A stretch of 64,000 nt of DNA from Luteolibacter yonseiensis. Lineage in GTDB: Bacteria > Verrucomicrobiota > Verrucomicrobiia > Verrucomicrobiales > Akkermansiaceae. The stretch covers positions 806,001 through 870,000 of the forward strand of contig NZ_JAENIK010000004.1 in NCBI RefSeq assembly GCF_016595465.1, in the 5' to 3' direction. Shown piece after piece: positions 1 through 64,000 of this stretch. A program made the position numbers and the translations under genes. Numbering within the stretch: the first letter of the stretch is position 1; each line of letters begins with the position of its first letter. The notes under the pieces were generated by a model that worked only from the letters and a program-made list of their open reading frames with translations, was not told where the DNA came from and did not search any database.

Positions 1-2159
1 TTTCCATCTCCGATGGCGTTCTGCTCCTCAACAGCCGTCCGGTCAAACTGCGTGGAGTGAACCATCACGACATCGGACCTGAAAGCGGCCGCAGCGTGAC
101 GGAGCAGGAAATGCGACGGGACCTCGGGTTGATGAAAAAGGGCAACATCAACTTCATCCGCACCTCGCATTATCCGCCGCAGCCGCGTTTGATCGAACTT
201 TGCGACGAGTTGGGCTTTTACGTCATGGACGAGGTTTCCATTGGAAAAGGCGAGGAGCATCTCAACGATCCGGAATACCGCGAAAATATCCTGGCCCGCG
301 TCGGACCGACCATCACACGCGACAAGAACCGCGCGTCGGTCATCATCTGGAGCATCGGCAATGAGAATCCGGTCACGGAAGTCGAGCTGGAAGCCTGCCG
401 GAGCGCCAAGGAAATCGATCCCACACGCCCGATATGCATTCCCAAGATCGGCAGCTATTTCGCGAGCAATTATGAAAAAATCCCCGAGTACGTGGACATT
501 TACGCACCGCATTACCCGGGCAACGGTACGCTCCGCGGCTTCGCGAAGAAACTCAAACGCCCCACCATCCTCACCGAATACGCCCACGCGCTGGGACTCG
601 CCACCGATCGCATCCAGGACCAGTGGGAAATCCTGCAGGCGAATCCGGTCTTCGCCGGCGGCGCGCTTTGGCATTTCCATGACCAGGGCATCCTGCGGAC
701 AAGTGACAAACCGGTGGATCGTGGTGAATCAACCGACTCCGTGTGGCTGGATGATCGCCGCTACTACGACACCCATGCGAACGACGGCTGCGATGGTCTT
801 GTCTATGCCGACCGCACGCCGCAGACGGATTTCTGGGAGATGCGGAAAGTTTACGCACCTGTCCAGATCGTCGAACGCGCCGCCGTCGTGAAGCCGGGTG
901 CCGGAGAAATTTCCCTGACCATCGAGAATCGATACGATTTCCGGTCGCTTGAAGGCATGAAGCTCGCATGGTTTCTCAGCCGGAATCGCGAAGAAATCCA
1001 GCACGGCGAAGTGCCCTTGCGAGCCGCATCGCACGAGAGTGAAAACCTGCGCCTCCCCGTTGCCATCCCCGCCGGCGCTGCGGAAGACGTGCTCACCCTG
1101 GAATTACGATGTCTCGACGAAGCGGGCATGCAGATCAACGAACGCACGGTGCGGCTCGACTTCGCGGGGACGAACCGTATCGGATGGACCACCGATTCAA
1201 CGAAAGCGGATTCGCCAAAAGTCAGCGAGAGCAAGGAAGAAGTGAAAATCGAATCCGCGCGCTGGAGCCTTACCATCGCCCGCCCCGGCGGTGAGCTTGC
1301 CATCCGGGACCGTTCGGGCCGCGTACTCGTCGCCGGTATTTGTCCACACCCCGGTCGGAAGCTCACGATGACCGAAGGTCGCAGCGCCGGACGTGACAAC
1401 ACCTGGCGTTACTCAACTCTCAAGGAAATCACTCGTTCCGAAATCAAAGTCATCCAGGAGGGCTCGGCCGTGCGCCTCAGCGTCGCAGGCACCTATCCCC
1501 GGCCCCGGGTGAAGGAAGAAAAGGAAGTGAAACGCTCGGACGAGCCGCTGGATCAGTTGGACAAATCCGTCGGGCGGCAGGACGTCGGAGGCGAGGCCTT
1601 CGTCGGCGGATATCAGTTGGAAATCACGCCCGGCGGAGTCATCACCGTCCACTACGACTACGTGCCGACAAACGCGAAAGGCAGATTTTCCGAGGCCGGG
1701 CTGTCCGTCGTGTTGCCCGCCGATCTGACGGAATTCCGCTGGATCGGCCAAGGTCCGTATGCCGGCTATCCCGGCAAGGATCGATTGAACGAGTTTGGCC
1801 TGTTTCACCTCAATCGCGAGGATCTGCGGTATCAAGGAAACCGCCGTGAGACCGAATGCGCTCTCGTCACCACGCCACAGGGCAAAGGGGTCGCGCTTGC
1901 CACAAGTCCGGCCGATGTCGCCATCGAGCGCGATGGTGGGAAGACGTTGCTGAGCCACAACAGCGTCATGTCCGGTTTCGGCAACAAAGGCTCCGGCCCG
2001 GAAACGTCCGTCAATGCGGCTGAGACGCCGCGTGTTTCCGGCAGCTTCACTCTCATGATACTGGAAGAATCCTGGCCGGAGATGCTTACCCGCTGGTTCG
2101 GCAAACCGGTCGCCACGGACGAGATCTTCCGGCCGTTTCACCACAGCTACGATCAATAA
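1..2159 (+). CDS. Glycoside hydrolase family 2, beta-galactosidase-like (5' end outside window)
   Basis: The open frame runs from base 3 and lacks its start, so the N-terminal jelly-roll is missing. The visible part begins in the TIM barrel with LRGVNHHD, typical of GH2 beta-galactosidases. Counting from the GTG at 57, the acid/base Glu is about residue 103 (IWSIGNENP) and the nucleophile Glu about 174 (ILTEYAHALG). These match LacZ Glu461 and Glu537. The last ~350 residues fit the C-terminal beta-galactosidase small-chain domains. The family hydrolyses terminal beta-galactosides. The SGNH acetylesterase 9 nt downstream suggests a pectin or rhamnogalacturonan side-chain role (inference). Confidence 0.88.
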   Translation, partial: SISDGVLLLNSRPVKLRGVNHHDIGPESGRSVTEQEMRRDLGLMKKGNINFIRTSHYPPQPRLIELCDELGFYVMDEVSIGKGEEHLNDPEYRENILARVGPTITRDKNRASVIIWSIGNENPVTEVELEACRSAKEIDPTRPICIPKIGSYFASNYEKIPEYVDIYAPHYPGNGTLRGFAKKLKRPTILTEYAHALGLATDRIQDQWEILQANPVFAGGALWHFHDQGILRTSDKPVDRGESTDSVWLDDRRYYDTHANDGCDGLVYADRTPQTDFWEMRKVYAPVQIVERAAVVKPGAGEISLTIENRYDFRSLEGMKLAWFLSRNREEIQHGEVPLRAASHESENLRLPVAIPAGAAEDVLTLELRCLDEAGMQINERTVRLDFAGTNRIGWTTDSTKADSPKVSESKEEVKIESARWSLTIARPGGELAIRDRSGRVLVAGICPHPGRKLTMTEGRSAGRDNTWRYSTLKEITRSEIKVIQEGSAVRLSVAGTYPRPRVKEEKEVKRSDEPLDQLDKSVGRQDVGGEAFVGGYQLEITPGGVITVHYDYVPTNAKGRFSEAGLSVVLPADLTEFRWIGQGPYAGYPGKDRLNEFGLFHLNREDLRYQGNRRETECALVTTPQGKGVALATSPADVAIERDGGKTLLSHNSVMSGFGNKGSGPETSVNAAETPRVSGSFTLMILEESWPEMLTRWFGKPVATDEIFRPFHHSYDQ

Positions 2160-2168
2160 CCCGCATTC

Positions 2169-2909
2169 ATGAAATCACTCCATCTCGCTCTCCTCGCTTG
2201 CGCGGCTCTTTTCGGCACGCACACAGAAGCCGGGCCCGGACCGAAAACCCGCATCATCCTTGTGGGCGACTCCACCGTCGCTCCACGCGGCGGATGGGGG
2301 GATGAGTTTGCCAAACGACTTGCTCCCGGTGCCGAATGCCGGAACCTGGCGCTCGGCGGCAGGAGTTCGAAAAGCTATCGTGGCGAAGGTCATTGGGAAA
2401 AGGTGCTCGAGGCGAGACCGGACTGGGTGCTCATCCAGTTCGGCCACAACGACCAACCCGGGAAAGGTCCGAAACGCGAGACGGATGCGGATACCTCTTT
2501 TCGGGAGAATCTGGTGAACTACATCGCGGACCTGAAGAAAATCGGAGCCAGGCCCGTGCTTGTCACTTCCCTCACCCGGCGGAACTTCAATCCTCAGGGC
2601 AGGATCGATGCGGAGCGTTTGGAACCGTATGCCGATGCCCAGGTGGGAGGCACGGGCAAGGACCACCTTGCGGATTATGTAGCCGCCACCCGTGCTGTCG
2701 CCGCTGCGGAAAAAGTTCCCCTTGTCGACTTGAATGCCCGCAGCGTCGGACAGATGAATGAAATCGGTCCTGAGGCCGCTGCCGCCTACGATTTGAAAAA
2801 AGGTGACACCACCCACCTTTCGCCCCTTGGGGCTCAGAGGACCGCCTTGCTCGTCGCTACCGAAATTCAGAGCCACATCCCAGAACTCGCATCCTTGCTG
2901 AAGAAGTAA
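2169..2909 (+). CDS. SGNH/GDSL hydrolase, rhamnogalacturonan acetylesterase-like
   Basis: 246 aa with an N-terminal signal peptide (about residues 1-22), so exported. The SGNH blocks appear in order: ILVGDSTVA (Ser nucleophile), NLALGGRSSKS (Gly), IQFGHNDQPG (Asn) and DTTHLSPLGA (Asp-x-x-His) near the C-terminus. This arrangement, with SSKS after the Gly block, is typical of rhamnogalacturonan acetylesterases (RhgT/YesT). They remove acetyl groups from pectin backbones. It lies 9 nt after the GH2 gene and is probably co-transcribed. Exact substrate cannot be read from sequence. Confidence 0.82.
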   Translation: MKSLHLALLACAALFGTHTEAGPGPKTRIILVGDSTVAPRGGWGDEFAKRLAPGAECRNLALGGRSSKSYRGEGHWEKVLEARPDWVLIQFGHNDQPGKGPKRETDADTSFRENLVNYIADLKKIGARPVLVTSLTRRNFNPQGRIDAERLEPYADAQVGGTGKDHLADYVAATRAVAAAEKVPLVDLNARSVGQMNEIGPEAAAAYDLKKGDTTHLSPLGAQRTALLVATEIQSHIPELASLLKK

Positions 2910-3050
2910 GGAGTCTTCATGCAGAATGCATCATGCAGATCGCATTTCACCCGATCAAATGACTGAAAATTGATATAACTCTCTGATAAATCGTCAGGCA
3001 CGATATTTGCAATGGTGTGGGAAGATCCATACAGGATAACCACTACGACC

Positions 3051-3371
3051 ATGAAAACCAAATCCATCGTTTCCCTTATCGGCGCATCCACCCTCGTCTT
3101 TGCTTTCACCGCGTGTGACTCCAAACAAGAGCAAGCCCGTGAGGAGCGCCTTGAGCAAAAGGCCGAGAACCTCGAAGCCAACGCCGACCAACTTCGCAAG
3201 GACGGTGAGAAAGTCGCCGACGCGAAGGAAAACCACGCCGACGCGATCCGCAAAGGCAGTGAGAATGCCGCAGACGCAACCGAGAACGACGCCGATGCGA
3301 CCCGCAAGGCCGTTGAAAAGCGTGCGGACGAGATCGAGGACGAAGCTGACAAAGTCCGCGAGGCGAAATAA
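3051..3371 (+). CDS. Small lipoprotein with charged helical body
   Basis: 106 aa from ATG 3051 (MKTKSIVS). An upstream in-frame start at 3012 would put 13 unlikely residues before the signal peptide. The signal peptide ends in the lipobox FTAC, so Cys20 should be lipidated. The mature part is almost entirely Ala/Glu/Lys/Asp/Arg with short degenerate repeats (NADQLRKDGEKVADAKEN, then ADAIRKGSENAADATEN). It should form a long amphipathic or coiled-coil helix, as in Lpp-like or LEA-like stress lipoproteins. No enzymatic motif is seen; function unknown. Confidence 0.72.
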   Translation: MKTKSIVSLIGASTLVFAFTACDSKQEQAREERLEQKAENLEANADQLRKDGEKVADAKENHADAIRKGSENAADATENDADATRKAVEKRADEIEDEADKVREAK

Positions 3372-3397
3372 GTCCGCCCGCCTTCCCGCCACTTACC

Positions 3398-3430
3398 GGC
3401 CGCGGCTCCCTTTGGAGCCGCGGCCAGTTT
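3398..3430 (+). terminator. Rho-independent-like hairpin after the lipoprotein gene
   Basis: A perfect 12-bp inverted repeat, GGCCGCGGCTCC (3398-3409) and GGAGCCGCGGCC (3414-3425), has a CTTT loop. Only a weak T stretch (AGTTTCTT) follows, so termination efficiency is uncertain. Confidence 0.6.
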
Positions 3431-3602
3431 CTTGGGAGTGCGGAGGGAAGCGATAGGGTCATGTGACCTCCGGACGGACCGAACCTCGGACGTCCGGCCA
3501 TAACACATCGTCCGGAGCACTCCTGGCGCTACGTTTCCCGCCGCACTCCTTCACACGGATTTCCCAGTCGCTCCTCGTTGGAATCCCGTCTATCCTCCAC
3601 CC

Positions 3603-4505
3603 ATGACCTCGCCTTCAGATATTGTTTTCGGTGCGTTCATCGGCGACGCACTCGCACTCGGCCCCCACTGGATTTATGATCAGAATGAGATCCGTGAGCG
3701 GTTGGGCCGCGCCACCACTTATCAGCCGCCGCTCGCTGTCTATCACCAGGGGAAGGCGGCTGGAGACCAGACGCACTATGGTGATCAGGCGCTCGTCCTT
3801 CTCCGCACGATTTCAAAAACCGGCCGTTTCAATCTGGCGGGGTTTGCCGAAGACTGGCGTGCGTATTGGGAAGACCCCCGGACCATCTCCTATCGGGACG
3901 GTGCGACAAAGGCCACCCTCGCCCATCTCTCTTCGGAAGAAAATCCGCCATCTTCCTCCAACGACATCGCGGGAGCGGCGCGCATCGGACCGTTGTTTCT
4001 ATTGAAATGGGAAACAGAAGAAGAGCTTCTGCTGGCGGTGAGGGTCCAGACCGCGTTCACGCATGGAGATCCTGTTGTTATCGAGTCCGCGCTCTTTTTT
4101 GCCAGGGTCATCCTCGCGGTGCGGTCGGGTGATGACATGGAAACGGCATTGCGAAAAACCATCAAGCACACCACCTGGCATTCCATCCGGAAGGATTGGC
4201 TGGACGACGCTCTTGCTTCCGCCGCCTCGGACGAGACGGATGCGGCGGCATTGAAACGCCACGGCCTGACATGCCACGCGGTGGATGCGTTCCCGGGAAT
4301 CTGCCACCTCCTGCTTCGTCACCCCACATCACCGGCTGAAGCGCTCATCGAAAATGCCAATGCCGGTGGTGACAGCGCGGCCCGGGGCATGATCCTCGGA
4401 ATGGTTTATGCGGCGGCGTTTCCCGTCTCCGACTGGCCCGCCGACTGGCTGGCAGGGCTGAACGCCCGCGAGGAAATCACAAATCTCATCGGCAGGCTGC
4501 CATGA
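3603..4505 (+). CDS. ADP-ribosylglycohydrolase (DraG-like) family protein
   Basis: 300 aa, the usual length for this all-alpha family. The N-terminus carries the metal-site signature GAFIGDALALGPHW, and the C-terminal part has NANAGGDSAARG, equivalent to the GGDTD-type second metal motif. The family uses two Mg ions to remove ADP-ribose from Arg or other acceptors. The third acidic residue of GGDTD is not conserved here (GGDSA), so activity may differ. The stop overlaps the next start by 4 nt (ATGA at 4502), implying translational coupling to the flavoprotein downstream. Substrate unknown. Confidence 0.78.
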   Translation: MTSPSDIVFGAFIGDALALGPHWIYDQNEIRERLGRATTYQPPLAVYHQGKAAGDQTHYGDQALVLLRTISKTGRFNLAGFAEDWRAYWEDPRTISYRDGATKATLAHLSSEENPPSSSNDIAGAARIGPLFLLKWETEEELLLAVRVQTAFTHGDPVVIESALFFARVILAVRSGDDMETALRKTIKHTTWHSIRKDWLDDALASAASDETDAAALKRHGLTCHAVDAFPGICHLLLRHPTSPAEALIENANAGGDSAARGMILGMVYAAAFPVSDWPADWLAGLNAREEITNLIGRLP

Positions 4506-5881
4506 TCGAATCCTACGACCTCATCGTTCTCGGCGGCGGCAGGGCGGCGAATCTCGCAATCGCCGCGGCCAAGGACGGATGGAAGGTCGCTCTTATCGAA
4601 CGGGACCGCCTGGGCGGCACCTGTCCGAACCGCGGGTGTGTGCCATCGAAATTGCTGGTTGGATTTGCGGATGCGGCCCGCCATGTGCGGGAGGCTGGCA
4701 GACATTTCATCGACGCGGATTACCATGGCGCGGATCTGCGGAAAATCTTCGCCAGTGTGAACGAATACATCGCCGGAGTGGATGGCCGCTATCAAGGCAG
4801 GGTCGGGGACGCAGGCGTCACCCTTGTCAGAGGCGAAGGCCGGTTTACCGGGCACAAGCGGATCGAGGCTGGCGGACGAATCCTGACAGCGGAAAAAATC
4901 GTCATCGCCACCGGTTCCCGTCCCAACCCGCCGCCGTATGCCGACCTTGGTGTCTGGACGAGCGATGATCTGTTTCCCTTGGCAGGTGATCCGCCGCGAA
5001 GCCTGCTCGTCATCGGGGGCGGAGTCATCGCATGCGAGATGGCGGCGTTCTTCGCAGCGGTGGGTGTCGGGACCACGCTTGCCGTCCGCAAGGATCGGCT
5101 GCTGGGAAAGGAGGATCCGGACATCGAGCGGGTTTTCCAGCAGGAATTTGGAAAGTATGTCCGGCTGTGTTTCGGAGCATCGCTGGTGGATCTGTCCCGT
5201 TCGGAGGATGGTTTCGCCGCAACTTTCGAAACTCATGAAGGCGAGGTGACCCAGGTGGCGGACCGTGTTCTTTTCGCCATCGGAAGAACACCCAACAGCG
5301 AGTCATTGGATCTGGCTGAGACCGGCATCCGTCCCGACGAAAAAGGCTTCATTCCGGTAAACGAACACCTGGAAACCATCGTATCCGGCATCTACGCCAC
5401 GGGCGATGTCAACGGCCGCCACATGCTGCAGCATGCCGCTGCGCAGGAGGTTCATTTCCTCCGTCAGAAATTTCTCAAGGGGAGGACCGGACCCATTGAC
5501 GATGCGGCCATCGGCCACGGGATATTCTCCCACCCGGAGGTCGCCTCCATCGGTAAAACCGAAGAGGAGCTGAAAGAGCGCGGCACACCATATGTCGCTG
5601 TCTTCGAGGATTGGCTCGCCAGCGCGCGCGTGGAGGCCATGCGCATCGATTATCCCCGGGTGAAGCTGCTCGTCTCACCGGAGGATCACTCGATCCTCGG
5701 CTGCCATCTCATCGGACCGGAGGCGTCCACGCTTCTCCATCAGGTCATCACGGTGATGAAACTGAAGAACGACGTGCGGGAGCTCGCGGAAACCATCTTC
5801 GTCCACCCCGCTCTCAACGAGTGCCTGCTTGCCGCCGCGGTGAAGGCGGTGGACGAGGTGAAAAAGTTCCGGAAAAAGTGA
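4502..5881 (+). CDS. Pyridine nucleotide-disulfide oxidoreductase (dihydrolipoyl dehydrogenase/mycothione reductase-like)
   Basis: 459 aa, full length for the class I flavoprotein disulfide reductases. FAD-binding GGGRAANLAIAAA comes first, then the redox-active disulfide in GGTCPNRGCVPSKL. The NAD(P) Rossmann motif VIGGGVIACEMAAFFA follows, then YATGDVNG, and the catalytic His-Glu pair in HPALNECLL near the end. It transfers electrons from NAD(P)H to a disulfide substrate. No 2-oxoacid dehydrogenase subunits are adjacent, so a stand-alone thiol-disulfide reductase is more likely than an E3 component. It is coupled by ATGA to the ADP-ribosylglycohydrolase gene. Confidence 0.85.
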   Translation: MIESYDLIVLGGGRAANLAIAAAKDGWKVALIERDRLGGTCPNRGCVPSKLLVGFADAARHVREAGRHFIDADYHGADLRKIFASVNEYIAGVDGRYQGRVGDAGVTLVRGEGRFTGHKRIEAGGRILTAEKIVIATGSRPNPPPYADLGVWTSDDLFPLAGDPPRSLLVIGGGVIACEMAAFFAAVGVGTTLAVRKDRLLGKEDPDIERVFQQEFGKYVRLCFGASLVDLSRSEDGFAATFETHEGEVTQVADRVLFAIGRTPNSESLDLAETGIRPDEKGFIPVNEHLETIVSGIYATGDVNGRHMLQHAAAQEVHFLRQKFLKGRTGPIDDAAIGHGIFSHPEVASIGKTEEELKERGTPYVAVFEDWLASARVEAMRIDYPRVKLLVSPEDHSILGCHLIGPEASTLLHQVITVMKLKNDVRELAETIFVHPALNECLLAAAVKAVDEVKKFRKK

Positions 5882-6431
5882 AAATCATGCAGCCGCTTTT
5901 CCGGAACGGAGAACCCGATAATCTCTTGCCTTCCCTGATGGAAGGCACGCGCCCGCTGTCTGGCACAGTTCGCGGAAGCGGGTTTTCGACAACGGGCAAA
6001 CTGACGTTGTGCGGACTGGTGACGGACTGCCGCGTGAAGTTCACCGCGCTGGAATGATTCAAGGTGAACCCGCATCCCGCTCCCTGCCGTGGGGTGGAGG
6101 CGGGAGATTGGGAACGGGCGTCTTCAATTTACTATGACGGGTTCACGAGAGAAAATCGGATCTCCCGTCACATTTTCCTCAGACGTGTGACCTTGCAGAT
6201 CCCGCTTTTGGGCGGAAAAACCTCATTTTGTTTCCGCCGCGGATAGTTTCGAGCCTCCGGATGGCGCGAATTTCGACATTTCCACCCGAGTCGAAAGCTT
6301 TTTTGAGGCCAAACTTGCAAGGAAATGCTTGTTGTTGCTTGACCCGCCCGCGGCATCCCTCCAAGTTGCCGCCCCGCCGCTTGCCCCGATGGCAGCGGTG
6401 CGACCTAAACGAACCAACCTACCGATCCGCC
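5882..6431. other. 550-bp intergenic stretch upstream of ilvC
   Basis: No convincing gene. A 56-codon open frame at 5887-6057 (+) starting MQPLFRNGEP follows the flavoprotein gene closely, but has no recognisable homology or clear ribosome site. I found no branched-chain leader peptide, T-box or terminator/antiterminator pair before ilvC. The ilvC frame stays open upstream to 6228, but that extension does not look like KARI N-terminus. Confidence 0.5.
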
Positions 6432-7478
6432 ATGGCCGCGAAGATCTACACCACCAAGGAAGCTCCGATCGCTCCTCTGAAAAAGAAAACCCTCGCCGTG
6501 ATCGGCTTCGGCTCACAAGGCCACGCCCACGCGCTCAACCTCAAGGACAGTGGCCTGAAGGTCATCATCGGCCTTTACAAGAAGTCGAAGTCCCGTGAAG
6601 TCGCCAAGAAACTCGGTTTCGAGGTGATGGACACCGCCGAGGCAGTGAAGGCCGCGGACGTGATCTTCGTCGCCACTCCGGACACCGTGATCCCCGCCGT
6701 TTACGAGAAGGACATCGCTCCGAACCTCACCAAGGGCAAGACCCTCCTTTTCTCCCACGGCTTCGCCGTTCACTTCAAGACCATCGTTCCTCCAACCGAC
6801 GTGGACGTGATCCTCGTCGCGCCGAAGGGCCCCGGCCACACCGTCCGTTCGCAGTTCGTCGCGGGCAAGGGTGTTCCCGGCCTCATCGCCGTGCACCAGG
6901 ACGTTTCCGGCAAGGCCAAGCAAACCGCGCTCGCATGGGCCGGTGGTGTCGGCTGCGCCCGTGCCGGTGTGTTCGAAACCAACTTCCGTGAGGAAACCGT
7001 GACCGACCTCTTCGGTGAGCAGGTCGTCCTTTGCGGCGGCGCCACCGCGCTGGTGAAGGCCGGATTCGAAACCCTCGTCGAAGCCGGATTCCAACCGGAA
7101 ATGGCCTACTTCGAGTGCCTTCACGAGCTGAAGCTGATCGTGGACCTCATGAACGAGCAAGGCATCGCCGGCATGCGCTTCTCCATCTCGGAGACCGCCG
7201 AGTGGGGCGACGTGTCCGTCGGACCGAAGATCATCGACGCCTCCGTCAAGAAGCGCATGGTCAAGCAGCTCAAGGAAATCGAGAGCGGCAAGTTCGCCAA
7301 GGAGTGGATCGCCGAATACGAAGGCGGCTACAAGCGCTTCAACGAGCTCCGCAAGGAAGGCTCCGCCCACCAGATCGAGAAGGTCGGTGAGAAGCTCCGC
7401 TCCACCATGAGCTGGCTCAAGCAGTCGAAGATCAAGAAGGGTGCCAGCCAGGCGAGCCTGATCTCCGGCTCGAACTGA
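6432..7478 (+). CDS. ilvC: Ketol-acid reductoisomerase (class I)
   Basis: 348 aa from ATG 6432 (MAAKIYTT), the normal length for the short class I enzyme. It converts acetolactate or acetohydroxybutyrate to the dihydroxy acid in valine, leucine and isoleucine synthesis, using NADPH and Mg. The Rossmann motif VIGFGSQGHAHALNLKDSG, the APKGPGHTVR block and the C-terminal knotted domain with ECLHELKLIVDLM (metal-binding Glu) are all present. No other ilv or leu gene is nearby. A strong terminator follows, so it is probably monocistronic. Confidence 0.96.
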   Translation: MAAKIYTTKEAPIAPLKKKTLAVIGFGSQGHAHALNLKDSGLKVIIGLYKKSKSREVAKKLGFEVMDTAEAVKAADVIFVATPDTVIPAVYEKDIAPNLTKGKTLLFSHGFAVHFKTIVPPTDVDVILVAPKGPGHTVRSQFVAGKGVPGLIAVHQDVSGKAKQTALAWAGGVGCARAGVFETNFREETVTDLFGEQVVLCGGATALVKAGFETLVEAGFQPEMAYFECLHELKLIVDLMNEQGIAGMRFSISETAEWGDVSVGPKIIDASVKKRMVKQLKEIESGKFAKEWIAEYEGGYKRFNELRKEGSAHQIEKVGEKLRSTMSWLKQSKIKKGASQASLISGSN

Positions 7479-7500
7479 TCCCGGGCTTTTGAAAAATTCC

Positions 7501-7537
7501 AGCGCCCGTTTCCCGCGAGGGAGACGGGCGCTTTTTT
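7501..7537 (+). terminator. Rho-independent terminator of ilvC
   Basis: The stem is AGCGCCCGT (7501-7509) with ACGGGCGCT (7524-7532). An inner CCC/GGG extension closes the loop, and a run of six T follows directly. Confidence 0.9.
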
Positions 7538-7639
7538 ATGGGAGGCGGGCCTCCGGTCCATCTTGTTGGAGCGGGATTCTGCCCTCCCTGGCAAAAATAA
7601 AACGTGACGATTCCGGATGGGCTTGGTCCAACTCTGAGA

Positions 7640-8200
7640 ATGCCCGCGAATTTTCCAGCTACCGAACCTCCGCCTGACGCGGGCGGCGCGGTGGCGGATT
7701 TCAGCGGGATTTACGAAACCCACGTGCGGGCCGTCTATTACCTGATCCTGCGGTGGTTGGGAGACCCCTCCAAAGCGGAGGACGCGACGCACGATGTCTT
7801 TCTCAAGGCGTTTCGGAATCTGGAAAATTTCCGGCAGGATTCCGAAATCCGGACCTGGCTGTTCCGCATCGCCATCAACCATTGCAAGAACCTGCGTTCG
7901 AGCTGGCACCAGCGGAACGTGAGCCTGACCCCGGATGGCGAATTCACCGATGGCGCGGCGGTGGATTCCTCCACACCCCTGCAGGTGGCCGAGGCACGGG
8001 ACCTGGGACGCGGCATCCAACAGGCGCTCGATGTGCTGCCGGAAGAATACCGCCTGCTGCTGCTCTGCGTGGCGGATGCGGAGATGAGCTACGACGAGAT
8101 CGCCATATTGACCAACCAAAGCAGCGACGCGGTGCGGGGCAAGATCTACCGGGCACGCAAGGCATTCGGCACCGCATTCAGACAAACCACCGAGCCATGA
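7640..8200 (+). CDS. RNA polymerase sigma factor, ECF (sigma-70 family)
   Basis: 186 aa from ATG 7640; a GTG at 7604 is an alternative. Region sigma2 spans about residues 25-90 (EDATHDVFLKAFRNLENF, then TWLFRIAINHCKN). Region sigma4 is at about 125-175 (LPEEYRLLLLCV, then YDEIAILTNQSSDAVRGKI). There is no sigma3, so it is an extracytoplasmic-function type. Its stop overlaps the next start (ATGA at 8197), where an anti-sigma partner would be expected, but only a 78-aa protein is there. It heads a nearly continuous gene string that may be partly under its own control (inference). Confidence 0.9.
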   Translation: MPANFPATEPPPDAGGAVADFSGIYETHVRAVYYLILRWLGDPSKAEDATHDVFLKAFRNLENFRQDSEIRTWLFRIAINHCKNLRSSWHQRNVSLTPDGEFTDGAAVDSSTPLQVAEARDLGRGIQQALDVLPEEYRLLLLCVADAEMSYDEIAILTNQSSDAVRGKIYRARKAFGTAFRQTTEP

Positions 8201-8433
8201 AACAGCGACTGACCCAGGAAACCCGGGAGCTTACCGGAGAAGAATCATCCATGGCGGAGGACCAGCGGACGGAGAAGTCCCTGGTCTTCGATTCCGTGGA
8301 AGCCATGATCCGGCACGACGCCGCGAATACGGTCGTTCCGCCTGATTTGAAAAACCGGGTGATGCGGTCCGTCGCGCGGGAGCCGGGTGAAAACACATCA
8401 AAGCCATGGTGGAAACGATGGATGCCGTTCTGA
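8197..8433 (+). CDS. Short ECF-sigma-coupled protein, possibly a reduced anti-sigma factor
   Basis: 78 aa from ATG 8197, overlapping the sigma-factor stop by 4 nt; its TGA overlaps the next ATG (TGATG). It is charged and soluble, with no membrane segment or zinc HxxxCxxC motif. Residues ~48-60 (VPPDLKNRVMRSVAR) resemble the linker found in anti-sigma and sigma-operon proteins just before their membrane helix, and it ends in WWKRWMPF. It could be a truncated anti-sigma factor or an independent regulator. Only its position supports the role. Confidence 0.6.
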   Translation: MKQRLTQETRELTGEESSMAEDQRTEKSLVFDSVEAMIRHDAANTVVPPDLKNRVMRSVAREPGENTSKPWWKRWMPF

Positions 8434-9284
8434 TGAAGACGCGCCTGCCGATGGGCCGGCGGCAAATGGCGGCGGAGCGGTTGCTGCAGGGAACGCTGGC
8501 TCTCGCCGTCTGTGAGATATGCCATCACCGCTGTGGTGCGAACCGTCTGGAGGGACCGGCGGGCCGCTGCGGAGCCGCGGCGGAGCCGAATGTTTTTTCC
8601 GCCCAGATCGAGGTCGGGGATGAACACGAGATCATCCCCGCCTACGCCATCGCGCTGGCGGGCTGTAACATGCGCTGCGCGTTCTGCATCACCGGTGATG
8701 AAAGCTGGCATCCCCGGCGCGGGCACCGGTTGGACGCGGCCGACGTCGCGGGCAGGGCCTCGGCGGCGATCGGGAAAGGACAAGCCGACAGCCTGCTGGT
8801 CCTGGGTGGTGAACCGACGATCCACCTGCCGTGGTTGCTCGAACTCGTCGCCGCCATGCCCGAAAAAGCCCGTCTGGTTTTGAAAACGAACGGGCTTTCC
8901 ACCTCCGCCGTCCGGGCGGTGTTGGACGGTTTGTTCGATGTCTGGATCGTGGATTTCAAATTCGGCAACGATGCCTGTGCGGAAAAGCTTTCCCTCACGC
9001 GGGGTTATACCGGAGCCGTCGGGGAAACCTTGCTCTGGGCGGCCTCCCATACCGATCTCATCATCCGCCACCTGCTCATGCCGGGCCACGTGGATTGCTG
9101 CTGGAGGCCTGCCGCGGAGTGGATTTCCATTCATCTTCCGGGCGCGAAGGTCAGCCTGCGTTCCGGCTACTGGCCCACTTGGCGGGCGGCGGATCATGTT
9201 CCGCTGGACCGCCCGCTGGATGCCGCGGAACTATCGGAAGCGATGGCCGTCGCGACCCATCTCAAACTCCATCTCGTGCCATGA
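8433..9284 (+). CDS. Radical SAM protein, PflA/AmmeMemoRadiSam-like
   Basis: 283 aa from ATG 8433. The radical SAM cluster ligands are Cys78, Cys82 and Cys85 in GCNMRCAFC, followed by a GGEPT block. Upstream lies a second Cys-rich segment (CEICHHRCGANRLEGPAGRC) of the type found in PflA-like activating and AmmeMemoRadiSam enzymes. These enzymes make a 5'-deoxyadenosyl radical; the substrate is unknown. A 62-aa protein is encoded immediately downstream with a 4-nt overlap and could be a substrate or partner (inference). Confidence 0.85.
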   Translation: MKTRLPMGRRQMAAERLLQGTLALAVCEICHHRCGANRLEGPAGRCGAAAEPNVFSAQIEVGDEHEIIPAYAIALAGCNMRCAFCITGDESWHPRRGHRLDAADVAGRASAAIGKGQADSLLVLGGEPTIHLPWLLELVAAMPEKARLVLKTNGLSTSAVRAVLDGLFDVWIVDFKFGNDACAEKLSLTRGYTGAVGETLLWAASHTDLIIRHLLMPGHVDCCWRPAAEWISIHLPGAKVSLRSGYWPTWRAADHVPLDRPLDAAELSEAMAVATHLKLHLVP

Positions 9285-9469
9285 CCGACGACGCCCGCCC
9301 CGAGAGCTGCCTGCTCGTCCTGCCGGACGGCCGTTTGCTGGCCCGGAATGTCACCCCGGAACTCTCCGAACTGCTGCGGGCGATCCAACCCGGAAATCCG
9401 GATCTCGCACTGCGGGCGGCGCTTTCCGGACCACCACCTTTTCAAATCCCCACCGAATCAGACCCATGA
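9281..9469 (+). CDS. 62-aa protein between radical SAM enzyme and AAA ATPase
   Basis: Both ends overlap the neighbouring genes by 4 nt (ATGA at 9281 and 9466), which strongly supports translation. The sequence begins MTDDARPESCLLVLPDGRLL, carries a single Cys and ends Pro-rich (SGPPPFQIPTESDP). No domain is recognised. It may be a small subunit or adaptor of the ATPase, or a radical SAM target; both are guesses. Confidence 0.6.
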   Translation: MTDDARPESCLLVLPDGRLLARNVTPELSELLRAIQPGNPDLALRAALSGPPPFQIPTESDP

Positions 9470-11019
9470 ACATTTCCGAAGAAATCGAGACGCTCATCCG
9501 CGCGAGGTATCCCATCATCTATATCGTCACCGGAGAGGAGCTGCGGGCGCAGAAGGTGGTGGTGGAAATCGCCAGGAAGCGGGAGAAAAACGCGTTCGAG
9601 TGGAGCTTCGGCACAGGCATCGTGCCTGCCGGGATGTCCATCCAGTCCCAGAAAAACCGCAGCGGCGCGACGAAGGATCCGTTGCTCGCGCTGGACCAGG
9701 TCATCGAGCAGGTGGACCCGGCGATCTATATCTTCAAGGATTTCCACCCGTTTCTAACAAAAAACAATTTCGCGGTGATCCGCAAGCTGAAGGACATCGC
9801 CCTGCAGTTGAAGAGCAGCTACAAGACCATCGTGCTGATTTCCCCGGTTTTGGAAATCCCGGTCGAGCTGGAGAAGGAAATCACCGTCCTGAACTTCCCC
9901 GCGCCGGGCCGGGACGAATTGGCGGAACTGTTGGGCGACATCCTCGCCGATGTACAGAAGATCCGGAAGGTGAGGATGGATCTGGACGATGTGGGGCGCG
10001 AGCGTCTGTTGCAGGCAGCGCTGGGGCTCACGCTGGGTGAGGCGGAGAATGTTTTCGCAAAGATCATCGTCACCGGCGACGGCCTGGACGCGGATGACAT
10101 CCAGGCGGTTTTCGCCGAGAAACAACAGATCATCCGCAAGAGCGGGTTGCTGGAATATTATCCCACGACCGAGAATTTCGACCATGTCGGCGGGCTCTCC
10201 GCGTTGAAGGACTGGTTGGAAAAGCGATCGCTGGCATTTTCAAAAGAAGCGCGCGACTACGGCCTGCCCGCCCCGAAAGGCATCCTCATGCTGGGCGTGC
10301 AGGGTTGCGGCAAAAGCCTGTGCGCGAAGGCGGTTTCCAGCCTGTGGCAGCTCCCGCTGCTGCGCTTCGACATGGGGCGCATGTTCAACAGCCTCGTCGG
10401 CTCTTCCGAGGAAAATGTCAGGAAAGCGGTGGCCGTCGCCGAGTCGGTGGCCCCGGCGATCCTGTGGGTGGATGAGATCGACAAGGCGTTCGCCGGTTCG
10501 CAGGGTTCCGGTTCCAGCGATGGCGGCACGACGGCGCGGGTGTTCGGCACCTTCCTGACGTGGCTTTCGGAAAAAACCTCGTCCGTTTTCGTGGTGGCCA
10601 CGGCGAATGACATCTCGCACCTGCCCCCGGAGCTGATGCGGAAGGGAAGGCTGGACGAAATCTTCTTCGTCGACCTCCCCGCCCAGAGCGAGCGGGCGCA
10701 GATCTTCGCGATCCACCTCGCGCGGCGCCGTCGCGCGGCGGAGAATTTCGACCTGCCGCTGCTGGCGGAAAACAGCAAGGACTTCAGCGGTGCGGAAATC
10801 GAGGAGGCCATCATCAGCGCGATGTATGACGCCTTCTACGCGGGCCGCGAGCTGGAGACGGACGATGTTCTCAAGGCCCTTCATGAAACGGTCCCTCTGG
10901 CCCGCACCATGGACGAGCAGATCAACCGCCTGCGTTCGTGGGCCGGTGGCCGCGCGCGGGATGCCAGCGCGGGCCGCCCCGAATCCGCCGCCTCAACCTC
11001 CCGGCGCATGGAATTTTGA
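9466..11019 (+). CDS. AAA+ ATPase, Ycf46 type
   Basis: 517 aa starting at the overlapping ATG 9466 (MNISEEIETL). Residues 1-245 match the Ycf46 N-terminal domain (RARYPIIYIVTGEE, then IYIFKDFHPF). The AAA domain follows, with Walker A G277-S284 (GVQGCGKS), Walker B ILWVDEIDKAF and the second region of homology with RKGRLDEIFFVDLP. Ycf46 is a cyanobacterial and plastid family, also found in other phyla, of poorly known role. Its presence next to DUF1257 (Ycf35-like) and DUF2997 genes is the conserved neighbourhood, suggesting the three products act together. Confidence 0.88.
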   Translation: MNISEEIETLIRARYPIIYIVTGEELRAQKVVVEIARKREKNAFEWSFGTGIVPAGMSIQSQKNRSGATKDPLLALDQVIEQVDPAIYIFKDFHPFLTKNNFAVIRKLKDIALQLKSSYKTIVLISPVLEIPVELEKEITVLNFPAPGRDELAELLGDILADVQKIRKVRMDLDDVGRERLLQAALGLTLGEAENVFAKIIVTGDGLDADDIQAVFAEKQQIIRKSGLLEYYPTTENFDHVGGLSALKDWLEKRSLAFSKEARDYGLPAPKGILMLGVQGCGKSLCAKAVSSLWQLPLLRFDMGRMFNSLVGSSEENVRKAVAVAESVAPAILWVDEIDKAFAGSQGSGSSDGGTTARVFGTFLTWLSEKTSSVFVVATANDISHLPPELMRKGRLDEIFFVDLPAQSERAQIFAIHLARRRRAAENFDLPLLAENSKDFSGAEIEEAIISAMYDAFYAGRELETDDVLKALHETVPLARTMDEQINRLRSWAGGRARDASAGRPESAASTSRRMEF

Positions 11020-11094
11020 TTAATCGGAATTTCCCGCGTGAGGAAACCGTCGCGGGATTGTCGGAACATCGACACCATTCAACCACCGAATCTC

Positions 11095-11565
11095 ATGGGA
11101 GCCGTACTGATTCTAACACCTGTCATCGTTTCCGCATGGCCCGCCTTCGCCACCGCGGTGGCCAGCGCCGCGGTTTCGCTCGGCTACAACGCGGCGAAGG
11201 AACTGGCGAATGCTGAAACGAACGAGGGCATTTCCATGAAAAGCGGAATCGCCATCGAAGTGCCGAACAGCAACGTGCTGACGGACCAGCTAGGCCTGGG
11301 CGAGAAACTGAGTTTCACCCGGGACGGTGTGGTCATCACGATCCGCCGCGACGACCGGGGAAAGGCGTCCCTTCATGTGAACGGCACGGGCCGGACCGAA
11401 GAGGAGCTGCGGCTGCTGGGCGAGGAAATGAGCCAGCGGCTGGTGCGGGACTACGTTTACCAACAGATCAAGCACGAGATGCAGGCGCGGAACTTCGTCA
11501 TGGTGGAGGAAACCGTCGACGAGACCAACGCCATCCACATGACCGTCCGCCACTGGGAACACTGA
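11095..11565 (+). CDS. DUF1257 (Ycf35-like) protein
   Basis: 156 aa from ATG 11095. The first ~30 residues are hydrophobic (GAVLILTPVIVSAWPAFATA). The C-terminal half resembles DUF1257/Ycf35, with VRDYVYQQIKHEMQARNF and a final His-Trp-Glu-His. The assignment rests partly on synteny: DUF1257 genes sit between Ycf46 and DUF2997 in many genomes. Molecular function is unknown; an ATPase partner role is inferred. It is separated by 75 nt from the ATPase and 3 nt from the next gene. Confidence 0.65.
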   Translation: MGAVLILTPVIVSAWPAFATAVASAAVSLGYNAAKELANAETNEGISMKSGIAIEVPNSNVLTDQLGLGEKLSFTRDGVVITIRRDDRGKASLHVNGTGRTEEELRLLGEEMSQRLVRDYVYQQIKHEMQARNFVMVEETVDETNAIHMTVRHWEH

Positions 11566-11568
11566 GCC

Positions 11569-11766
11569 ATGAACCAAAAGGAATTCGCCATCACCATCAC
11601 ACCGGACGGCCGGGTGGAAATCCACATCCAGGGCTACAAGGGGACTGCCGGCTGCAACAGCGCGGCGGCGATGATGGAAAAAATCGTAGGCCACATCGAC
11701 TCGCAGCGGGAAACCAGCGAGGCGTATGAGCCTGAGGAAACGGTGCGCATCGACCAGCATCACTGA
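11569..11766 (+). CDS. DUF2997 small protein
   Basis: 65 aa. FAITITPDGRVEIHIQGYKG followed by an AAAMMEKIVGHI helix fits the DUF2997 fold. This family consists of ~60-aa proteins encoded beside Ycf46 and DUF1257. The last base of its stop codon is the first base of the next ATG (11766). Function unknown, probably a small subunit of the Ycf46 module. Confidence 0.72.
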   Translation: MNQKEFAITITPDGRVEIHIQGYKGTAGCNSAAAMMEKIVGHIDSQRETSEAYEPEETVRIDQHH

Positions 11767-12641
11767 TGAAATCCTCCCCGTACTACCCCCCGCGAGCCGG
11801 TACGTTGTCCCGACTCCTCACCCTGGCGGACCGGCTGGTCGCCCGTGTGCGGATGTCGCAGCTGATGCGCAGGACTCCGTACCGGTTCGTAGCCTTCCCC
11901 TCGGCTGTCTCATGGCTGCTGCTGCCGGGACTGATGTGGCGCGGGGAGCCGGAACAGGCGAAGCTTGGCAATCGCATCATGTTTGCCTGGGCCGCCTGTG
12001 TGGTGGTCCACATCGTCAGTCTGAACGGAGCTTTCGCCGACTGGGCGGCGATACTGGCCAGCATGCTGCACGGAATTTCCGCGGCGGCGGTTCTGGCGGT
12101 GCTGAATCCCCAATGGCAGGGATTCACCCGCATGTGGAAGACCTCGGTATACGCAACGCTTCTGGTTCTGGTGCTTTACACCATAGGCCTGAGAGGGGTG
12201 GCGCCGGTGGTTGCCCAAAGGATGGTCCTGGACGGTGAGACCATCATGACCCGGCGGGCGTGGGCCGGCAGCGGGCCGTGGGTGAGGGGAGAATGGGTGG
12301 TTTACCGGCTTCCGAACCGGCTGTTGAACATCGACCGCATCCTGGCCGGTCCGGAGGACATCATCCGGTTCCACAAGGATTCGTTCGAGGTGGACGGGAA
12401 ATTTTTCCCGCGCGTGTCCCCTCACATGCCGGTGGAGGGCGAGATTCACATGGATAAGAACACCTATTTCATCTGGCCGACGGCCGCGACATTCGTTCAT
12501 GCTGGTGACAGGCTGCCGCAACTGATGTTGGGTGTGGCGGACATTGACGCACCGGACATCGTGGGGCGGCCCTATCAACACTGGTTTTGGAAATCCACCA
12601 CCTTGGAAGCCCTCAAGCCGATCCACCCTTCGAAACCATGA
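11766..12641 (+). CDS. Membrane protein of the Ycf46 gene string, unknown function
   Basis: 291 aa. Three to four hydrophobic segments lie between about residues 38 and 145 (YRFVAFPSAVSWLLLPGL; FAWAACVVVHIVSL; WAAILASMLHGIS; ATLLVLVLYTIGL). A soluble C-terminal domain of ~145 residues follows. That domain contains GEWVVYRLPN and ends GRPYQHWFW, vaguely like signal-peptidase-type domains, but no catalytic Ser/Lys pair is evident. The stop overlaps the TPR gene by 4 nt. It may anchor the ATPase module to the inner membrane (inference). Confidence 0.62.
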   Translation: MKSSPYYPPRAGTLSRLLTLADRLVARVRMSQLMRRTPYRFVAFPSAVSWLLLPGLMWRGEPEQAKLGNRIMFAWAACVVVHIVSLNGAFADWAAILASMLHGISAAAVLAVLNPQWQGFTRMWKTSVYATLLVLVLYTIGLRGVAPVVAQRMVLDGETIMTRRAWAGSGPWVRGEWVVYRLPNRLLNIDRILAGPEDIIRFHKDSFEVDGKFFPRVSPHMPVEGEIHMDKNTYFIWPTAATFVHAGDRLPQLMLGVADIDAPDIVGRPYQHWFWKSTTLEALKPIHPSKP

Positions 12642-13417
12642 GCCGATTTTCCAAACTCGAATTCGAATACGTATCTCCCGGTCGTTTGGAAACCGCGGCG
12701 GAATCCACCGTGCCGGACGAGGGATTCCACCTGCGCGAGGCGGCCGCCGCATTTGAAAACGGCGACTTCGAGGAGGCCCTGCGCGCCTACGCGAAAGTGC
12801 TGGAGCACAATCCGCGGAACCCGGTTCCGTGGACCGGACAGGTGCGGATGCTCATCGAACTGGGCGAATTCCGCGAGGCTAAACTCTGGGCGGACAAGGC
12901 GCTGGAGATGTTCCCGCACGAACCTGAGCTGCTCGCCGCGAAGGCCGTGGCCCTCGCGCGCCTCGGGGATTTCAAAGCCGCCATGGCTTATTCCGACGCC
13001 TCCTTCGGCGAGCGGGGGGACTCCGCCTATCTATGGGTAGCGCGGGCGGATGTCCTGCTCGCTCAGAGACAACCGAAGGCTGACTATTGCATCGAACGGG
13101 CCATCATCCTTGATCCCGCGAACTGGCTGGTGCACTGGCTCATCTCACGGGTCAACTCGTATTACGGCCGTTTCGCCCATGCCCTGGCCTCCGCACAGAA
13201 GGCGCTGGCCCTGGATGTCTCCCGAGCCCAGGTCTGGCTCCAGACCGCCCTCTGCCAGCAGGAGCTCGGCCTCCTTGACGCGGCCTTCGAATCCAACACC
13301 CACGCGCTGCGGCTGAACCCGACGGATCCGCGTGCGCGGGAGATGATGGCCTCGCTGGAGATGACACCGGCATATTCTTCCTGGTGGCGGCGCTGCCGAC
13401 AATTTTTCCGCAAATGA
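12638..13417 (+). CDS. Tetratricopeptide repeat protein
   Basis: 259 aa from ATG 12638 (MSRFSKLEFEY), overlapping the preceding stop by 4 nt. At least five TPR-like helical pairs are visible, for example AAAFENGDFEEALRAYAKVL and ALASAQKALALD. No signal peptide. The stop again overlaps the PilT start (ATGA at 13414). A scaffold or adaptor for the adjacent ATPase or pilus machinery is plausible. Confidence 0.82.
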   Translation: MSRFSKLEFEYVSPGRLETAAESTVPDEGFHLREAAAAFENGDFEEALRAYAKVLEHNPRNPVPWTGQVRMLIELGEFREAKLWADKALEMFPHEPELLAAKAVALARLGDFKAAMAYSDASFGERGDSAYLWVARADVLLAQRQPKADYCIERAIILDPANWLVHWLISRVNSYYGRFAHALASAQKALALDVSRAQVWLQTALCQQELGLLDAAFESNTHALRLNPTDPRAREMMASLEMTPAYSSWWRRCRQFFRK

Positions 13418-14472
13418 ACCTCCACCCCCTTCTCGAAAATTTCCTCATCCAGGCGTCCCGGATGCGGGCCTCGGACCTCCATCTCATCGCGGGTCTTCCG
13501 GCATCGCTCCGGGTGAACGGAGAAATCATTTTCATCGGCTCTGACGCCCTTTCCGCGGAGGACATCGAAGTGATTTCCCTCCAGTTGCTCAATCCCGCGC
13601 AGCTCGAGAAATTCGAAACCGAGTGGGAGCTCTGCGTTTCGCTGAACCACCACATCGCCGGGCGGTTGCGGGTCACCGCCTACAGGCACAACGGGCGCAT
13701 CGAATTCAGCTTCCGTTTTTGCGGGGGCGAGGTCGCCGCCAGGGAGGAATTGGGCCTGCCGGGGAAAATCGACGATCTCGCACGCAAGCCACACGGGCTG
13801 GTGCTCGTTTGCGGAGCCACCGGCGCCGGGAAAACGACCTCGCTCAACTACATGGTGAACCTCATCAACAGCGAGCGCCGCTGCAAGATCGTCACCATCG
13901 AGGATCCCATCGAGCACGTCCACAGGAACCAGAAAGCCATCGTCGTCCAGCAGGAGCTGCTGACCGACACGCACTCCTTCCGCCGCGCTCTCACGCACGT
14001 CCTGCGGCAGGATCCGGATGTCATCGTGGTTGGCGAGATGCGCGAGCCGGAGACGATCATGACCGCGCTGACCGCCGCGGAAACCGGCCACCTCGTCCTG
14101 AGCACTCTGCATTCCTCCAGCGTCACCCAGGCGATCGAGCGGATCACCGGTATCTTCGACGGTCCCACGCAGAAGCAGATCGTCCTGCAGCTTGCGAATT
14201 CGCTCCAGGGCATCATCGTCCAGCAACTGCTCCCTTCCGCCGACCGGTCGCACCGCGTGCTTGCCTACGAGATCCTCGTGGCCACCCCGGCCGTCAGGAA
14301 CATCATCCGCGAAGGACAGATCCATGCCTTGGAAAACTGCATGCAGACCAATGCCCGCGAGGGAATGAACACCATGGACGCCTGCCTGCTCGACTTGTAT
14401 CAGCAGACCCGCATCACCTATGACACCGCCGTCAGCCGGGCGCGCCACCCGGGGTATATGACAAAGGGTTGA
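13414..14472 (+). CDS. PilT-type twitching motility/secretion ATPase
   Basis: 352 aa from ATG 13414 (MNLHPLLENF), the usual PilT length. ASDLHLIAG at the N-terminus, Walker A GATGAGKTT, the Asp box EDPIEH, Walker B VIVVGEMREPET and the His box TGHLVLSTLHS are all intact. PilT hexamers power type IV pilus retraction. No pilin or PilB genes are nearby. As the last gene of an unbroken overlapping string with Ycf46 and TPR genes, it may have another role, which its sequence cannot settle. Confidence 0.85.
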   Translation: MNLHPLLENFLIQASRMRASDLHLIAGLPASLRVNGEIIFIGSDALSAEDIEVISLQLLNPAQLEKFETEWELCVSLNHHIAGRLRVTAYRHNGRIEFSFRFCGGEVAAREELGLPGKIDDLARKPHGLVLVCGATGAGKTTSLNYMVNLINSERRCKIVTIEDPIEHVHRNQKAIVVQQELLTDTHSFRRALTHVLRQDPDVIVVGEMREPETIMTALTAAETGHLVLSTLHSSSVTQAIERITGIFDGPTQKQIVLQLANSLQGIIVQQLLPSADRSHRVLAYEILVATPAVRNIIREGQIHALENCMQTNAREGMNTMDACLLDLYQQTRITYDTAVSRARHPGYMTKG

Positions 14473-14561
14473 GCCGACCGGCCGCGGACCGGAAAAATCA
14501 TCCGGGGTTGCTTTTTTTTAAAAGCTGGCCTAAGTCCCCGCGTTCCAGATTTTTCCACCCC

Positions 14562-15206
14562 ATGATCTCGCTCAGCACAGTCGCCCAAATCACCGCCGCG
14601 CTCGCCACGCTCCTGCTGGCGAGCTGTGCGAATCAAAAACCCGCCGAAGTGACCAAGGACGGGAAGAAGGTTTTCGTGAATCCATACCCCGCCGGAACCT
14701 ACGATCATTTCAAGGCCGAGCCGACTTATCCGAAAACCTACTCGGTGTGGAAAAACGACGAGCTCCTCTCCCGCACCAACGCGGAGAACTCCTCCATCCT
14801 CATCAGTCTGGAAAAGCAGCGCGGATTCCTGCTCAACGGCGAGGACGTCGTTCTGGACTATCCGATCTGCTCCGGCATTCCCTCCCGGCCCACACCTCCG
14901 GGCACTTTCTACATTCTCGAGAAGGTGGTGGACAAGAGGTCCAACAAATACGGCCGCATCTATGACGCCGCCGGGGAACTTGTGAACGGCGATGCGGACG
15001 TGACCCTCGACCCCATCCCGGAAGGCGGCAAATTCGAAGGAGCCTCCATGCGCTACTGGATGCGCCTCACCAACGACGGCGTGGGCCATCACATCGGCCC
15101 GGTCAAACGCAGGCCCGCCTCCCACGCCTGCATCCGTGGACCGAGTGCGACGATGCCTGTCGTTTATTCCAAGGTGAAGCCGGGCACCCGCGTGGTCGTC
15201 CAGTGA
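14562..15206 (+). CDS. L,D-transpeptidase (YkuD) lipoprotein
   Basis: 214 aa from ATG 14562. The signal peptide ends with lipobox LLASC. The YkuD domain spans about residues 80-210 with GIPSRPTPPGTFYI and the catalytic block SHACIRG (nucleophilic Cys; the usual SHGCIR has Gly in place of this Ala). The family makes 3-3 peptidoglycan cross-links or attaches proteins to peptidoglycan. Ends at a strong bidirectional terminator. Confidence 0.85.
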   Translation: MISLSTVAQITAALATLLLASCANQKPAEVTKDGKKVFVNPYPAGTYDHFKAEPTYPKTYSVWKNDELLSRTNAENSSILISLEKQRGFLLNGEDVVLDYPICSGIPSRPTPPGTFYILEKVVDKRSNKYGRIYDAAGELVNGDADVTLDPIPEGGKFEGASMRYWMRLTNDGVGHHIGPVKRRPASHACIRGPSATMPVVYSKVKPGTRVVVQ

Positions 15207-15237
15207 TCCGCTCCTCGTGATCTTCAAATAAAAAAGC

Positions 15238-15272
15238 AGGCCCGGTCGCTTCATCGCGACCGGGCCTTTTTT
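15238..15272. terminator. Bidirectional Rho-independent terminator
   Basis: A perfect 12-bp stem, AGGCCCGGTCGC (15238-15249) and GCGACCGGGCCT (15256-15267), with loop TTCATC. It has a T run on the + side and an A run (AAAAAA) before it for the - strand, serving both convergent genes. Confidence 0.92.
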
Positions 15273-15296
15273 AGAACGATTCCTATCGGAAGGAGG

Positions 15297-15716
15297 TCAC
15301 TCCTCCTCCTTGATGAACTTCTGGTGGCCGGCCTTCTTCTGTTCCTTCAGCGTCTCCACGAGCTTCGCCACGTCCTCGATCTTGCCGGCGAGGAACGCTT
15401 CCTCCACCTCGCAGAGGGTCACGAAGACCTTGCCCATCTGCTTGCGATACTCGGCGGAGGCCTTGGCTTTGTCGGGACCTTCAGGCATTTCCTTGATCAG
15501 CGCGGGGATTTCCGCCGTGGCCTTCAGCGTGGCGGTCTGGGCCTCGCGCGCCTGGGCGGCACCCTTCGCCGCATCCGTCTCGCGGCGGAAACCCTTGAAC
15601 GCGTCGTCCATGGACTCCATCTGCTCACCGAGCTTGGTGTGCTCGTGATCCTGTGCGATCGCCGGGGCGGCCAGGAGACCGGCCGCGCATCCCATCAAAA
15701 ATAAATGTTTTTTCAT
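15297..15716 (-). CDS. Cytochrome b562-like periplasmic protein
   Basis: 139 aa with a cleavable signal peptide (about residues 1-21, ending AIA). The mature part is an all-helical bundle. The first helix carries Met residues (LGEQMESMDDAFKGFRRE) and the last carries KKAGHQKF, matching the Met and His heme-ligand positions of cytochrome b562. Heme binding is therefore possible but not certain, because heme-free relatives (CpxP-unrelated b562-like bundles) exist. Confidence 0.75.
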   Translation of the reverse strand: MKKHLFLMGCAAGLLAAPAIAQDHEHTKLGEQMESMDDAFKGFRRETDAAKGAAQAREAQTATLKATAEIPALIKEMPEGPDKAKASAEYRKQMGKVFVTLCEVEEAFLAGKIEDVAKLVETLKEQKKAGHQKFIKEEE

Positions 15717-15775
15717 ACGCCACGACTACGGGCGAAATCCACCGCCCTTTCCAGCCGTAAATTATTCCGTTTATT

Positions 15776-18070
15776 TTGCAGGATATCCATCGCATCATCA
15801 GTCGCTTGATTTCCAATCCGAAGTGGCGGCGCCGGATCATCCGGTTGTTTTGTGCCGGCCTGCTGGCCGTGGCACTGGGATGGTTCGTGCTGCCCTTCGC
15901 CATGCCCCTCCCCGAAAGGCTGGCGGGAGATCCGGTGGCTTCTCCTGTCCTGCTGGATCGCCACGGCGCGGTCATCCGGCACGTGACACTCGCGGATTCC
16001 TCCCGCGCGGCACCTGTGCCACTGGACGATGTCCCGGCCGACCTCATCGCCTGCACCCTCGCCGCCGAGGACAAGCGGTTTTATCAGCATGGCGGCGTGG
16101 ACCTGCTTGCCACCCTGCGCGCCGCCCGGGATTTTCTCCTCCACCGGCGTGTCGTTTCCGGTGCCTCCACCATCACCCAGCAGTTGGTGAAAATCTCCTC
16201 TCCGCCGGCGAGACGCGGCCCGTTCACCAAGATCCGTGAAGCGCTCGTCGCGCGCCGGCTGGAGATGACATGGTCGAAAAAACAAATCCTCACCGCCTAC
16301 CTCAACCGCCTCGACTACGGGAACCTCCGAATCGGCAGCGCGGAAGCCGCACGCTTTTATTTCCAGAAGCCGCTTGCGGACCTTTCGCTGGCCGAGTGCG
16401 CCCTGCTGGCCGGACTGCCACAAGCTCCCTCGCGGCTGAATCCCCTCCGCCATCCGCAGCGTGCCGTCGTCAGAAGAAACACGGTGCTCGGGCGGCTTGG
16501 AAATGCGGCGGAGTCGGACCCCGTCCGCATCCGGGCCGCGTTGGCGGAGTCTCTTGTCCTGAGGCCGTTGCAGGACAAACAAACCGCTCCGTGGCTCGAA
16601 CGGCAGCTTCAGGACCTCGGTTTCAAATCCCGGATCCAAACCACCCTCGACCTCCCGCTCCAGACGGATGTGGAGAACATCGTGCGGGAGGAAACCGCGA
16701 AGCTGAAGGATGCCAACCTCCGCCACGCCGCCGTCGTGATCATTCACAATCCCACCGGACAAATCCTCGCCCTCGTTTCCTCCGCCGATTGGAACGACCC
16801 GCGTGGCGGCCAGCTCAATGGCGCCCTCACCCCGCGATCCCCCGGCTCCACGCTCAAACCATTCACCTACCTGCTGGCGATGGAGAGGAACCACCGGACC
16901 CCGGCTTCCATCCTTGCGGATATCCCCAGTCCCTTCCGCACGCCGCAGGGGCTGGATCTGCCGGAAAACTACGACCGCCAATACCGCGGTCCGGTCACAC
17001 TGCGTGCCGCGCTGGCCTGTTCGTTGAACGTCCCGGCCCTGCGGGAGATGAACCAGCTCGGTGGTCCGCAGGCCCTGCATCACCTGTTGGTGGATCTTGG
17101 CATCACCACGCTGGGGGCCGACCCCCTGCGATACGGACTCGGCCTCACCCTTGGAAACGCACCCGTCCGACTACTGGAACTCACCAATGCCTATGCCACG
17201 CTCGCCCGCCAGGGGCGTCATCAGCCGCCGGTCCTGTTTCTTCCTTCCACGTTCGATGTTTCTTCTTCGATGTTCGACGTTCGAAGCGCCTATCTCATCG
17301 CGGACATTTTGTCGGATTCACAGGCCCGCGCCCCCTCGTTCCAGCCCGGCGGCCCGCTCGACCTGCCATTCCGATGTGCGGTGAAAACCGGCACGTCCTC
17401 GGATTTCCATGACAACTGGTGCATCGGCTATACACCGGAATTCACCGTCGGGGTGTGGGCGGGAAATTTCGAGCACCAGCCGATGAAGGGGCTTTCCGGC
17501 ATCGCGGGCGCGGGACCCGTTTTCCACCGCGCCATGCTGCGGGTCCATCGCGACGTGAAACCCACATGGTACGAAAAGCCTGCGGGCCTGCGGGAAGTCT
17601 CCATTGATCCACGGAATGGGAAACTGGTCCCGGCGGACGCGAAATACTCCCGCAGGGACATCGTCCCGGCGGATGATCCGCCTGCCGTCGCCACCGCCGC
17701 GGATTACGATCCAGAGGGCAGGGCGCTGCTTGATCCGACCTACGCGGGGTGGTTCGCCGGTGGCTACAATTCCCGCCGTGGAGAGCTCGCGCTGGATGCT
17801 TCCCAAGCAGTCGCCGAACCCCTCCGCGTCATCAGCCCCGCTCCGGACGCGACCTATCTGCTGGATCCCGAGATCCCTTCCGGTTCCGACCGGCTCCGGC
17901 CTGTCACGAACCTGCCGGGAGTCGCACGCTGGCATTCGGATACGCTGCGGATCGAGCCGGGTATCCCGGAGCCGGTCATTCATCTCACGGCGGGCACGCA
18001 CATCCTCACCGTCACGGATCCGTCCACCGGAGCGACCCAGAGGCTCACGTTGCGTGTGAAGAGCCTGTAA
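15776..18070 (+). CDS. pbpC: Penicillin-binding protein 1C
   Basis: 764 aa. Membrane anchor at about residues 22-45. The GT51 transglycosylase domain has EDKRFYQHGGVD (catalytic Glu) and GASTITQQLVK. The transpeptidase domain has the acyl-serine motif STLK in PGSTLKPFTY, the SLN motif and KTGTS. The C-terminal ~90 residues fit the BiPBP_C domain, which marks PBP1C. It polymerises and cross-links peptidoglycan. The TTG at 15776 is the only start giving the full anchor; TTG 15806 is possible. No Shine-Dalgarno is obvious. Confidence 0.9.
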   Translation: MQDIHRIISRLISNPKWRRRIIRLFCAGLLAVALGWFVLPFAMPLPERLAGDPVASPVLLDRHGAVIRHVTLADSSRAAPVPLDDVPADLIACTLAAEDKRFYQHGGVDLLATLRAARDFLLHRRVVSGASTITQQLVKISSPPARRGPFTKIREALVARRLEMTWSKKQILTAYLNRLDYGNLRIGSAEAARFYFQKPLADLSLAECALLAGLPQAPSRLNPLRHPQRAVVRRNTVLGRLGNAAESDPVRIRAALAESLVLRPLQDKQTAPWLERQLQDLGFKSRIQTTLDLPLQTDVENIVREETAKLKDANLRHAAVVIIHNPTGQILALVSSADWNDPRGGQLNGALTPRSPGSTLKPFTYLLAMERNHRTPASILADIPSPFRTPQGLDLPENYDRQYRGPVTLRAALACSLNVPALREMNQLGGPQALHHLLVDLGITTLGADPLRYGLGLTLGNAPVRLLELTNAYATLARQGRHQPPVLFLPSTFDVSSSMFDVRSAYLIADILSDSQARAPSFQPGGPLDLPFRCAVKTGTSSDFHDNWCIGYTPEFTVGVWAGNFEHQPMKGLSGIAGAGPVFHRAMLRVHRDVKPTWYEKPAGLREVSIDPRNGKLVPADAKYSRRDIVPADDPPAVATAADYDPEGRALLDPTYAGWFAGGYNSRRGELALDASQAVAEPLRVISPAPDATYLLDPEIPSGSDRLRPVTNLPGVARWHSDTLRIEPGIPEPVIHLTAGTHILTVTDPSTGATQRLTLRVKSL

Positions 18071-18125
18071 GAATGCCGCGATTGGAAAATCCGCCTTATT
18101 TTCCACCAGGAAACGAGTTGCCGCG

Positions 18126-18896
18126 ATGGGGATGCAAAGTAAAATGGCGGACATGACATCTGATCTGTTTTCCCACGCCCTCCTGGCGCAAACCCAAGGT
18201 GGGTTGTTTTCCATGAACTATCTCATCATCATCGGCGCTTCGATGTTGGTGAGCATGGTGGTGAGCGGCATGCTGAAGCGCCGTTTCACGCAATATTCCC
18301 AAATTCCGATCCGCATGACGGGCGCGCAGGTCGCCGAGGCCATGCTGCGCCAGAATGGCATCACCGACGTCCGGGTCATCAGTACGCCGGGCCAGCTGAC
18401 GGACCACTACGATCCCACGAACAAGACGGTGAACCTCAGCGAGGGCGTCTATGCCATGAACAACGTCGCCGCCGCCGCCGTCGCCGCGCACGAATGCGGT
18501 CACGCGGTGCAGCACCAGCAGGCCTATGCATGGCTCGGCTTCCGCTCGAAGATGGTGCCGGCGGTGCAGTTTTCCAGCAACATGCTGAATTACGTGATGT
18601 TCGCCGGTATCTTCGGCGTCTTCTCGATGGGGAACCCCACCATTTTGTGGATCTACATCGCCCTGTTCAGCGTGACCACCTTGTTCGCCTTCATCACGCT
18701 GCCCGTGGAGTTCGACGCCAGCCGCCGCGCCCTCGTGTGGATGGAGAACAGCGGCATCGCCTCCAGCATCGAGCATGACCGTGCGAAGAACGCCCTCTTC
18801 TGGGCCGCCATGACCTACACCGCCGGTGCGCTGGGTTCCCTGGCGCAGCTGATCTACTTCGTCATGCAGGCGATGGGAGGCCGCAGGGAGGAGTGA
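18126..18896 (+). CDS. Membrane zinc metallopeptidase, YugP-like
   Basis: 256 aa. An N-terminal membrane helix (NYLIIIGASMLVSMVVSGM), then the zinc site HECGH (HExxH) in VAAHECGHAVQHQQAYAW, then two to three C-terminal membrane segments. This is the neutral zinc metallopeptidase_2/YugP family, of unknown substrate. A shorter start at 18153 or 18213 is possible, since the first residues are not conserved. Confidence 0.85.
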   Translation: MGMQSKMADMTSDLFSHALLAQTQGGLFSMNYLIIIGASMLVSMVVSGMLKRRFTQYSQIPIRMTGAQVAEAMLRQNGITDVRVISTPGQLTDHYDPTNKTVNLSEGVYAMNNVAAAAVAAHECGHAVQHQQAYAWLGFRSKMVPAVQFSSNMLNYVMFAGIFGVFSMGNPTILWIYIALFSVTTLFAFITLPVEFDASRRALVWMENSGIASSIEHDRAKNALFWAAMTYTAGALGSLAQLIYFVMQAMGGRREE

Positions 18897-18957
18897 TCGA
18901 TCCGTCTGATTCACGCTTGATCGGCGGGCCGGGCGCGGACCATCGTGTCTCCCGCCG

Positions 18958-20169
18958 ATGAAGGAACTAATCGAAGAACTCGAACGCTGGGGCGCGGATG
19001 TGATCTTCGGCCGCGCCAAGGGGTTCCAGGCGGCGATGATGCGCTTCGCGATGCGGGCGCTGTCCGGGGTCTTCCGGATGATCGTCCAGATCCGCATCTG
19101 GCGTTACCGCAGCGGCTGGCGGGAACAGCATTATCTGGGCACGAAGGTCGTCGCCATCGGAAACATCACCGTCGGAGGGACCGGAAAAACCCCCGTGGTG
19201 GAACTGCTCTCCCGCACCCTGCGGGACCGGGGGCGGAAGGTGGCCATCCTCTCGCGAGGCTACAAGAGCAAGAAACTCGACCGTCCGCAGAAATGGCAGG
19301 ATACAAAGGGCAGGACCATTCCGGGCGAGAAAATGCCCAAGGTCGTCTCCACCGGCAGCGCTCTTTTGCTGGACTCGAAGTATGCGGGCGACGAACCCTT
19401 CATGCTCGCCCGCAATCTCGACGGGGTGTCGGTGGTGGTGGACAAGAACCGCGTGAAAAGCGGGCGCTTCGCCGTCGGCCAGCTCGGGGTGGACACGCTT
19501 TTGTTGGACGATGGCATGCAGTACCTGGATCTGGCGCACTCCATCGACATCGTGCTGGTGGACTCCGGTTCGCCCTTCGGCACCGAGGCCCTGCTCCCGC
19601 GCGGCACCCTGCGTGAGCCGCCGAAGAACCTGCGCCGGGCGAGCTACATCCTCATCACCAAGTGCGACGGAAGTCCGAACGAGGCCCTGATTTCCCGCAT
19701 CCGCAAATACAACAGGACCGCGGAAATCATCGAGTGCACGCACGGGCCGATCTACCTGGAGGATGTCTTCACCCGCGAGAGGAAACCCTTGGATTTCCTC
19801 AAGGACAAGTGGGTGGGCGCCATCAGCGCCATCGCCGTGCCGGAGGCGTTCGAGGGTTCGCTCGCCAAGCTCGGAGCACGTGTGGAAATCAGGCGGCGCT
19901 TTTCTGACCACTACCGGTTTTCGCGAAAGGAAGTGGAAACGTTCATGCACCGCTGCGTCGAGCGGGACATGGAAATGATCGTCACCACCGAGAAGGATGC
20001 GGTGCGGTTTCCCCGGCCCGGCTCCATCGATGTGCCGGTGTATTTCCTCCGCATCGAGGTGGAGATCCTGAAAGGACAAGAGATCTGGGACGATCTCATC
20101 GAGCGGATCTGCCGCCCGCCCGGAGCTTTCGAGCACGTGCTGCGGCATCGGGACGCCTATCGGCCATAA
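18958..20169 (+). CDS. lpxK: Tetraacyldisaccharide 4'-kinase
   Basis: 403 aa. The P-loop is [13 protein letters not shown] (about residues 69-80), followed by LSRGYKSKK and later DDGMQ, the LpxK hallmarks. It phosphorylates the lipid A precursor at 4' on the inner leaflet of the cytoplasmic membrane, so the host makes lipid A. It is longer than the usual ~330 aa; the extra residues are mainly at the N-terminal amphipathic helix region. Not visibly in an operon with other lpx genes. Confidence 0.93.
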
Positions 20170-20271
20170 TCGCGCAAGCTCCCCGGGCGGGAGTGCGTAT
20201 GATGGGCGGAAATTTCTCCGCTCTTCACCTTTTCTAAAGGTTTGACCTCCTATGCTCCGCACAGATTCGTT

Positions 20272-21675
20272 ATGAAATCCGCCCGCTTTTTCTTCATTTC
20301 CAGCGTCGCCCTCATCGGGTTGAGCGGCTGTGGTGTCACGTCCACCTCCTCGCATGCGAATCTCCCGCTGCCCGCCGACTGGAAAAACTCCGCAGGATTT
20401 CCCGTCGCCTCGGCCACCCGCGATCTCAGCCGCTGGTGGGGCCGCTTCAATGATCCGACGCTGAACCGCGTCATTTCGGACGCGCTGAAGAACAGCCCGG
20501 ACATCGCCTCGGCCTCGGCACGCGTCAGGGAGTCGCGGGCGCAGCGCAACGCGGTCGCCTCCTCGCTTTTCCCATCCCTCAGCGGCGGAGTGACGGGGAA
20601 TGCGAATGCTTCCGACAGGGACAGGTTCGGCCGCGATTCCGACAGCTCCTACTCCGCCGGCCTGAACGCCTCGTGGGAAGCGGATCTTTTTGGGAAAAAC
20701 CGGAGCTCGGTGGAAGCCGCTTCCGCACAGGTCGGAGCCACCCAGGAAAACTTCCACTCGGTCCAGGCTTCCCTGGCCGCTGAAACGGCCTCTGCCTATG
20801 CCTCCCTCCGCACGAACGAAGCCCGGCTGGCGGTGCTGAAGAAAAACATCACCACCCGTGAGGAGACCGCGCGTCTGGCCGGTTGGCGGAACCAGGCGGG
20901 CGAGGCGGATTCGCTGGAAGCCACCCAGGCCCAAAGCAGTCTTGAGACCGCGCGCGCCGCGATCCCGTCGCTGGAGCAGGCCATTTCCCAAGGAAAAAAC
21001 CAGCTCGCCTTCCTCGCCGGCCGCTCGCCGGGGGAACTGGATTCCTTGCTGTCCAAAAGCCATGGCGCGCCCGTTCCGCCAAGCAGTCTCGCGATCGGCA
21101 TCCCTGCGGACGTGCTCCGCCAGCGGCCGGATGTCAGACTCGCCGGCTATCAGTTGCTCGCCGCCGCCGCCAGCACCCGCGCCACCGAGGCGACCCGCTA
21201 TCCGTCGTTGAATCTCTCCGGATCGCTCGGCTTGAACTCCGCCACCGCCAGCAAGCTGCTCGATCCGGAGGCCGCCACGGCCAGCCTGGTCGCCGGAATC
21301 ACCTCGCCGATTTTCGACGCGGGCCGCATCAAATCGAATATCGAAGCCGCATCCGCCTCCGAGGAACAGGCCATCCAAACCTACCGCACCACGGTGCTCA
21401 ACGCTCTCAGGGAAACGGAGGATGCCCTCATCGCCTGCCGCCGCTCCGCCGAGCGTCTCGAACTGTTGGAAACCGCCACCCGACTGGCACGGGAATCCGA
21501 CGAAACCGCCCGCCAGCGTTACGAATCCGGAGAAATCGATTTCCTCGATGTGCTCGATTCCCAACGCACGCTCCTCAGCCTCGAAGACAACCTGCTCACC
21601 ACCCGCACCGACCGCACCACCGCCTACATCCGCCTCTACCAGGCCCTCGGCGGCGGCTGGTCCTCCGGTTCCTGA
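20272..21675 (+). CDS. Outer-membrane efflux lipoprotein, OprM/NodT family
   Basis: 467 aa from ATG 20272. Signal peptide with lipobox LSGC. Two OEP repeats follow (about residues 60-240 and 260-450), with the coiled-coil signature RVRESRAQRNAV and the C-terminal FLDVLDSQRTLLSLED. It is the trimeric TolC-like channel across the outer membrane. MacA starts 29 nt downstream, so the tripartite pump is encoded together. Confidence 0.92.
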   Translation: MKSARFFFISSVALIGLSGCGVTSTSSHANLPLPADWKNSAGFPVASATRDLSRWWGRFNDPTLNRVISDALKNSPDIASASARVRESRAQRNAVASSLFPSLSGGVTGNANASDRDRFGRDSDSSYSAGLNASWEADLFGKNRSSVEAASAQVGATQENFHSVQASLAAETASAYASLRTNEARLAVLKKNITTREETARLAGWRNQAGEADSLEATQAQSSLETARAAIPSLEQAISQGKNQLAFLAGRSPGELDSLLSKSHGAPVPPSSLAIGIPADVLRQRPDVRLAGYQLLAAAASTRATEATRYPSLNLSGSLGLNSATASKLLDPEAATASLVAGITSPIFDAGRIKSNIEAASASEEQAIQTYRTTVLNALRETEDALIACRRSAERLELLETATRLARESDETARQRYESGEIDFLDVLDSQRTLLSLEDNLLTTRTDRTTAYIRLYQALGGGWSSGS

Positions 21676-21703
21676 ATCCATTTCCAAACATCCATCCAAT
21701 TCA

Positions 21704-23031
21704 ATGACATCATCCGATTCATCAGAGAATCTCGCCACCATCGTCGCCAGCGGAGCCTCGCGCCCGGTGAGGAAGTGGATTTTCATCACCATCGCCGTCG
21801 CCCTGGCCGGAGGCGGCGCCTGGTACTACATGGGGCGTAACAAGGGCGGCGAGCAGAAGGCGGAATACCACACGGAGGCGTCCAAGATCGGCCGCATCTC
21901 GCTCATCGTCACCGCCGCGGGGAACCTCGCCCCCACCAACCAGATCATCGTCGGCAGCGAGCTCTCCGGCACGGCGAGGGAAGTGCTGGTGGACACCAAC
22001 GACCAGGTGAAAAAAGGCCAGACCCTCGCCATTCTGGATACTTCCAAGCTCGACCAGCAGACCGCGCGCAGCCGCGCCACCCTGCTTGCCTCGAAGGCCA
22101 GGGTCAGCCAGGCCCAGGCCACTCTCGCGGAGAGCAAGGCCGCGCTCGCCCGCCAGGAGGAGCTCCACGAACTCAGCGGTGGCAAGACCCCTTCACGCGC
22201 CACCATGGAAACCTCGCGCGCCACCGTGGCCCGCGCCGAGGCGGATCTGGAAAGCGCCCAGGCCACCGTCGCCGGTGCCGAGGCGGAGGTCCGCTCCTTC
22301 GAAAGCGATATCGCGAAGGCGATCATCCGCTCTCCCGTCGACGGCATCGTCCTCTCGCGTTCCATCGAAGTCGGCCAGACCGTGGCCGCCTCGTTCACCG
22401 CTCCCACGCTGTTCACCATCGCCGAGGATCTGAAGAAAATGGAACTCCTTGTGAATGTCTCCGAGGCCGACATCGGCCGCATCGAGGTTGGCCAGACCGC
22501 GACGTTCACCGTCGACGCGTGGGCTTCCCGCAACTACACCGCCAAGGTGAAAAAAGTGGCGTTCGGAGCGGTGGGGACCGGTTCGACCACCACGTCCGCC
22601 ACCACGTCGTCCAACACCGTGGTGACCTACAGCACCGAGCTTGAGGTGGCTAACGAGGATCTCTCCCTCCGCCCGGGCATGACCGCCACCGTGGACATCG
22701 CCATCGTGGACAAGAAGGACATCCTCGTTGTTCCGAATTCCGCCCTCCGCTTCGATCCCGTCGCCGCCGCCGCCATTGGCAAGCCGGATGCCACCAAGCG
22801 CACCCTTGTCCAAAGCCTCTCACCGGGCGGCGGCAGGCGCTGGCGCGGCGCTCCTCCCGCGAAGGCGGGTTCCTCGGATTCCGTACCGAGGGTCTGGACA
22901 CTGAAAGACGGGGAGCCTTCGGAAATCAAGGTCAAGCCGGGCATCACCGACGGCCGCTTCACCGAAATCCTCGGCGAGGGACTCGCCGAGGGCACTCCGC
23001 TCATCATCAGCATCAAGCCACCGAAGACCGA

Positions 23032-23035
<4 letters not shown>
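21704..23035 (+). CDS. macA: MacA-like periplasmic adaptor (RND/HlyD family)
   Basis: 443 aa from ATG 21704. Inner-membrane anchor at about residues 25-45, then a split lipoyl domain (GSELSGTAREVLVDTNDQV; RSPVDGIVLSRSIEVGQTV) around a long alpha-hairpin, then beta-barrel domains. It joins the MacB transporter to the outer-membrane channel. It has an unusual Gly/Arg-rich insertion near residues 375-390. The stop overlaps the ATPase start by 4 nt. Confidence 0.9.
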
Positions 23036-23738
<703 letters not shown>

Positions 23739-23742
<4 letters not shown>

Positions 23743-24956
23743 TCGCAATGTCCTTCAACGCGCTGCTCATCGCCATCCGGGAAATCCGGCGGAACCTGAC
23801 GCGCTCTTTCCTCACCGTGATCGGGATCGTCATCGGCGTCGCCGCGGTGATCACCATGGTCACCCTCGGCCGGGGAGCCACCGAGACCGTGAAACAACAG
23901 ATTTCCAAAATGGGGAACAACCTGCTCGTGCTCCGTCCCGGCCAGGGCTGGGGTGGTGGCGGCGCGCCGATGTTCAGCCTGCAGGATGTGGATGCCGTCC
24001 GTGACCAGGTCCCGGGCATCTCCTCGGTCGCTCCTTTCGTGTCCAACAACGCACAGGTGGTCTATCAGGAGGAAAGCCGCACCTACGACGTCCAAGGCAC
24101 CACGCCCAACTATTTCGCGATCGCGAACTGGACCATCGGGACCGGCCGGTTTTTCACGGAAGCGGAGGTGGACGAGTCCGCGCCCGTCTGTGTCATCGGG
24201 GAAACCATCCGCAAGGAACTCTTCGGCGAGGGAGTGGATCCCGTGGGCAGCAAGGTCCGTGTGAGAAACATGACACTCGAAGTCATCGGCGTTACCGCGG
24301 CGAAGGGCCAGGGCGGTTTCGGCGACGATCTGGACGACAACATGATGACCCCCTACACCACCATCATCCACCGCTTTTCGGGTCGCCAGGGCGGGAAGGC
24401 TTTCAACCAGATCATGATCTCGGGCCAGCAGGATTATCCCAGCGCCTACATCGTGGCGGACGTCGCCGCGCTGATGCGCGAGCGCCGGAAAATCACCGCC
24501 AACGAGGCGGACAACTTCAACGTCTTCGACTCGCAGCAGCTCGCCGAAGTGATCAGCTCGAGCACCAAGGTGATGACCTCGCTGCTGGGTGCCGTGGCAG
24601 GGGTGAGTCTTCTGGTGGGTGGCATCGGCATCATGAACATCATGCTTGTTTCCGTCACCGAGCGCACCCGCGAGATCGGCATCCGCCTCGCGATCGGCGC
24701 GCGGGCGCGGGAGGTGCTCCTGCAGTTCCTTGTCGAGGCGGTGACACTTTCCTGCATCGGGGGAGTGGCCGGCATTTCCCTTGCCTACGGCCTGTGCACG
24801 ATGCTGGCGGAAGTGGTGGGCGCGCCATTCCTTTTCGACCCGAAAATCAATATCATCGCCTTCGTCTTCTCCGCGGCCATCGGCATCCTCTTCGGTTTCA
24901 TGCCGGCACGCCGGGCCGCGGCTCTTGATCCGATCGACGCGCTCAGGCATGAATAG
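23739..24956 (+). CDS. macB: MacB-type ABC transporter permease
   Basis: 405 aa. TM1 at about residues 22-45 (FLTVIGIVIGVAAVITMV), a large periplasmic MacB domain, then three TM helices with the FtsX block (GGIGIMNIMLVSVTERTREIGIRLAIGA). It is a mechanotransmission ABC exporter with the preceding three genes. Substrate may be an antimicrobial peptide, macrolide or lipopeptide. Confidence 0.93.
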
Positions 24957-25030
24957 GTTGGGTTGAGAGTCGTGCGGGAGTTGGGAGCAAAATCCACTGC
25001 CCGGCTCCCGCTCTCAACGCCCGACCAACC
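24956..25030. repeat. Long imperfect hairpin between macB permease and response regulator
   Basis: Nested arms pair: GGTTGG (24956-24961) with CCAACC (25025-25030), GTTGAGAG (24962-24969) with CTCTCAAC (25011-25018), and CGGGAG (24975-24980) with CTCCCG (25005-25010). There is no T run, so it is not a classic terminator. It fills almost the whole 94-nt gap. Confidence 0.6.
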
Positions 25031-25050
25031 CACTCCCGACTTTCTTCCTC

Positions 25051-25701
25051 ATGCGGCTCCTCATCATCGAAGACGACCCACTCCTCCAGCGGAGCCTCGC
25101 GGCGAACCTGCGCGAGGAGAACTACGCCGTCGATACCGCGGATGACGGCGAGTCCGGCCTCTTCAAGGCCAGCAATTCGGACTACGATTGTATCGTGCTG
25201 GACGGCATGCTCCCGGTGTTCGACGGGTGGGAGGTCCTGCGCCGCCTGCGTCCCCTGAAATCGACACCCGTGCTGATGCTCACCGCACGTGATGCGGTGC
25301 CGGACCGTGTCCGTGGCCTCGACGCGGGAGCGGATGATTATCTGACCAAGCCTTTTGACAGCGACGAACTGCTCGCCCGCATCCGCGCGCTCATCCGGCG
25401 GAGCTCGGGACAAGCAAGCAGCCTGTTGGAAATCGATGGCATCACCATCGACACCGCCTCCCGGACGGTCAGCCAGGATGGAAAGGAAATCTCCCTCACC
25501 GCGCGGGAATACGCGCTCGTGGAATACCTCGCGCTGCACCGCAGCCAGGTCGTCAGCCGCAGCGAACTCTACGAACATCTTTTCGACGAAGATGACGACA
25601 CGCTTTCGAACCTGCTGGATGTGCACGTTTCCAACATCCGCAAGAAGCTGGGGCCTGAATTCATCACCACCCGCCGGGGGCACGGCTACTCCGTCGAATG
25701 A
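25051..25701 (+). CDS. OmpR-family response regulator
   Basis: 216 aa. The receiver domain has the acidic pair Asp8-Asp9, phospho-acceptor Asp51 (IVLDGMLP) and Lys100 (LTKPF). The C-terminal winged helix carries LTAREYALVEYLALH and SNIRKKLG. It is co-translated with the kinase (ATGA at 25698). The nearby MacAB-like pump is a plausible target, by position only. Confidence 0.93.
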   Translation: MRLLIIEDDPLLQRSLAANLREENYAVDTADDGESGLFKASNSDYDCIVLDGMLPVFDGWEVLRRLRPLKSTPVLMLTARDAVPDRVRGLDAGADDYLTKPFDSDELLARIRALIRRSSGQASSLLEIDGITIDTASRTVSQDGKEISLTAREYALVEYLALHRSQVVSRSELYEHLFDEDDDTLSNLLDVHVSNIRKKLGPEFITTRRGHGYSVE

Positions 25702-27128
25702 ACCTGCTCTTCCATTCGGTCCGCTGGCGCCTGCAACTGTGGCACGCGCTCATCCTGCTGGGCGTCATCACCGCGCTTTGCATGCTCGCCTACCGGTTGG
25801 CGGTGGAGGACCGGCGGGAGCGGATCGACCGGGAGTTGGAAGCCTTCGAGCGCGCCTTCATGCGGAGTTTCTGGGAGGTGCAGTCCCGCAAGAACAAGGA
25901 GGACAAGATCCCGTCCACCGGGGAACTCCGCCAGCGGTTCCGGAGTTTGGAAAACGCGCAGGATTTCCCGTTGGAAATGCGCGACCTGTTCGATCCGGAA
26001 GCGAAGGACAGCACCTACCTCGCTTTCTGGGACGGCAACGGGCAGACGCTTTTCCGTTCCGCGAACGCACCCGCGAGCCTGGGGTGCCCCAAGTTGTCCT
26101 CATCCGACGGGGATCGGAAGGTCGGTACGCGCGGCATCTATCGAGAACTGATCCAAGGCGGGCCACGTGGCTTCCGCAGCATGGTGGGCCGCGACATTTC
26201 CTCGGACCGCATGGCACTCGCGAGGCTGGGCTGGCAGATCACGGGCAGCGGCGCCTTGTTCTGGTTGCTGGGCCTTTTGGGTGGCTGGTGGCTGGCCGGA
26301 CGGGCGATCCAGCCCATTGAGGCGATCAGCCAGACCGCATCGCGCATCGCGGGAGGCAAGCTCTCCGAGCGGATCGACATCGCGGGAACGGACAACGAAC
26401 TGACGCGTCTCAGCCAGGTGCTGAACGAAACTTTCGACCGCCTTGCAGCCGGCATCGAGCGCCAGCGGGATTTCACGGCGGATGCCTCGCACGAGCTCCG
26501 CACTCCGCTGACAGTGATCTTGTCCGAAACCTCACGCGGGCTGAAACGCGAACGCACCGCGGAGGAATATCAGGAGGTCATTTCAAACTGCAGCCACGCC
26601 GCCACCCGCATGCGTTCGTTGGTGGAATCGCTGCTTCTGCTGGCCCGGCAGGATGACAGTCCGGAACTCCGGCGCGAGGTGGTGGATCTTTCCTCGGTGG
26701 CGTCCGACTCGATCCAGCTCCTCCAGCCGCTGGCTGACCAACATGGCATCCGCGTCATCGCGGACCTGGAGTCCGCCCGCTGCTCCGCCGATCCGAACGC
26801 GCTTTCCATCGTCGCGGGCAATCTCATTTCAAACGCGATCAGCCATCAGCCGGATGGCGGTGAGGTGAGGATCCGTGTTTTTTCCGAGGAGCGGCAGGTG
26901 GTGTTGGAGGTGGCGGATCATGGGCCGGGAATCTCCGCGGAACACCTGCCACGCTTGTTCGACCGATTCTACCGGATTGATCCCGCCCGTGGATCCGCCA
27001 GCGGTCATTCCGGCCTCGGCCTCGCCATCGTGCGGGCCATCGTGGAGAATCACCAGGGCGGCGTCGCCGTCGAGAGCGCGCCCGGAGAAGGAGCGACGTT
27101 CCGGGTAAGCCTGCCGGGAATGGCGTGA
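25698..27128 (+). CDS. Sensor histidine kinase
   Basis: 476 aa. TM1 at about residues 14-32 and TM2 at about 180-200 frame a ~145-aa periplasmic sensor. A HAMP segment is next, the phospho-acceptor His265 in DASHELRTPLT, the N box NLISNAISH, and the G boxes DHGPGIS and SGLGLAIV. Partner of the preceding regulator. Signal unknown; the sensor domain has no recognised fold. Confidence 0.92.
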   Translation: MNLLFHSVRWRLQLWHALILLGVITALCMLAYRLAVEDRRERIDRELEAFERAFMRSFWEVQSRKNKEDKIPSTGELRQRFRSLENAQDFPLEMRDLFDPEAKDSTYLAFWDGNGQTLFRSANAPASLGCPKLSSSDGDRKVGTRGIYRELIQGGPRGFRSMVGRDISSDRMALARLGWQITGSGALFWLLGLLGGWWLAGRAIQPIEAISQTASRIAGGKLSERIDIAGTDNELTRLSQVLNETFDRLAAGIERQRDFTADASHELRTPLTVILSETSRGLKRERTAEEYQEVISNCSHAATRMRSLVESLLLLARQDDSPELRREVVDLSSVASDSIQLLQPLADQHGIRVIADLESARCSADPNALSIVAGNLISNAISHQPDGGEVRIRVFSEERQVVLEVADHGPGISAEHLPRLFDRFYRIDPARGSASGHSGLGLAIVRAIVENHQGGVAVESAPGEGATFRVSLPGMA

Positions 27129-27153
27129 CGGGAGGATTCAGGGTGGACGCGCC

Positions 27154-28266
27154 ATGGCCCGGGCTGTCACGCTGTCGCACGTGAGTCCGATCACCATCGC
27201 CGCCATCAAGGAACAAGCCGGGGAAACGCCCATCGTGGCAGCGATCCAGGCACAGCTCCAGTCACGTGCCGTCCGCACGACAAAGGGCGGAAAGCCGTAT
27301 TTTGAAATGCTGTTCGCCGACTCGACAGGAAATTTCTCCCTGAAGATCTGGTCGGACTCGGCGATGTACGAAGCGGCGGAAAAGATGGCGGATGGGTCCA
27401 TCGTCCGGCTCGAAGCCGAGTGGACCCAGAACCAATACGGGGTGAATCCGAACAAGCTGGAGTGGCACCACATGGATGAATCCGCGATCGCTGATTTCCT
27501 GGCAGGCGATCCAGAGACTCGTGACAAGCAGGATCGCGATTTCGCGGAGATCCGCCGCTTGTGTGATTCCATCGAAGATCCGCGCTATCACGCGCTGTGC
27601 GCCCATTTCCTCATCCAGTTGGGCGATCGTTTCCGCCGCACCGCCGCTGCGAGGAAAAACCACCATGCCCGCCGGGGAGGACTCGTCGAACACGTGGCGC
27701 AGATGATGCGTTCCGCCGCCGCGTTGTGTCCCGTCTATCAGGAACTGAACCGCGATCTGATGATCACGGGTGTGTTGTTCCACGATTGCGGAAAGCTGTG
27801 GGAAAACTCATATCCGGAGGATGGCTTCGCGCAAATCCACGGCATTCACGGTGAGATGCTGGGGCATATCCCGCTCGGCATCGAATTGGTGAACAAACTG
27901 TGGAACGACTTGCTGGAAACCGGGGAAGCGGACGAGTGGAAATCGCTCAAGCCCTCGACCGAAATGACCCGCCTGCACCTGCTGCATCTCATCGGCAGCC
28001 ATCACGGCCAGTATGAATTCGGCTCCCCCGTGCTGCCGCGCACGCCCGAGGCCTTTGCCTTGCACTATATCGACAATCTCGATGCCAAACTCGAGATGGT
28101 CAGGGATGCCTACGTGCAGTCGAACGAAATCGCACCCGGCATTTACGACCGCATGTTTCCGTTGCCGACGAATCTGGTCCGTCCCCTGGCGGTTTTCGTG
28201 CCACCGCCAACCAAGCCGGAGGACGGGAGTGAATCGGGGCATGACGAACCGCAGGCTGAATCTTGA
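27154..28266 (+). CDS. YhaM-like 3'-5' exoribonuclease (OB fold + HD domain)
   Basis: 370 aa. The N-terminal OB-fold nucleic-acid-binding part (ETPIVAAIQAQLQ, then FSLKIWSD) spans about residues 25-110. The HD phosphohydrolase domain from ~160 has His in GGLVEHVAQMM, the HDCGK motif and GSHHGQ. This is the layout of YhaM, which trims RNA and single-stranded DNA from the 3' end. The C-terminal tail is Pro/Glu-rich. Confidence 0.87.
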   Translation: MARAVTLSHVSPITIAAIKEQAGETPIVAAIQAQLQSRAVRTTKGGKPYFEMLFADSTGNFSLKIWSDSAMYEAAEKMADGSIVRLEAEWTQNQYGVNPNKLEWHHMDESAIADFLAGDPETRDKQDRDFAEIRRLCDSIEDPRYHALCAHFLIQLGDRFRRTAAARKNHHARRGGLVEHVAQMMRSAAALCPVYQELNRDLMITGVLFHDCGKLWENSYPEDGFAQIHGIHGEMLGHIPLGIELVNKLWNDLLETGEADEWKSLKPSTEMTRLHLLHLIGSHHGQYEFGSPVLPRTPEAFALHYIDNLDAKLEMVRDAYVQSNEIAPGIYDRMFPLPTNLVRPLAVFVPPPTKPEDGSESGHDEPQAES

Positions 28267-28268
28267 CG

Positions 28269-28296
28269 GTATGCATGATTTGCTGTAGATGCATAC
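28269..28296 (+). promoter_or_regulatory. Inverted repeat operator of the toxin-antitoxin operon
   Basis: Perfect arms GTATGCAT (28269-28276) and ATGCATAC (28289-28296) are separated by 12 nt, just before the antitoxin ATG at 28299. A TTGACG at 28263-28268 with a weak TAGATG at 28286 could be the promoter. Such a palindrome is where ribbon-helix-helix antitoxins usually bind to autoregulate. Confidence 0.65.
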
Positions 28297-28298
28297 TC

Positions 28299-28535
28299 AT
28301 GAAAACGCGTGTCACCGTCACCATGGATCCGGAGATCCATCGTCTGGCGAAACAGGCGGCGCGGAAGAGGCGCACCACGGTCTCCGGTTTGATCGAAGCC
28401 TTGCTCCAGGCCGAGGCCGCTCCGAAAAAAGGCAGCATTGTCAGCGGCATGGTGGGAATGGCGGGTCTGCGGGTGCCCGCTCCCGGCAGCGATCCCTTGC
28501 ATGAGGCCTTGCAGGCAAAATATGTCCGCGGATGA
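28299..28535 (+). CDS. Antitoxin, ribbon-helix-helix type (VapB-like)
   Basis: 78 aa from ATG 28299. KTRVTVTMDPEIHRLAKQAA and RRTTVSGLIEALL form a beta strand and two helices of a MetJ/Arc-type ribbon-helix-helix. The C-terminal tail (PAPGSDPLHEALQAKY) would wrap the toxin. The stop overlaps the PIN toxin start by 4 nt, and an inverted repeat precedes the gene. Confidence 0.82.
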   Translation: MKTRVTVTMDPEIHRLAKQAARKRRTTVSGLIEALLQAEAAPKKGSIVSGMVGMAGLRVPAPGSDPLHEALQAKYVRG

Positions 28536-28918
28536 AGATCCTGATCGATACGGACGTTCTTCTGGATGTCGCGCTGGCCCGGGAACCCCATCTCGCCGCC
28601 AGCGCCGGAGTGTTGGAGTGGGCGGAAGCGGGAGGCGAGGCATGCGTCGCCTGGCACACGCTTACGAATTGTTCCTATCTGCTCAAAGGTGGCAGACCGT
28701 TTCTGGTGGAACTGCTCAAGCTGGTGGAGGTCTCCTCAACAGGGACGGCGGATGCGGCACGGGCGCTTGCCTTGCCCATGACCGATGTGGAAGATGCGTT
28801 CCAAGTCGCGGCAGCGTTGGCATGGCATGCGGATTTCATCGTCACCCGCAACCTTCCTGACTACCGGCACTCACCCGTCACAGCCATCTCACCCGCCGAT
28901 TTTCTCGAAAAACTCTGA
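28532..28918 (+). CDS. PIN-domain ribonuclease toxin (VapC-like)
   Basis: 128 aa. Acidic metal ligands lie in ILIDTDVLLDV (Asp6, Asp8), MTDVEDAFQ and DFIVTRNLPDY, as in PIN nucleases. VapC toxins cleave tRNA or rRNA when released from the antitoxin. Full length and intact, so probably active. Overlaps its antitoxin by 4 nt. Confidence 0.85.
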   Translation: MKILIDTDVLLDVALAREPHLAASAGVLEWAEAGGEACVAWHTLTNCSYLLKGGRPFLVELLKLVEVSSTGTADAARALALPMTDVEDAFQVAAALAWHADFIVTRNLPDYRHSPVTAISPADFLEKL

Positions 28919-28958
28919 CCCTGCCACGCCTTTCAACTTCTCACTTTATCAATTCCAC

Positions 28959-31040
28959 ATGCATCCGTTCCTTTCCCCAGATTTCCACGTCCGTTGGTCC
29001 ACGCTCGTTCCTGAAGCCGTCGAGCCGGACATCCGCCACGCGCTTGAGCTCGCGAAGGCGAACATCGAGGCCATCTGCTCCCAGGATCATGCGACCGCGG
29101 ACTACGGGTCCACGTTCCTCGCGTTTGAGAATGCCAGCCAGGAGCTGAACGACGGCTGGGGACGGCTCAACCACCTGGATTCCGTCAGCGACAATCCCGC
29201 CCAGCGCGAGGCGCTCGGGAAGATGCTGCCCGAGGTGACGGATTTCTACTCCTCTCTCGCGCTCAACGACCGCTTGTGGAGCGTCATCAAGGCGGCCGGT
29301 GAAAAATCGGAGATTTCCACGCTGCCGCCCGTGCAGCAGCGTTTCGTCGAGGAGACGCTGGCGGATTTCCGCAACTCCGGCGCGGATCTTCCGGCGGAGA
29401 AAAAGGCGCGCATCGCCGCCATCGAGGCCGAGCTTTCCAAGATCACCAAGGAGTATTCCGAGCACGTGCTGGATTCCACGAACGCCTGGGAACTCGTCAT
29501 CACGGATGAGGAAAAACTCGCCGGTCTTCCGGACTCCGCGAAGGCGGGTGCCGCCGCGAACGCCCGTGCGAAAGGTCACGAGAACGCATGGCGTTTCACC
29601 CTGCAGTTTCCCTCCATGTCTCCCATCATGCAGCATCTGCACGACGATGGAATCCGCAAGCAGGTCTGGGAGGCATCGACAAAGGTCGGAGGCTATGGCG
29701 ACTATGACAACACGTCACTCGTCTGGCGCATTCTGGAACTCCGTCAGGAAAAGGCTGAAATCCTCGGTCATTCGCATTTCGCCGATCTCACCCTTCTCCG
29801 CCGCATGGCGAAAACCGGTGGCTCGGCGCTCGGGTTCATCGAGAACCTCCACGCCCGCATCAAGCCCGCGTTCCTGGCGGAATACAAGCAACTCGCCCAA
29901 TACAAGGCGGCGAAATCCGGCCAGCCCGTTGACGGACTTCAACCGTGGGAGGTTTCGTACTGGGCGGAGAAACAACGCCAGGAAAACTACGATTTCGATG
30001 AGGAGGAACTGCGCCCGTATTTCCCTGTCGATGGCGTGATGGCCGGCATGTTTGAAATCGCCTCGCGCATTTTCGGCATCACCATCCGTGAACTGGACAC
30101 CGTTTTCTCGGAAACTCCTCTGCCCGTATCGGATTCGGATGTCGTTGAAACCTGGCACCCCGAATGCAAGTTCTACGAGATCCATGACTCGGAAACCGCC
30201 GCCCATCTCGGATCGTTCTATGCGGACTGGCATCCACGCGAATCCAAGCGCGGCGGTGCCTGGATGAACTCTCTCCACACCGGAGCGCTTGGCGAGCCTC
30301 ACCTCGGCCTCATCATCGGGAACATGAGCCCCCCGGTGGACGGCAAGCCCGCGCTGCTCACCCACCGTGAGGTGGAGACGATTTTCCATGAGTTCGGCCA
30401 CCTCCTGCACGGTCTGCTCAGCGACGTCGCGGTGAAATCCCTGTCCGGAACGAACGTCCCTTGGGATTTCGTCGAGCTTCCGTCACAGATCATGGAAAAC
30501 TTCTGTTGGGACCGCGAATCGCTCGATCTCTTCGCCCGCCACTTCGAGACCGGCGATGCGATCCCGGAAGATCTTTTCGCGAAAATGATCGCCGCGAAGA
30601 ACTACCTCAGCGCGTCCGGCTTCATGCGCCAGCTCTCGTTCGCAAAGCTGGATCTGGAGCTCCACATCAATTTCCCGAAGTTCGCAGGCAAGGATCTGGA
30701 CGCCGTGGACCGTGAAATCCTCGCCGACTATCTCGCGCCACTCAAGACGCCGTCGCCCTCCATGATGCGGCGTTTCAACCACCTCTTCAGCAGCCCGACC
30801 GGTTACGCAGCCGGCTACTATTCCTACAAATGGGCGGAAGTGCTCGATGCCGACGCCTTCACCCGCTTCCAGAAAGAGGGCGTGCTGAACTCCGAAACCG
30901 GAGCCGCCTTCCGCGAGCACATCCTCAGCAAAGGCAACTCCGTGCCTCCGGACGAGCTCTACCGCCGCTTCATGGGCCGCGATCCCGAGCAGGAACCGCT
31001 GCTCATCCGCGCCGGCCTGGCGGAACCGGCGCTGGCTTGA
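28959..31040 (+). CDS. prlC: Oligopeptidase A, M3 family
   Basis: 693 aa from ATG 28959 (MHPFLSPDF), the normal size for PrlC/OpdA. The zinc site is His477-Glu-Phe-Gly-His481 in TIFHEFGHLLHGLLS, with the third ligand Glu in the following helix. It degrades short peptides, including cleaved signal peptides, in the cytoplasm. No signal sequence. Confidence 0.93.
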   Translation: MHPFLSPDFHVRWSTLVPEAVEPDIRHALELAKANIEAICSQDHATADYGSTFLAFENASQELNDGWGRLNHLDSVSDNPAQREALGKMLPEVTDFYSSLALNDRLWSVIKAAGEKSEISTLPPVQQRFVEETLADFRNSGADLPAEKKARIAAIEAELSKITKEYSEHVLDSTNAWELVITDEEKLAGLPDSAKAGAAANARAKGHENAWRFTLQFPSMSPIMQHLHDDGIRKQVWEASTKVGGYGDYDNTSLVWRILELRQEKAEILGHSHFADLTLLRRMAKTGGSALGFIENLHARIKPAFLAEYKQLAQYKAAKSGQPVDGLQPWEVSYWAEKQRQENYDFDEEELRPYFPVDGVMAGMFEIASRIFGITIRELDTVFSETPLPVSDSDVVETWHPECKFYEIHDSETAAHLGSFYADWHPRESKRGGAWMNSLHTGALGEPHLGLIIGNMSPPVDGKPALLTHREVETIFHEFGHLLHGLLSDVAVKSLSGTNVPWDFVELPSQIMENFCWDRESLDLFARHFETGDAIPEDLFAKMIAAKNYLSASGFMRQLSFAKLDLELHINFPKFAGKDLDAVDREILADYLAPLKTPSPSMMRRFNHLFSSPTGYAAGYYSYKWAEVLDADAFTRFQKEGVLNSETGAAFREHILSKGNSVPPDELYRRFMGRDPEQEPLLIRAGLAEPALA

Positions 31041-31104
31041 GCGGATGAAATAGAGGTCAATACGGAGGAACGAGCCTCCACCGGAATTGAGGTAAAGCCA
31101 TTCG

Positions 31105-32352
31105 ATGATTGCCGCCGCAGCCCAAGCCAGACTCCCATCCATCCTGCGGTGGACCGCCATTCTCGTCCCGCTGGCGGCGGTGGTGGGCACGGCCTCCGCG
31201 TTTTTCCTATGGGCGCTGGATGCCGTCACCCGTCTTCGTTTCGCAAACCCCTGGCTGTTGTTTCTTCTGCCGGTCGGCGGGTTGCTCGTCGGGATGATCT
31301 ATCAGAGGGTCGGGAAATCCGCCGCGGGAGGAAACAACCTGCTCATCGATGAGATCCACCAGCCCGGGGCGGGCGTGCCCCGGCGGATGGCTCCGCTGAT
31401 CCTGTTCGGCACGCTCGTCACCCACCTCTTCGGCGGATCCGCCGGGCGGGAGGGAACGGCGGTGCAGATGGGCGGCAGCATCGCCGCCGCGTTCGCGCGC
31501 ATGCTGGCTTTGGATGCCGCAAGCGTCAGGATCGTACTCATGGCCGGGGTCGCGGCGGGATTCGGTTCGATTTTCGGCACTCCGGTGGCGGGGGCGGTGT
31601 TCGCGTTGGAGGTTCTGGTCGTGGGGCGGGTGCAGTATGACGCGCTCATTCCCTGTTTTTTCGCCTCGTTGCTCGCCGACTGGACCTGCCGGTTCTGGGG
31701 AATTGGACACACCCATTATCAGATCGAACTGCTCCCACCGGGCGCCCTGCCCGACCCTTGGCTGATGGGGAAGGTCATGCTGGCTTCCGCGGCCTTTGGT
31801 CTCGCCGCCCTGCTGTTTTCCACGCTGTCCCATCGTCTGGCGGACGCTTTCAAGACCTATGTTCCCCGCCCGGAACTCCGGCCGGTGGTGGGCGGGATCC
31901 TCGTGATCGCCTTGTTTTTCCTCGCCGGTACCTCTGACTACCTCGGTCTTGGCGTTCTGGCGGAGCATCCGGATTCCATCACCTTGCCGGCGCTCTTCAC
32001 CTCCACGGGGATTCCCGCCAGCGCGTGGGCCTGGAAATTGCTCTTCACCGTCATCACTCTGAGCGCGGGATTCAAGGGAGGCGAGGTGACCCCCCTGTTT
32101 TTCATCGGCGCGGCGTTGGGAAACGCGCTCGGAACCGTGCTGGGAGCGCCGGTGGACCTCTTCGCGGGCATTGGATTCGTCGCCATTTTTGCCGGAGCCA
32201 CCAACACGCCGCTCGCCTCCATTTTCCTCGGCATGGAGCTTTTCGGCGCGGAAAACGGCCTCTACATCGCCACCGCCTGCATCATCGCCTACGCGTGCAG
32301 CGGCAGCAAGGGCATCTACAGCGCCCAACGTCTGCCATCTTCTCACAACTGA
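31105..32352 (+). CDS. CLC-family antiporter, probably fluoride/H+ type (CLC-F)
   Basis: 415 aa, about ten hydrophobic segments. GGSAGREGTAVQMGG carries the gating Glu, but as GREGT rather than the chloride-type GREGP. The usual GSGIP is replaced by GGNNLLIDEIHQ. The position of E. coli ClcA Glu203 appears to be Val (FALEVL). To my knowledge these three changes mark the CLC-F fluoride exporters, so export of toxic fluoride is more likely than chloride transport. No fluoride riboswitch is seen in the 64 nt upstream. Confidence 0.82.
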   Translation: MIAAAAQARLPSILRWTAILVPLAAVVGTASAFFLWALDAVTRLRFANPWLLFLLPVGGLLVGMIYQRVGKSAAGGNNLLIDEIHQPGAGVPRRMAPLILFGTLVTHLFGGSAGREGTAVQMGGSIAAAFARMLALDAASVRIVLMAGVAAGFGSIFGTPVAGAVFALEVLVVGRVQYDALIPCFFASLLADWTCRFWGIGHTHYQIELLPPGALPDPWLMGKVMLASAAFGLAALLFSTLSHRLADAFKTYVPRPELRPVVGGILVIALFFLAGTSDYLGLGVLAEHPDSITLPALFTSTGIPASAWAWKLLFTVITLSAGFKGGEVTPLFFIGAALGNALGTVLGAPVDLFAGIGFVAIFAGATNTPLASIFLGMELFGAENGLYIATACIIAYACSGSKGIYSAQRLPSSHN

Positions 32353-32405
32353 CTTGCCTGCCGCGTTCCGGGCGTTTATTTCCTTCCCGCCCGCAGGCAC
32401 TTCAT

Positions 32406-32477
32406 GCCCCCGTAGTTCAATGGATAGAACAAGGGTTTCCTAAACTCTAGATTCAAGTTCGATTCTTGACGGGGGCA
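32406..32477 (+). tRNA. tRNA-Arg (CCT)
   Basis: Acceptor GCCCCCG (32406-32412) pairs with CGGGGGC (32470-32476), discriminator A, no encoded CCA. The anticodon arm AGGGT-TTCCTAA-ACTCT gives anticodon CCT. The T arm is TCAAG-TTCGATT-CTTGA. The 3' half is the left copy of the 52-bp repeat bounding the island, so integration rebuilt a complete tRNA. Confidence 0.95.
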
Positions 32478-32485
32478 TTTGGTGC
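32434..32485. repeat. attL-type direct repeat (52 bp)
   Basis: Runs from the anticodon arm of tRNA-Arg to 8 nt past its end. Identical over all 52 bases to 47315-47366; identity stops at once on both sides (G versus C before it, A versus G after it). Confidence 0.95.
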
Positions 32486-33018
32486 AAGTGGTTGAATATT
32501 AGCGAAATAGGTTAGCTATTAAGTCGCTAAGTGGACGTGTTGACGCGTGTTCAAATGCGCCAAAATGCACCGAAAATCCCCGAAATGAGGCGGAAAAGGA
32601 TTACAAAGGGATTACAAAATTTAGATTATCTCCGCAATTGGCGAGGCTAATCAATGGAACCTTTCGGCGCGCGCTAAGGTTCTAGTCATACTCGAACTTC
32701 TTTTTTGCTTTGGAACGCAAGACGGTTCAAATTTTGTTAATTCATGGAATCTCTGAAGATCCTTTAATTCACGGTAGCGTAAAAAGCATTTGAACAGCGC
32801 TGTATCTCGTAGGTATCGGCATTTTTTTTAATTTATGCTCCCATATAGCGGGTATTTTAATGAAATATGAAAATAATTGTAGGAATATGGGAGAGTAATA
32901 CGTTATACACCCGTCCGGCAACGCCCTTCCACCCCTTAAGGGAGGGATGGAACTAACCCTGTAAATCTACAGATTAAGGGTAGAGTTGCGCTCACAGCAT
33001 TTGCACGTATCGTTACAC
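32478..33018. other. Left-end non-coding segment of the island
   Basis: About 540 bp, AT-rich, without a plausible gene. It contains the paired GGATTACA repeats at 32598-32619, a CCCTTAAGGG palindrome near 32934-32943 and a hairpin CTGTA-AATC-TACAG at 32959-32972. The segment probably holds the integrase and excisionase binding region of the left end. Confidence 0.6.
32598..32619 (+). repeat. Tandem GGATTACA pair, putative left arm-type integrase site
   Basis: Two GGATTACA copies spaced 11 nt (start to start). A matching pair spaced 10 nt lies at 47259-47277 inside the right end in the same orientation. Pairs of short repeats flanking the core at both ends are what tyrosine integrases use as arm sites. 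Confidence 0.55.
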
Positions 33019-33237
33019 ATGAACTCATCCGCACCAGCAAATCAGCCCATCATCATGGATGTGCTTAGATTGTACCCTACTCAGGGCGAAGCGGCGTTGA
33101 AGCCGTATATCGTACCTTCGCCATGTGTTCAGGCGAACGCCCGTGGCACCTTGGGAGTTGTAGAGGTTGATGAAGTCAAAAAGAAGGCATTGGCCGCTGG
33201 ACAGCGGCTTCGGGCTCTTTTGACTGAAAGTGTGTGA
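33019..33237 (+). CDS. Hypothetical small protein, island left end
   Basis: 72 aa from ATG 33019 (MNSSAPANQP); the frame also has a TTG at 32986. Soluble, no recognised domain. A C-terminal helix EVDEVKKKALAAGQRLRALL is plausible. Codon use looks coding, but support is weak. Confidence 0.4.
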   Translation: MNSSAPANQPIIMDVLRLYPTQGEAALKPYIVPSPCVQANARGTLGVVEVDEVKKKALAAGQRLRALLTESV

Positions 33238-33247
33238 TAATCAGCAC

Positions 33248-33312
33248 TTGACGCACTGACGTCGGAACCGTTTACATTGCGTTCTGCGCCCTAATTGGGT
33301 GTTTAACCCAAT
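33248..33312 (+). promoter_or_regulatory. Possible promoter and start-codon hairpin before the 33311 gene
   Basis: TTGACG (33248-33253), 17 nt, TTTACA (33271-33276) resembles a sigma-70 promoter with a poor -10. Next, ATTGGGT (33294-33300) and ACCCAAT (33306-33312) form a 7-bp hairpin whose 3' arm contains the ATG at 33311. Such a hairpin could hide the start codon. Confidence 0.35.
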
Positions 33313-33877
33313 GAGTGGCACAAATATAATCTGTTTCGACGATCTCTATTCCGAAGATCCCTATGAGTCCGCTAGGATTTTTGCCCCGTGGGCTGATCAG
33401 TGCCTAAAGGGTTTTGGGTGTGAAAATTATTTCATAAATCCAGATCGTATTTGGGAATTCATCACCTCTCTTCGTAAATCCGACTTTCCTGCGAACGGTG
33501 GGTTTGAAAAGGCAAGCCCATTCAAAAAGGCAGCAAACGTTTTTGTCTGGCTACAAGCAATTGCTCCTTTTAAAGAGCCGCTTAAATCTGAGCAAGTGGG
33601 GGAAGATCTTGCGAGACTTTCCAACAATGCAAATGTTTTGGTGGGGTATACGCTTGTTCAGGAAGCTCTTACAGGTGCTAAGTTATTCAAGAAGAACGGC
33701 GAGCAGGAAACTGTCGTAACCCTAGAAAAGCCCATGCGGATTTCTCGACACATGCTGGTGGATCTCGCTGAAGCTGCACAACGGATCTTGCCTGATACGC
33801 ACTTCAAGACTTATTCGGTTTTATTCGAAGCGTTGTGCTACAACGAAAATGGGTGCGGTTATCCTCGGGTAATCTAA
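33311..33877 (+). CDS. Hypothetical protein, island cargo
   Basis: 188 aa from ATG 33311 (MSGTNIICFDDLY); GTG 33299 is an in-frame alternative. Soluble, mixed alpha/beta, AT-rich codon use unlike the chromosome. Features seen: an acidic N-terminus, helical segments around AARLSNNANVLVGYT-like sequence, and a C-terminal helix with DLAEAAQRILPD. I recognise no family. Convergent with the methyltransferase gene and separated from it by a hairpin cluster. Confidence 0.6.
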   Translation: MSGTNIICFDDLYSEDPYESARIFAPWADQCLKGFGCENYFINPDRIWEFITSLRKSDFPANGGFEKASPFKKAANVFVWLQAIAPFKEPLKSEQVGEDLARLSNNANVLVGYTLVQEALTGAKLFKKNGEQETVVTLEKPMRISRHMLVDLAEAAQRILPDTHFKTYSVLFEALCYNENGCGYPRVI

Positions 33878-33953
33878 ACGCACGACTGGGGAGGTGGGTA
33901 ATGTGATCCCCTTCGTAAATAATCACGGTAGGTCTAGGCGCCCGGCGGTGTTT

Positions 33954-34219
33954 TTCCCAGAATCGGGAATAACCCAGCCCCCAAGTTTGGGGAGTGAAGT
34001 TTCGGCACCTCCCGAATAACCTTTTCCCCAGAATTGGGGAAAGTCCCGGCCTTCTCAAGAGGTGCCAGAGAATCTGCTGGCTACGGACTCAGCAAATTTG
34101 CGACGTCCAAGTGAGGCCCCGGAATTTTAGGGCGTTTTGTTGGGGGGGGAGGGCAATAGCGCCCTCCTGCCGACGCCTCACACGTTAAAGGCCTCAAACT
34201 TTGAAGGGCGGTAGGTGCC
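33954..34219. repeat. Hairpin cluster 1 (convergent intergenic region)
   Basis: At least five stems lie in the 366-bp gap. They are TTCCC/GGGAA (33954-33969, loop AGAATC) and CCCCAA/TTGGGG (33979-33992). An outer GGCACCTC/GAGGTGCC (34004-34066) encloses TTTCCCCA-GAAT-TGGGGAAA (34023-34042). An outer GTGAGGC/GCCTCAC (34111-34181) encloses GGAGGGC/GCCCTCC (34148-34167). No gene is supported here. Some stems may terminate the two convergent genes, but none has a proper T run. Confidence 0.65.
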
Positions 34220-34243
34220 TCCGGGGAGATGGGTTGAGACTTG

Positions 34244-35128
34244 CTAGGTAGGCGAGACTGCACCGCAAATGTAACGATTTCCTCGTTCTGTCAGCTCGTC
34301 CCTGACTGCCGACATATAGACAGGGTCGATCTCAAATCCAATGAATTCCTTAACCCCGCAGCTAATGGCAGCGTAGGCCGCATGGCCAATGCCTAAGAAG
34401 GGATCCATCACCACGGAGCTGCCGTTTTTGCCATGGAGCTTGATGCAATGCTCAACCAGCGCATCCGGGAAGGTTGCGGGATGAGGTCGGTCATCAGCGC
34501 GGCGATTAATTGTCTTGTAGGGTATGAACCATACATTGCCACGGCACTTCAGATCGTCTCCTCCTGTGTGCCCCCACCGGCCAATATTGGACTTGTCGGC
34601 ATACGGAACGCCAATGGCTTTGCGATCCAACTTTGTGTCTCCACCCTTCGTGAGGTGGAAGATATGCTCGTGGCAGTCGTTGACGAAACGATCGGAATTG
34701 ATGGGCTTGTAGTGCCCCCGCTGCCGTTCGGGGCCATCCTTTTTGTCCGGCAACGCGATGGACTTGATCCAATGGATAGAATTCTGGAGATGGAAGAGCT
34801 TGTGCTCATCCGCAAGGAGATTCAAAACTACGTGCGGTAAGAGCGGAGCTTTAAGAGAGCCGCCGATATTCAGAAAGAGAGAGCCGTCGTCTTTCAGCTT
34901 GCGGGACGCCTGAGTTGCCCATTCAATCGTCCAATCCAGATATTCCTGCCAGTCTTTTTGGTCGTCGTAGGAATTGTATTTAATCCCAAGATTGTAGGGC
35001 GGCGATGTTACGATGATGTCGATTGAAGAGTCCGGAATGTGCTCCATCATGCCCTTGATGCAATCGCCTTCGTAAAGTCTGACGGTGGTCTTTTGTTCGA
35101 GTTTCATGTGTCGTTCTTCGTACGACAT
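34244..35128 (-). CDS. Orphan site-specific DNA methyltransferase (N4-cytosine/N6-adenine, beta class)
   Basis: 294 aa; ATG 35107 (MKLEQKTT) is an equally good start. The catalytic motif IV TSPPYNLGIKY (about residues 41-51) precedes the target-recognition region. The SAM-binding motif I MDPFLGIGHAA and FIGFEIDP are near the C-terminus, the permuted order of beta-class enzymes. SPPY is common in N4-cytosine enzymes but also occurs in some N6-adenine ones. No restriction endonuclease is adjacent, so it may protect or regulate the island rather than form a restriction system. Confidence 0.85.
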   Translation of the reverse strand: MSYEERHMKLEQKTTVRLYEGDCIKGMMEHIPDSSIDIIVTSPPYNLGIKYNSYDDQKDWQEYLDWTIEWATQASRKLKDDGSLFLNIGGSLKAPLLPHVVLNLLADEHKLFHLQNSIHWIKSIALPDKKDGPERQRGHYKPINSDRFVNDCHEHIFHLTKGGDTKLDRKAIGVPYADKSNIGRWGHTGGDDLKCRGNVWFIPYKTINRRADDRPHPATFPDALVEHCIKLHGKNGSSVVMDPFLGIGHAAYAAISCGVKEFIGFEIDPVYMSAVRDELTERGNRYICGAVSPT

Positions 35129-35172
35129 CCCTAGTAACTTCTTTCAGAAAACTCGTACAGTCTAATTTTCTG

Positions 35173-35442
35173 CTATTTTATCCTATCGAGTTTCGGCCCC
35201 AAATGTCGACCGAAGATCGATTGAATGCGATCCTCCCACCCTCCATTGTTGTAGTCGAAAGCGTAGCGCCGAATACGCTCAATGAGGTGATGAGGAAGAA
35301 ACATCCTCTGGGACTCGTCAGTAATGTCTTGTAAGGTCACCATCAGGCTTTGAAACCCGCCATCGGTCCGCGAATTGGGATCTTGCCGGCAAACGATTTC
35401 ATATTCTGAGTCATTGAGCTGAAGGACGTAAGTGTCAGACAT
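35173..35442 (-). CDS. Hypothetical small protein upstream of the methyltransferase
   Basis: 89 aa from ATG 35442 (MSDTYVLQLNDSEY); the frame extends to 35505. Acidic beta-rich N-terminal half, then FLPHHLIERIRRYAFDYNNGGWEDRI. No recognised family. Same strand as the methyltransferase gene and 44 nt before it, so it could be co-transcribed and related in function. Confidence 0.5.
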   Translation of the reverse strand: MSDTYVLQLNDSEYEIVCRQDPNSRTDGGFQSLMVTLQDITDESQRMFLPHHLIERIRRYAFDYNNGGWEDRIQSIFGRHLGPKLDRIK

Positions 35443-35595
35443 AGCCAAAATCAATCTTTTTATTTGTGGAGGTTCAAGCCTCTTTTTACCTGAAGAAAAT
35501 GGCAATCATCGTAAAGAGTCCTAGATGCCGGGCGGACGAATATCCCACCACGCTTGCCAGTGATCTCCGCGATTTGAAGGGACGGTAGGGTAGGG

Positions 35596-35672
35596 CCCGC
35601 GGTAAGTTTCTACCGCGGGTAGGTGCTGAAATCTCAGCACCTCCGAATCCGGAGACCACCCCAAATTTGGGG
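35596..35672. repeat. Hairpin cluster 2
   Basis: Four back-to-back perfect stems: CCCGCGGTA/TACCGCGGG (35596-35619, loop AGTTTC); AGGTGCTGA/TCAGCACCT (35621-35642, loop AATC); CTCCG/CGGAG (35641-35654, loop AATC); and the palindrome CCCCAAATTTGGGG (35659-35672). They lie just beyond the 3' end of the HTH gene at 35692. No T run follows, so simple termination does not explain four stems. Confidence 0.7.
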
Positions 35673-35691
35673 GCGTCGGAATCGGGGGGGC

Positions 35692-35955
35692 TCAGGCAGG
35701 GTTCTTGATGTGCTTTGCGATGTATGCCTTGTAGTCGGAGATGCGGACTCGGCGCGAACGGGGGCCGAGTTCAACTATTGGCATCGAGCGGGCGACACGA
35801 TCCACGGGCAGGCCGGTGAAGGCCGAAACGGTGGCAATGTCCATCAACTGCAGTTCCTCGATGTTGATGCCAGCGAGCACCGCGCCAGCGATGTCGCGCG
35901 CGGCAATGCGCTTCACGTCTTCCAGCTCGGAGGGAGATAGTTGGATGCTGCTCAT
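35692..35955 (-). CDS. Small helix-turn-helix (AlpA/excisionase-like) protein
   Basis: 87 aa from ATG 35955 (MSSIQLSPSE); the longer frame to 36078 begins with unlikely sequence. The C-terminal half LMDIATVSAFTGLPVDRVAR, followed by ELGPRSRRVRISDYKAYI, matches the MerR/AlpA-type pattern of a recognition helix, an Arg-rich wing and a tyrosine-ending anchor. Such proteins act as excisionases or regulators in mobile elements. Last gene of a short leftward operon. Confidence 0.62.
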   Translation of the reverse strand: MSSIQLSPSELEDVKRIAARDIAGAVLAGINIEELQLMDIATVSAFTGLPVDRVARSMPIVELGPRSRRVRISDYKAYIAKHIKNPA

Positions 35956-36035
35956 TGCCGATTCTCGGATAAACAAGCAAAAACAAAGGGCCCCGTCCAG
36001 CCGAAACCAGACGGGGCACGATGTGAGGGAGTGAA

Positions 36036-36350
36036 TTAATTTAAACTCCAGGCGTGTTTCAAAGCCAGATAAGCCCATTCGGTCAACGTAAGACCTGACT
36101 TGCTTGCGACACTCTCAAACCGAGCGTATTCGCAACGCGGGATCTTGATGGCCCAAAGATTCCCGGATCGTGGTGGCAACTCGACGGTGGTTCTTTTCCT
36201 TCGTCTGCCCAGAAGAACGCGCATCGCCTCAAGGCCGCACTCAGACAGTGTTTTGCCGCGCGATGCGCTGAGGCGTTCCCATGCCCCGGCATCAGAGCTG
36301 GTCAATGGGATCAGCAGATATTCAATTTCCCAAGCTGCCGTAGTACTCAT
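36036..36350 (-). CDS. Hypothetical island protein
   Basis: 104 aa from ATG 36350, whose ATGA overlaps the preceding stop. It contains two similar segments (RGKTLSECGLEAMRVLL; KSGLTLTEWAYLALKHA), each resembling the helix pair of ribbon-helix-helix or CopG-like proteins. A DNA-binding protein with duplicated units is possible. No firm family. Confidence 0.55.
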   Translation of the reverse strand: MSTTAAWEIEYLLIPLTSSDAGAWERLSASRGKTLSECGLEAMRVLLGRRRKRTTVELPPRSGNLWAIKIPRCEYARFESVASKSGLTLTEWAYLALKHAWSLN

Positions 36351-36811
36351 GCTGCACCTCCTTCTTCCAGCGACCATCTTCCGCTTTCGATTTCATCCAT
36401 TGCTTTGGAGAGCAAGGAATTCAGGATGTAGTTTTTTCCTGTTCCCGCAATTTGGGCGATAGTCAGAAGTCGAGCCATCTCCCTTTCATACACGGTGGTG
36501 TTGCAAGGGACGGGCTCCGGGCCAACAAGACGTTTGTCGCCTGCTATGATGCGGCGGATTTTTTCTTTGATCTCTGGAATCCTATCCTTATGAACAGGAC
36601 ATTCGTCCGGTTCTGTGCAAAATAGGCTCCCGGTCATTGGCTCGTCTTCCACAAGGGATCTAAGGAGGTCATTCAAAAAAGGCTCAATAGGCCCATTTTT
36701 GGTAACCTTTAGCATTGCGCGGAGCTTGGCTACCCGTGTGGCGTCGAGTTCGAGTGTGGTGGATTTTTGAGCCGCTTCTCTGGCGGTGGGTTTGACTTTG
36801 GTGTTTTTCAT
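36347..36811 (-). CDS. Hypothetical island protein, first gene of a leftward operon
   Basis: 154 aa. Basic N-terminus (KNTKVKPTAREAAQK), helical body, a Cys/His-containing stretch FCTEPDECPVHKDR, and a C-terminal helix AGTGKNYILNSLLSKAMDEIE. No domain recognised. Starts 9 nt after a 15-bp inverted repeat that could attenuate its transcription. Confidence 0.55.
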   Translation of the reverse strand: MKNTKVKPTAREAAQKSTTLELDATRVAKLRAMLKVTKNGPIEPFLNDLLRSLVEDEPMTGSLFCTEPDECPVHKDRIPEIKEKIRRIIAGDKRLVGPEPVPCNTTVYEREMARLLTIAQIAGTGKNYILNSLLSKAMDEIESGRWSLEEGGAA

Positions 36812-36819
36812 GTAACGAA

Positions 36820-36893
36820 AAAGTCCTGCCGTGAGCGATGCGTCAACATCTTCGCCGTCGCGGTCAGGCGACGACTATTCACGGCAGGACTTT
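36820..36893 (-). promoter_or_regulatory. Compound hairpin before the 36811 gene
   Basis: A perfect 15-bp inverted repeat, AAAGTCCTGCCGTGA (36820-36834) and TCACGGCAGGACTTT (36879-36893), encloses a second stem CGTCGC/GCGACG (36856-36873). Read on the - strand, the outer stem is followed by TTTTT and then the ATG at 36811. It therefore looks like a terminator or attenuator placed in the leader of the operon. Confidence 0.6.
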
Positions 36894-37120
36894 GATTCGA
36901 TTTTCGATGAGATGCCGCGCCAAGGGGACTAGCCAAGGGTTTCGAATGCGGATCGGCGTTGACGCGCCGATGGGCGACGGATAACACGGCACGACGGAAT
37001 GGCAAGCAGTATTCGTGGTAATCTTCCGCGCAAATTGACTTCAAAATGAACTCGCCCGCCACATTTAAGAATGTGCGGAACCAATCCGACGACTTGTTTG
37101 ACAAGATCAATCGGATTTCG

Positions 37121-37936
37121 ATGAATAACATCATGAAGGTTTTCATTAGCTGGTCTAAGGAGAGAAGCCGTCTGATCGCTGAACTCCTGAGCGAATGGCT
37201 GGTTTGTGTCATCCAGGCAACTTCGCCATGGGTTTCATCGCGGGACATCGACCGGGGATCGCTGTGGTTCTCTGAAATCGGGAATGCACTTCAAGATGTG
37301 ACAGCGGGGATCGTCTGCATCACCGAGCAGAATAAAAATGAACCTTGGATACTATTCGAGGCTGGAGCTTTGTGTCGCGGACTGTCCACCCAGCGCGTGA
37401 TCACCCTTCTCGTGGACCTGGAACCAAAAGATATTGGCGACCCCCTTGCTCAATTCAATCACGCTCTCCCTACTAGAGATGGCATGAGGGCGCTGGTCAG
37501 GACGATTAACAAAAACTTGGGCGTAGCTGCCGTCCCAGATCCCACCTTGGAAAAGGTATTTGAAACATTCTGGCCACTTTTCGAGTCGAAGTTTAGAGAA
37601 ATTATCGATGATACAACGCCCGACGCGTCCCCTTCCAAAAAGACCAAAGTTGACCCCCTGGAGCAAATCCACGAAATTCTCCGGCGGTTGGACATCAGAA
37701 CCAGGGAAACTCATTCTGCGCTCAGTGCCCTTGCCCAACCCACGCAATTTCGGCGCGGGAGACCGTCCGCGACAGGAATCGGAGCATCCCTTAACTATTT
37801 GATTCGCCAAGCGAGGGAAAGCGAGTCTGGGGAACTTGCTCAGAAAATACAAGAGGCGATCGACATGGGATCTGATGACTCTCAAGCCGAAAATGGCTGG
37901 CCTCCTGTCGCAGGATCGAACGATTTAAATTCCTGA
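37121..37936 (+). CDS. TIR-domain protein, candidate anti-phage effector
   Basis: 271 aa from ATG 37121; the frame is open from 37046 and ATG 37133 is also possible. Residues ~5-135 are a bacterial TIR domain: KVFISWSKERSR, SPWVSSRDIDRG, a candidate catalytic Glu52 in WFSEIGNAL, then GIVCITEQN and WILFEAGAL. A helical segment (DPLEQIHEILRRLDIRTRE) and a basic tail follow. Many bacterial TIR proteins cleave NAD or make cyclic ADP-ribose signals on phage infection. No ThsA, SAVED or other partner gene is adjacent. Divergent from the 36811 operon. Confidence 0.82.
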   Translation: MNNIMKVFISWSKERSRLIAELLSEWLVCVIQATSPWVSSRDIDRGSLWFSEIGNALQDVTAGIVCITEQNKNEPWILFEAGALCRGLSTQRVITLLVDLEPKDIGDPLAQFNHALPTRDGMRALVRTINKNLGVAAVPDPTLEKVFETFWPLFESKFREIIDDTTPDASPSKKTKVDPLEQIHEILRRLDIRTRETHSALSALAQPTQFRRGRPSATGIGASLNYLIRQARESESGELAQKIQEAIDMGSDDSQAENGWPPVAGSNDLNS

Positions 37937-38066
37937 CTCGAGCCTGCCAGGGTATCGCTGCCAAGATGAAGCAAAAGGTTTCCAGCGTCAGCAGCGAAGC
38001 AGTTCCGTCGACGACAAGCGGCTCCCGCGGGCACCACCCTTCCTTTATTGGAATTCCCATCACGGC

Positions 38067-38213
38067 GATGACCTCAGTAGTGCTGAGGTCATCCCGATGC
38101 CGGATTTCCGGCATCGAGGTTTTCCGGGTGGAATCCGGGCAACTGGTTTAGCGGTTTCAAACCGCCAAACCCCCAATGAAAAACCCGCCGCCCATGGTGT
38201 AGTGGACGGCGGG
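38067..38213. repeat. Hairpin cluster 3 (between TIR gene and convergent gene)
   Basis: Four stems in the 345-bp gap after the TIR gene: GATGACCTCAG/CTGAGGTCATC (38067-38093); CGATGCCGG/CCGGCATCG (38095-38116, loop ATTT); GGTTT-A-GCGGTTT with AAACCGC-C-AAACC (38145-38171); and CCCGCCG/CGGCGGG (38184-38213). No gene is supported between 37937 and 38281. Confidence 0.68.
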
Positions 38214-38281
38214 CCTATCCCCGGTATGAAGTTGTTCAAGTTCCGCCACTCGGCGGGCCTGATCCGGGAAAAGTCATTGCG

Positions 38282-38602
38282 TCAAGCCGGGACGCCTGCG
38301 CCCCCAACCAAGGACAATACGAGCCTTGCCATCAGTTCGCTTACGGTCGGCGAGTTCTTCCGGCTTTTTGGTGTTGCCGGGTCGTTCCGCCATTCTCGCA
38401 CCATCCAAGCGAGCTGCCGGCGGGTGATTGCAATGGCGTTTCGTGGGGCGGATTCCGGAAGTGGAGAAGATTCGTCCGCGATGATGTAGATATCCTCATC
38501 CAGGATCGGTCTGCCCTCGTGATTGATGATCTGAACTGCGGCTGTTGTAGTCTGTTTATTTCTGTCTTTCATAAGATAAATAATTTCGCCCTGTGTGGGC
38601 AT
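38282..38602 (-). CDS. Hypothetical island protein
   Basis: 106 aa. The ATG at 38602 overlaps the stop of the preceding gene (TAATG), supporting that start over ATG 38569. Sequence VQIINHEGRPILDEDIYIIADE suggests a small beta domain, followed by a basic helix (RRQLAWMVREW). No family recognised. Confidence 0.5.
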   Translation of the reverse strand: MPTQGEIIYLMKDRNKQTTTAAVQIINHEGRPILDEDIYIIADESSPLPESAPRNAIAITRRQLAWMVREWRNDPATPKSRKNSPTVSELMARLVLSLVGGAGVPA

Positions 38603-39828
38603 TATTCGCTGTCCCCTTCATCAAGATTTCCTGGACTCGAGCAGTAGCTGGAGCCACAACGGCGAGGCAACTTCATGGGGCGATGACCTCCAGATCCGGA
38701 ATTGATGACGTAGGTTTTTCCGCAGCAAGCGCTACGCCCAGGAGGATCTAATGGGCCCGGTGGCGGCTGGGCCTGGCTCATCATCTCGACCTGCCATTGG
38801 TGCACTGCGCATGGATCAGTGTTATAAAAAAGAAAGTCAACGGGTTTATATCTGATCTCACCATCAGCAGTGCACACCATGTCCACAATCAGGGATTCGC
38901 CTGAGACGATTCCGGGTTGCCCGGCAGCGGGCTTGGCCCCAAATATGGTTACTTTCGCTTTCCATCCTGCGCAAACACATAAATTGTCGGCGTGTAGTTT
39001 GTATCTGAATCTTACAGGCAACTCCTGCTGTGATGTCCCAGAAGATCCAGCGAATGGATTGTCTGGGAATGCGTAACAACTATTTAATCGGTTCGGATCA
39101 AGGTCGAGATCTGCCAGGACAGAGCACTCTCCCACGTCCTCGGATTCCTCATCTGAGGATCCCGATCCGGAGTCGTCCTCAATTATTGAGGCCTCGTCGC
39201 TGGAGCCTAAATCTGATACGTCATCCGATTCTGTTGAGTTGAAGCCGGAATCTGAATCGTTCTGGACATCCTCATCAAGAAGGGTGATGTCAGAAAACCA
39301 CTTTTGGTTGACCTTCCCGTCGAACACCTTGATTCCTCCCTCAGCCTTCAGCTTGAAAGTCCCGATCAAAAAGGCGGTCTGCCCCTCGGTCGGCTTGTAG
39401 GTTTCCTTCTCCTTGATCCGGATGTTCGCGGCGGAGTCGTTGGCCACGCAATAAACGCCGTAGGTCTTCCCGGTCGCCAGCGGAACGATGCTGATCCCGG
39501 TCGCTTCGGTGATTTTCACACCATCAACCCTCGGCTCTGTCGGGTCCATGATATAGGACGATCCGGAGTCATCGACGCTGATGGCCTTCGGGTTGCCCAC
39601 CACCATGCCCGGGGCGATCATGATTTTCTGCTCTGCCTTGTTCAGCGTGATCTTGAATCGCTTGTCGCCACCTCCGCCAGTCGAGCGGGGGCTTGTAGGC
39701 ACCACTACAGCCCGGTCGCGAAGCTGCTGAAGGGCTCTATTGACCTGCTTGCCCCAGCTCACAATCTGTCCAATGCCGCGCAGTTTCGGCGGCACGGTTA
39801 CCGTTCCTCTTTGTTTGGTGACATACAT
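38602..39828 (-). CDS. Large island protein with Ser/Asp linker and Cys-rich C-terminus
   Basis: 408 aa. An N-terminal helical part (PPKLRGIGQIVSWGKQVNRAL), then a beta-rich region to ~residue 185, then an acidic Ser/Asp/Glu linker of ~50 residues (DDSGSGSSDEESED). The C-terminal ~170 residues have about ten Cys and a Pro/Gly-rich tail. There is no signal peptide, so the Cys may bind metal. The layered architecture recalls phage structural or fibre proteins, but I cannot name a family. Confidence 0.6.
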   Translation of the reverse strand: MYVTKQRGTVTVPPKLRGIGQIVSWGKQVNRALQQLRDRAVVVPTSPRSTGGGGDKRFKITLNKAEQKIMIAPGMVVGNPKAISVDDSGSSYIMDPTEPRVDGVKITEATGISIVPLATGKTYGVYCVANDSAANIRIKEKETYKPTEGQTAFLIGTFKLKAEGGIKVFDGKVNQKWFSDITLLDEDVQNDSDSGFNSTESDDVSDLGSSDEASIIEDDSGSGSSDEESEDVGECSVLADLDLDPNRLNSCYAFPDNPFAGSSGTSQQELPVRFRYKLHADNLCVCAGWKAKVTIFGAKPAAGQPGIVSGESLIVDMVCTADGEIRYKPVDFLFYNTDPCAVHQWQVEMMSQAQPPPGPLDPPGRSACCGKTYVINSGSGGHRPMKLPRRCGSSYCSSPGNLDEGDSE

Positions 39829-39855
39829 AAAGAAATGTTTTCTCCTGTCGATTTT

Positions 39856-40596
39856 CTATCTGTTTCCAGCGACCTTCACGCCGCCACCATCCAGCGATAT
39901 GGAAGCCGCTCCGTCTGTCGTGGTGAAGGTTGCTTCGATGTGATCCACGAAGGAGGAGAGCTGAGCGATTGCAGTCTCCACGTTGGCCTTGCGGGCCGGG
40001 TAGGCTTCAATGAATTCCTTCACCGCCGTCACGAAGGATGCCTGGTCAGCAATGCCGGGATTTGCGGAGTGCGGACCATACCCTTGCGTAAGGGTGGAGG
40101 TCTCGGATGAGAGCGATACCGCTTCCCGAACCCCGCGCAGCCAAGGAGCCAGAACTGTTCCCAGCGGCTTCTCGATGATGGGGATCACCGCGCTTTTCGC
40201 CACGGCGAACAATACTTGGAACTCCTTGGCTTCCTCGTCTGGAAACATCGCCTCCAGAAAGGAGGTTCCGACGAGGTGGGCCCTCTCCGCGATGGTCTTC
40301 GCTTCTTCTGCAACCGGGCGAAGCTCGCTCAAATAGAAGGTTTCCACGTCGCCCCACTTTTGTTCGATGCCACCTTTCAGGTGCTCTAAGGCAAGCTCCA
40401 ACGGTGTGAGTTCCGCGTCGATCTGAGATTCCGCCTTCATCTTGGCGGCGATCTCATTCTCGATGTCTTTGCCGGGGTCGATGGTGAGGCTGGAACGACG
40501 CGCCCTCAGCACTGAGGAACGCTCTGTCAGCTCCAGAATTTTCGATTCGGTGGCGAGGACGGTTTGCAGTGGGTCGGATGTGTGTGTTTTGGTCAT
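39856..40596 (-). CDS. Hypothetical island protein, helical
   Basis: 246 aa. N-terminal coiled coil (TVLATESKILELTERSSVLR and IDAELTPLELALEHLKG), a central helical region (VEEAKTIAERAHL-like), and a C-terminal helix followed by a short beta tail (GAASISLDGGGVKV). No signal peptide. Same strand and close spacing (27 and 11 nt) to neighbours, so part of one transcript. Family unknown. Confidence 0.58.
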   Translation of the reverse strand: MTKTHTSDPLQTVLATESKILELTERSSVLRARRSSLTIDPGKDIENEIAAKMKAESQIDAELTPLELALEHLKGGIEQKWGDVETFYLSELRPVAEEAKTIAERAHLVGTSFLEAMFPDEEAKEFQVLFAVAKSAVIPIIEKPLGTVLAPWLRGVREAVSLSSETSTLTQGYGPHSANPGIADQASFVTAVKEFIEAYPARKANVETAIAQLSSFVDHIEATFTTTDGAASISLDGGGVKVAGNR

Positions 40597-40607
40597 AAAG
40601 TCAGAAG

Positions 40608-41465
40608 TTAGGAGAGTTGTGCTTCGAGCTCCTTGGCGCGGGCGGCGATCCGAGCCTCACGAGTGAAGCCGTTGGCGGTGCTTGCAACCCCTGTGGATGA
40701 TGCGCGCGAACCGCTCTTTGCTTCGCTCATTGCTGCCATGTCCTCGTCGTGAATCTGGCGTGCGGCGGTCGCTCGAAAGAACTCCTTGCGCCTCGTCTCA
40801 AATGCCATTGACGCTTTGGTTCTCTCGATGCCCTTCAGCGTGTCGAAGGATGGCTTCGTCGCGACACCGGCGGCGGTGGCCTGCGCTTTCAGGGCAGCGA
40901 GCGATGACACTGAATTTTCCACGAGCTTCCCGCCTTCCTTGAAAAACCGCATCTTGTCACCGGCATTGAGCTTTTCGAACTCCGAGCGCTCCATCTTGAT
41001 CTCCGGAGTAGCAAATTGGGAGGCAGTGATGAGACCGGGCGCAGCGGTTGCTGCGGGGTTTCCCGCATCTGCCTTGGGTTGGTGATTGGCGGCGCGGTGA
41101 ATGACGGTAGGGCCAGCCTGTGCTTTGGGAGCAGCCGGAACACCGGCAGCCATTTTTGCGCGGGCCTGCTCCATGGCTTGCCGTCCAGCTTGCTCGATGG
41201 CGATTTCCTTGAGCCCCTCCTCGGCGGCCTTGGCTTGGTTTTCGAAATAAGCGGCCCGAGCTTTTTCCAGTGAGGAAGCTGGCTCCTTCGATTTGCTGTT
41301 TTTATTGAAAAATTTCATATCTGGTGATGTGTTGGATGTGTTGTTTTTGGTGAGAAGTAGTTCGGACCTGAGTTGATCGAGTAAAGCGGAGCGATCACGG
41401 TAGGAAGGCGGAAGCTTGCCCGTCTGGAGAAAATCGTTGAGTGAGTTCTGAGGCATACCATTCAT
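40608..41465 (-). CDS. Hypothetical island protein, scaffold-like
   Basis: 285 aa if started at ATG 41465, which overlaps the upstream gene by 71 nt; ATG 41318 (MKFFNKNSKS) avoids the overlap and gives 236 aa. Very rich in Ala, Lys and Glu, mostly helical, with a Pro/Ala linker. The segment FEKLNAGDKMRFFKEGGKL resembles a short motif I associate with phage-derived proteins. Composition is like a scaffolding protein, but this is only a resemblance. Confidence 0.52.
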   Translation of the reverse strand: MNGMPQNSLNDFLQTGKLPPSYRDRSALLDQLRSELLLTKNNTSNTSPDMKFFNKNSKSKEPASSLEKARAAYFENQAKAAEEGLKEIAIEQAGRQAMEQARAKMAAGVPAAPKAQAGPTVIHRAANHQPKADAGNPAATAAPGLITASQFATPEIKMERSEFEKLNAGDKMRFFKEGGKLVENSVSSLAALKAQATAAGVATKPSFDTLKGIERTKASMAFETRRKEFFRATAARQIHDEDMAAMSEAKSGSRASSTGVASTANGFTREARIAARAKELEAQLS

Positions 41466-41718
41466 AAATCTGATTTTGGATTCGTTCTCTCTCCGCAGGA
41501 TCGGCTAAGCGGCGGCGAAGTCCGGAGCGGTTCATCTTTTCGGAGAGGATGATAAAAACGCACTCGGTGCTCTCAAAAGTTGAGGCTTCTATGCCGTGGC
41601 GTTTGCATAACTGGGAGAAACCTTGGCGGGACAAACCATATACTTTTGCCAGAAATGATTTCGGCGGATCGGCCTGCGGTGGCCTCATGGCAGATCGGAA
41701 AGTATCAATGTCGTTCAC
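41395..41718 (-). CDS. Hypothetical small DNA-binding-like protein
   Basis: 107 aa. FLAKVYGLSRQGFSQLCKRHG resembles a helix-turn-helix, followed by an Arg-rich stretch (RSGLRRRLADPAERER). It lies between the Nu1-like gene and the scaffold-like gene. No family recognised. Confidence 0.5.
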   Translation of the reverse strand: MNDIDTFRSAMRPPQADPPKSFLAKVYGLSRQGFSQLCKRHGIEASTFESTECVFIILSEKMNRSGLRRRLADPAERERIQNQIYEWYASELTQRFSPDGQASAFLP

Positions 41719-41775
41719 GAGCGGCCAAGTAGGAGCGAAGGCTGCAATGTCAACATTATTTTGGATATGTTGACA

Positions 41776-42258
41776 TCATTTATTATGCAACGGGTGATCC
41801 TTCCAATACTCGGATTTCTCATCTTGGAATTTCGTCATGACGAGAATCACCTCGGACTTGATAACTCCGCGCATCTCCATTTGATTCAGGCCGTATAATT
41901 TCTTGGAAAGCGAATCGGCCAACTCGCCAAGCATCTTCTTCAGCGCGATTGCAATAGCGGCGTCGCTGGCTTCGTTTTCAGCACGGCTGATGTATTCGCC
42001 ACGGGTTACGGCAAGCTCTTGCTCGGCACGCTCTGCTTGGGCCCTGACGAGGCGCACACGCTCGCGCCGGAGTTCTGCGGCGGAGTTGTCGCCCGTGCCT
42101 CCTGTGAGCGGTCTAGCGGCCAGCCACGCCACAGCCTGCTCCAGATCCAACGGCATGCCCCCATCGGCGTGCAACTGACGGAGATACTTTTCGGTATAGC
42201 CGGATTTCTCGGCAATGGCTTTGATTGCGTTGGTTGTCTTCGTTGTGGGCTTGGGCAT
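41776..42258 (-). CDS. Terminase small subunit-like protein (Nu1-type)
   Basis: 160 aa. N-terminal winged-helix-like part with IAEKSGYTEKYLRQLHADGG, then a linker and the helical block LRRERVRLVRAQAERAEQELAVTRGEY. The end is AIALKKMLGELADSLSKKLYGL. This order and the RLxRAQAxxxE pattern parallel lambda Nu1 and DUF1441 packaging proteins. No large terminase exists in the element. In phage satellites an own small subunit redirects the helper phage packaging machinery, which is the role I infer. Confidence 0.6.
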   Translation of the reverse strand: MPKPTTKTTNAIKAIAEKSGYTEKYLRQLHADGGMPLDLEQAVAWLAARPLTGGTGDNSAAELRRERVRLVRAQAERAEQELAVTRGEYISRAENEASDAAIAIALKKMLGELADSLSKKLYGLNQMEMRGVIKSEVILVMTKFQDEKSEYWKDHPLHNK

Positions 42259-42383
42259 GGGTGGTGGCGGGGTGATGTGGATGTTTCAGAAAATGATTTG
42301 AGATAGATTCGTAGCGGATCCTCGCAGTCTGCACCGCGAGGCACTTTTCTAACAAATAAAAGATTCCTTATGGGGGGGTGGGG

Positions 42384-42602
42384 TCAGCCCTCCCCGGCCT
42401 CAGCGCTTGGGGTTGCTGCGGTGCCGGTGCCGATGTTCTCAGCATCGGGCCTTGCGAAGGACAGCAGTCCTCTGCGCTCCGCCAGTGCGATAGAACGAAT
42501 CCTTTCAATCGTGGCTTTTGGCGAGATGTCGAGTACATCCAATTTATGGGCGGCGGAAGGACCTGTGTGCCGCCAAGGATTGATGGTTGAAGGAAAGGTC
42601 AT
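42384..42602 (-). CDS. Hypothetical 72-aa protein, end of replication operon
   Basis: ATG 42602 overlaps the preceding stop by 4 nt. LDVLDISPKATIERIRSIALAERRGLL suggests a helical core; the tail is Ala/Glu/Gly-rich. Sixth gene in an unbroken chain of overlapping genes. Function unknown. Confidence 0.5.
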   Translation of the reverse strand: MTFPSTINPWRHTGPSAAHKLDVLDISPKATIERIRSIALAERRGLLSFARPDAENIGTGTAATPSAEAGEG

Positions 42603-42958
42603 GGTGTGGAGGTGGATGTTGACTTGATACGAACAGCGCGTGCCTTGCCCGTGGCGACGCGGAAGGCATCGTCCGCCGCCTCTTTGGCCAGCGGGAGGCA
42701 ATGGAGTATCATTCGCCCTTGTGCATGCTCTGGCGCGGTGCAATCGGCTATCGTTGCGATGATCAGACAATGAGGACCAAGGACGGCGAGCGCATCGGTT
42801 GCGGACTGGCTGAGCGCGATCTTCACCACTCCGGGGTGGTCCAACTGGTGCCCCGGAAGTTCCGCTCGGGACTGTCGGGACACGCCCCCCTTTATATAAG
42901 GGGGGCTCTGTCCCTGTCCCGATTCAGCGGCGGGACGATTGTGGCTTGTCCCGCTCAT
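42599..42958 (-). CDS. Hypothetical 119-aa protein of the replication operon
   Basis: Overlaps the helicase gene stop and the next start by 4 nt each, which supports translation. After a Ser/Gln/Gly-rich N-terminus, residues ~45-105 form an alternating beta/alpha pattern (VLGPHCLIIATIADC; ILHCLPLAKEAADDAF). No family recognised. Confidence 0.5.
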   Translation of the reverse strand: MSGTSHNRPAAESGQGQSPPYIKGGVSRQSRAELPGHQLDHPGVVKIALSQSATDALAVLGPHCLIIATIADCTAPEHAQGRMILHCLPLAKEAADDAFRVATGKARAVRIKSTSTSTP

Positions 42959-44478
42959 GTCCCGATTGTCCCGATGGGGTTAAGCACCCATATTCCTGCG
43001 CCCGTATTTCTCAGAACTCCAATAGCTTCTGCCCGCTGCATCCGCTTTTTCATCGTCGCGGTTTTCGTTAGACTTTCTGTCCCGGAAATGTCCCGCTCGG
43101 CGATTGCGGCCTCATCCGGCGTCAGTCCGGGACAACTTGATTTTGTCCCGATTTCTTCCGCTTTTTGAAAGATGGGCTCCCATTCCGCCCGCGCTTTCTG
43201 AACTGCTTTCATCTCAATCTGGGCGGCTTTGACTCCTGCCGCACGGCCTTGGAATTTGTGCATACCAATCGAATCATCCCAGCCGAAGCAGAAGCCCTGC
43301 TCCTTGGGGATCTCACGCTTCCTCATGTCGCTGCCGTAGATCGTGGAGATGGACGTTTCCGCATCCTTGTCGATCCGGAGGTTGGCAAACGCCTTCCGGT
43401 TCAGTTCGCTGCCCAAGTGTCCGCGCGTCTTGCCCTGATCACTGGTGGGATTCTCATGAAGGACGCAGAAGATGGCACACCGGAATTCCTGGGCCATTGC
43501 ATGAATGCGGGAAACAAGTTCCAGCGCTTCACCCTCATCATTTGGTGAGATACAGAGGTCCGCAACGCCGTCGAGCAAGACAAGGTCCGAACCACCGCGC
43601 CCGTCCTCATACGTCAAGGTCTGACGCAAGATCTCCAGCCGCTCGGTCCGCCGGAACATGACCAGGGGCAGGGAGACAAGTCTCGGTGAAACTTGCCCGA
43701 GTCCGGAACGGTGGATGCTCCGACAAACCAAGGCGTGCCAGTCTGCCTGAGATTGTTCTGTATCCAGGTGAACAAGTGCTCCGTCGTCTTCCCCGGCCCA
43801 TGAGATACAGAGAGTATCACCTTCTGCCTGATATCGTCCGCGTTGCGCGGCTCCCATGATAGCGGAAATCAACGCCGATTTTCCAACTTTCGATTTCCCT
43901 TGCAAGACCGTGATGTTGCCACGCGCCGCGATTGGAATATCGCCGATGACCATGCACGCCTCGTCCGGTGGCGGAGTCTTGTCAGGATCGAACCGCAAGG
44001 CGTAGGCCCGCTCTCTGAGGTTTGATTTTTGAGTAGCGCCTTCGTTCCCAATTTCAGCAAGCTCCTTGGCGATGGGTGAAATATCATCACCTTTCGCAAT
44101 CGCATCGTTCAATTTCCAGACGAGCAACTGCTGGCGCTTTACCTTATCGTATTCGGCCAATCGATTCAGCAACGGCCCGCAATCTGAAGGCATCGGCCCA
44201 AATGCTTGGGAACATTCGATGAGTTCATCCCGGGTGCTCGCTGGAGCTTCGGCAAACCACACCACCAGTCCAGGGAAGTCTTTCACTCCTTCCTCCAACA
44301 TGGCTTGTCTAACTCCGCCTGCTACGTCTTGTAGGGGGGCGGTCGGGAAAGCATGCCAGCCGAAATCGTTTATCTCCTTGGGACCGTATTCGATCCATGA
44401 GCGGATGAGGCGACGTGCAGCAGTCTCCGCGCCGGCCAGAAGTTGCTCATGAGCTACTTTGGGAACGGCAACGGTCAT
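42955..44478 (-). CDS. RepA-like AAA/RecA-fold helicase (island replication protein)
   Basis: 507 aa. Walker A GKSKVGKS at residues 194-201 (GNITVLQG precedes it), Walker B DLVLLDGVADL at 298-308, and a sensor-like VLHENP followed by KTRGHLGSELNRKA. This is the RSF1010 RepA/AAA_25 helicase group used by plasmids, phages and satellites. Residues 1-170 have no recognised primase motif. The C-terminal ~60 residues (LTPDEAAIAERD, then AIGVLRNTGAGIWVL) look like a winged helix. It probably unwinds the excised circle during replication. Confidence 0.8.
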   Translation of the reverse strand: MTVAVPKVAHEQLLAGAETAARRLIRSWIEYGPKEINDFGWHAFPTAPLQDVAGGVRQAMLEEGVKDFPGLVVWFAEAPASTRDELIECSQAFGPMPSDCGPLLNRLAEYDKVKRQQLLVWKLNDAIAKGDDISPIAKELAEIGNEGATQKSNLRERAYALRFDPDKTPPPDEACMVIGDIPIAARGNITVLQGKSKVGKSALISAIMGAAQRGRYQAEGDTLCISWAGEDDGALVHLDTEQSQADWHALVCRSIHRSGLGQVSPRLVSLPLVMFRRTERLEILRQTLTYEDGRGGSDLVLLDGVADLCISPNDEGEALELVSRIHAMAQEFRCAIFCVLHENPTSDQGKTRGHLGSELNRKAFANLRIDKDAETSISTIYGSDMRKREIPKEQGFCFGWDDSIGMHKFQGRAAGVKAAQIEMKAVQKARAEWEPIFQKAEEIGTKSSCPGLTPDEAAIAERDISGTESLTKTATMKKRMQRAEAIGVLRNTGAGIWVLNPIGTIGT

Positions 44479-44729
44479 GCGAGGCCGTCCTTTCCGGTTT
44501 CCGAGGTTGGCAGGTTGTCGATCAAATCTAAGACCCTCGCCAGTTCCTTGTCAGACCGGCGGTTGTTGGTTCCTGACACGAATGGTTCGATCAATGAATC
44601 CGCCTCCAGGTCGTCCCAGTCGGATGGACTTAACAATCCATGGATCTCCACGGGCGCGGTCAAGAATGCCTCTTGTTGTGCAAGCCTCATCCGCCAAGCT
44701 GAATGGCGGTCAACGGTGACGCGTCTCAT
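44475..44729 (-). CDS. Hypothetical 84-aa protein of the replication operon
   Basis: ATGA overlaps at both ends (44475-44478 and 44726-44729). Begins with a basic helix (RHSAWRMRLAQQEAFL), ends acidic. No domain recognised. Position directly before the helicase suggests a helicase loader or regulator, without sequence proof. Confidence 0.5.
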   Translation of the reverse strand: MRRVTVDRHSAWRMRLAQQEAFLTAPVEIHGLLSPSDWDDLEADSLIEPFVSGTNNRRSDKELARVLDLIDNLPTSETGKDGLA

Positions 44730-45055
44730 TTCCCTCCACCTCCTGTGATTTTATCGATAAAGTCGTCCGGCGTGGCGCACCGGACAAAGTCGGTGGTCTC
44801 GCAGAATGATCCGCATTCCCATTCGCCCCCGTCCCGCTCCAGCCACTTCATAACGCGACTTGAACGGACGATGGCTGGGCCACGAAGGAATCGGCGCGAG
44901 CTTCCTTCAGCTTTACAAATGCCGACGAGAAACGTCCCGGAGTCGAAGGGCTGAACGTAAGCAATCAAGCCATGGTATTCTTGTTCTTCACCGAATTGGC
45001 AGTGGATGATGTCCACCATTCTATCGGCTTGGAATTTGTAGTCGTAGGAACTCAC
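44726..45055 (-). CDS. Hypothetical 109-aa protein of the replication operon
   Basis: GTG start at 45055 overlaps the AlpA-like gene stop by 4 nt. Beta-rich (YHGLIAYVQPFDSGTFLVGI), with three Cys and a C-terminal acidic helix. No family recognised. Confidence 0.5.
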   Translation of the reverse strand: MSSYDYKFQADRMVDIIHCQFGEEQEYHGLIAYVQPFDSGTFLVGICKAEGSSRRFLRGPAIVRSSRVMKWLERDGGEWECGSFCETTDFVRCATPDDFIDKITGGGGK

Positions 45056-45264
45056 TTGGAAGCTCCTTTCTTGCGTGGGTTCACACGGGTTTCTCTCGCC
45101 TCGATCAAATAGTCGATGGCGGAGGGGCGGATGCGGACGGCGCGTCCAAGACGGACGACCGGGAGATCACCGGATGCGATGAGTTCGTCAACCGTCCGAA
45201 GGGATACGTGGAGGCGTGCCCCAACGTCTTTTCTATTTAGCAGCGGTGCATTGGTGGTAACCAT
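45052..45264 (-). CDS. AlpA/excisionase-like helix-turn-helix regulator
   Basis: 70 aa. LLNRKDVGARLHVSLRTVDELIASGDLPVVRLGRAVRIRP, given here in outline, matches the HTH_17/AlpA pattern: a helix-turn-helix, then an Arg-rich wing and a DYLIEA anchor (residues ~8-55). Such proteins act as excisionase or early activator in PICIs and P4-type satellites. First gene of the six-gene overlapping operon that includes the helicase. Confidence 0.8.
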   Translation of the reverse strand: MVTTNAPLLNRKDVGARLHVSLRTVDELIASGDLPVVRLGRAVRIRPSAIDYLIEARETRVNPRKKGASK

Positions 45265-45324
45265 GCCGCTACTAGGCGCAGTTGCTCGCGCTCAAGTCGT
45301 AGGCATTGAATCGCCGTTACGTGC

Positions 45325-45915
45325 CTACCTTTCCTTCAAGGTGAACAGTCCCGATTCCTTCCAAAGACGGCTCCATCCTTTTTTGTCTTCGGGAGATGGC
45401 TGGTCCTTGAACTCTTCCGGCCTGGCGACGATATACTTGCGGAGCTGTGGCTTGGTGGGCTCTTTTCCCGTAGCCTCGATATATCTACAATATGCAAGAT
45501 ATGCGAATCCATTTCTATGAGGAAGCGCTTCATGATTTCTCTTTAACGAGATCAATCTTTTGAAAAAGTCGTCCGCCTGATCCGCCGTAAATTTTTCAAC
45601 CACACGGACGAGAAGATCTCCGGCTGTCTGACGCTCGAAATCCATGGGTTCACCAACGATGATTCCCGCGAATATGCATGAAAGAATGGATTCTTGATTG
45701 TATGGATCAACCCTTGCTCTATCCAATACAGATTGTCGGAAATTAGCTGAGAATGCTTCATCCTCTTCGGCTGACGGTGGATTCACAGAAGCGTCTGGAA
45801 TTGGAAAGCCCCAAGTGGCTTCAAATTTTTCCCGGTCTTCGGGTGTGATGTCCTCTTCATGAGAAAGGGATCGCCAGTCGCGCGGCTGGGATTTTGTTTT
45901 TTTCGGCCTGCTCAT
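45325..45915 (-). CDS. Hypothetical protein coupled to the integrase
   Basis: 196 aa. ATG 45915 overlaps the integrase stop by 4 nt, so the two are co-translated. Basic N-terminus (MSRPKKTKSQPRD), acidic middle, then helical sequence with AYLAYCRYIEATGKEPTKPQLRKYI, which could be a DNA-contacting helical bundle. No family recognised; a recombination accessory role is inferred from coupling. Confidence 0.58.
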   Translation of the reverse strand: MSRPKKTKSQPRDWRSLSHEEDITPEDREKFEATWGFPIPDASVNPPSAEEDEAFSANFRQSVLDRARVDPYNQESILSCIFAGIIVGEPMDFERQTAGDLLVRVVEKFTADQADDFFKRLISLKRNHEALPHRNGFAYLAYCRYIEATGKEPTKPQLRKYIVARPEEFKDQPSPEDKKGWSRLWKESGLFTLKER

Positions 45916-47222
45916 GCCGTCCTCCTCCCTGTTTTGATGTTCGTCACGTTCTCGGTTTTCGCGGTCGGTCTGATCGCCCAGAATGCTTTCGCCTCGGCCT
46001 CGGTTGAGATTCCCTTGTAATGCCGGTGCAACAGCTCAGGACTGCCGCCGTGGCCGAGTTGGATCGATGTTTCCCCGGCGTGCCGGAACGCGAGCAGGTG
46101 GAACGTGGCGAAGCTGTGGCGTGCGGCGTTGGCGGGCATGGGGGATGGGAATGGTCGTGGCGGTTCCTCTCCGTTCTTCACGGCCTCCTCCTTGGCTGCC
46201 TCGTCCTCGACCTTCAACCGGTTCGTGGCCTTGGCCAGATGGTAACGGCGGGCCATGGCGGAGCGGGTGACGAGCGCCCCGTCTGTCTGGGCATGGGGAG
46301 TGAGGAACGCGGCAAGCACCGGCTCGATTTTCAAGGTTCTCGAGTTCCCGGTTTTCGTGACGGTGTCGGGCAGGTGGATCTCACCGGCGGCAAGGTCGAT
46401 CATGCTCCAGTCCATCCGGACGGCCTCGGCTTCCCGCACACCGGAGAAAAAGCGGACAGCCCAAAACGGGACGAGCGCGGGAGACTCCTTTTCCAGAGCA
46501 TCGAAGAGACGAGCCACGTCAGCGGGCCGGAGGATGCCGGGGCGGACCTTCGGCGGCTTGGGGCGGGCGGCATCCGTGACCGGGTTGTTCTCCACCCAGC
46601 CGCGAGTCTTCGCGTAGTTGAAAAGCCCCGACACGGCGAGACGGTGGTTTCGTTTCGCCAGCAACCCGACTTGCGCCGGTTCACCTTCCCGCCCTGGCTT
46701 CCGTTTCACAGGGCCCCGCTGGCGGATGGCGGACAGGGAGAGAATCCAGTCGGAAATCTCCGCCGTCGTGATCGAAGAAATGACACGCGGGCCGAAGTCC
46801 TTCGCGAACCGACCGCAGCGTGTGCGGATGCCTTGCAGGCTCATCGGACGCAGTCCCTCGGCGGTCTTGGCCACCTCGTAGGCATCCAGCGCCGCCGCAA
46901 CCGTCACGCTGGACCGGCTGGCCTTCCATGTGGCCCCGTAGCCTTGCAGGACGGAAAGCAGGGAGGGTGGGGGAGCGTGGGGAACGCCCTCGACGAACGC
47001 CCGCCAATAGGCGAGGGCGGCCCGCTCCTCCTCGGTGACGAATCCGAAGTCGGATCCCAGCTTGCCGGTCTCCTTGGCCTGCTCCTTTGCAAAGGCCGCA
47101 GCCTCCGTCTGGTTGGTGAAAAAGCGGTCTTTCCGCTTCCCGTCCGGGCCGTAGAATCTGACCCGGTGGCTGTAGCGGGGATGCTTGCAAGGCACCGCTT
47201 CAATGACGTTTTTCATGACCAT
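45912..47222 (-). CDS. int: Tyrosine recombinase/integrase of the island
   Basis: 436 aa; start at ATG 47222 or 47216. An N-terminal arm-binding region, a SAM-like core-binding domain (about residues 105-205) and the catalytic domain from ~230. Catalytic residues visible: Arg263 (SGVREAEAV), Lys290 (TKTGNSR), Arg368 (NAARHSF), His391 (QLGHGG) and nucleophile Tyr402 (HRHYKG). The His of the usual HxxR motif is Asn365. Its gene reads inward from the right repeat, so it should catalyse integration at tRNA-Arg. Confidence 0.92.
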   Translation of the reverse strand: MVMKNVIEAVPCKHPRYSHRVRFYGPDGKRKDRFFTNQTEAAAFAKEQAKETGKLGSDFGFVTEEERAALAYWRAFVEGVPHAPPPSLLSVLQGYGATWKASRSSVTVAAALDAYEVAKTAEGLRPMSLQGIRTRCGRFAKDFGPRVISSITTAEISDWILSLSAIRQRGPVKRKPGREGEPAQVGLLAKRNHRLAVSGLFNYAKTRGWVENNPVTDAARPKPPKVRPGILRPADVARLFDALEKESPALVPFWAVRFFSGVREAEAVRMDWSMIDLAAGEIHLPDTVTKTGNSRTLKIEPVLAAFLTPHAQTDGALVTRSAMARRYHLAKATNRLKVEDEAAKEEAVKNGEEPPRPFPSPMPANAARHSFATFHLLAFRHAGETSIQLGHGGSPELLHRHYKGISTEAEAKAFWAIRPTAKTENVTNIKTGRRTA

Positions 47223-47258
47223 GCATTATCCCGCAACCCGGCGCGCGGCAAGCAAAAA

Positions 47259-47277
47259 GGATTACACGGGATTACAA
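47259..47277 (+). repeat. Tandem GGATTACA pair, putative right arm-type integrase site
   Basis: GGATTACA twice with 10-nt period, 38 bp inside the right 52-bp repeat. It mirrors the pair at 32598-32619 and lies in the integrase promoter region. Confidence 0.55.
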
Positions 47278-47314
47278 CGCCTGAATTTGCCTTGTAAAAT
47301 AAAGGATCATCGGC

Positions 47315-47366
47315 GGTTTCCTAAACTCTAGATTCAAGTTCGATTCTTGACGGGGGCATTTGGTGC
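47315..47366. repeat. attR-type direct repeat (52 bp)
   Basis: Exact copy of the 3' half of tRNA-Arg plus 8 nt. The 5' half of the tRNA is absent here, so this is the junction left by integration, not a second tRNA. Confidence 0.95.
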
Positions 47367-47455
47367 GCGATTTCTTCCGGCTCGGGCCACCACGTTCCGG
47401 ATTGCCAGATCTTCAAACCTTTGGGATCGACGGATTTGGAGAGATACAGGGCCAT
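47321..47455 (-). CDS. Doubtful 44-codon frame overlapping attR
   Basis: Reads MALYLSKSVDPKGLKIWQSG and continues to a stop inside the tRNA-derived repeat. The first 33 residues look protein-like. The last 12 come from the antisense of the tRNA fragment, so the frame may be a real small gene whose end was altered, or chance. No good ribosome site. Confidence 0.25.
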   Translation of the reverse strand: MALYLSKSVDPKGLKIWQSGTWWPEPEEIAHQMPPSRIELESRV

Positions 47456-47497
47456 TTTTAAGCGTGCGTTCCGCAACGCGATTGTTAGAAGTGTGCC

Positions 47498-47764
47498 ATG
47501 ACCAAGGAAGAGTTGGCGGAATGCTTGGGGTGGGAGGTGCGGTTTTCCCTCAATGGGGTCGATGTCGGTGCCAGGTTATGGCGCGAAATGGACCGCTTTT
47601 ACATCGATCCCGAGGAAGTTCCCCAAGACGCCCAGGTTCCATACGCTCCTTTTCATACGGTTACTCCCCGCTACCTGTCGGATGAGGACATCGCCGGGAT
47701 GCGCACCAGCGGTCCGGGGGTTCTGTCATCCGATATTTCGTTGAGGATAGTGGATGACGTCTAG
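47498..47764 (+). CDS. Hypothetical 88-aa protein
   Basis: First chromosomal gene right of the island. MTKEELAECLGWEVRFSLNG is acidic and soluble; the C-terminal half is Asp/Pro-rich (YLSDEDIAGMRTSGPGVL). No family recognised. Codon use fits the host. Confidence 0.55.
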   Translation: MTKEELAECLGWEVRFSLNGVDVGARLWREMDRFYIDPEEVPQDAQVPYAPFHTVTPRYLSDEDIAGMRTSGPGVLSSDISLRIVDDV

Positions 47765-47817
47765 ACTTCTGGTCCCGAGCGGACCTCACCATAGCCAGAA
47801 AAAGCCGCTTCGCACCG

Positions 47818-48744
47818 GTGATGCTTGTCGACGGTTCGGGTTCCGGATTACTCTCGAAAATGGAAGCTGCGGATACCGGAACTCCGAAAAGCCTGCGGAC
47901 AAGAGGTGTCCTGTTGGCCGTGGGTTCCGCGGCATCCAATCAGGTCGGAGCGGCAATGGGTTCTCTCGCATTCCCCGTGCTGGGACCACCCGGAGTTGTG
48001 GCGGTCCGGCAGGCGATCGCGGCCGTGTTGCTGTGGTCCATTGCCAAGCCGCGGTTGGGAAGTTTCACGCGGGCCCAATGGATTCCCGTGCTGTCTCTCG
48101 CGCTTGCGTTGGGCGTCATGAATCTGACGCTCTATTTCGCGATCCAGCGGATCGGACTGGGATTGGCTGTCGCTCTTGAATTCCTGGGCCCGCTGGGAGT
48201 ATCATTATTTGGCGCGCGCTCCCGGGCCGTTGTTGTTGCGGCGGCGCTTGCGGGTATCGGGGTGCTCGCCCTGACACACCCGGACGCATCAAGTGACTTT
48301 GCGGGTATCGGACTGGCACTTTTGGCCGCCTGCGGCTGGGCATCCTATATCCTGTTGAACCGCACCATCGGGCGTCGTCTGCCCGGCTTGGAGGGAACGG
48401 CGGTTGCGACCGGTATTTCGGCGAGTTTGTTTTTTCCAATCGGAGTATTCATTTTCATCAAGGCACAGCCGGGTGTGGCCATCGTGTGCTATGCCGTCGG
48501 TGCGGGTGTTTTGGCCTCCGCCATTCCCTTCGCCCTGGATCTGGTGACGCTTCGCCGTCTGCCGCCATCGCTTTTCGGAGTGATTTCGAGCATCCAGCCT
48601 GTTTTCGCCGCTTTGGTAGGAGTCGTGATTCTGCGCCAACCGTTGATCCCGCTCGAGTGGTTGGGAATCCTGCTGATCGCGGCGGCGAACATCATCGTTT
48701 TAAGTTTTGGCGGCTCGGGGCGCGGCAAAGCTCTTTTCAATTGA
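47818..48744 (+). CDS. EamA-family transporter, RhtA-like exporter
   Basis: 308 aa (ATG 47860 gives 294). Ten predicted membrane helices in two EamA repeats, with QVGAAMGSLAFPVLGPPGVVAVRQ and ALEFLGPLGVSL typical of RhtA, the threonine/homoserine exporter. Inner-membrane drug/metabolite transporter; substrate not certain. Convergent with alkB. Confidence 0.87.
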   Translation: MMLVDGSGSGLLSKMEAADTGTPKSLRTRGVLLAVGSAASNQVGAAMGSLAFPVLGPPGVVAVRQAIAAVLLWSIAKPRLGSFTRAQWIPVLSLALALGVMNLTLYFAIQRIGLGLAVALEFLGPLGVSLFGARSRAVVVAAALAGIGVLALTHPDASSDFAGIGLALLAACGWASYILLNRTIGRRLPGLEGTAVATGISASLFFPIGVFIFIKAQPGVAIVCYAVGAGVLASAIPFALDLVTLRRLPPSLFGVISSIQPVFAALVGVVILRQPLIPLEWLGILLIAAANIIVLSFGGSGRGKALFN

Positions 48745-48771
48745 GAAATCCGCGCGTTCTGTTGCGAGTTC

Positions 48772-49401
48772 TCACGGAATGGTGCCGGAATGGCTGTCCA
48801 TCCCCGCCATCCTGCGGAAGGTCAGGTTGATGCGCGGGGTTTTGATCTTCGCGGATTTGGGAATGCAATGGAGCCAATGGGTCTGGGTGGTGTCTTTCAT
48901 GACGAGCAGGCTGCCGCTTTCCAGAAGGACGGAAACCTTCTCGTCCGTGCGCTTGTGCTTGAGGCGGAATTCCCGCGCGGCTCCGAAGCTGACGGAGGCG
49001 ATGGCGCTGTCCTTGCCGAGGGATTTCTCGTCGTCGCTGTGCCATGACATGCCTTCGCTTCCATCGTGATAGAGGTTGAGCAGGCAGGAATTGAAAACCG
49101 CGCCGGTCAGTTTTTCGACCAGGTCCTTGAGCGCGGCGAGTTCCGGTGCCCAGACGAGGGCCTGTTTGGTGGTGCCGGAGTAGGTGTAGGAAAAATCCGA
49201 GTCTCCATACCATGCGACCTTCCTGGCGGTGGTGATGCGCCTGCCGTAGATCACGACTTCGTCATGTTTCCACGGGATGTCGCGGAGGAGGGTTTCGTAA
49301 TGGTTCCGCGTGTCCACAACGCTCAGGATGGGGCCGAAGTAATTCACCGTGCCATCGCGTGGCAGGAGATTGGTCGTGGGGTCATTTCCGAAAAAATCCA
49401 T
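48772..49401 (-). CDS. alkB: Alpha-ketoglutarate-dependent dioxygenase AlkB
   Basis: 209 aa from ATG 49401 (MDFFGNDPTTNLLP); the frame extends to 49482. Iron ligands lie in MSWHSDDE (His-x-Asp) and THWLHCIP (His), with the 2-oxoglutarate Arg in RINLTFR. LNLYHDGSEGMSWHSDDE is a hallmark of the AlkB/ALKBH2-3 group that repairs alkylated bases oxidatively. Confidence 0.9.
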   Translation of the reverse strand: MDFFGNDPTTNLLPRDGTVNYFGPILSVVDTRNHYETLLRDIPWKHDEVVIYGRRITTARKVAWYGDSDFSYTYSGTTKQALVWAPELAALKDLVEKLTGAVFNSCLLNLYHDGSEGMSWHSDDEKSLGKDSAIASVSFGAAREFRLKHKRTDEKVSVLLESGSLLVMKDTTQTHWLHCIPKSAKIKTPRINLTFRRMAGMDSHSGTIP

Positions 49402-49489
49402 GGCTTGCGGCGAGGCGTCAGTATGGTGCCGGAAAACCGATGTTGCAACGAGACGGCTCGGGCGACCGGTGATCGCCTCCACACCCGGT

Positions 49490-51568
49490 TCACCAAACCT
49501 TCACTTGGGATTCCGGAGACCGCCACATGGGTTGGCCGGGTTTGATGCCGAAGGCTTCATGGAACTCGGGAATGTTCGAGAGGGGGACATTGACCCGCCA
49601 GTGGGGCGGGGCGTGCACGTCGCTGAGCAGCTTGGCGCGCAGGTTTTCCTCACGGTCCTTGTAGATCCATGCATAGGTGTAGCCGAGGAAGAAACGCTGG
49701 ACCGGAGTGAATCCGCCGATCGATTCGCCCTTGCGGAACTGCTCGGTCTTCTTGAACGCGTCGAGCGCCAGTTGCACGCCGCCCAGGTCGGCGAGGTTTT
49801 CACCCAGGCTGGCCTCGCCGTTGATGGAAAGTCCGGGCAGGGGCTGGATGGCGTCGTATTGTGCGACCATCACGGCCGCCCGCTTCTGGAAGCGTGTCCC
49901 GTCCTCCTCCGTCCACCAGTCCTTGAGGTTGCCTGCGGCATCGAATTTCCGGCCTTCGTCGTCGAACCCGTGGGTGATCTCGTGACCGATGGTGGAGGCG
50001 GCGGCGTAGCCGTAGACCATGGCATCGTCCAGCGCGCTGTCCTTCATGCCCGGAACAGAGAAAATGGCGGCGGGCAGCACGATCTCATTGTTGGAGGGCT
50101 GGTAGTAGGCGTTGTAGGTCTGGGGCGTCATTTCCCACTCCGTACGATCCACCGGTTTGGCGAATTTGGAAATCATGTCGGCGAACTGCCAGCGGGCGGC
50201 GAGCATCATGTTGCCGCACCAGGAATCCGTCCCCACGACCAATGCCGACTGGTCTTTCCAGCGGTCCGGATAGCCGACTTTCACGGCGAGCTTGTCGAGT
50301 TTCTCCCGGGCCTTCGCCTTGGTCGCGTCGCTCATCCAATCCAGCTTTTCGATGCGTTCGCGGAACGCGCCCCGGACGTGCTCGACCAGCTCCGCGTAGC
50401 GGCGTTTCTCACGCTCCGGGAAATATTCCTTCACGAAAATTTTCCCCAACATCATGCCCATCGCGAATTCCTGGGCCTCCAGCACGCGTTTCCAGCGGGG
50501 CTGCGGTTCCTTCTGTCCCGAGAGGATTTTCCCGGTGAAGGCGAAGTCCTCGTGCTCCCACGCCTTGCCCATGTATGGGGCGTAGGTAGAGACCAGCCGG
50601 AGACGCAGGTAGTCCTTGAGCACGGGGAGGGATGTCTCCTTCAGCAGACGGTCCAGTTCGGTGAAAAACTCCGGCTGGCCGACGATGACGGAATCCGGGC
50701 GCAGCGACATCGCCGCCAGCCGGTCCTGCCAGACGATCAGGGGCGTGTGCTTTTCGGTAAGTCCCCCGGGCGTCATTTTGTGATAGTTAGCCCCCGGATC
50801 ACGCAGGTCCTCCAGTTTCCGCGATGCCTTGGCCAGGGCGGTCTCCAGTTCCATGACCTTGTCCGACGCCTTGCGGGCGTCGTCATCGGCGCGACCGAGG
50901 AGCACCAGCATCCGGGTGAGGTGGGCGGAGTATTCCTGGCGGACCTTCGCCGTTCCCTTTTCCGGGTTGAAATAAAAATCCCGCTCGGGCAGTCCCAGTC
51001 CGCCCTGCCAGATGTGGACGGACATCAGATCGCTCTGCTTCTCATCCTGTCCCACCGACACGGCGCAGAACGTTTCCACCATCAATGACCGGAGTGCGAA
51101 GGAGGCGTCCAGCACGCCGCCGACGGTTTCGATCGAATCGATCATCGCAAGCTCCTTGCTCAGCGGTGCCAGCCCCGCGGCATCCGCCTTGGCCTCATCC
51201 ATCGCTGTGGCCCAGAAATCGCCGATCTTCCGCTGCTCGCTTCCTTCCGCAGCCCCTGCCTTGGCCGCCTCCTCGTTGATCGAGCGGAGCTTCGCCAGCA
51301 ACTCGTCCCGCACCAGATTGCCGATGCCCCATGCCGCCTCGGATGCGGGGATCGGGTTGCGCGCCAGCCAGCCTCCGTTCGCGTATGTGTAAAAGTCCAC
51401 CGCCGGATCCACCGAGGTGTCCAGATTCGCCGCGAGAATGTCCTTGGGCGGGGATGGCTCCGGGGTGATCTGGGCGGGAGCCGGCATCGCGGAGCTGAGA
51501 AGAAAAGCGCTCGCAAGCAGCCGGGCGGCCAACGATGGAGGGAGAGGGAAGACGGTTTTTGGCATCAT
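49490..51568 (-). CDS. M13 family metallopeptidase (PepO/neprilysin-like)
   Basis: 692 aa from ATG 51568 (MMPKTVF); the frame extends to 51628. Signal peptide to about residue 32. DFYTYANGGW begins the M13 N-terminal domain. The zinc motif is HEITH in STIGHEITHGFDDEGRKFD, with the third ligand Glu in GENLADLGG, and the C-terminal CxxW is replaced by QPMWRSP. A periplasmic or exported endopeptidase for short peptides. Confidence 0.92.
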   Translation of the reverse strand: MMPKTVFPLPPSLAARLLASAFLLSSAMPAPAQITPEPSPPKDILAANLDTSVDPAVDFYTYANGGWLARNPIPASEAAWGIGNLVRDELLAKLRSINEEAAKAGAAEGSEQRKIGDFWATAMDEAKADAAGLAPLSKELAMIDSIETVGGVLDASFALRSLMVETFCAVSVGQDEKQSDLMSVHIWQGGLGLPERDFYFNPEKGTAKVRQEYSAHLTRMLVLLGRADDDARKASDKVMELETALAKASRKLEDLRDPGANYHKMTPGGLTEKHTPLIVWQDRLAAMSLRPDSVIVGQPEFFTELDRLLKETSLPVLKDYLRLRLVSTYAPYMGKAWEHEDFAFTGKILSGQKEPQPRWKRVLEAQEFAMGMMLGKIFVKEYFPEREKRRYAELVEHVRGAFRERIEKLDWMSDATKAKAREKLDKLAVKVGYPDRWKDQSALVVGTDSWCGNMMLAARWQFADMISKFAKPVDRTEWEMTPQTYNAYYQPSNNEIVLPAAIFSVPGMKDSALDDAMVYGYAAASTIGHEITHGFDDEGRKFDAAGNLKDWWTEEDGTRFQKRAAVMVAQYDAIQPLPGLSINGEASLGENLADLGGVQLALDAFKKTEQFRKGESIGGFTPVQRFFLGYTYAWIYKDREENLRAKLLSDVHAPPHWRVNVPLSNIPEFHEAFGIKPGQPMWRSPESQVKVW

Positions 51569-51876
51569 TGTTGCGACAAGAAATAGTTCCTTCGGAGGAG
51601 AATGGCAAGGCATGCGGAATGTCGCCAAACTTAAGGCTTTCCCGGGAAGTCTTCTCGCCGACCGGAGCTTAAGGAAGCTTGTGTCACGAGGATTTGCAAC
51701 TCCTCGGCCTCCTCTTGTGATTCATAACATGTGTCAAATGAACGCGCGTTGAAAGCAGCGGACGTGAATGTACCAAGCGACAGATTTTTCCAAAAAGATT
51801 GATAATTGTATAGTTGGTAGCCAAAGTGAGGTGTCACCAAGCGGTGATATTAATCGGAGAATAATTCAGAATCATC
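51569..51876. other. AT-rich intergenic segment before the 1447-aa gene
   Basis: About 300 bp with no gene. From ~51750 the composition becomes AT-rich and stays so through the following gene, marking the likely left boundary of acquired DNA. A small hairpin CGAGGA/TCCTCG is near 51687. I see no direct repeat or transposase. Confidence 0.5.
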
Positions 51877-54800
51877 ATGGAAATTGAAAGGACTTTTCAA
51901 AATATTTCCGAAGGCAGTCTCGATAAAGCGGATCAGCAGTCGTATCTGGTGAGTTTGGGATGGTCGGGAAGCACCGGATGGCAGGAATTGCTGCGTTCAA
52001 AACGCGTGCTCATTATTTCCGAGGCTGGGGCAGGAAAAACATACGAGTGCGAATCGCAGTGCAAACGCCTTTGGGATGCTGGAGAACCGGCATTTCATCT
52101 AGAGCTGGCTACGCTGGCAGGAAGTCGCTTACGAGACATGCTTGATCTTGAGCAAGAAAGCCGTTTCGAAGGCTGGCTAATATCTCAATGTGATGTAGCC
52201 ACTTTCTTTCTGGATTCCATTGATGAGCTAAAGCTCAGCCGCGGCTCCTTTAAAGTTGCATTAACGCAGCTTGCAAAAGAATGCTATGGGAAGTTAGGTC
52301 GAATGCGTATTATTATCACCACACGGCCTATTCCGTTCGATGAACAGCTCGTGAGAAAGTTGTTCCCCGTGCCTCAGTTTGCGGAGATCGAAACCAGTGC
52401 TGATGGCGAAACATTTGCTCAGATTGCCCTGCATGGTCGGCGAAACAAAAAGAAAGAGAATGAAGAGGAAGTCCCGCCAGATTGGCGAACTGTGGCGTTA
52501 ATGCCATTATCGGATAGCCAGATCTCGGATTTTGCGCAGACTCAAGGTGTGGATGAACCCGAGGCGTTGCTGAAGGATTTGCGACGTCGGAATGCCGAGG
52601 AGTTTGCCCGGCGACCTCAAGACCTGATCGAACTCTGCGCTGATTGGCGGAATTTCAAGCGTATCCGCACTCATCGGGAGCAGGTGGAGAGCAACGTGCG
52701 TATCAAATTAAAGCCGCGAGAAGACCGGCGCGAGCTCTCTGAGTTATCGGTCGACAAAGCAATGGAAGGAGCAAGTCGTCTCGCTCTGGCCATGATGGGA
52801 ACTCGCCGTCTAACTATTCGGCACAGTGCGGAGGCCGATTCCGGGGGTGATGGTGTTCCGTTAGATCCCTCCGCAATTCTTTCCGACTGGAGTGCTGACG
52901 AGCGCAAGACATTGCTGGAACGGCCGTTGTTCGGTTTTGCTTCGTACGGCCGGGTGCGCTTTCATCATCGATCGGTGCCTGAGTACCTTGCCGCAGAGCG
53001 GATTAAACTACTGCGCGAGCGGGGTATGACTTCGCGTGCGCTCAGACGACTACTTTTCGCAGCAACCAGAGGAAAAGTCATCGTGCGGCCATCAAAACGG
53101 CCTATCGCCGGATGGATTGCTCTGACCGAAGAAATGGTTTTCGAGACTCTACGTGATTATGAGCCAGCTGTGCTGCTCACAGAGGGAGATCCCGAATCGT
53201 TATCATTGACCCAAAAAAACCAAGCACTTAGCGCATATGCCGAGCATTATAGTAAGGGTGGCTGGCGCGGGCTTTCCGTGCCTCATATACAAATTCACCG
53301 CTTTGCCGTGCCTCAATTGTCTGGCGAAATCAAGCGTATTTGGATGCAGGGGATCGAAAATCCTGAAATTCGTGAAATTCTCCTTAATTTGATCGAGGTC
53401 GGTAGAATTACTGAATGTTTGGATATTGCTTATGCGGTTGCAATGGACGTTGGAGCATCGCGCCCTGAGCGATTTGCTGCCATTGAGGCGTTGGCGATGT
53501 GCAATGACTTGCGTGTGGATATCATAACGGCCGGAATAGCGGAAAATGCTGAACTTTGGCCGGATGATCTCGCCCAGAATATAGCTGTTGGGCTTTTCCC
53601 TAAGCATCTCAAAGTGAATCATTTTTTTCAGATTTTGGGACGCCTAAAAAAGAAGAAGCGCGGCATCGGTGACTTGAGCTGGCAGCTTCCTCGACTGATC
53701 GTAGAGGCCGATTTGGATGCTTCAACATTGGAAGCTTTGCGCGATGGTCTATTCGATTTGGCCTCCGCTGGATTACGATGGCAAGACGGATGGCCGCATA
53801 TCGTTTCGAATCGTGATGATCTGAGCTGTGCGCTAGCGACCACTTGCGTACGTAGTTTCAATGTTGGCTCGATGACGTCGTGGATACACGCAAGTAATCT
53901 TGCCCTTCAGCTTCCTCGCCAAGATCATGGTGGTGATGAGGCGTATACTCAACTTCAGAAACTACTAGCGGAATTGACAGCCGACAGGAATGCTCAGTTA
54001 TTTTGGGCTGGAAATACATTGATTCAGTCAATCCACCCCACTGCGAGTGCCTGGGAGCGCTACTATGAAATCATACATCAGGGTGCTGCTTGTATAAACT
54101 CAGAACGCGATCTGGCCTGGATTAAGGAAGCCCTCTTCGATTCTACCCGATCCTCAATAGATCGTGCATTGCTTTTGGAGGCCGCGATGCGGCATGCCCC
54201 AAGCCAAGACGAATGGCGTAACCATCTCATTGGGTTGAAACCACTTGTTGCCGATGAACTCGAACTTCTTGGAATAGTTGAAGATAGTTTGAAGCCGCAA
54301 GAGCCCAACGAAGAGCACAAACGTTGGGAAAAAAAACATGCTAGACAGAAAAAGCGACTAGAAAGGAAGCAAGCCGAGACGCATGTAAGTTGGGTGAATT
54401 TTTGGAGTGAGATAGCAAATCAGCCTGATACCGTGTTTTCTCTTGAACGGAGAGGCAACACGGCATGGTACCTGTGGAATGTCATGAGTAAGGCTGGAGA
54501 TGGAAGTCGCGCTTCTAGTTGGAATCGGCGTTTCATTGAAGAACAATTTGGTAAGGAAATCGCAGATCGATTAAGGCTGACTTTGATGGAACAGTGGCGC
54601 AAAGAGCGCCCTACGCTAAGAAGTGAGCGACCGGATGAAGAAAAGAACACCTATCTTGTGAGGTGGCTCCTGGGGCTCGCCGCCATTTATGCGGAAGCTG
54701 AAGACGTCCAGTGGGCTACGAAGCTTTCGGACGAAGAGGCTAAACTTGTTGCTCGTTTCGCAGCTATCGGATATGATGGCTTGCCTTTGTGGATGGAAGC

Positions 54801-56220
54801 ATTGGTAAAGGTGCACTCGGCAGGAGTAGTGGCAATACTTGGCAGGGAGTTACTTTTTGATCTGGAGAGTGACGCGGGGACAGATTCCATGTTATTACAG
54901 AATATCGACCAATCGTCGGAGCCGGTGATAGACATTTTCCTGCCGATTCTTCGTGCATGGTTAAATGACAATTATAAGTGTAAGGGGAAAAATGTAAATG
55001 TAACAGCACAACGCATCGTGCAAGTAGTTCATTTTCTGATAAAAAATGGCGATAAAGAAACCCGTGCGGACATTTGCGCAATGGCACACGAGCGTCTTGG
55101 GAAAAAAATTTCCATTCCAGTTGCTAAAGTCTGGCTACCGGTGCTGATGCGACTTGATCCGAGTTCTGGCGTTAACGCGCTTGAAGCGCGCATGAAATCA
55201 AGTGGAAAGGCGACACGAAGCAGGCCCGAGAAATGGATAGGCGACATCTTCGATGATCGCCATGACGGTATAAATTTATCTGACCCTCAATTTACGCCAC
55301 AGATCCTTCTCCGGCTTGTGCGTCTGGCGTATCGTCATGTCCATCCGGCGGATGACGCCAAACGCGATGACGCCGAACGTGCGCGCAGTTGGATTGTGAA
55401 TGCGTTGCTTAAAACCAACGGCGAAGAAGGTTGGACTGCGAAGTGGGAAATGGCATCCGACCCAGTTTGCGCACATTTCAAGGACCGCATAATAGCGCTG
55501 GCCGAAGAACAATGGGCGGAGGAGATCGACGGCATTGCTCTTGATGAAGAGCAGGTTATTGCACTCGACAAAACCGGTGAAGCCCCCCCTTCCACGAATG
55601 AGGCGATGTTTGCAATGATGTTGGACCGCTTGAGTGACTTAGAAGACCTGCTTTTGCGTGATGACTCGCCGCGCGAGTTATGGGCAGGCATCACCGAAGA
55701 AAAGATAATGCGACGTGCAATTGCCGAAAAACTGAATTACCACGCCAACGGACTCTATAAAATTGGTCAGGAAGGCGTGACTGCCGACGAGAAGGAAACT
55801 GACATCCGGTTACTTTCCACTACATCGCTTTATGAAGCAGTCATCGAACTCAAGCTGGCTGACGGACGTTCTGCCAAGGACTTACGCGATACTCTTGAAA
55901 CTCAGCTCGTCGAGAAATACATGGCTCCAGAGACCAGGCGATCAGGTTGTCTCATGTTTACTCTGTCCAAGAATCGGTATTGGGACCATCCCGACACAGG
56001 ATCTCGTATTGGCTTCACAGAACTAGCAGACCTACTACGCGAAGAGGCCAACAGAATTGTAGAAAAGCTCGGCGCCGCTATTCGTTTGCATGTCTGCGCT
56101 CTGGATTTGCGTCCTCGCCTGCCGACCGAAGCCAAACGAGTGAAGAAGACAAGAAATAGTAAAAATAGCGCTCTTTTAGGCGAGGCTTCTATAAAGATAA
56201 AAAACCGGCGTCCCTTGTGA
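51877..56220 (+). CDS. Giant NACHT/STAND-like NTPase with C-terminal PD-(D/E)xK nuclease-like domain
   Basis: 1447 aa, no signal peptide. Residues ~40-380 form a STAND-type NTPase: Walker A SEAGAGKT (48-55), Walker B FFLDSIDE (110-117), sensor IIITTRP (145-151) and the downstream FHHRSVPEYLAAERI (362-376) usual for NACHT proteins. Residues ~380-1290 are helical with no recognised repeat, including a charged coil near 810-835. Residues ~1290-1400 resemble a PD-(D/E)xK nuclease: Asp1309 (ETDIRL) and Glu1324-x-Lys1326 (AVIELKLAD). Codon use is AT-rich compared with both core neighbours. Likely a one-gene anti-phage sensor-effector (inference). Confidence 0.8.
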   Translation: MEIERTFQNISEGSLDKADQQSYLVSLGWSGSTGWQELLRSKRVLIISEAGAGKTYECESQCKRLWDAGEPAFHLELATLAGSRLRDMLDLEQESRFEGWLISQCDVATFFLDSIDELKLSRGSFKVALTQLAKECYGKLGRMRIIITTRPIPFDEQLVRKLFPVPQFAEIETSADGETFAQIALHGRRNKKKENEEEVPPDWRTVALMPLSDSQISDFAQTQGVDEPEALLKDLRRRNAEEFARRPQDLIELCADWRNFKRIRTHREQVESNVRIKLKPREDRRELSELSVDKAMEGASRLALAMMGTRRLTIRHSAEADSGGDGVPLDPSAILSDWSADERKTLLERPLFGFASYGRVRFHHRSVPEYLAAERIKLLRERGMTSRALRRLLFAATRGKVIVRPSKRPIAGWIALTEEMVFETLRDYEPAVLLTEGDPESLSLTQKNQALSAYAEHYSKGGWRGLSVPHIQIHRFAVPQLSGEIKRIWMQGIENPEIREILLNLIEVGRITECLDIAYAVAMDVGASRPERFAAIEALAMCNDLRVDIITAGIAENAELWPDDLAQNIAVGLFPKHLKVNHFFQILGRLKKKKRGIGDLSWQLPRLIVEADLDASTLEALRDGLFDLASAGLRWQDGWPHIVSNRDDLSCALATTCVRSFNVGSMTSWIHASNLALQLPRQDHGGDEAYTQLQKLLAELTADRNAQLFWAGNTLIQSIHPTASAWERYYEIIHQGAACINSERDLAWIKEALFDSTRSSIDRALLLEAAMRHAPSQDEWRNHLIGLKPLVADELELLGIVEDSLKPQEPNEEHKRWEKKHARQKKRLERKQAETHVSWVNFWSEIANQPDTVFSLERRGNTAWYLWNVMSKAGDGSRASSWNRRFIEEQFGKEIADRLRLTLMEQWRKERPTLRSERPDEEKNTYLVRWLLGLAAIYAEAEDVQWATKLSDEEAKLVARFAAIGYDGLPLWMEALVKVHSAGVVAILGRELLFDLESDAGTDSMLLQNIDQSSEPVIDIFLPILRAWLNDNYKCKGKNVNVTAQRIVQVVHFLIKNGDKETRADICAMAHERLGKKISIPVAKVWLPVLMRLDPSSGVNALEARMKSSGKATRSRPEKWIGDIFDDRHDGINLSDPQFTPQILLRLVRLAYRHVHPADDAKRDDAERARSWIVNALLKTNGEEGWTAKWEMASDPVCAHFKDRIIALAEEQWAEEIDGIALDEEQVIALDKTGEAPPSTNEAMFAMMLDRLSDLEDLLLRDDSPRELWAGITEEKIMRRAIAEKLNYHANGLYKIGQEGVTADEKETDIRLLSTTSLYEAVIELKLADGRSAKDLRDTLETQLVEKYMAPETRRSGCLMFTLSKNRYWDHPDTGSRIGFTELADLLREEANRIVEKLGAAIRLHVCALDLRPRLPTEAKRVKKTRNSKNSALLGEASIKIKNRRPL

Positions 56221-56232
56221 GGACGCCGGTTT
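56202..56232 (-). terminator. Rho-independent terminator of pnp, overlapping the 3' end of the 1447-aa gene
   Basis: AAACCGGCGTCC (56202-56213) pairs with GGACGCCGGTTT (56221-56232). On the - strand the stem is followed by TTTTTTATC, so it terminates pnp transcripts. The last codons of the oppositely oriented giant gene are the stem, and its TGA (56218-56220) is in the loop. Confidence 0.88.
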
Positions 56233-56275
56233 GATGAAACGGAAGATGACGACAGCGAGGTCGTCACTCCTTGAA

Positions 56276-58426
56276 TTACTCGGCAGCGACAGGCTGTGGA
56301 TTCGCCTCTGCTTCGGCGGCGGCTTGGTCGCGGAGCCAGGCGCGGCGTGACATTTTCACGCGGCCTTTTTCGTCAACTCCGAGGCACTTGGCGGTGATGG
56401 TGTCGCCTTTCTTGACGACGTCCTCGACCTTCTCGGTGCGGCCTTCGGCGAGTTCCGAGACGTGGACGAGTCCGTCCTTGCCTGGAAGCACTTCCATGAA
56501 CGCGCCGAACTGGGTGATGGAAACCACCTTGCCGGTGTAGACCTTGCCCACTTCGATTTCCTGGAACATGCGGTCGATCATCGACTTGGCGCGATCGAGG
56601 CCTTCTTGTTTGGAAGCGTAGATGTGCACGGTGCCGTCGTCCTCGATGTTGATCTCGGCGCCGGACTCGGCCTGGATGCCCTTGATGTTCTTGCCGCCAG
56701 GTCCGATGAGTTCGCCGATGCGGTCGGCCGGGATCTTCACGGAAACGATGCGTGGAGCGTGCGGGCTGAGCTGCTTCGGCTCGACGATGGACTCGGCCAT
56801 TTTCGCGATGACCTTGGTGCGGCCCGCCTTGGCGATGTGGATCGCCTCCTCCAGCATGGAGAGGGGGAGGCCGGGAAGCTTGAGGTCGAGCTGGTAGCCG
56901 GTGACACCTTCGTCCGTGCCGCAGAGCTTGAAGTCCATGTCGCCGTAGAAGTCCTCGGAGCCGATGATGTCGAGGAGCATCTTGTGCGCCTTGAGGGTGC
57001 CGTCTTCGTTGGTCTCGGTCACGAGGCCGACGGAGATGCCGCCGACGGGGCGGATCAGCGGGACACCGGCGTCGAGGAGGGCCATGGTGCCGGCGCAGAC
57101 GGACGCCATCGAGGTGGAGCCGTTGGACTCCATGACTTCCGACGAGACGCGGATGGCGTATGGGAAGACGGACTCGTCAGGGATGACGGGCTCGATGGAG
57201 CGCTCGGCGAGCGATCCGTGGCCGATTTCCCGGCGGTTGATGCCGCCCATGCGTCCGCATTCGCCGACGGAGAAGGGAGGGAAGTTGTAGTGGAGGATGA
57301 AGCGCTTCTCGTCCTCGCCACCGGCGTAGTTGTCGAAGTGTTGCTTCTCGTCCGCAGGTGCCAGCGTGGTGATGGCGAGCGCCTGGGTTTCTCCGCGGGA
57401 GAAAATGGCGGAGCCGTGGACGCGTGGCAGGGTGCCGACTTCTCCGTAGAGGGTGCGCAGGTCGTTGATGGAGCGTCCGTCGGCGCGAACGCCTTTTTCC
57501 ATGATGGAGATGCGGAACGCCTTCTTCTGAAGGTATTCGAAGGCTTGCTCGACGTCGAAATCGGTCGCCTCGGGGGCGCGCTCCTTGATGGCGGCCTCCA
57601 CCTCGTCGCGCAGCGCGCCGACTTTCTTGGCGCGTTCGGTTTTGGAGGGAGCGTAGATGGCGGCTTCGATGCGGTCGCCGGCGATTTCGTAGGCGATTTC
57701 AAGCAAGTTGTCCTTGGCGACGGTGAGCTCGTAGGAGCGCTTTTCCTTACCGGCGAGTTTCACCAGTTCTTCCTGGGCGGCGACGAGCTTGACGACGGCG
57801 GCCTGGGCGAAGTGAAGCGCCTTGATGAACTCGTCTTCCGGAAGCTCGTCGGCCTGGCCTTCGATCATGATGACGTTTTCCTTGTCGCCGACGTAGATCA
57901 GGTCGAGGTCGCTGTCAGCGCGTTGGTCGTGGGTCGGGTTGATGACGAATTCGCCATCGACGCGGCCGACGCGCACGGCGCCGATCGGGCCGGCGAACGG
58001 GATGTCCGAGAGAGCGAGGGCGGCGGAGGCGCCGTTCATCGAGAGAATGTCGGAATCATTCACGCCATCGGCGCTGAGCAGGATGGCGACGATCTGGGTT
58101 TCGTAGAGGTAGCCTTTTGGGAAAAGCGGACGGAGCGGGCGGTCCGTCATGCGACAGGTGAGGATTTCCTTTTCGGTCGGGCGGCCTTCGCGCTTGAAGT
58201 AGCCGCCTGGGAATACGCCGGCAGCGGTGGCTTTTTCCTTATATTCCACGGAAAGTGGGAACCAGGTCTGGCCGGACTTCACCTTGGTGGCGGAGACGGC
58301 GGTGACGAGGATGATGGTGTCGCCGCAACGGACGGTGACGGCTCCATCGGCGAGTTTGGCGATCTTGCCGGTTTCGAACGTCATCGGGTTGGTTCCGACG
58401 TCGGCCGTAAGTGTGTGGATATTCAT
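56276..58426 (-). CDS. pnp: Polyribonucleotide nucleotidyltransferase (PNPase)
   Basis: 716 aa from ATG 58426 (MNIHTLTADVG), normal for PNPase. Two RNase PH domains, the second with GDMDFKLCGTDEGVTGYQLD (catalytic Asp residues). A KH domain follows (ADRIGELIGPGGKNIKGI) and an S1 domain (YTGKVVSITQFGAFMEVLPG). It degrades RNA phosphorolytically in the 3'-5' direction. Lies downstream of rpsO as in many bacteria, with a hairpin between them. Confidence 0.97.
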   Translation of the reverse strand: MNIHTLTADVGTNPMTFETGKIAKLADGAVTVRCGDTIILVTAVSATKVKSGQTWFPLSVEYKEKATAAGVFPGGYFKREGRPTEKEILTCRMTDRPLRPLFPKGYLYETQIVAILLSADGVNDSDILSMNGASAALALSDIPFAGPIGAVRVGRVDGEFVINPTHDQRADSDLDLIYVGDKENVIMIEGQADELPEDEFIKALHFAQAAVVKLVAAQEELVKLAGKEKRSYELTVAKDNLLEIAYEIAGDRIEAAIYAPSKTERAKKVGALRDEVEAAIKERAPEATDFDVEQAFEYLQKKAFRISIMEKGVRADGRSINDLRTLYGEVGTLPRVHGSAIFSRGETQALAITTLAPADEKQHFDNYAGGEDEKRFILHYNFPPFSVGECGRMGGINRREIGHGSLAERSIEPVIPDESVFPYAIRVSSEVMESNGSTSMASVCAGTMALLDAGVPLIRPVGGISVGLVTETNEDGTLKAHKMLLDIIGSEDFYGDMDFKLCGTDEGVTGYQLDLKLPGLPLSMLEEAIHIAKAGRTKVIAKMAESIVEPKQLSPHAPRIVSVKIPADRIGELIGPGGKNIKGIQAESGAEINIEDDGTVHIYASKQEGLDRAKSMIDRMFQEIEVGKVYTGKVVSITQFGAFMEVLPGKDGLVHVSELAEGRTEKVEDVVKKGDTITAKCLGVDEKGRVKMSRRAWLRDQAAAEAEANPQPVAAE

Positions 58427-58592
58427 AATCAGTTTTATTTGCTTCTTTTTTCTTTGCGTACGGCCCGTCCCGCAGGGTGCGGAAAGGGCATTCATCGTTT
58501 TCAGACAAATTCCGCAGCGCACGAACAGGCGGCTGCGGAGTGGTGAGTCTGGCGAACCGGGCGGGAAAAAGTGCCCGGGCCGCTTTGCAAAA

Positions 58593-58617
58593 CAGCCACT
58601 GGAGTTCCCAGTGGCTG
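58593..58617 (-). terminator. Hairpin between rpsO and pnp
   Basis: CAGCCACTGG (58593-58602) and CCAGTGGCTG (58608-58617), loop AGTTC; on the - strand TTTT follows. It can end or partially attenuate rpsO transcripts before pnp. Confidence 0.72.
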
Positions 58618-58632
58618 CCTTGCGAGATTGGG

Positions 58633-58893
58633 TTAGCGGCGGAGTCCGAGGCCGGAGATGACCTGCTGGTATTTCTCCTCGGAGCCTTTCTTGATGTAAT
58701 CAAGAAGCTTGCGGCGTTGGGAAACGAGGGTCAGAAGGCCACGGCGGGACGAGAAGTCCTTCTTGTGGGCGTTCAGGTGGTCCGTGAGATGGAAGATCCG
58801 CTTCGTGAGAAGAGCCACTTGGTAAGGGGCGCTTCCGGTGTCTCCTTCGTGGAGTTGATAGTCTGCTACGTTGATTTCTTTTTGTTCGGCCAT
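58633..58893 (-). CDS. rpsO: 30S ribosomal protein S15
   Basis: 86 aa. [24 protein letters not shown] and [25 protein letters not shown], quoted here in outline, are diagnostic of S15, which binds the 16S rRNA central domain. The N-terminus is slightly diverged ([14 protein letters not shown]). Upstream of pnp on the same strand. Confidence 0.97.
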
Positions 58894-59043
58894 GGTCGTA
58901 GGGGATGGATCCAGTGGTTAACCGGACCGTCCTAGTTGAGGTTGAGCGCGCAAGAAAGCGGCTGGGCGGAGGATTTGCAAGTCAAATCGTGGATGAGGCC
59001 GGTGCCGGCCCCATCACGCCCCCTCCCACAGAAGGCGAGACTC

Positions 59044-59703
59044 TCAATGGTTGTCCTCGGGCGTGAAGCCCATCACGATGTCAAACCTGGCCGCGAGCTC
59101 GCCGATCTTCGACTCCTTGATGGCGGCGAAGTCCACGATGACGGACTCGCGCGCCTTCACGTCCTTGATGCCCTGCAGGACGAAGTCCTTCTCATTCTGT
59201 GGCGCGCCCTTGACATAACACTGGGTGGTCCATTTCTCCCGGCCCTTCATCTTCACCGCGAAATGGATGTGCGGCGTCCGGCCGGGGTAGGCGATGGGCT
59301 TGATGGTGCGGAAATAATACTCGCCGGTCGAACTGGTGAGGAAACGGCCGAAGCCTTGGAAGTTCTTGTCCCGTTTTTCCGCATCACCGCTTTCGCTGTG
59401 GATGTAGACTCCGTTGCCATCGACCTGCCAGATCTCGATGACCGCGTTGCGGATCGGATCGCCTTTCGGGTCGAGGAGCCTGCCGGACAAGTGGGTCACC
59501 TCGCCGATGTTCGCGGTGATGCCGTCATTGACGACCAGCAGGTCGTTGTCGGTATCCAGCGGGAGGTGGTCCGGGTAGAGCGGTCCCTCGGTCTGTCTGG
59601 GGGTGAGCGTGAGTTGCTCGGCGAAGGCACCCGGCGCGCCGAAGGCGAGCGCCATGGTGCCGATGATTTTCCGCCGGGTCCAGAGATGGGGCATTTCGAT
59701 CAT
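59044..59703 (-). CDS. Intradiol ring-cleavage dioxygenase, exported
   Basis: 219 aa from ATG 59703. A Tat-like signal (WTRRKIIGTMALAFG) starts the protein. The catechol-dioxygenase fold is shown by QTEGPLYPD, AVIEIWQVDGNGVY (first Tyr ligand), GEYYFRTIKP (second Tyr) and TPHIHFAVK (two His ligands) for non-heme Fe(III). The family cleaves catechols or protocatechuate; export suggests action on lignin-like or polyphenolic compounds outside the cytoplasm (inference). Confidence 0.85.
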   Translation of the reverse strand: MIEMPHLWTRRKIIGTMALAFGAPGAFAEQLTLTPRQTEGPLYPDHLPLDTDNDLLVVNDGITANIGEVTHLSGRLLDPKGDPIRNAVIEIWQVDGNGVYIHSESGDAEKRDKNFQGFGRFLTSSTGEYYFRTIKPIAYPGRTPHIHFAVKMKGREKWTTQCYVKGAPQNEKDFVLQGIKDVKARESVIVDFAAIKESKIGELAARFDIVMGFTPEDNH

Positions 59704-59888
59704 GTCGGGTATTGAAGTGGTTTTAGGAAACGGGGGCAAGGGGGGATGTGACGCGGAGGGAGGGACTGGGTTTTGTTCCTCTCTTCGGAACGGAAGAGGC
59801 GGGAGCGGGATCGATCTTCCATAAATTTCGTGAAAATTGACAATCCTTTGACACTTCGAGGACAAGCGGTTGCTAGAGTGGCGGGGTT

Positions 59889-60581
59889 ATGAAAATCCAT
59901 TCATTGCTCGCCGGCGTGCTCGCCACCACCATCCTCCACGCACAGGAAAAACCTGCGGATCCGTTTCGGGAAAACAATACCGGGGAGAATGTTGCTCCCG
60001 AAAAATCCGGTCCCACCAATATATCCATCTGTTGGGAAACGTTCTCGCTGCCGATGGCGACGGCCGCGCAGCTCCAGCGGGAACAGCTGCCGGATTTCGA
60101 ACTCTACGCCCGTCTTGTGTCCGCGGTGGAGAAGCAGACGGCCCGGCAGGAGGCTTTCACGCTGCTGCGCGCCAAGTCCGGGCAGAAGGCGGTTTCCGAA
60201 TCCATCAGCGAGGATATCTATCCGACGGAATATGAACCTCCTGTCGACTCCGATCCTGCGACTCCCGTGGCCTTCGAAACCCGCAATGCCGGAATGACGT
60301 TGGAAATCGAACCGATTCTCGGTAAGGAAGACAAAATCCTGGATCTGCGTCTTGCTCCCGAGGTGGTGACCCAGGTCAGGCGTTCGGCATGGGGGCAAGG
60401 AACCGCGACCACGCAGATGCCGGTCTTCGAGACCCAGAGGACCAACACCACGGCCATCCTCCGCATGGACCAGCCGTATCTGGTCAGCACCATCAACCGT
60501 CCTCCGAATTCCGAAGCCGATCCCGACGCGGCGAACCGGGTCTGGTTCGCATTCGTCACCGCGACGCTTGCGAAACCCTGA
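59889..60581 (+). CDS. Secreted secretin-like domain protein, paralogue 1
   Basis: 230 aa with a signal peptide (residues ~1-18). The N-terminal half has NISICWETFSLPMATAAQLQ and IYPTEYEPP. The C-terminal half (RNAGMTLEIEPILG, LDLRLAPEVVT, then MPVFETQRTNTTAILRM) resembles the beta-rich core of secretins, but lacks a full secretin barrel. It shares these segments in order with the next gene, so the two are tandem duplicates. Function unknown; they precede a sensor kinase. Confidence 0.68.
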   Translation: MKIHSLLAGVLATTILHAQEKPADPFRENNTGENVAPEKSGPTNISICWETFSLPMATAAQLQREQLPDFELYARLVSAVEKQTARQEAFTLLRAKSGQKAVSESISEDIYPTEYEPPVDSDPATPVAFETRNAGMTLEIEPILGKEDKILDLRLAPEVVTQVRRSAWGQGTATTQMPVFETQRTNTTAILRMDQPYLVSTINRPPNSEADPDAANRVWFAFVTATLAKP

Positions 60582-60630
60582 AGTTCTCCGAAGGCATGTT
60601 TCACATGGAAAAATTCCAATCAAATAATTT

Positions 60631-61374
60631 ATGAAAATCCAATCGATGTTAGTTAGTGTGTTGTCCCTCGCTGTCCTCCAGGCCGAGGAAGCCGTTCCAA
60701 AGAATATCTCCGTTTGCTACGAAATGTTTTCACTGCCTTTATCCATGGCGGCGAAACTGCATCGGGAGCGGCTTGCCGATCCGGAGCTTTACGAACGTCT
60801 AGTAGCCGCGGTCAACAAGGAGACCGTGCGTCAGGAGACTGTCACGGTCCTCCGCTGCAGGTCCTCCCAGAAAGCGACTGCGGAAAGCATCGGCGAGCAG
60901 ATTTATCCGACGGAATATGAACCTGCGGGAGCGTCCGGTCCGCCGGTCGTACCGGTGGCGCCACCTCCGGTGAAGGATGGTCAGCCACCAGTTGTCACCG
61001 GATCAAAAGCGGGGAGTGCGGAGGTTACGAAGGCCCATGGCACCAACGGCCCCGCCACACCCACATCATTCGACACGCGGAATGCCGGAGTGACTCTGGA
61101 ATTCGAGGCGACGCTGAGTGATGACGAAAAACTGGTGGATCTCAGACTTGTTCCCGAGCGGGTCACCATGGTGGGACGCACGTCGTATGGTCAGGGTGTC
61201 TCCGCCACCGAGATGCCTGCTTTCGAGACCCAGCGTGTCAATACCGCAGCCACCGTCCGGATCAACCGGCCGTTCTTGTTGGGCACCATGAATCGTCCGC
61301 CGGTTTCCAAAGCGGATCCGGACTCGGCAAACCGCGTCTGGTTTGCTTTCATCACGGCAACGCTTGCAAAATGA
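60631..61374 (+). CDS. Secreted secretin-like domain protein, paralogue 2
   Basis: 247 aa, signal peptide at the start. Matches the previous protein segment by segment: NISVCYEMFSLPLSMAAKLH, IYPTEYEPA, RNAGVTLEFEATLS, MPAFETQRVNTAATVRI and ANRVWFAF. A Pro/Val/Thr-rich insertion of ~35 residues lies in the middle. The stop overlaps the histidine kinase start by 4 nt, linking it to signalling. Confidence 0.68.
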   Translation: MKIQSMLVSVLSLAVLQAEEAVPKNISVCYEMFSLPLSMAAKLHRERLADPELYERLVAAVNKETVRQETVTVLRCRSSQKATAESIGEQIYPTEYEPAGASGPPVVPVAPPPVKDGQPPVVTGSKAGSAEVTKAHGTNGPATPTSFDTRNAGVTLEFEATLSDDEKLVDLRLVPERVTMVGRTSYGQGVSATEMPAFETQRVNTAATVRINRPFLLGTMNRPPVSKADPDSANRVWFAFITATLAK

Positions 61375-62936
61375 TGCGTCCCGCGCTTCTCACCATACTG
61401 CCCATGCTCGCCGCCGCCGTCCTCGTGATGGTCGGCGGCGAACGCATGGCCAGGCGTGAAGTCGAGACACGGACTCCCGCGGATCGCACCCGGCTGCTGG
61501 ATTTCGCGGATTCCTTCCGCCGGGAGCTGGTCCGCCTGGAGTCGCTTTATCTGGATCACATGGAGGATCTCGCCTACCGGAGCCCGTACGCGAAACAGGA
61601 AGATGCGACCGCCGCGGCTGCGGAAATTTCCGGCATCCGGTTGATCCGGGTCTTCCGGCAGAAGGGAAACGATCTGACCATCTCCCCTCCATTCAATCCC
61701 GGACGCCTTCCTGAGATCGAACTCGAAAAACGCAAACGGCCTTTTGATCCGGAAAACGCTGTCGTTCTGGGTGCGGCATTGCTGGAAAAAGACCTGCCAA
61801 AAAACGGCAGTTGGCTTGCCAGTCCGGTCCCCTCCCTGCAAGTCCACTGCCGCCAGCCGGAGCCGGGCGTGCTGGTCGCCTTCCTCATCGACATGGCCCA
61901 GGTCCGCGAGCGCGCGTCAGGTCATGTCGCATCTTGGTTGGAGGAGCCGCTCGCACCGTTGCGGGAAGCAGGGGAGCGGGTGCAGATCGAGCTGGCTGAC
62001 GGCCGCGCCCTCGCCAAGGTAGGCTCGGACCGTCATGGTCCGGCAGCCTCCATTATTCCGATCCGCACGCTGTTCGGAGATTGGCAGATCCGGACATGGG
62101 ACGGTCTTGTCGTCAGCAGAACGTACGACCCCGCCACTCTCGCGACTGCGGTGGTCCTCGCCATCGTGCTGCTGGCATCCGGCGGTGTTTTGTTCATCCA
62201 GCAGAAACGTGCGCTCAGGCTCGCCAGCGAACGCGTCTCCTTTGTCAACCGGGTGTCCCACGAACTCGGCACGCCGCTTACGAATCTCACGCTGAATCTC
62301 GACCTCGCCACGGAGGTCCTCACCTCCCGTCCCGCGGAGGCGCGCCGCCGGCTCGGCCTGGTGGCCGAGGAAATCGAGCGGTTGTCGCGTTTGGTCGCGA
62401 ACGTCCTGACCTTTTCCCGCCGCGAACGGGATACTTTGGAACTCAAGCCCGTCCGCTGCATGCCCGGGGAAATCATCGGGCGCACGCTGGAAAGTTTCCG
62501 CCCCGCGCTGGAACGGCGGGGAATCGTGATCGAAGCGCGGATTTCCGCTGACAATCCCGCGCTACTGGATGCCGATGCTCTCAGCCAGATCACCGGTAAC
62601 CTTCTCTCGAATGTCGAAAAATACGCAACCGCAGGCCGGTGGTTGGGGCTGGAGGCGGTTCAGGATGGAGGCTTGCTCACCCTTGAGGTGCGCGATCATG
62701 GGCCGGGCATCCCCGCCGTCTCCCGCCAGCGGATCTTCAAACCCTTCGAGCGCGTTCTCCAGACGACCAACGAAGGTGCCAGCGGCACCGGCCTGGGACT
62801 CGCCATCGGCCAAGACCTCGCCGGGCGAATGGGTGGTACGCTTGAACTAATGGAAACCGGGCAGGGCGCGGCTTTTCGCCTGAGAATCCCGGCTCCACCC
62901 GCCCTTGCCATTGTCACCGATACCGACGCCGCATGA
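61371..62936 (+). CDS. Sensor histidine kinase
   Basis: 521 aa. N-terminal membrane helix (LLTILPMLAAAVLVMVGG), periplasmic region of ~230 residues, second TM at about 258-278 (ATAVVLAIVLLASGGVLFIQ), phospho-acceptor His297 (RVSHELGTPLTN), N box NLLSNVEKYA, G boxes DHGPGIP and GTGLGLAIG. No HAMP domain is evident. Co-translated with the secretin-like protein and the regulator. Confidence 0.92.
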   Translation: MMRPALLTILPMLAAAVLVMVGGERMARREVETRTPADRTRLLDFADSFRRELVRLESLYLDHMEDLAYRSPYAKQEDATAAAAEISGIRLIRVFRQKGNDLTISPPFNPGRLPEIELEKRKRPFDPENAVVLGAALLEKDLPKNGSWLASPVPSLQVHCRQPEPGVLVAFLIDMAQVRERASGHVASWLEEPLAPLREAGERVQIELADGRALAKVGSDRHGPAASIIPIRTLFGDWQIRTWDGLVVSRTYDPATLATAVVLAIVLLASGGVLFIQQKRALRLASERVSFVNRVSHELGTPLTNLTLNLDLATEVLTSRPAEARRRLGLVAEEIERLSRLVANVLTFSRRERDTLELKPVRCMPGEIIGRTLESFRPALERRGIVIEARISADNPALLDADALSQITGNLLSNVEKYATAGRWLGLEAVQDGGLLTLEVRDHGPGIPAVSRQRIFKPFERVLQTTNEGASGTGLGLAIGQDLAGRMGGTLELMETGQGAAFRLRIPAPPALAIVTDTDAA

Positions 62937-63619
62937 AAATCCTCATCGCCGAAGACGATCCGCTCACGCTTGATGCCCTCGCAGCCTGCGTCGAGAGCGA
63001 TGGGTTCACCGCCCTGCGCGCGGCGGACGGACGCCAGGCGCTCGACCTCTGGAGATCGGACCGACCGGATCTGCTGTGTCTGGACATCATGATGCCGGGA
63101 GTGGACGGCTACGAGGTCTGCCGCCGGGTACGCGCCGGAAACCGTGACATTCCCATCCTGTTCCTTTCCGCGAAGAATCAGGAAATCGACGTGGTGGTCG
63201 GACTGGATCTCGGGGCCGATGATTTCATCCGCAAGCCCTTCACGCGCGCCGAGGTGATGGCCCGCATCCGTTCCGCCCTCCGCCGCATCGCACCACGGGA
63301 GGGGAAGGACGACTTCCAACTCGGTGATCTCCGCATCCGGCCACGTGCCATGATCGCCGAGAGGGATGGGAAATCCATCGAGCTCACACCGCGCGAGGTC
63401 ACCATGTTGCGTCTGCTCCACGACCATCGCGGTGACCCTGTCTCGCGCGACGCCTTCCTCGATACCTGCTGGGGCATCGATTATTTTCCGGACTCCCGCA
63501 CGCTCGACCAGCATGTCTTCCTCCTGAGGAAGAAGATCGAGCGGGATCCCGCGAATCCGGTGATCATCCAGACGGTGCGGTCGGCGGGATATCGGTGTGG
63601 TGCGGTCGTCCCGGGTTGA
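62933..63619 (+). CDS. OmpR-family response regulator
   Basis: 228 aa. Asp8-Asp9 pocket, phospho-acceptor Asp51 (LCLDIMMPG), Lys101 (IRKPF), C-terminal winged helix with LTPREVTMLRLLHDHRG and HVFLLRKKIE. ATGA overlap with the kinase gene. Targets unknown; autoregulation of the four-gene unit is plausible. Confidence 0.92.
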   Translation: MKILIAEDDPLTLDALAACVESDGFTALRAADGRQALDLWRSDRPDLLCLDIMMPGVDGYEVCRRVRAGNRDIPILFLSAKNQEIDVVVGLDLGADDFIRKPFTRAEVMARIRSALRRIAPREGKDDFQLGDLRIRPRAMIAERDGKSIELTPREVTMLRLLHDHRGDPVSRDAFLDTCWGIDYFPDSRTLDQHVFLLRKKIERDPANPVIIQTVRSAGYRCGAVVPG

Positions 63620-63681
63620 TCTCCTGCCACGACAAATGGTCTCGCCAGCGTGCCCTCCATTGTAATTGGGTATTGCCGGTC

Positions 63682-64000
63682 ATGAAGATCCTCCATCTTT
63701 CAGATCCGACGCACGGCTGGATCAACATCACCTTCGGAAAAGAGCCGGAGACCTATACGGTGACCGCTTCAGGCGTTCCAAACGATTGTCTCTTGGATTT
63801 GGCTGCGGCCACGATACGGATTGCGAAGGGATCGGTTTTCGAAACGGTTCGATTCTCACTCGAACCGGATTTCATGACCTGCCGGTTGCAGCGGGAATCT
63901 GATTCGATCCGTATCGTCATCATGAGCCCGGATCATGTTGCTCCTGTTTTCGAGGCGGCGTTTTCTCTCCAGGCGTTTACGCGCAGACTCCGGTTTGAGT
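63682..64000 (+). CDS. Partial hypothetical protein at right edge
   Basis: ATG 63682 (MKILHLSDPTHGWINITFGK) opens a frame of at least 106 codons without a stop before the window ends. Beta-rich sequence, no signal peptide, no family recognised from this fragment. Confidence 0.55.
   Translation, partial: MKILHLSDPTHGWINITFGKEPETYTVTASGVPNDCLLDLAAATIRIAKGSVFETVRFSLEPDFMTCRLQRESDSIRIVIMSPDHVAPVFEAAFSLQAFTRRLRFE

Follow-up and report, generated by a model that had tools for sequence, protein, structure and literature searches.

A tRNA-integrated island with a lone Nu1-type small terminase in Luteolibacter yonseiensis: a candidate cos-type phage satellite of the Akkermansiaceae

Small terminases encoded apart from any large subunit are known from SaPIs and from some Gram-negative PICIs (PMC6092414). 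In SaPI-type PICIs, the island's own small terminase (TerS_S) directs packaging by the large terminase (TerL) of the helper phage (PMC6092414, PMC6739421). The Rpp protein of E. coli PICIs heterodimerises with the TerS of the helper and thereby switches its target (PMC6739421). In addition, the PICMI satellites of Vibrionaceae represent minimal satellites (PMC10803314). The island described here, from Luteolibacter yonseiensis, resembles SaPI-type PICIs in having an integrase, a putative regulator, a replication module and a lone TerS; however, TerS_S belongs to the pac/headful systems of Gram-positive phages, whereas the island TerS is lambda Nu1-like and has relatives paired with GpA-type TerL, and sister islands have a cos-like block in common with phages. 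With the Gram-negative cos PICIs (EcCICFT073, RppA) the island shares small size, an excisionase/AlpA-like putative regulator and cos packaging (the latter predicted in our case), but EcCICFT073 has no TerS and relies on Rpp together with the helper TerS, while the island family has TerS as a core gene, followed by a domain-only protein. PICMIs are very small and have no recognisable capsid-remodelling gene, as is also the case for the typical 6.7-8.3 kb members of the family reported here. Nevertheless, PICMIs adjoin fis and have a minimal set of three core genes, and the word "terminase" is absent from the main text of the paper describing them (PMC10803314), whereas the islands studied here occupy tRNA sites and carry TerS. 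Finally, lambda gpNu1 and the GpA-TerL phages of Akkermansiaceae share with the islands both the TerS family and cos-like DNA upstream of it; those Akkermansiaceae phages have TerL, portal and capsid genes beside TerS, and the islands have none of these.

The island lies in the window, that is, the whole 64,000-nucleotide stretch of DNA that was analyzed, and is delimited by a perfect direct repeat, one copy of which is located in the 3' part of a tRNA-Arg gene. GC content is about 0.45-0.58 across most of the island, as compared with about 0.60 in its flanks. The general features of a satellite are present, namely an integrase, att repeats and own replication genes with no virion structural genes. 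Of the PICI layout, in which a Stl/AlpA regulator and a pri-rep-ori module follow a known order, the island has a helicase and an excisionase/AlpA-like HTH protein that may be a regulator. The earlier note on this DNA had called the small terminase one without a large subunit, and this description holds for the att-bounded island, as profile scans of its 14.9 kb found no large terminase, portal or capsid gene. In a joined-flank test, the similarity of relatives to the left flank stopped at the att site, the right flank was not conserved among them, and a clean empty site was not found. Just to the right of the island, a second low-GC stretch carries a 1447-aa open reading frame (ORF) with an NTPase-like N-terminus (window 51877-56220), for which no PADLOC family matched. 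The features of the island are as follows.

32434..47366, no strand: whole island from attL to attR, bounded by a perfect 52-bp direct repeat (14.9 kb)
32434..32485, + strand: attL, within the 3' part of tRNA-Arg(CCT) (32405-32478)
34244..35128, - strand: DNA methyltransferase (N6_N4_Mtase), cargo (Pfam, 2e-41)
37046..37936, + strand: TIR-domain protein (Pfam TIR_2, 3e-6; PADLOC TIR-TM, 2e-53; phrog_13899, 9e-77)
38602..39828, - strand: 408-aa cargo protein, matching no relative in profile and protein scans
39856..40596, - strand: 246-aa predicted coiled protein, placed by position only as the last core gene of sister islands
40608..41465, - strand: 285-aa protein with a GDKMRFFKEGGK motif, positioned as in islands L110-L112 (weak profile similarity, E 0.028)
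41395..41718, - strand: short HTH protein of 107 aa, resembling a lone TerS DNA-binding domain (family profile)
41776..42258, - strand: Nu1-type TerS, 160 aa (phrog_57; C-half like the TerS of viral contig L159)
42358..42384, - strand: ACCCCACCCCCCCATAAGGAATCTTTT, candidate cos-like motif for packaging (predicted function), 100-126 bp ahead of the start of TerS
42599..42958, - strand: 119-aa protein following the helicase, of a family conserved in L110, L112, L121 and L123
42955..44478, - strand: AAA_25 helicase/primase-like replication ATPase, 507 aa, grouped by clustering with the lone-TerS islands
45052..45264, - strand: excisionase/AlpA-like HTH protein, 70 aa (Pfam HTH_17, 6e-9; TIGR01764, 3.5e-8)
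45325..45915, - strand: conserved 196-aa product of the gene following the integrase (L110, a sister island, has a homologue, E 2.6e-27)
45912..47222, - strand: tyrosine integrase, 436 aa, adjoining attR (phrog_1, E 1e-28; PF00589, weak; homologues in sister islands)
47315..47366, + strand: attR, 52 bp identical to attL

Small genes are also found among the cargo, in which the TIR-domain protein and the DNA methyltransferase are possible anti-phage candidates. Part of the methyltransferase gene has a 70% match on contig C1, and approximately 185 bp of the island (36799-36982) are repeated elsewhere in the same genome with 81% identity (G000:C13:69833-70017).

We then focused on the gene at 41776-42258 (minus strand), an ORF of 160 aa with an ATG start. 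It had been proposed to encode a Nu1-like small terminase with the N-terminal layout of lambda Nu1, and both proposals were borne out. The protein matches the phrog_57 "terminase small subunit" profile with an E-value of 4.3e-16 (residues 12-148, profile positions 15-173 of 199), and the best PDB match for a profile of 20 homologues is the DNA-binding domain of lambda TerS (6hn7_B, E 0.0012; 1j9i, E 0.022), the other matches including several HTH regulators. The suggested comparison with Nu1 and DUF1441 profiles gave a divided answer: the Pfam scan returned no family at E ≤ 1, so that neither PF07471 (Phage_Nu1) nor DUF1441 is matched, while the protein matches phrog_57 and the profile of its homologues matches the lambda TerS structures. 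No NCBIfam match was obtained above the cut-off. Because phrog_57 also picks up the excisionase-like ORF 45052-45264 (E 4e-6) through its HTH, the HTH part of this profile is not specific, and the remainder of TerS was therefore tested by itself. The segment from residue 87 to residue 152 is 30% identical (E 4e-8) to the TerS of viral contig L159, whose gene directly precedes a large terminase gene. Against a profile of the C-halves of TerL-paired TerS proteins, the C-half of the window TerS alone scored E 1.6, and those of the sister-island proteins mostly between 1e-4 and 1e-28. Judged from its sequence, the window TerS is a divergent member of the small terminase family. An AlphaFold single-sequence model of low confidence (mean pLDDT 63) has an HTH followed by a helical C-terminal part. 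Single-protein scans of viral contigs, genome contigs and phage records found no close relatives, and one further profile (A3) had no match in viral contigs.

To place this gene among its relatives, the TerS profile was searched against the class, the phylum and the family, which yielded many homologues. The neighbourhoods of 65 such loci (including the window) were fetched, and TerS, TerL, portal, capsid and integrase genes were sought in them using profiles built for this purpose. The hosts of the named homologue records are Akkermansiaceae/Verrucomicrobiae. A GpA-type TerL accompanies TerS in 41 of the 65 loci, usually together with portal and capsid genes, and on this gene content we regard these loci as temperate phages or their remnants. 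TerS is lone in 20 loci (the window, L024, L061, L066, L110-L113, L118-L128 and L147), and the remaining four (L077, L078, L130 and L134) are ambiguous, since the contig ends too close by or the sequence is too short. In a phylogeny of 43 TerS proteins, where many branches are long and poorly supported, the lone/paired label changes 7 times, as compared with 14.3 times when shuffled; the lone TerS proteins appear to form clustered lineages, rather than to reflect random losses.

Both ends could be seen in seven lone islands, and every one of these has att repeats at a tRNA gene, each at a different one: 52 bp at tRNA-Arg in the window, 31 bp at tRNA-Val (L110), 45 bp at tRNA-Pro (L112), 19 bp at tRNA-Leu (L119), 39 bp at tRNA-Thr (L123), 40 bp at tRNA-Met (L024) and 39 bp at tRNA-Asn (L111). 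By their repeat coordinates, six of the seven measure 6.7-8.3 kb; the window island, at 14.9 kb, is larger because of its cargo. Protein clustering around TerS revealed a common gene order, composed of integrase, helicase/primase, small protein, regulator-like protein, TerS and short HTH protein. The regulator-like protein precedes TerS in 14 loci, and clustering did not find it in the window. Two further core genes of the sister islands are matched in the window by position or weakly only: the 285-aa protein is the positional equivalent of a short coiled protein, and BLAST of the 285-aa and 246-aa proteins against sister-island genes was not significant. As for the short HTH protein, a profile made from its counterparts in the other loci, with the window left out, detects the 107-aa product at 5e-8 and also TerS N-domains down to 1e-11; the 107-aa protein would therefore correspond to the TerS DNA-binding domain alone. 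Overall, the lone-TerS islands look like a conserved phage-satellite family in Akkermansiaceae, at the level of gene order and protein similarity. Islands L111 and L112, from two related genomes, lie near the same host genes at different tRNAs (Asn and Pro), and the 148-aa last core gene is nearly identical between them.

If TerS acts on a cos site, satellites and phages are expected to share DNA near TerS, and such sharing was found. Between L118, a lone-TerS island, and L159, a viral contig with TerL, the sole DNA similarity is a 74-bp block, 92% identical, which lies directly upstream of TerS in both (-127 to -54 from the TerS start in L118, and -92 to -19 in L159). Island L061 carries a block of 88-101 bp that is 77-81% identical to L073 and L074, two phages found in its own genome, and to phage L069 of the same genus; it is positioned about 310-410 bp upstream of TerS in the island and 195-295 bp upstream in the phages, with which L061 also has TerS and downstream sequence in common. 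At least two relatives of the island therefore each have a short block in common with phages that possess the full machinery, and this block is probably the packaging start site. A piece of the L118/L159 block also occurs in L160, at 2.4 kb from TerS and with genes between. In three TerL-bearing phages (L067, L068 and L160), 2.4-8.9 kb separate TerS from the cos-like motif or block upstream of it, a spacing that would be expected had cargo genes entered the interval. Moreover, in locus L066 (G169:C34), at about 9472-9578, the cos-like block has on its left side sequence with 88% identity to phage L074, and on its right side a TerS of the lone-island type; this looks like a phage-satellite junction exactly at the block, which may reflect recombination, an embedded satellite or an assembly join.

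A Gibbs search of the island regions upstream of TerS yielded a motif with a score of 164.5, as compared with 132-136 in shuffled controls, and with a core, AAGGAATCTYTT, that is often preceded by a C-run. Lone-TerS loci contain five exact copies of the core, all of which share the strand of TerS and precede it by 64-138 bp. The motif family was initially derived from the islands. In a comparison set of 42 loci outside motif discovery, nearly all of them TerL-bearing phages, 4 of the 10 copies of AAGGAATCTYTT are on the TerS strand and no more than 400 bp upstream of the gene, as compared with an expectation of 1.2% (P 4e-6). The window carries a variant, AAGGAATCTTTT, 111 bp upstream of TerS. 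Its 12-mer copy, at 42358-42369, is preceded by ACCCCACCCCCCCAT, and the genome, of 5.7 Mb, contains this 12-mer at three places. The single-strand DNA fold of the region is not remarkable (z -1.43). The suggested search for a cos/pac-like site within the island thus gave a candidate motif in the island itself and blocks shared by relatives and phages; the window has the short motif only, and the large shared blocks belong to its sister islands.

We also looked for a partner for TerS in the same genome. The earlier note had suggested looking in the rest of the genome for a prophage with a compatible large terminase. Across the genome, no GpA-type TerL (phrog_15 or PF05876) was found, and there is therefore no resident helper. 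The two large terminases that the genome does encode (C5:55115 and C12:532784) are both of the phrog_2 type, and each adjoins another small ORF, possibly its own small subunit; they were rejected as partners of TerS, being of another TerL type and each having another small ORF beside it. GpA-type TerL is present in 18 of 73 genomes of the genus. In one prophage region, a 3631-aa ORF directly follows the phrog_2-type TerL (L020 5292-16187; G000:C12:520291-531186).

In our judgement, the island is likely to be an integrative satellite of a cos-packaging tailed phage, whose own TerS recruits the TerL of the helper. The integrase and excisionase of the island would serve both its integration at tRNA-Arg and, after infection by the helper, its excision, and the helicase/primase-like ATPase would serve its replication. 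Its Nu1-type TerS would then recognise the cos-like element just upstream of terS and bring the GpA-type TerL of the infecting helper to satellite concatemers, with the 107-aa short HTH protein probably tuning, or competing in, the recruitment step. That the island is packaged, that it recruits TerL and what the short HTH protein does are inferred from sequence comparison. By analogy, the best reading of the mechanism is the SaPI logic of an own TerS, implemented with a lambda-type TerS and cos. A more tentative proposal, which we hold to be possible and concerns minimal cos-type Verrucomicrobiota satellites, mostly of 6.7-8.3 kb, is that of a two-protein packaging switch, in which a complete satellite TerS would read the satellite's own version of the helper cos, and the domain-only mimic would block or re-target the helper TerS.

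Three other explanations have to be weighed against a TerS that recruits TerL by itself. The island might instead work as the Rpp-carrying PICIs do, with the 160-aa (or the 107-aa) protein forming a mixed complex with the helper TerS and switching its DNA specificity. The DNA-binding domain of RppC is like that of TerS, and RppC works through binding to the helper TerS (PMC6739421); the TerS profile matches RppC weakly (6hlk, E 0.2), and the 107-aa protein shows homology to the DNA-binding domain of TerS but lacks the remainder. Nevertheless, the 160-aa protein retains the C-half of TerL-paired TerS proteins, while only the DNA-binding domain of Rpp has been described as TerS-like, which makes this explanation unlikely. 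A TerS-like domain with no C-half would fit the 107-aa protein, and not the 160-aa one; that the short HTH protein acts like Rpp is speculation by analogy. Less probable still is a decayed prophage, in which virion genes were lost and TerS was kept by chance. The 507-aa helicase is 56-58% identical at the amino acid level to its counterparts in the TerL-bearing viral contigs L159 and L160, which would favour a prophage remnant, as would the hybrid appearance of L066. Against such a remnant, a lone TerS recurs in the same gene order in islands from several genera of Akkermansiaceae; these islands occupy different tRNA genes, their genes are intact and their att repeats are exact. The strong clustering of lone TerS on the tree also speaks against it. 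Lastly, although the phrog_57 match to the excisionase and the HTH regulators among the PDB matches could suggest a plain HTH transcription regulator mis-called as a terminase, this is very improbable, as the phrog_57 match extends over the non-HTH C-half, this half resembles that of the TerL-paired L159 protein, and homologues are immediate neighbours of TerL in phages. The DNA that islands and phages share upstream of TerS likewise counts against the three alternatives.

Lone-TerS satellites and minimal satellites are already known, and it is the cos-type satellite family that is new to the open-access literature searched, in which we found no report of satellites of Verrucomicrobiota, such an absence being weak evidence. 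Based on these results, a satellite family of Verrucomicrobiota can now be read with its borders, core genes, same-genus phages of the helper type and a candidate shared packaging site. A lone small terminase may thus serve as a usable satellite marker outside Proteobacteria and Firmicutes, and the islands and phages of this family would offer a natural series of TerS/cos variants in which to ask how packaging specificity is stolen.
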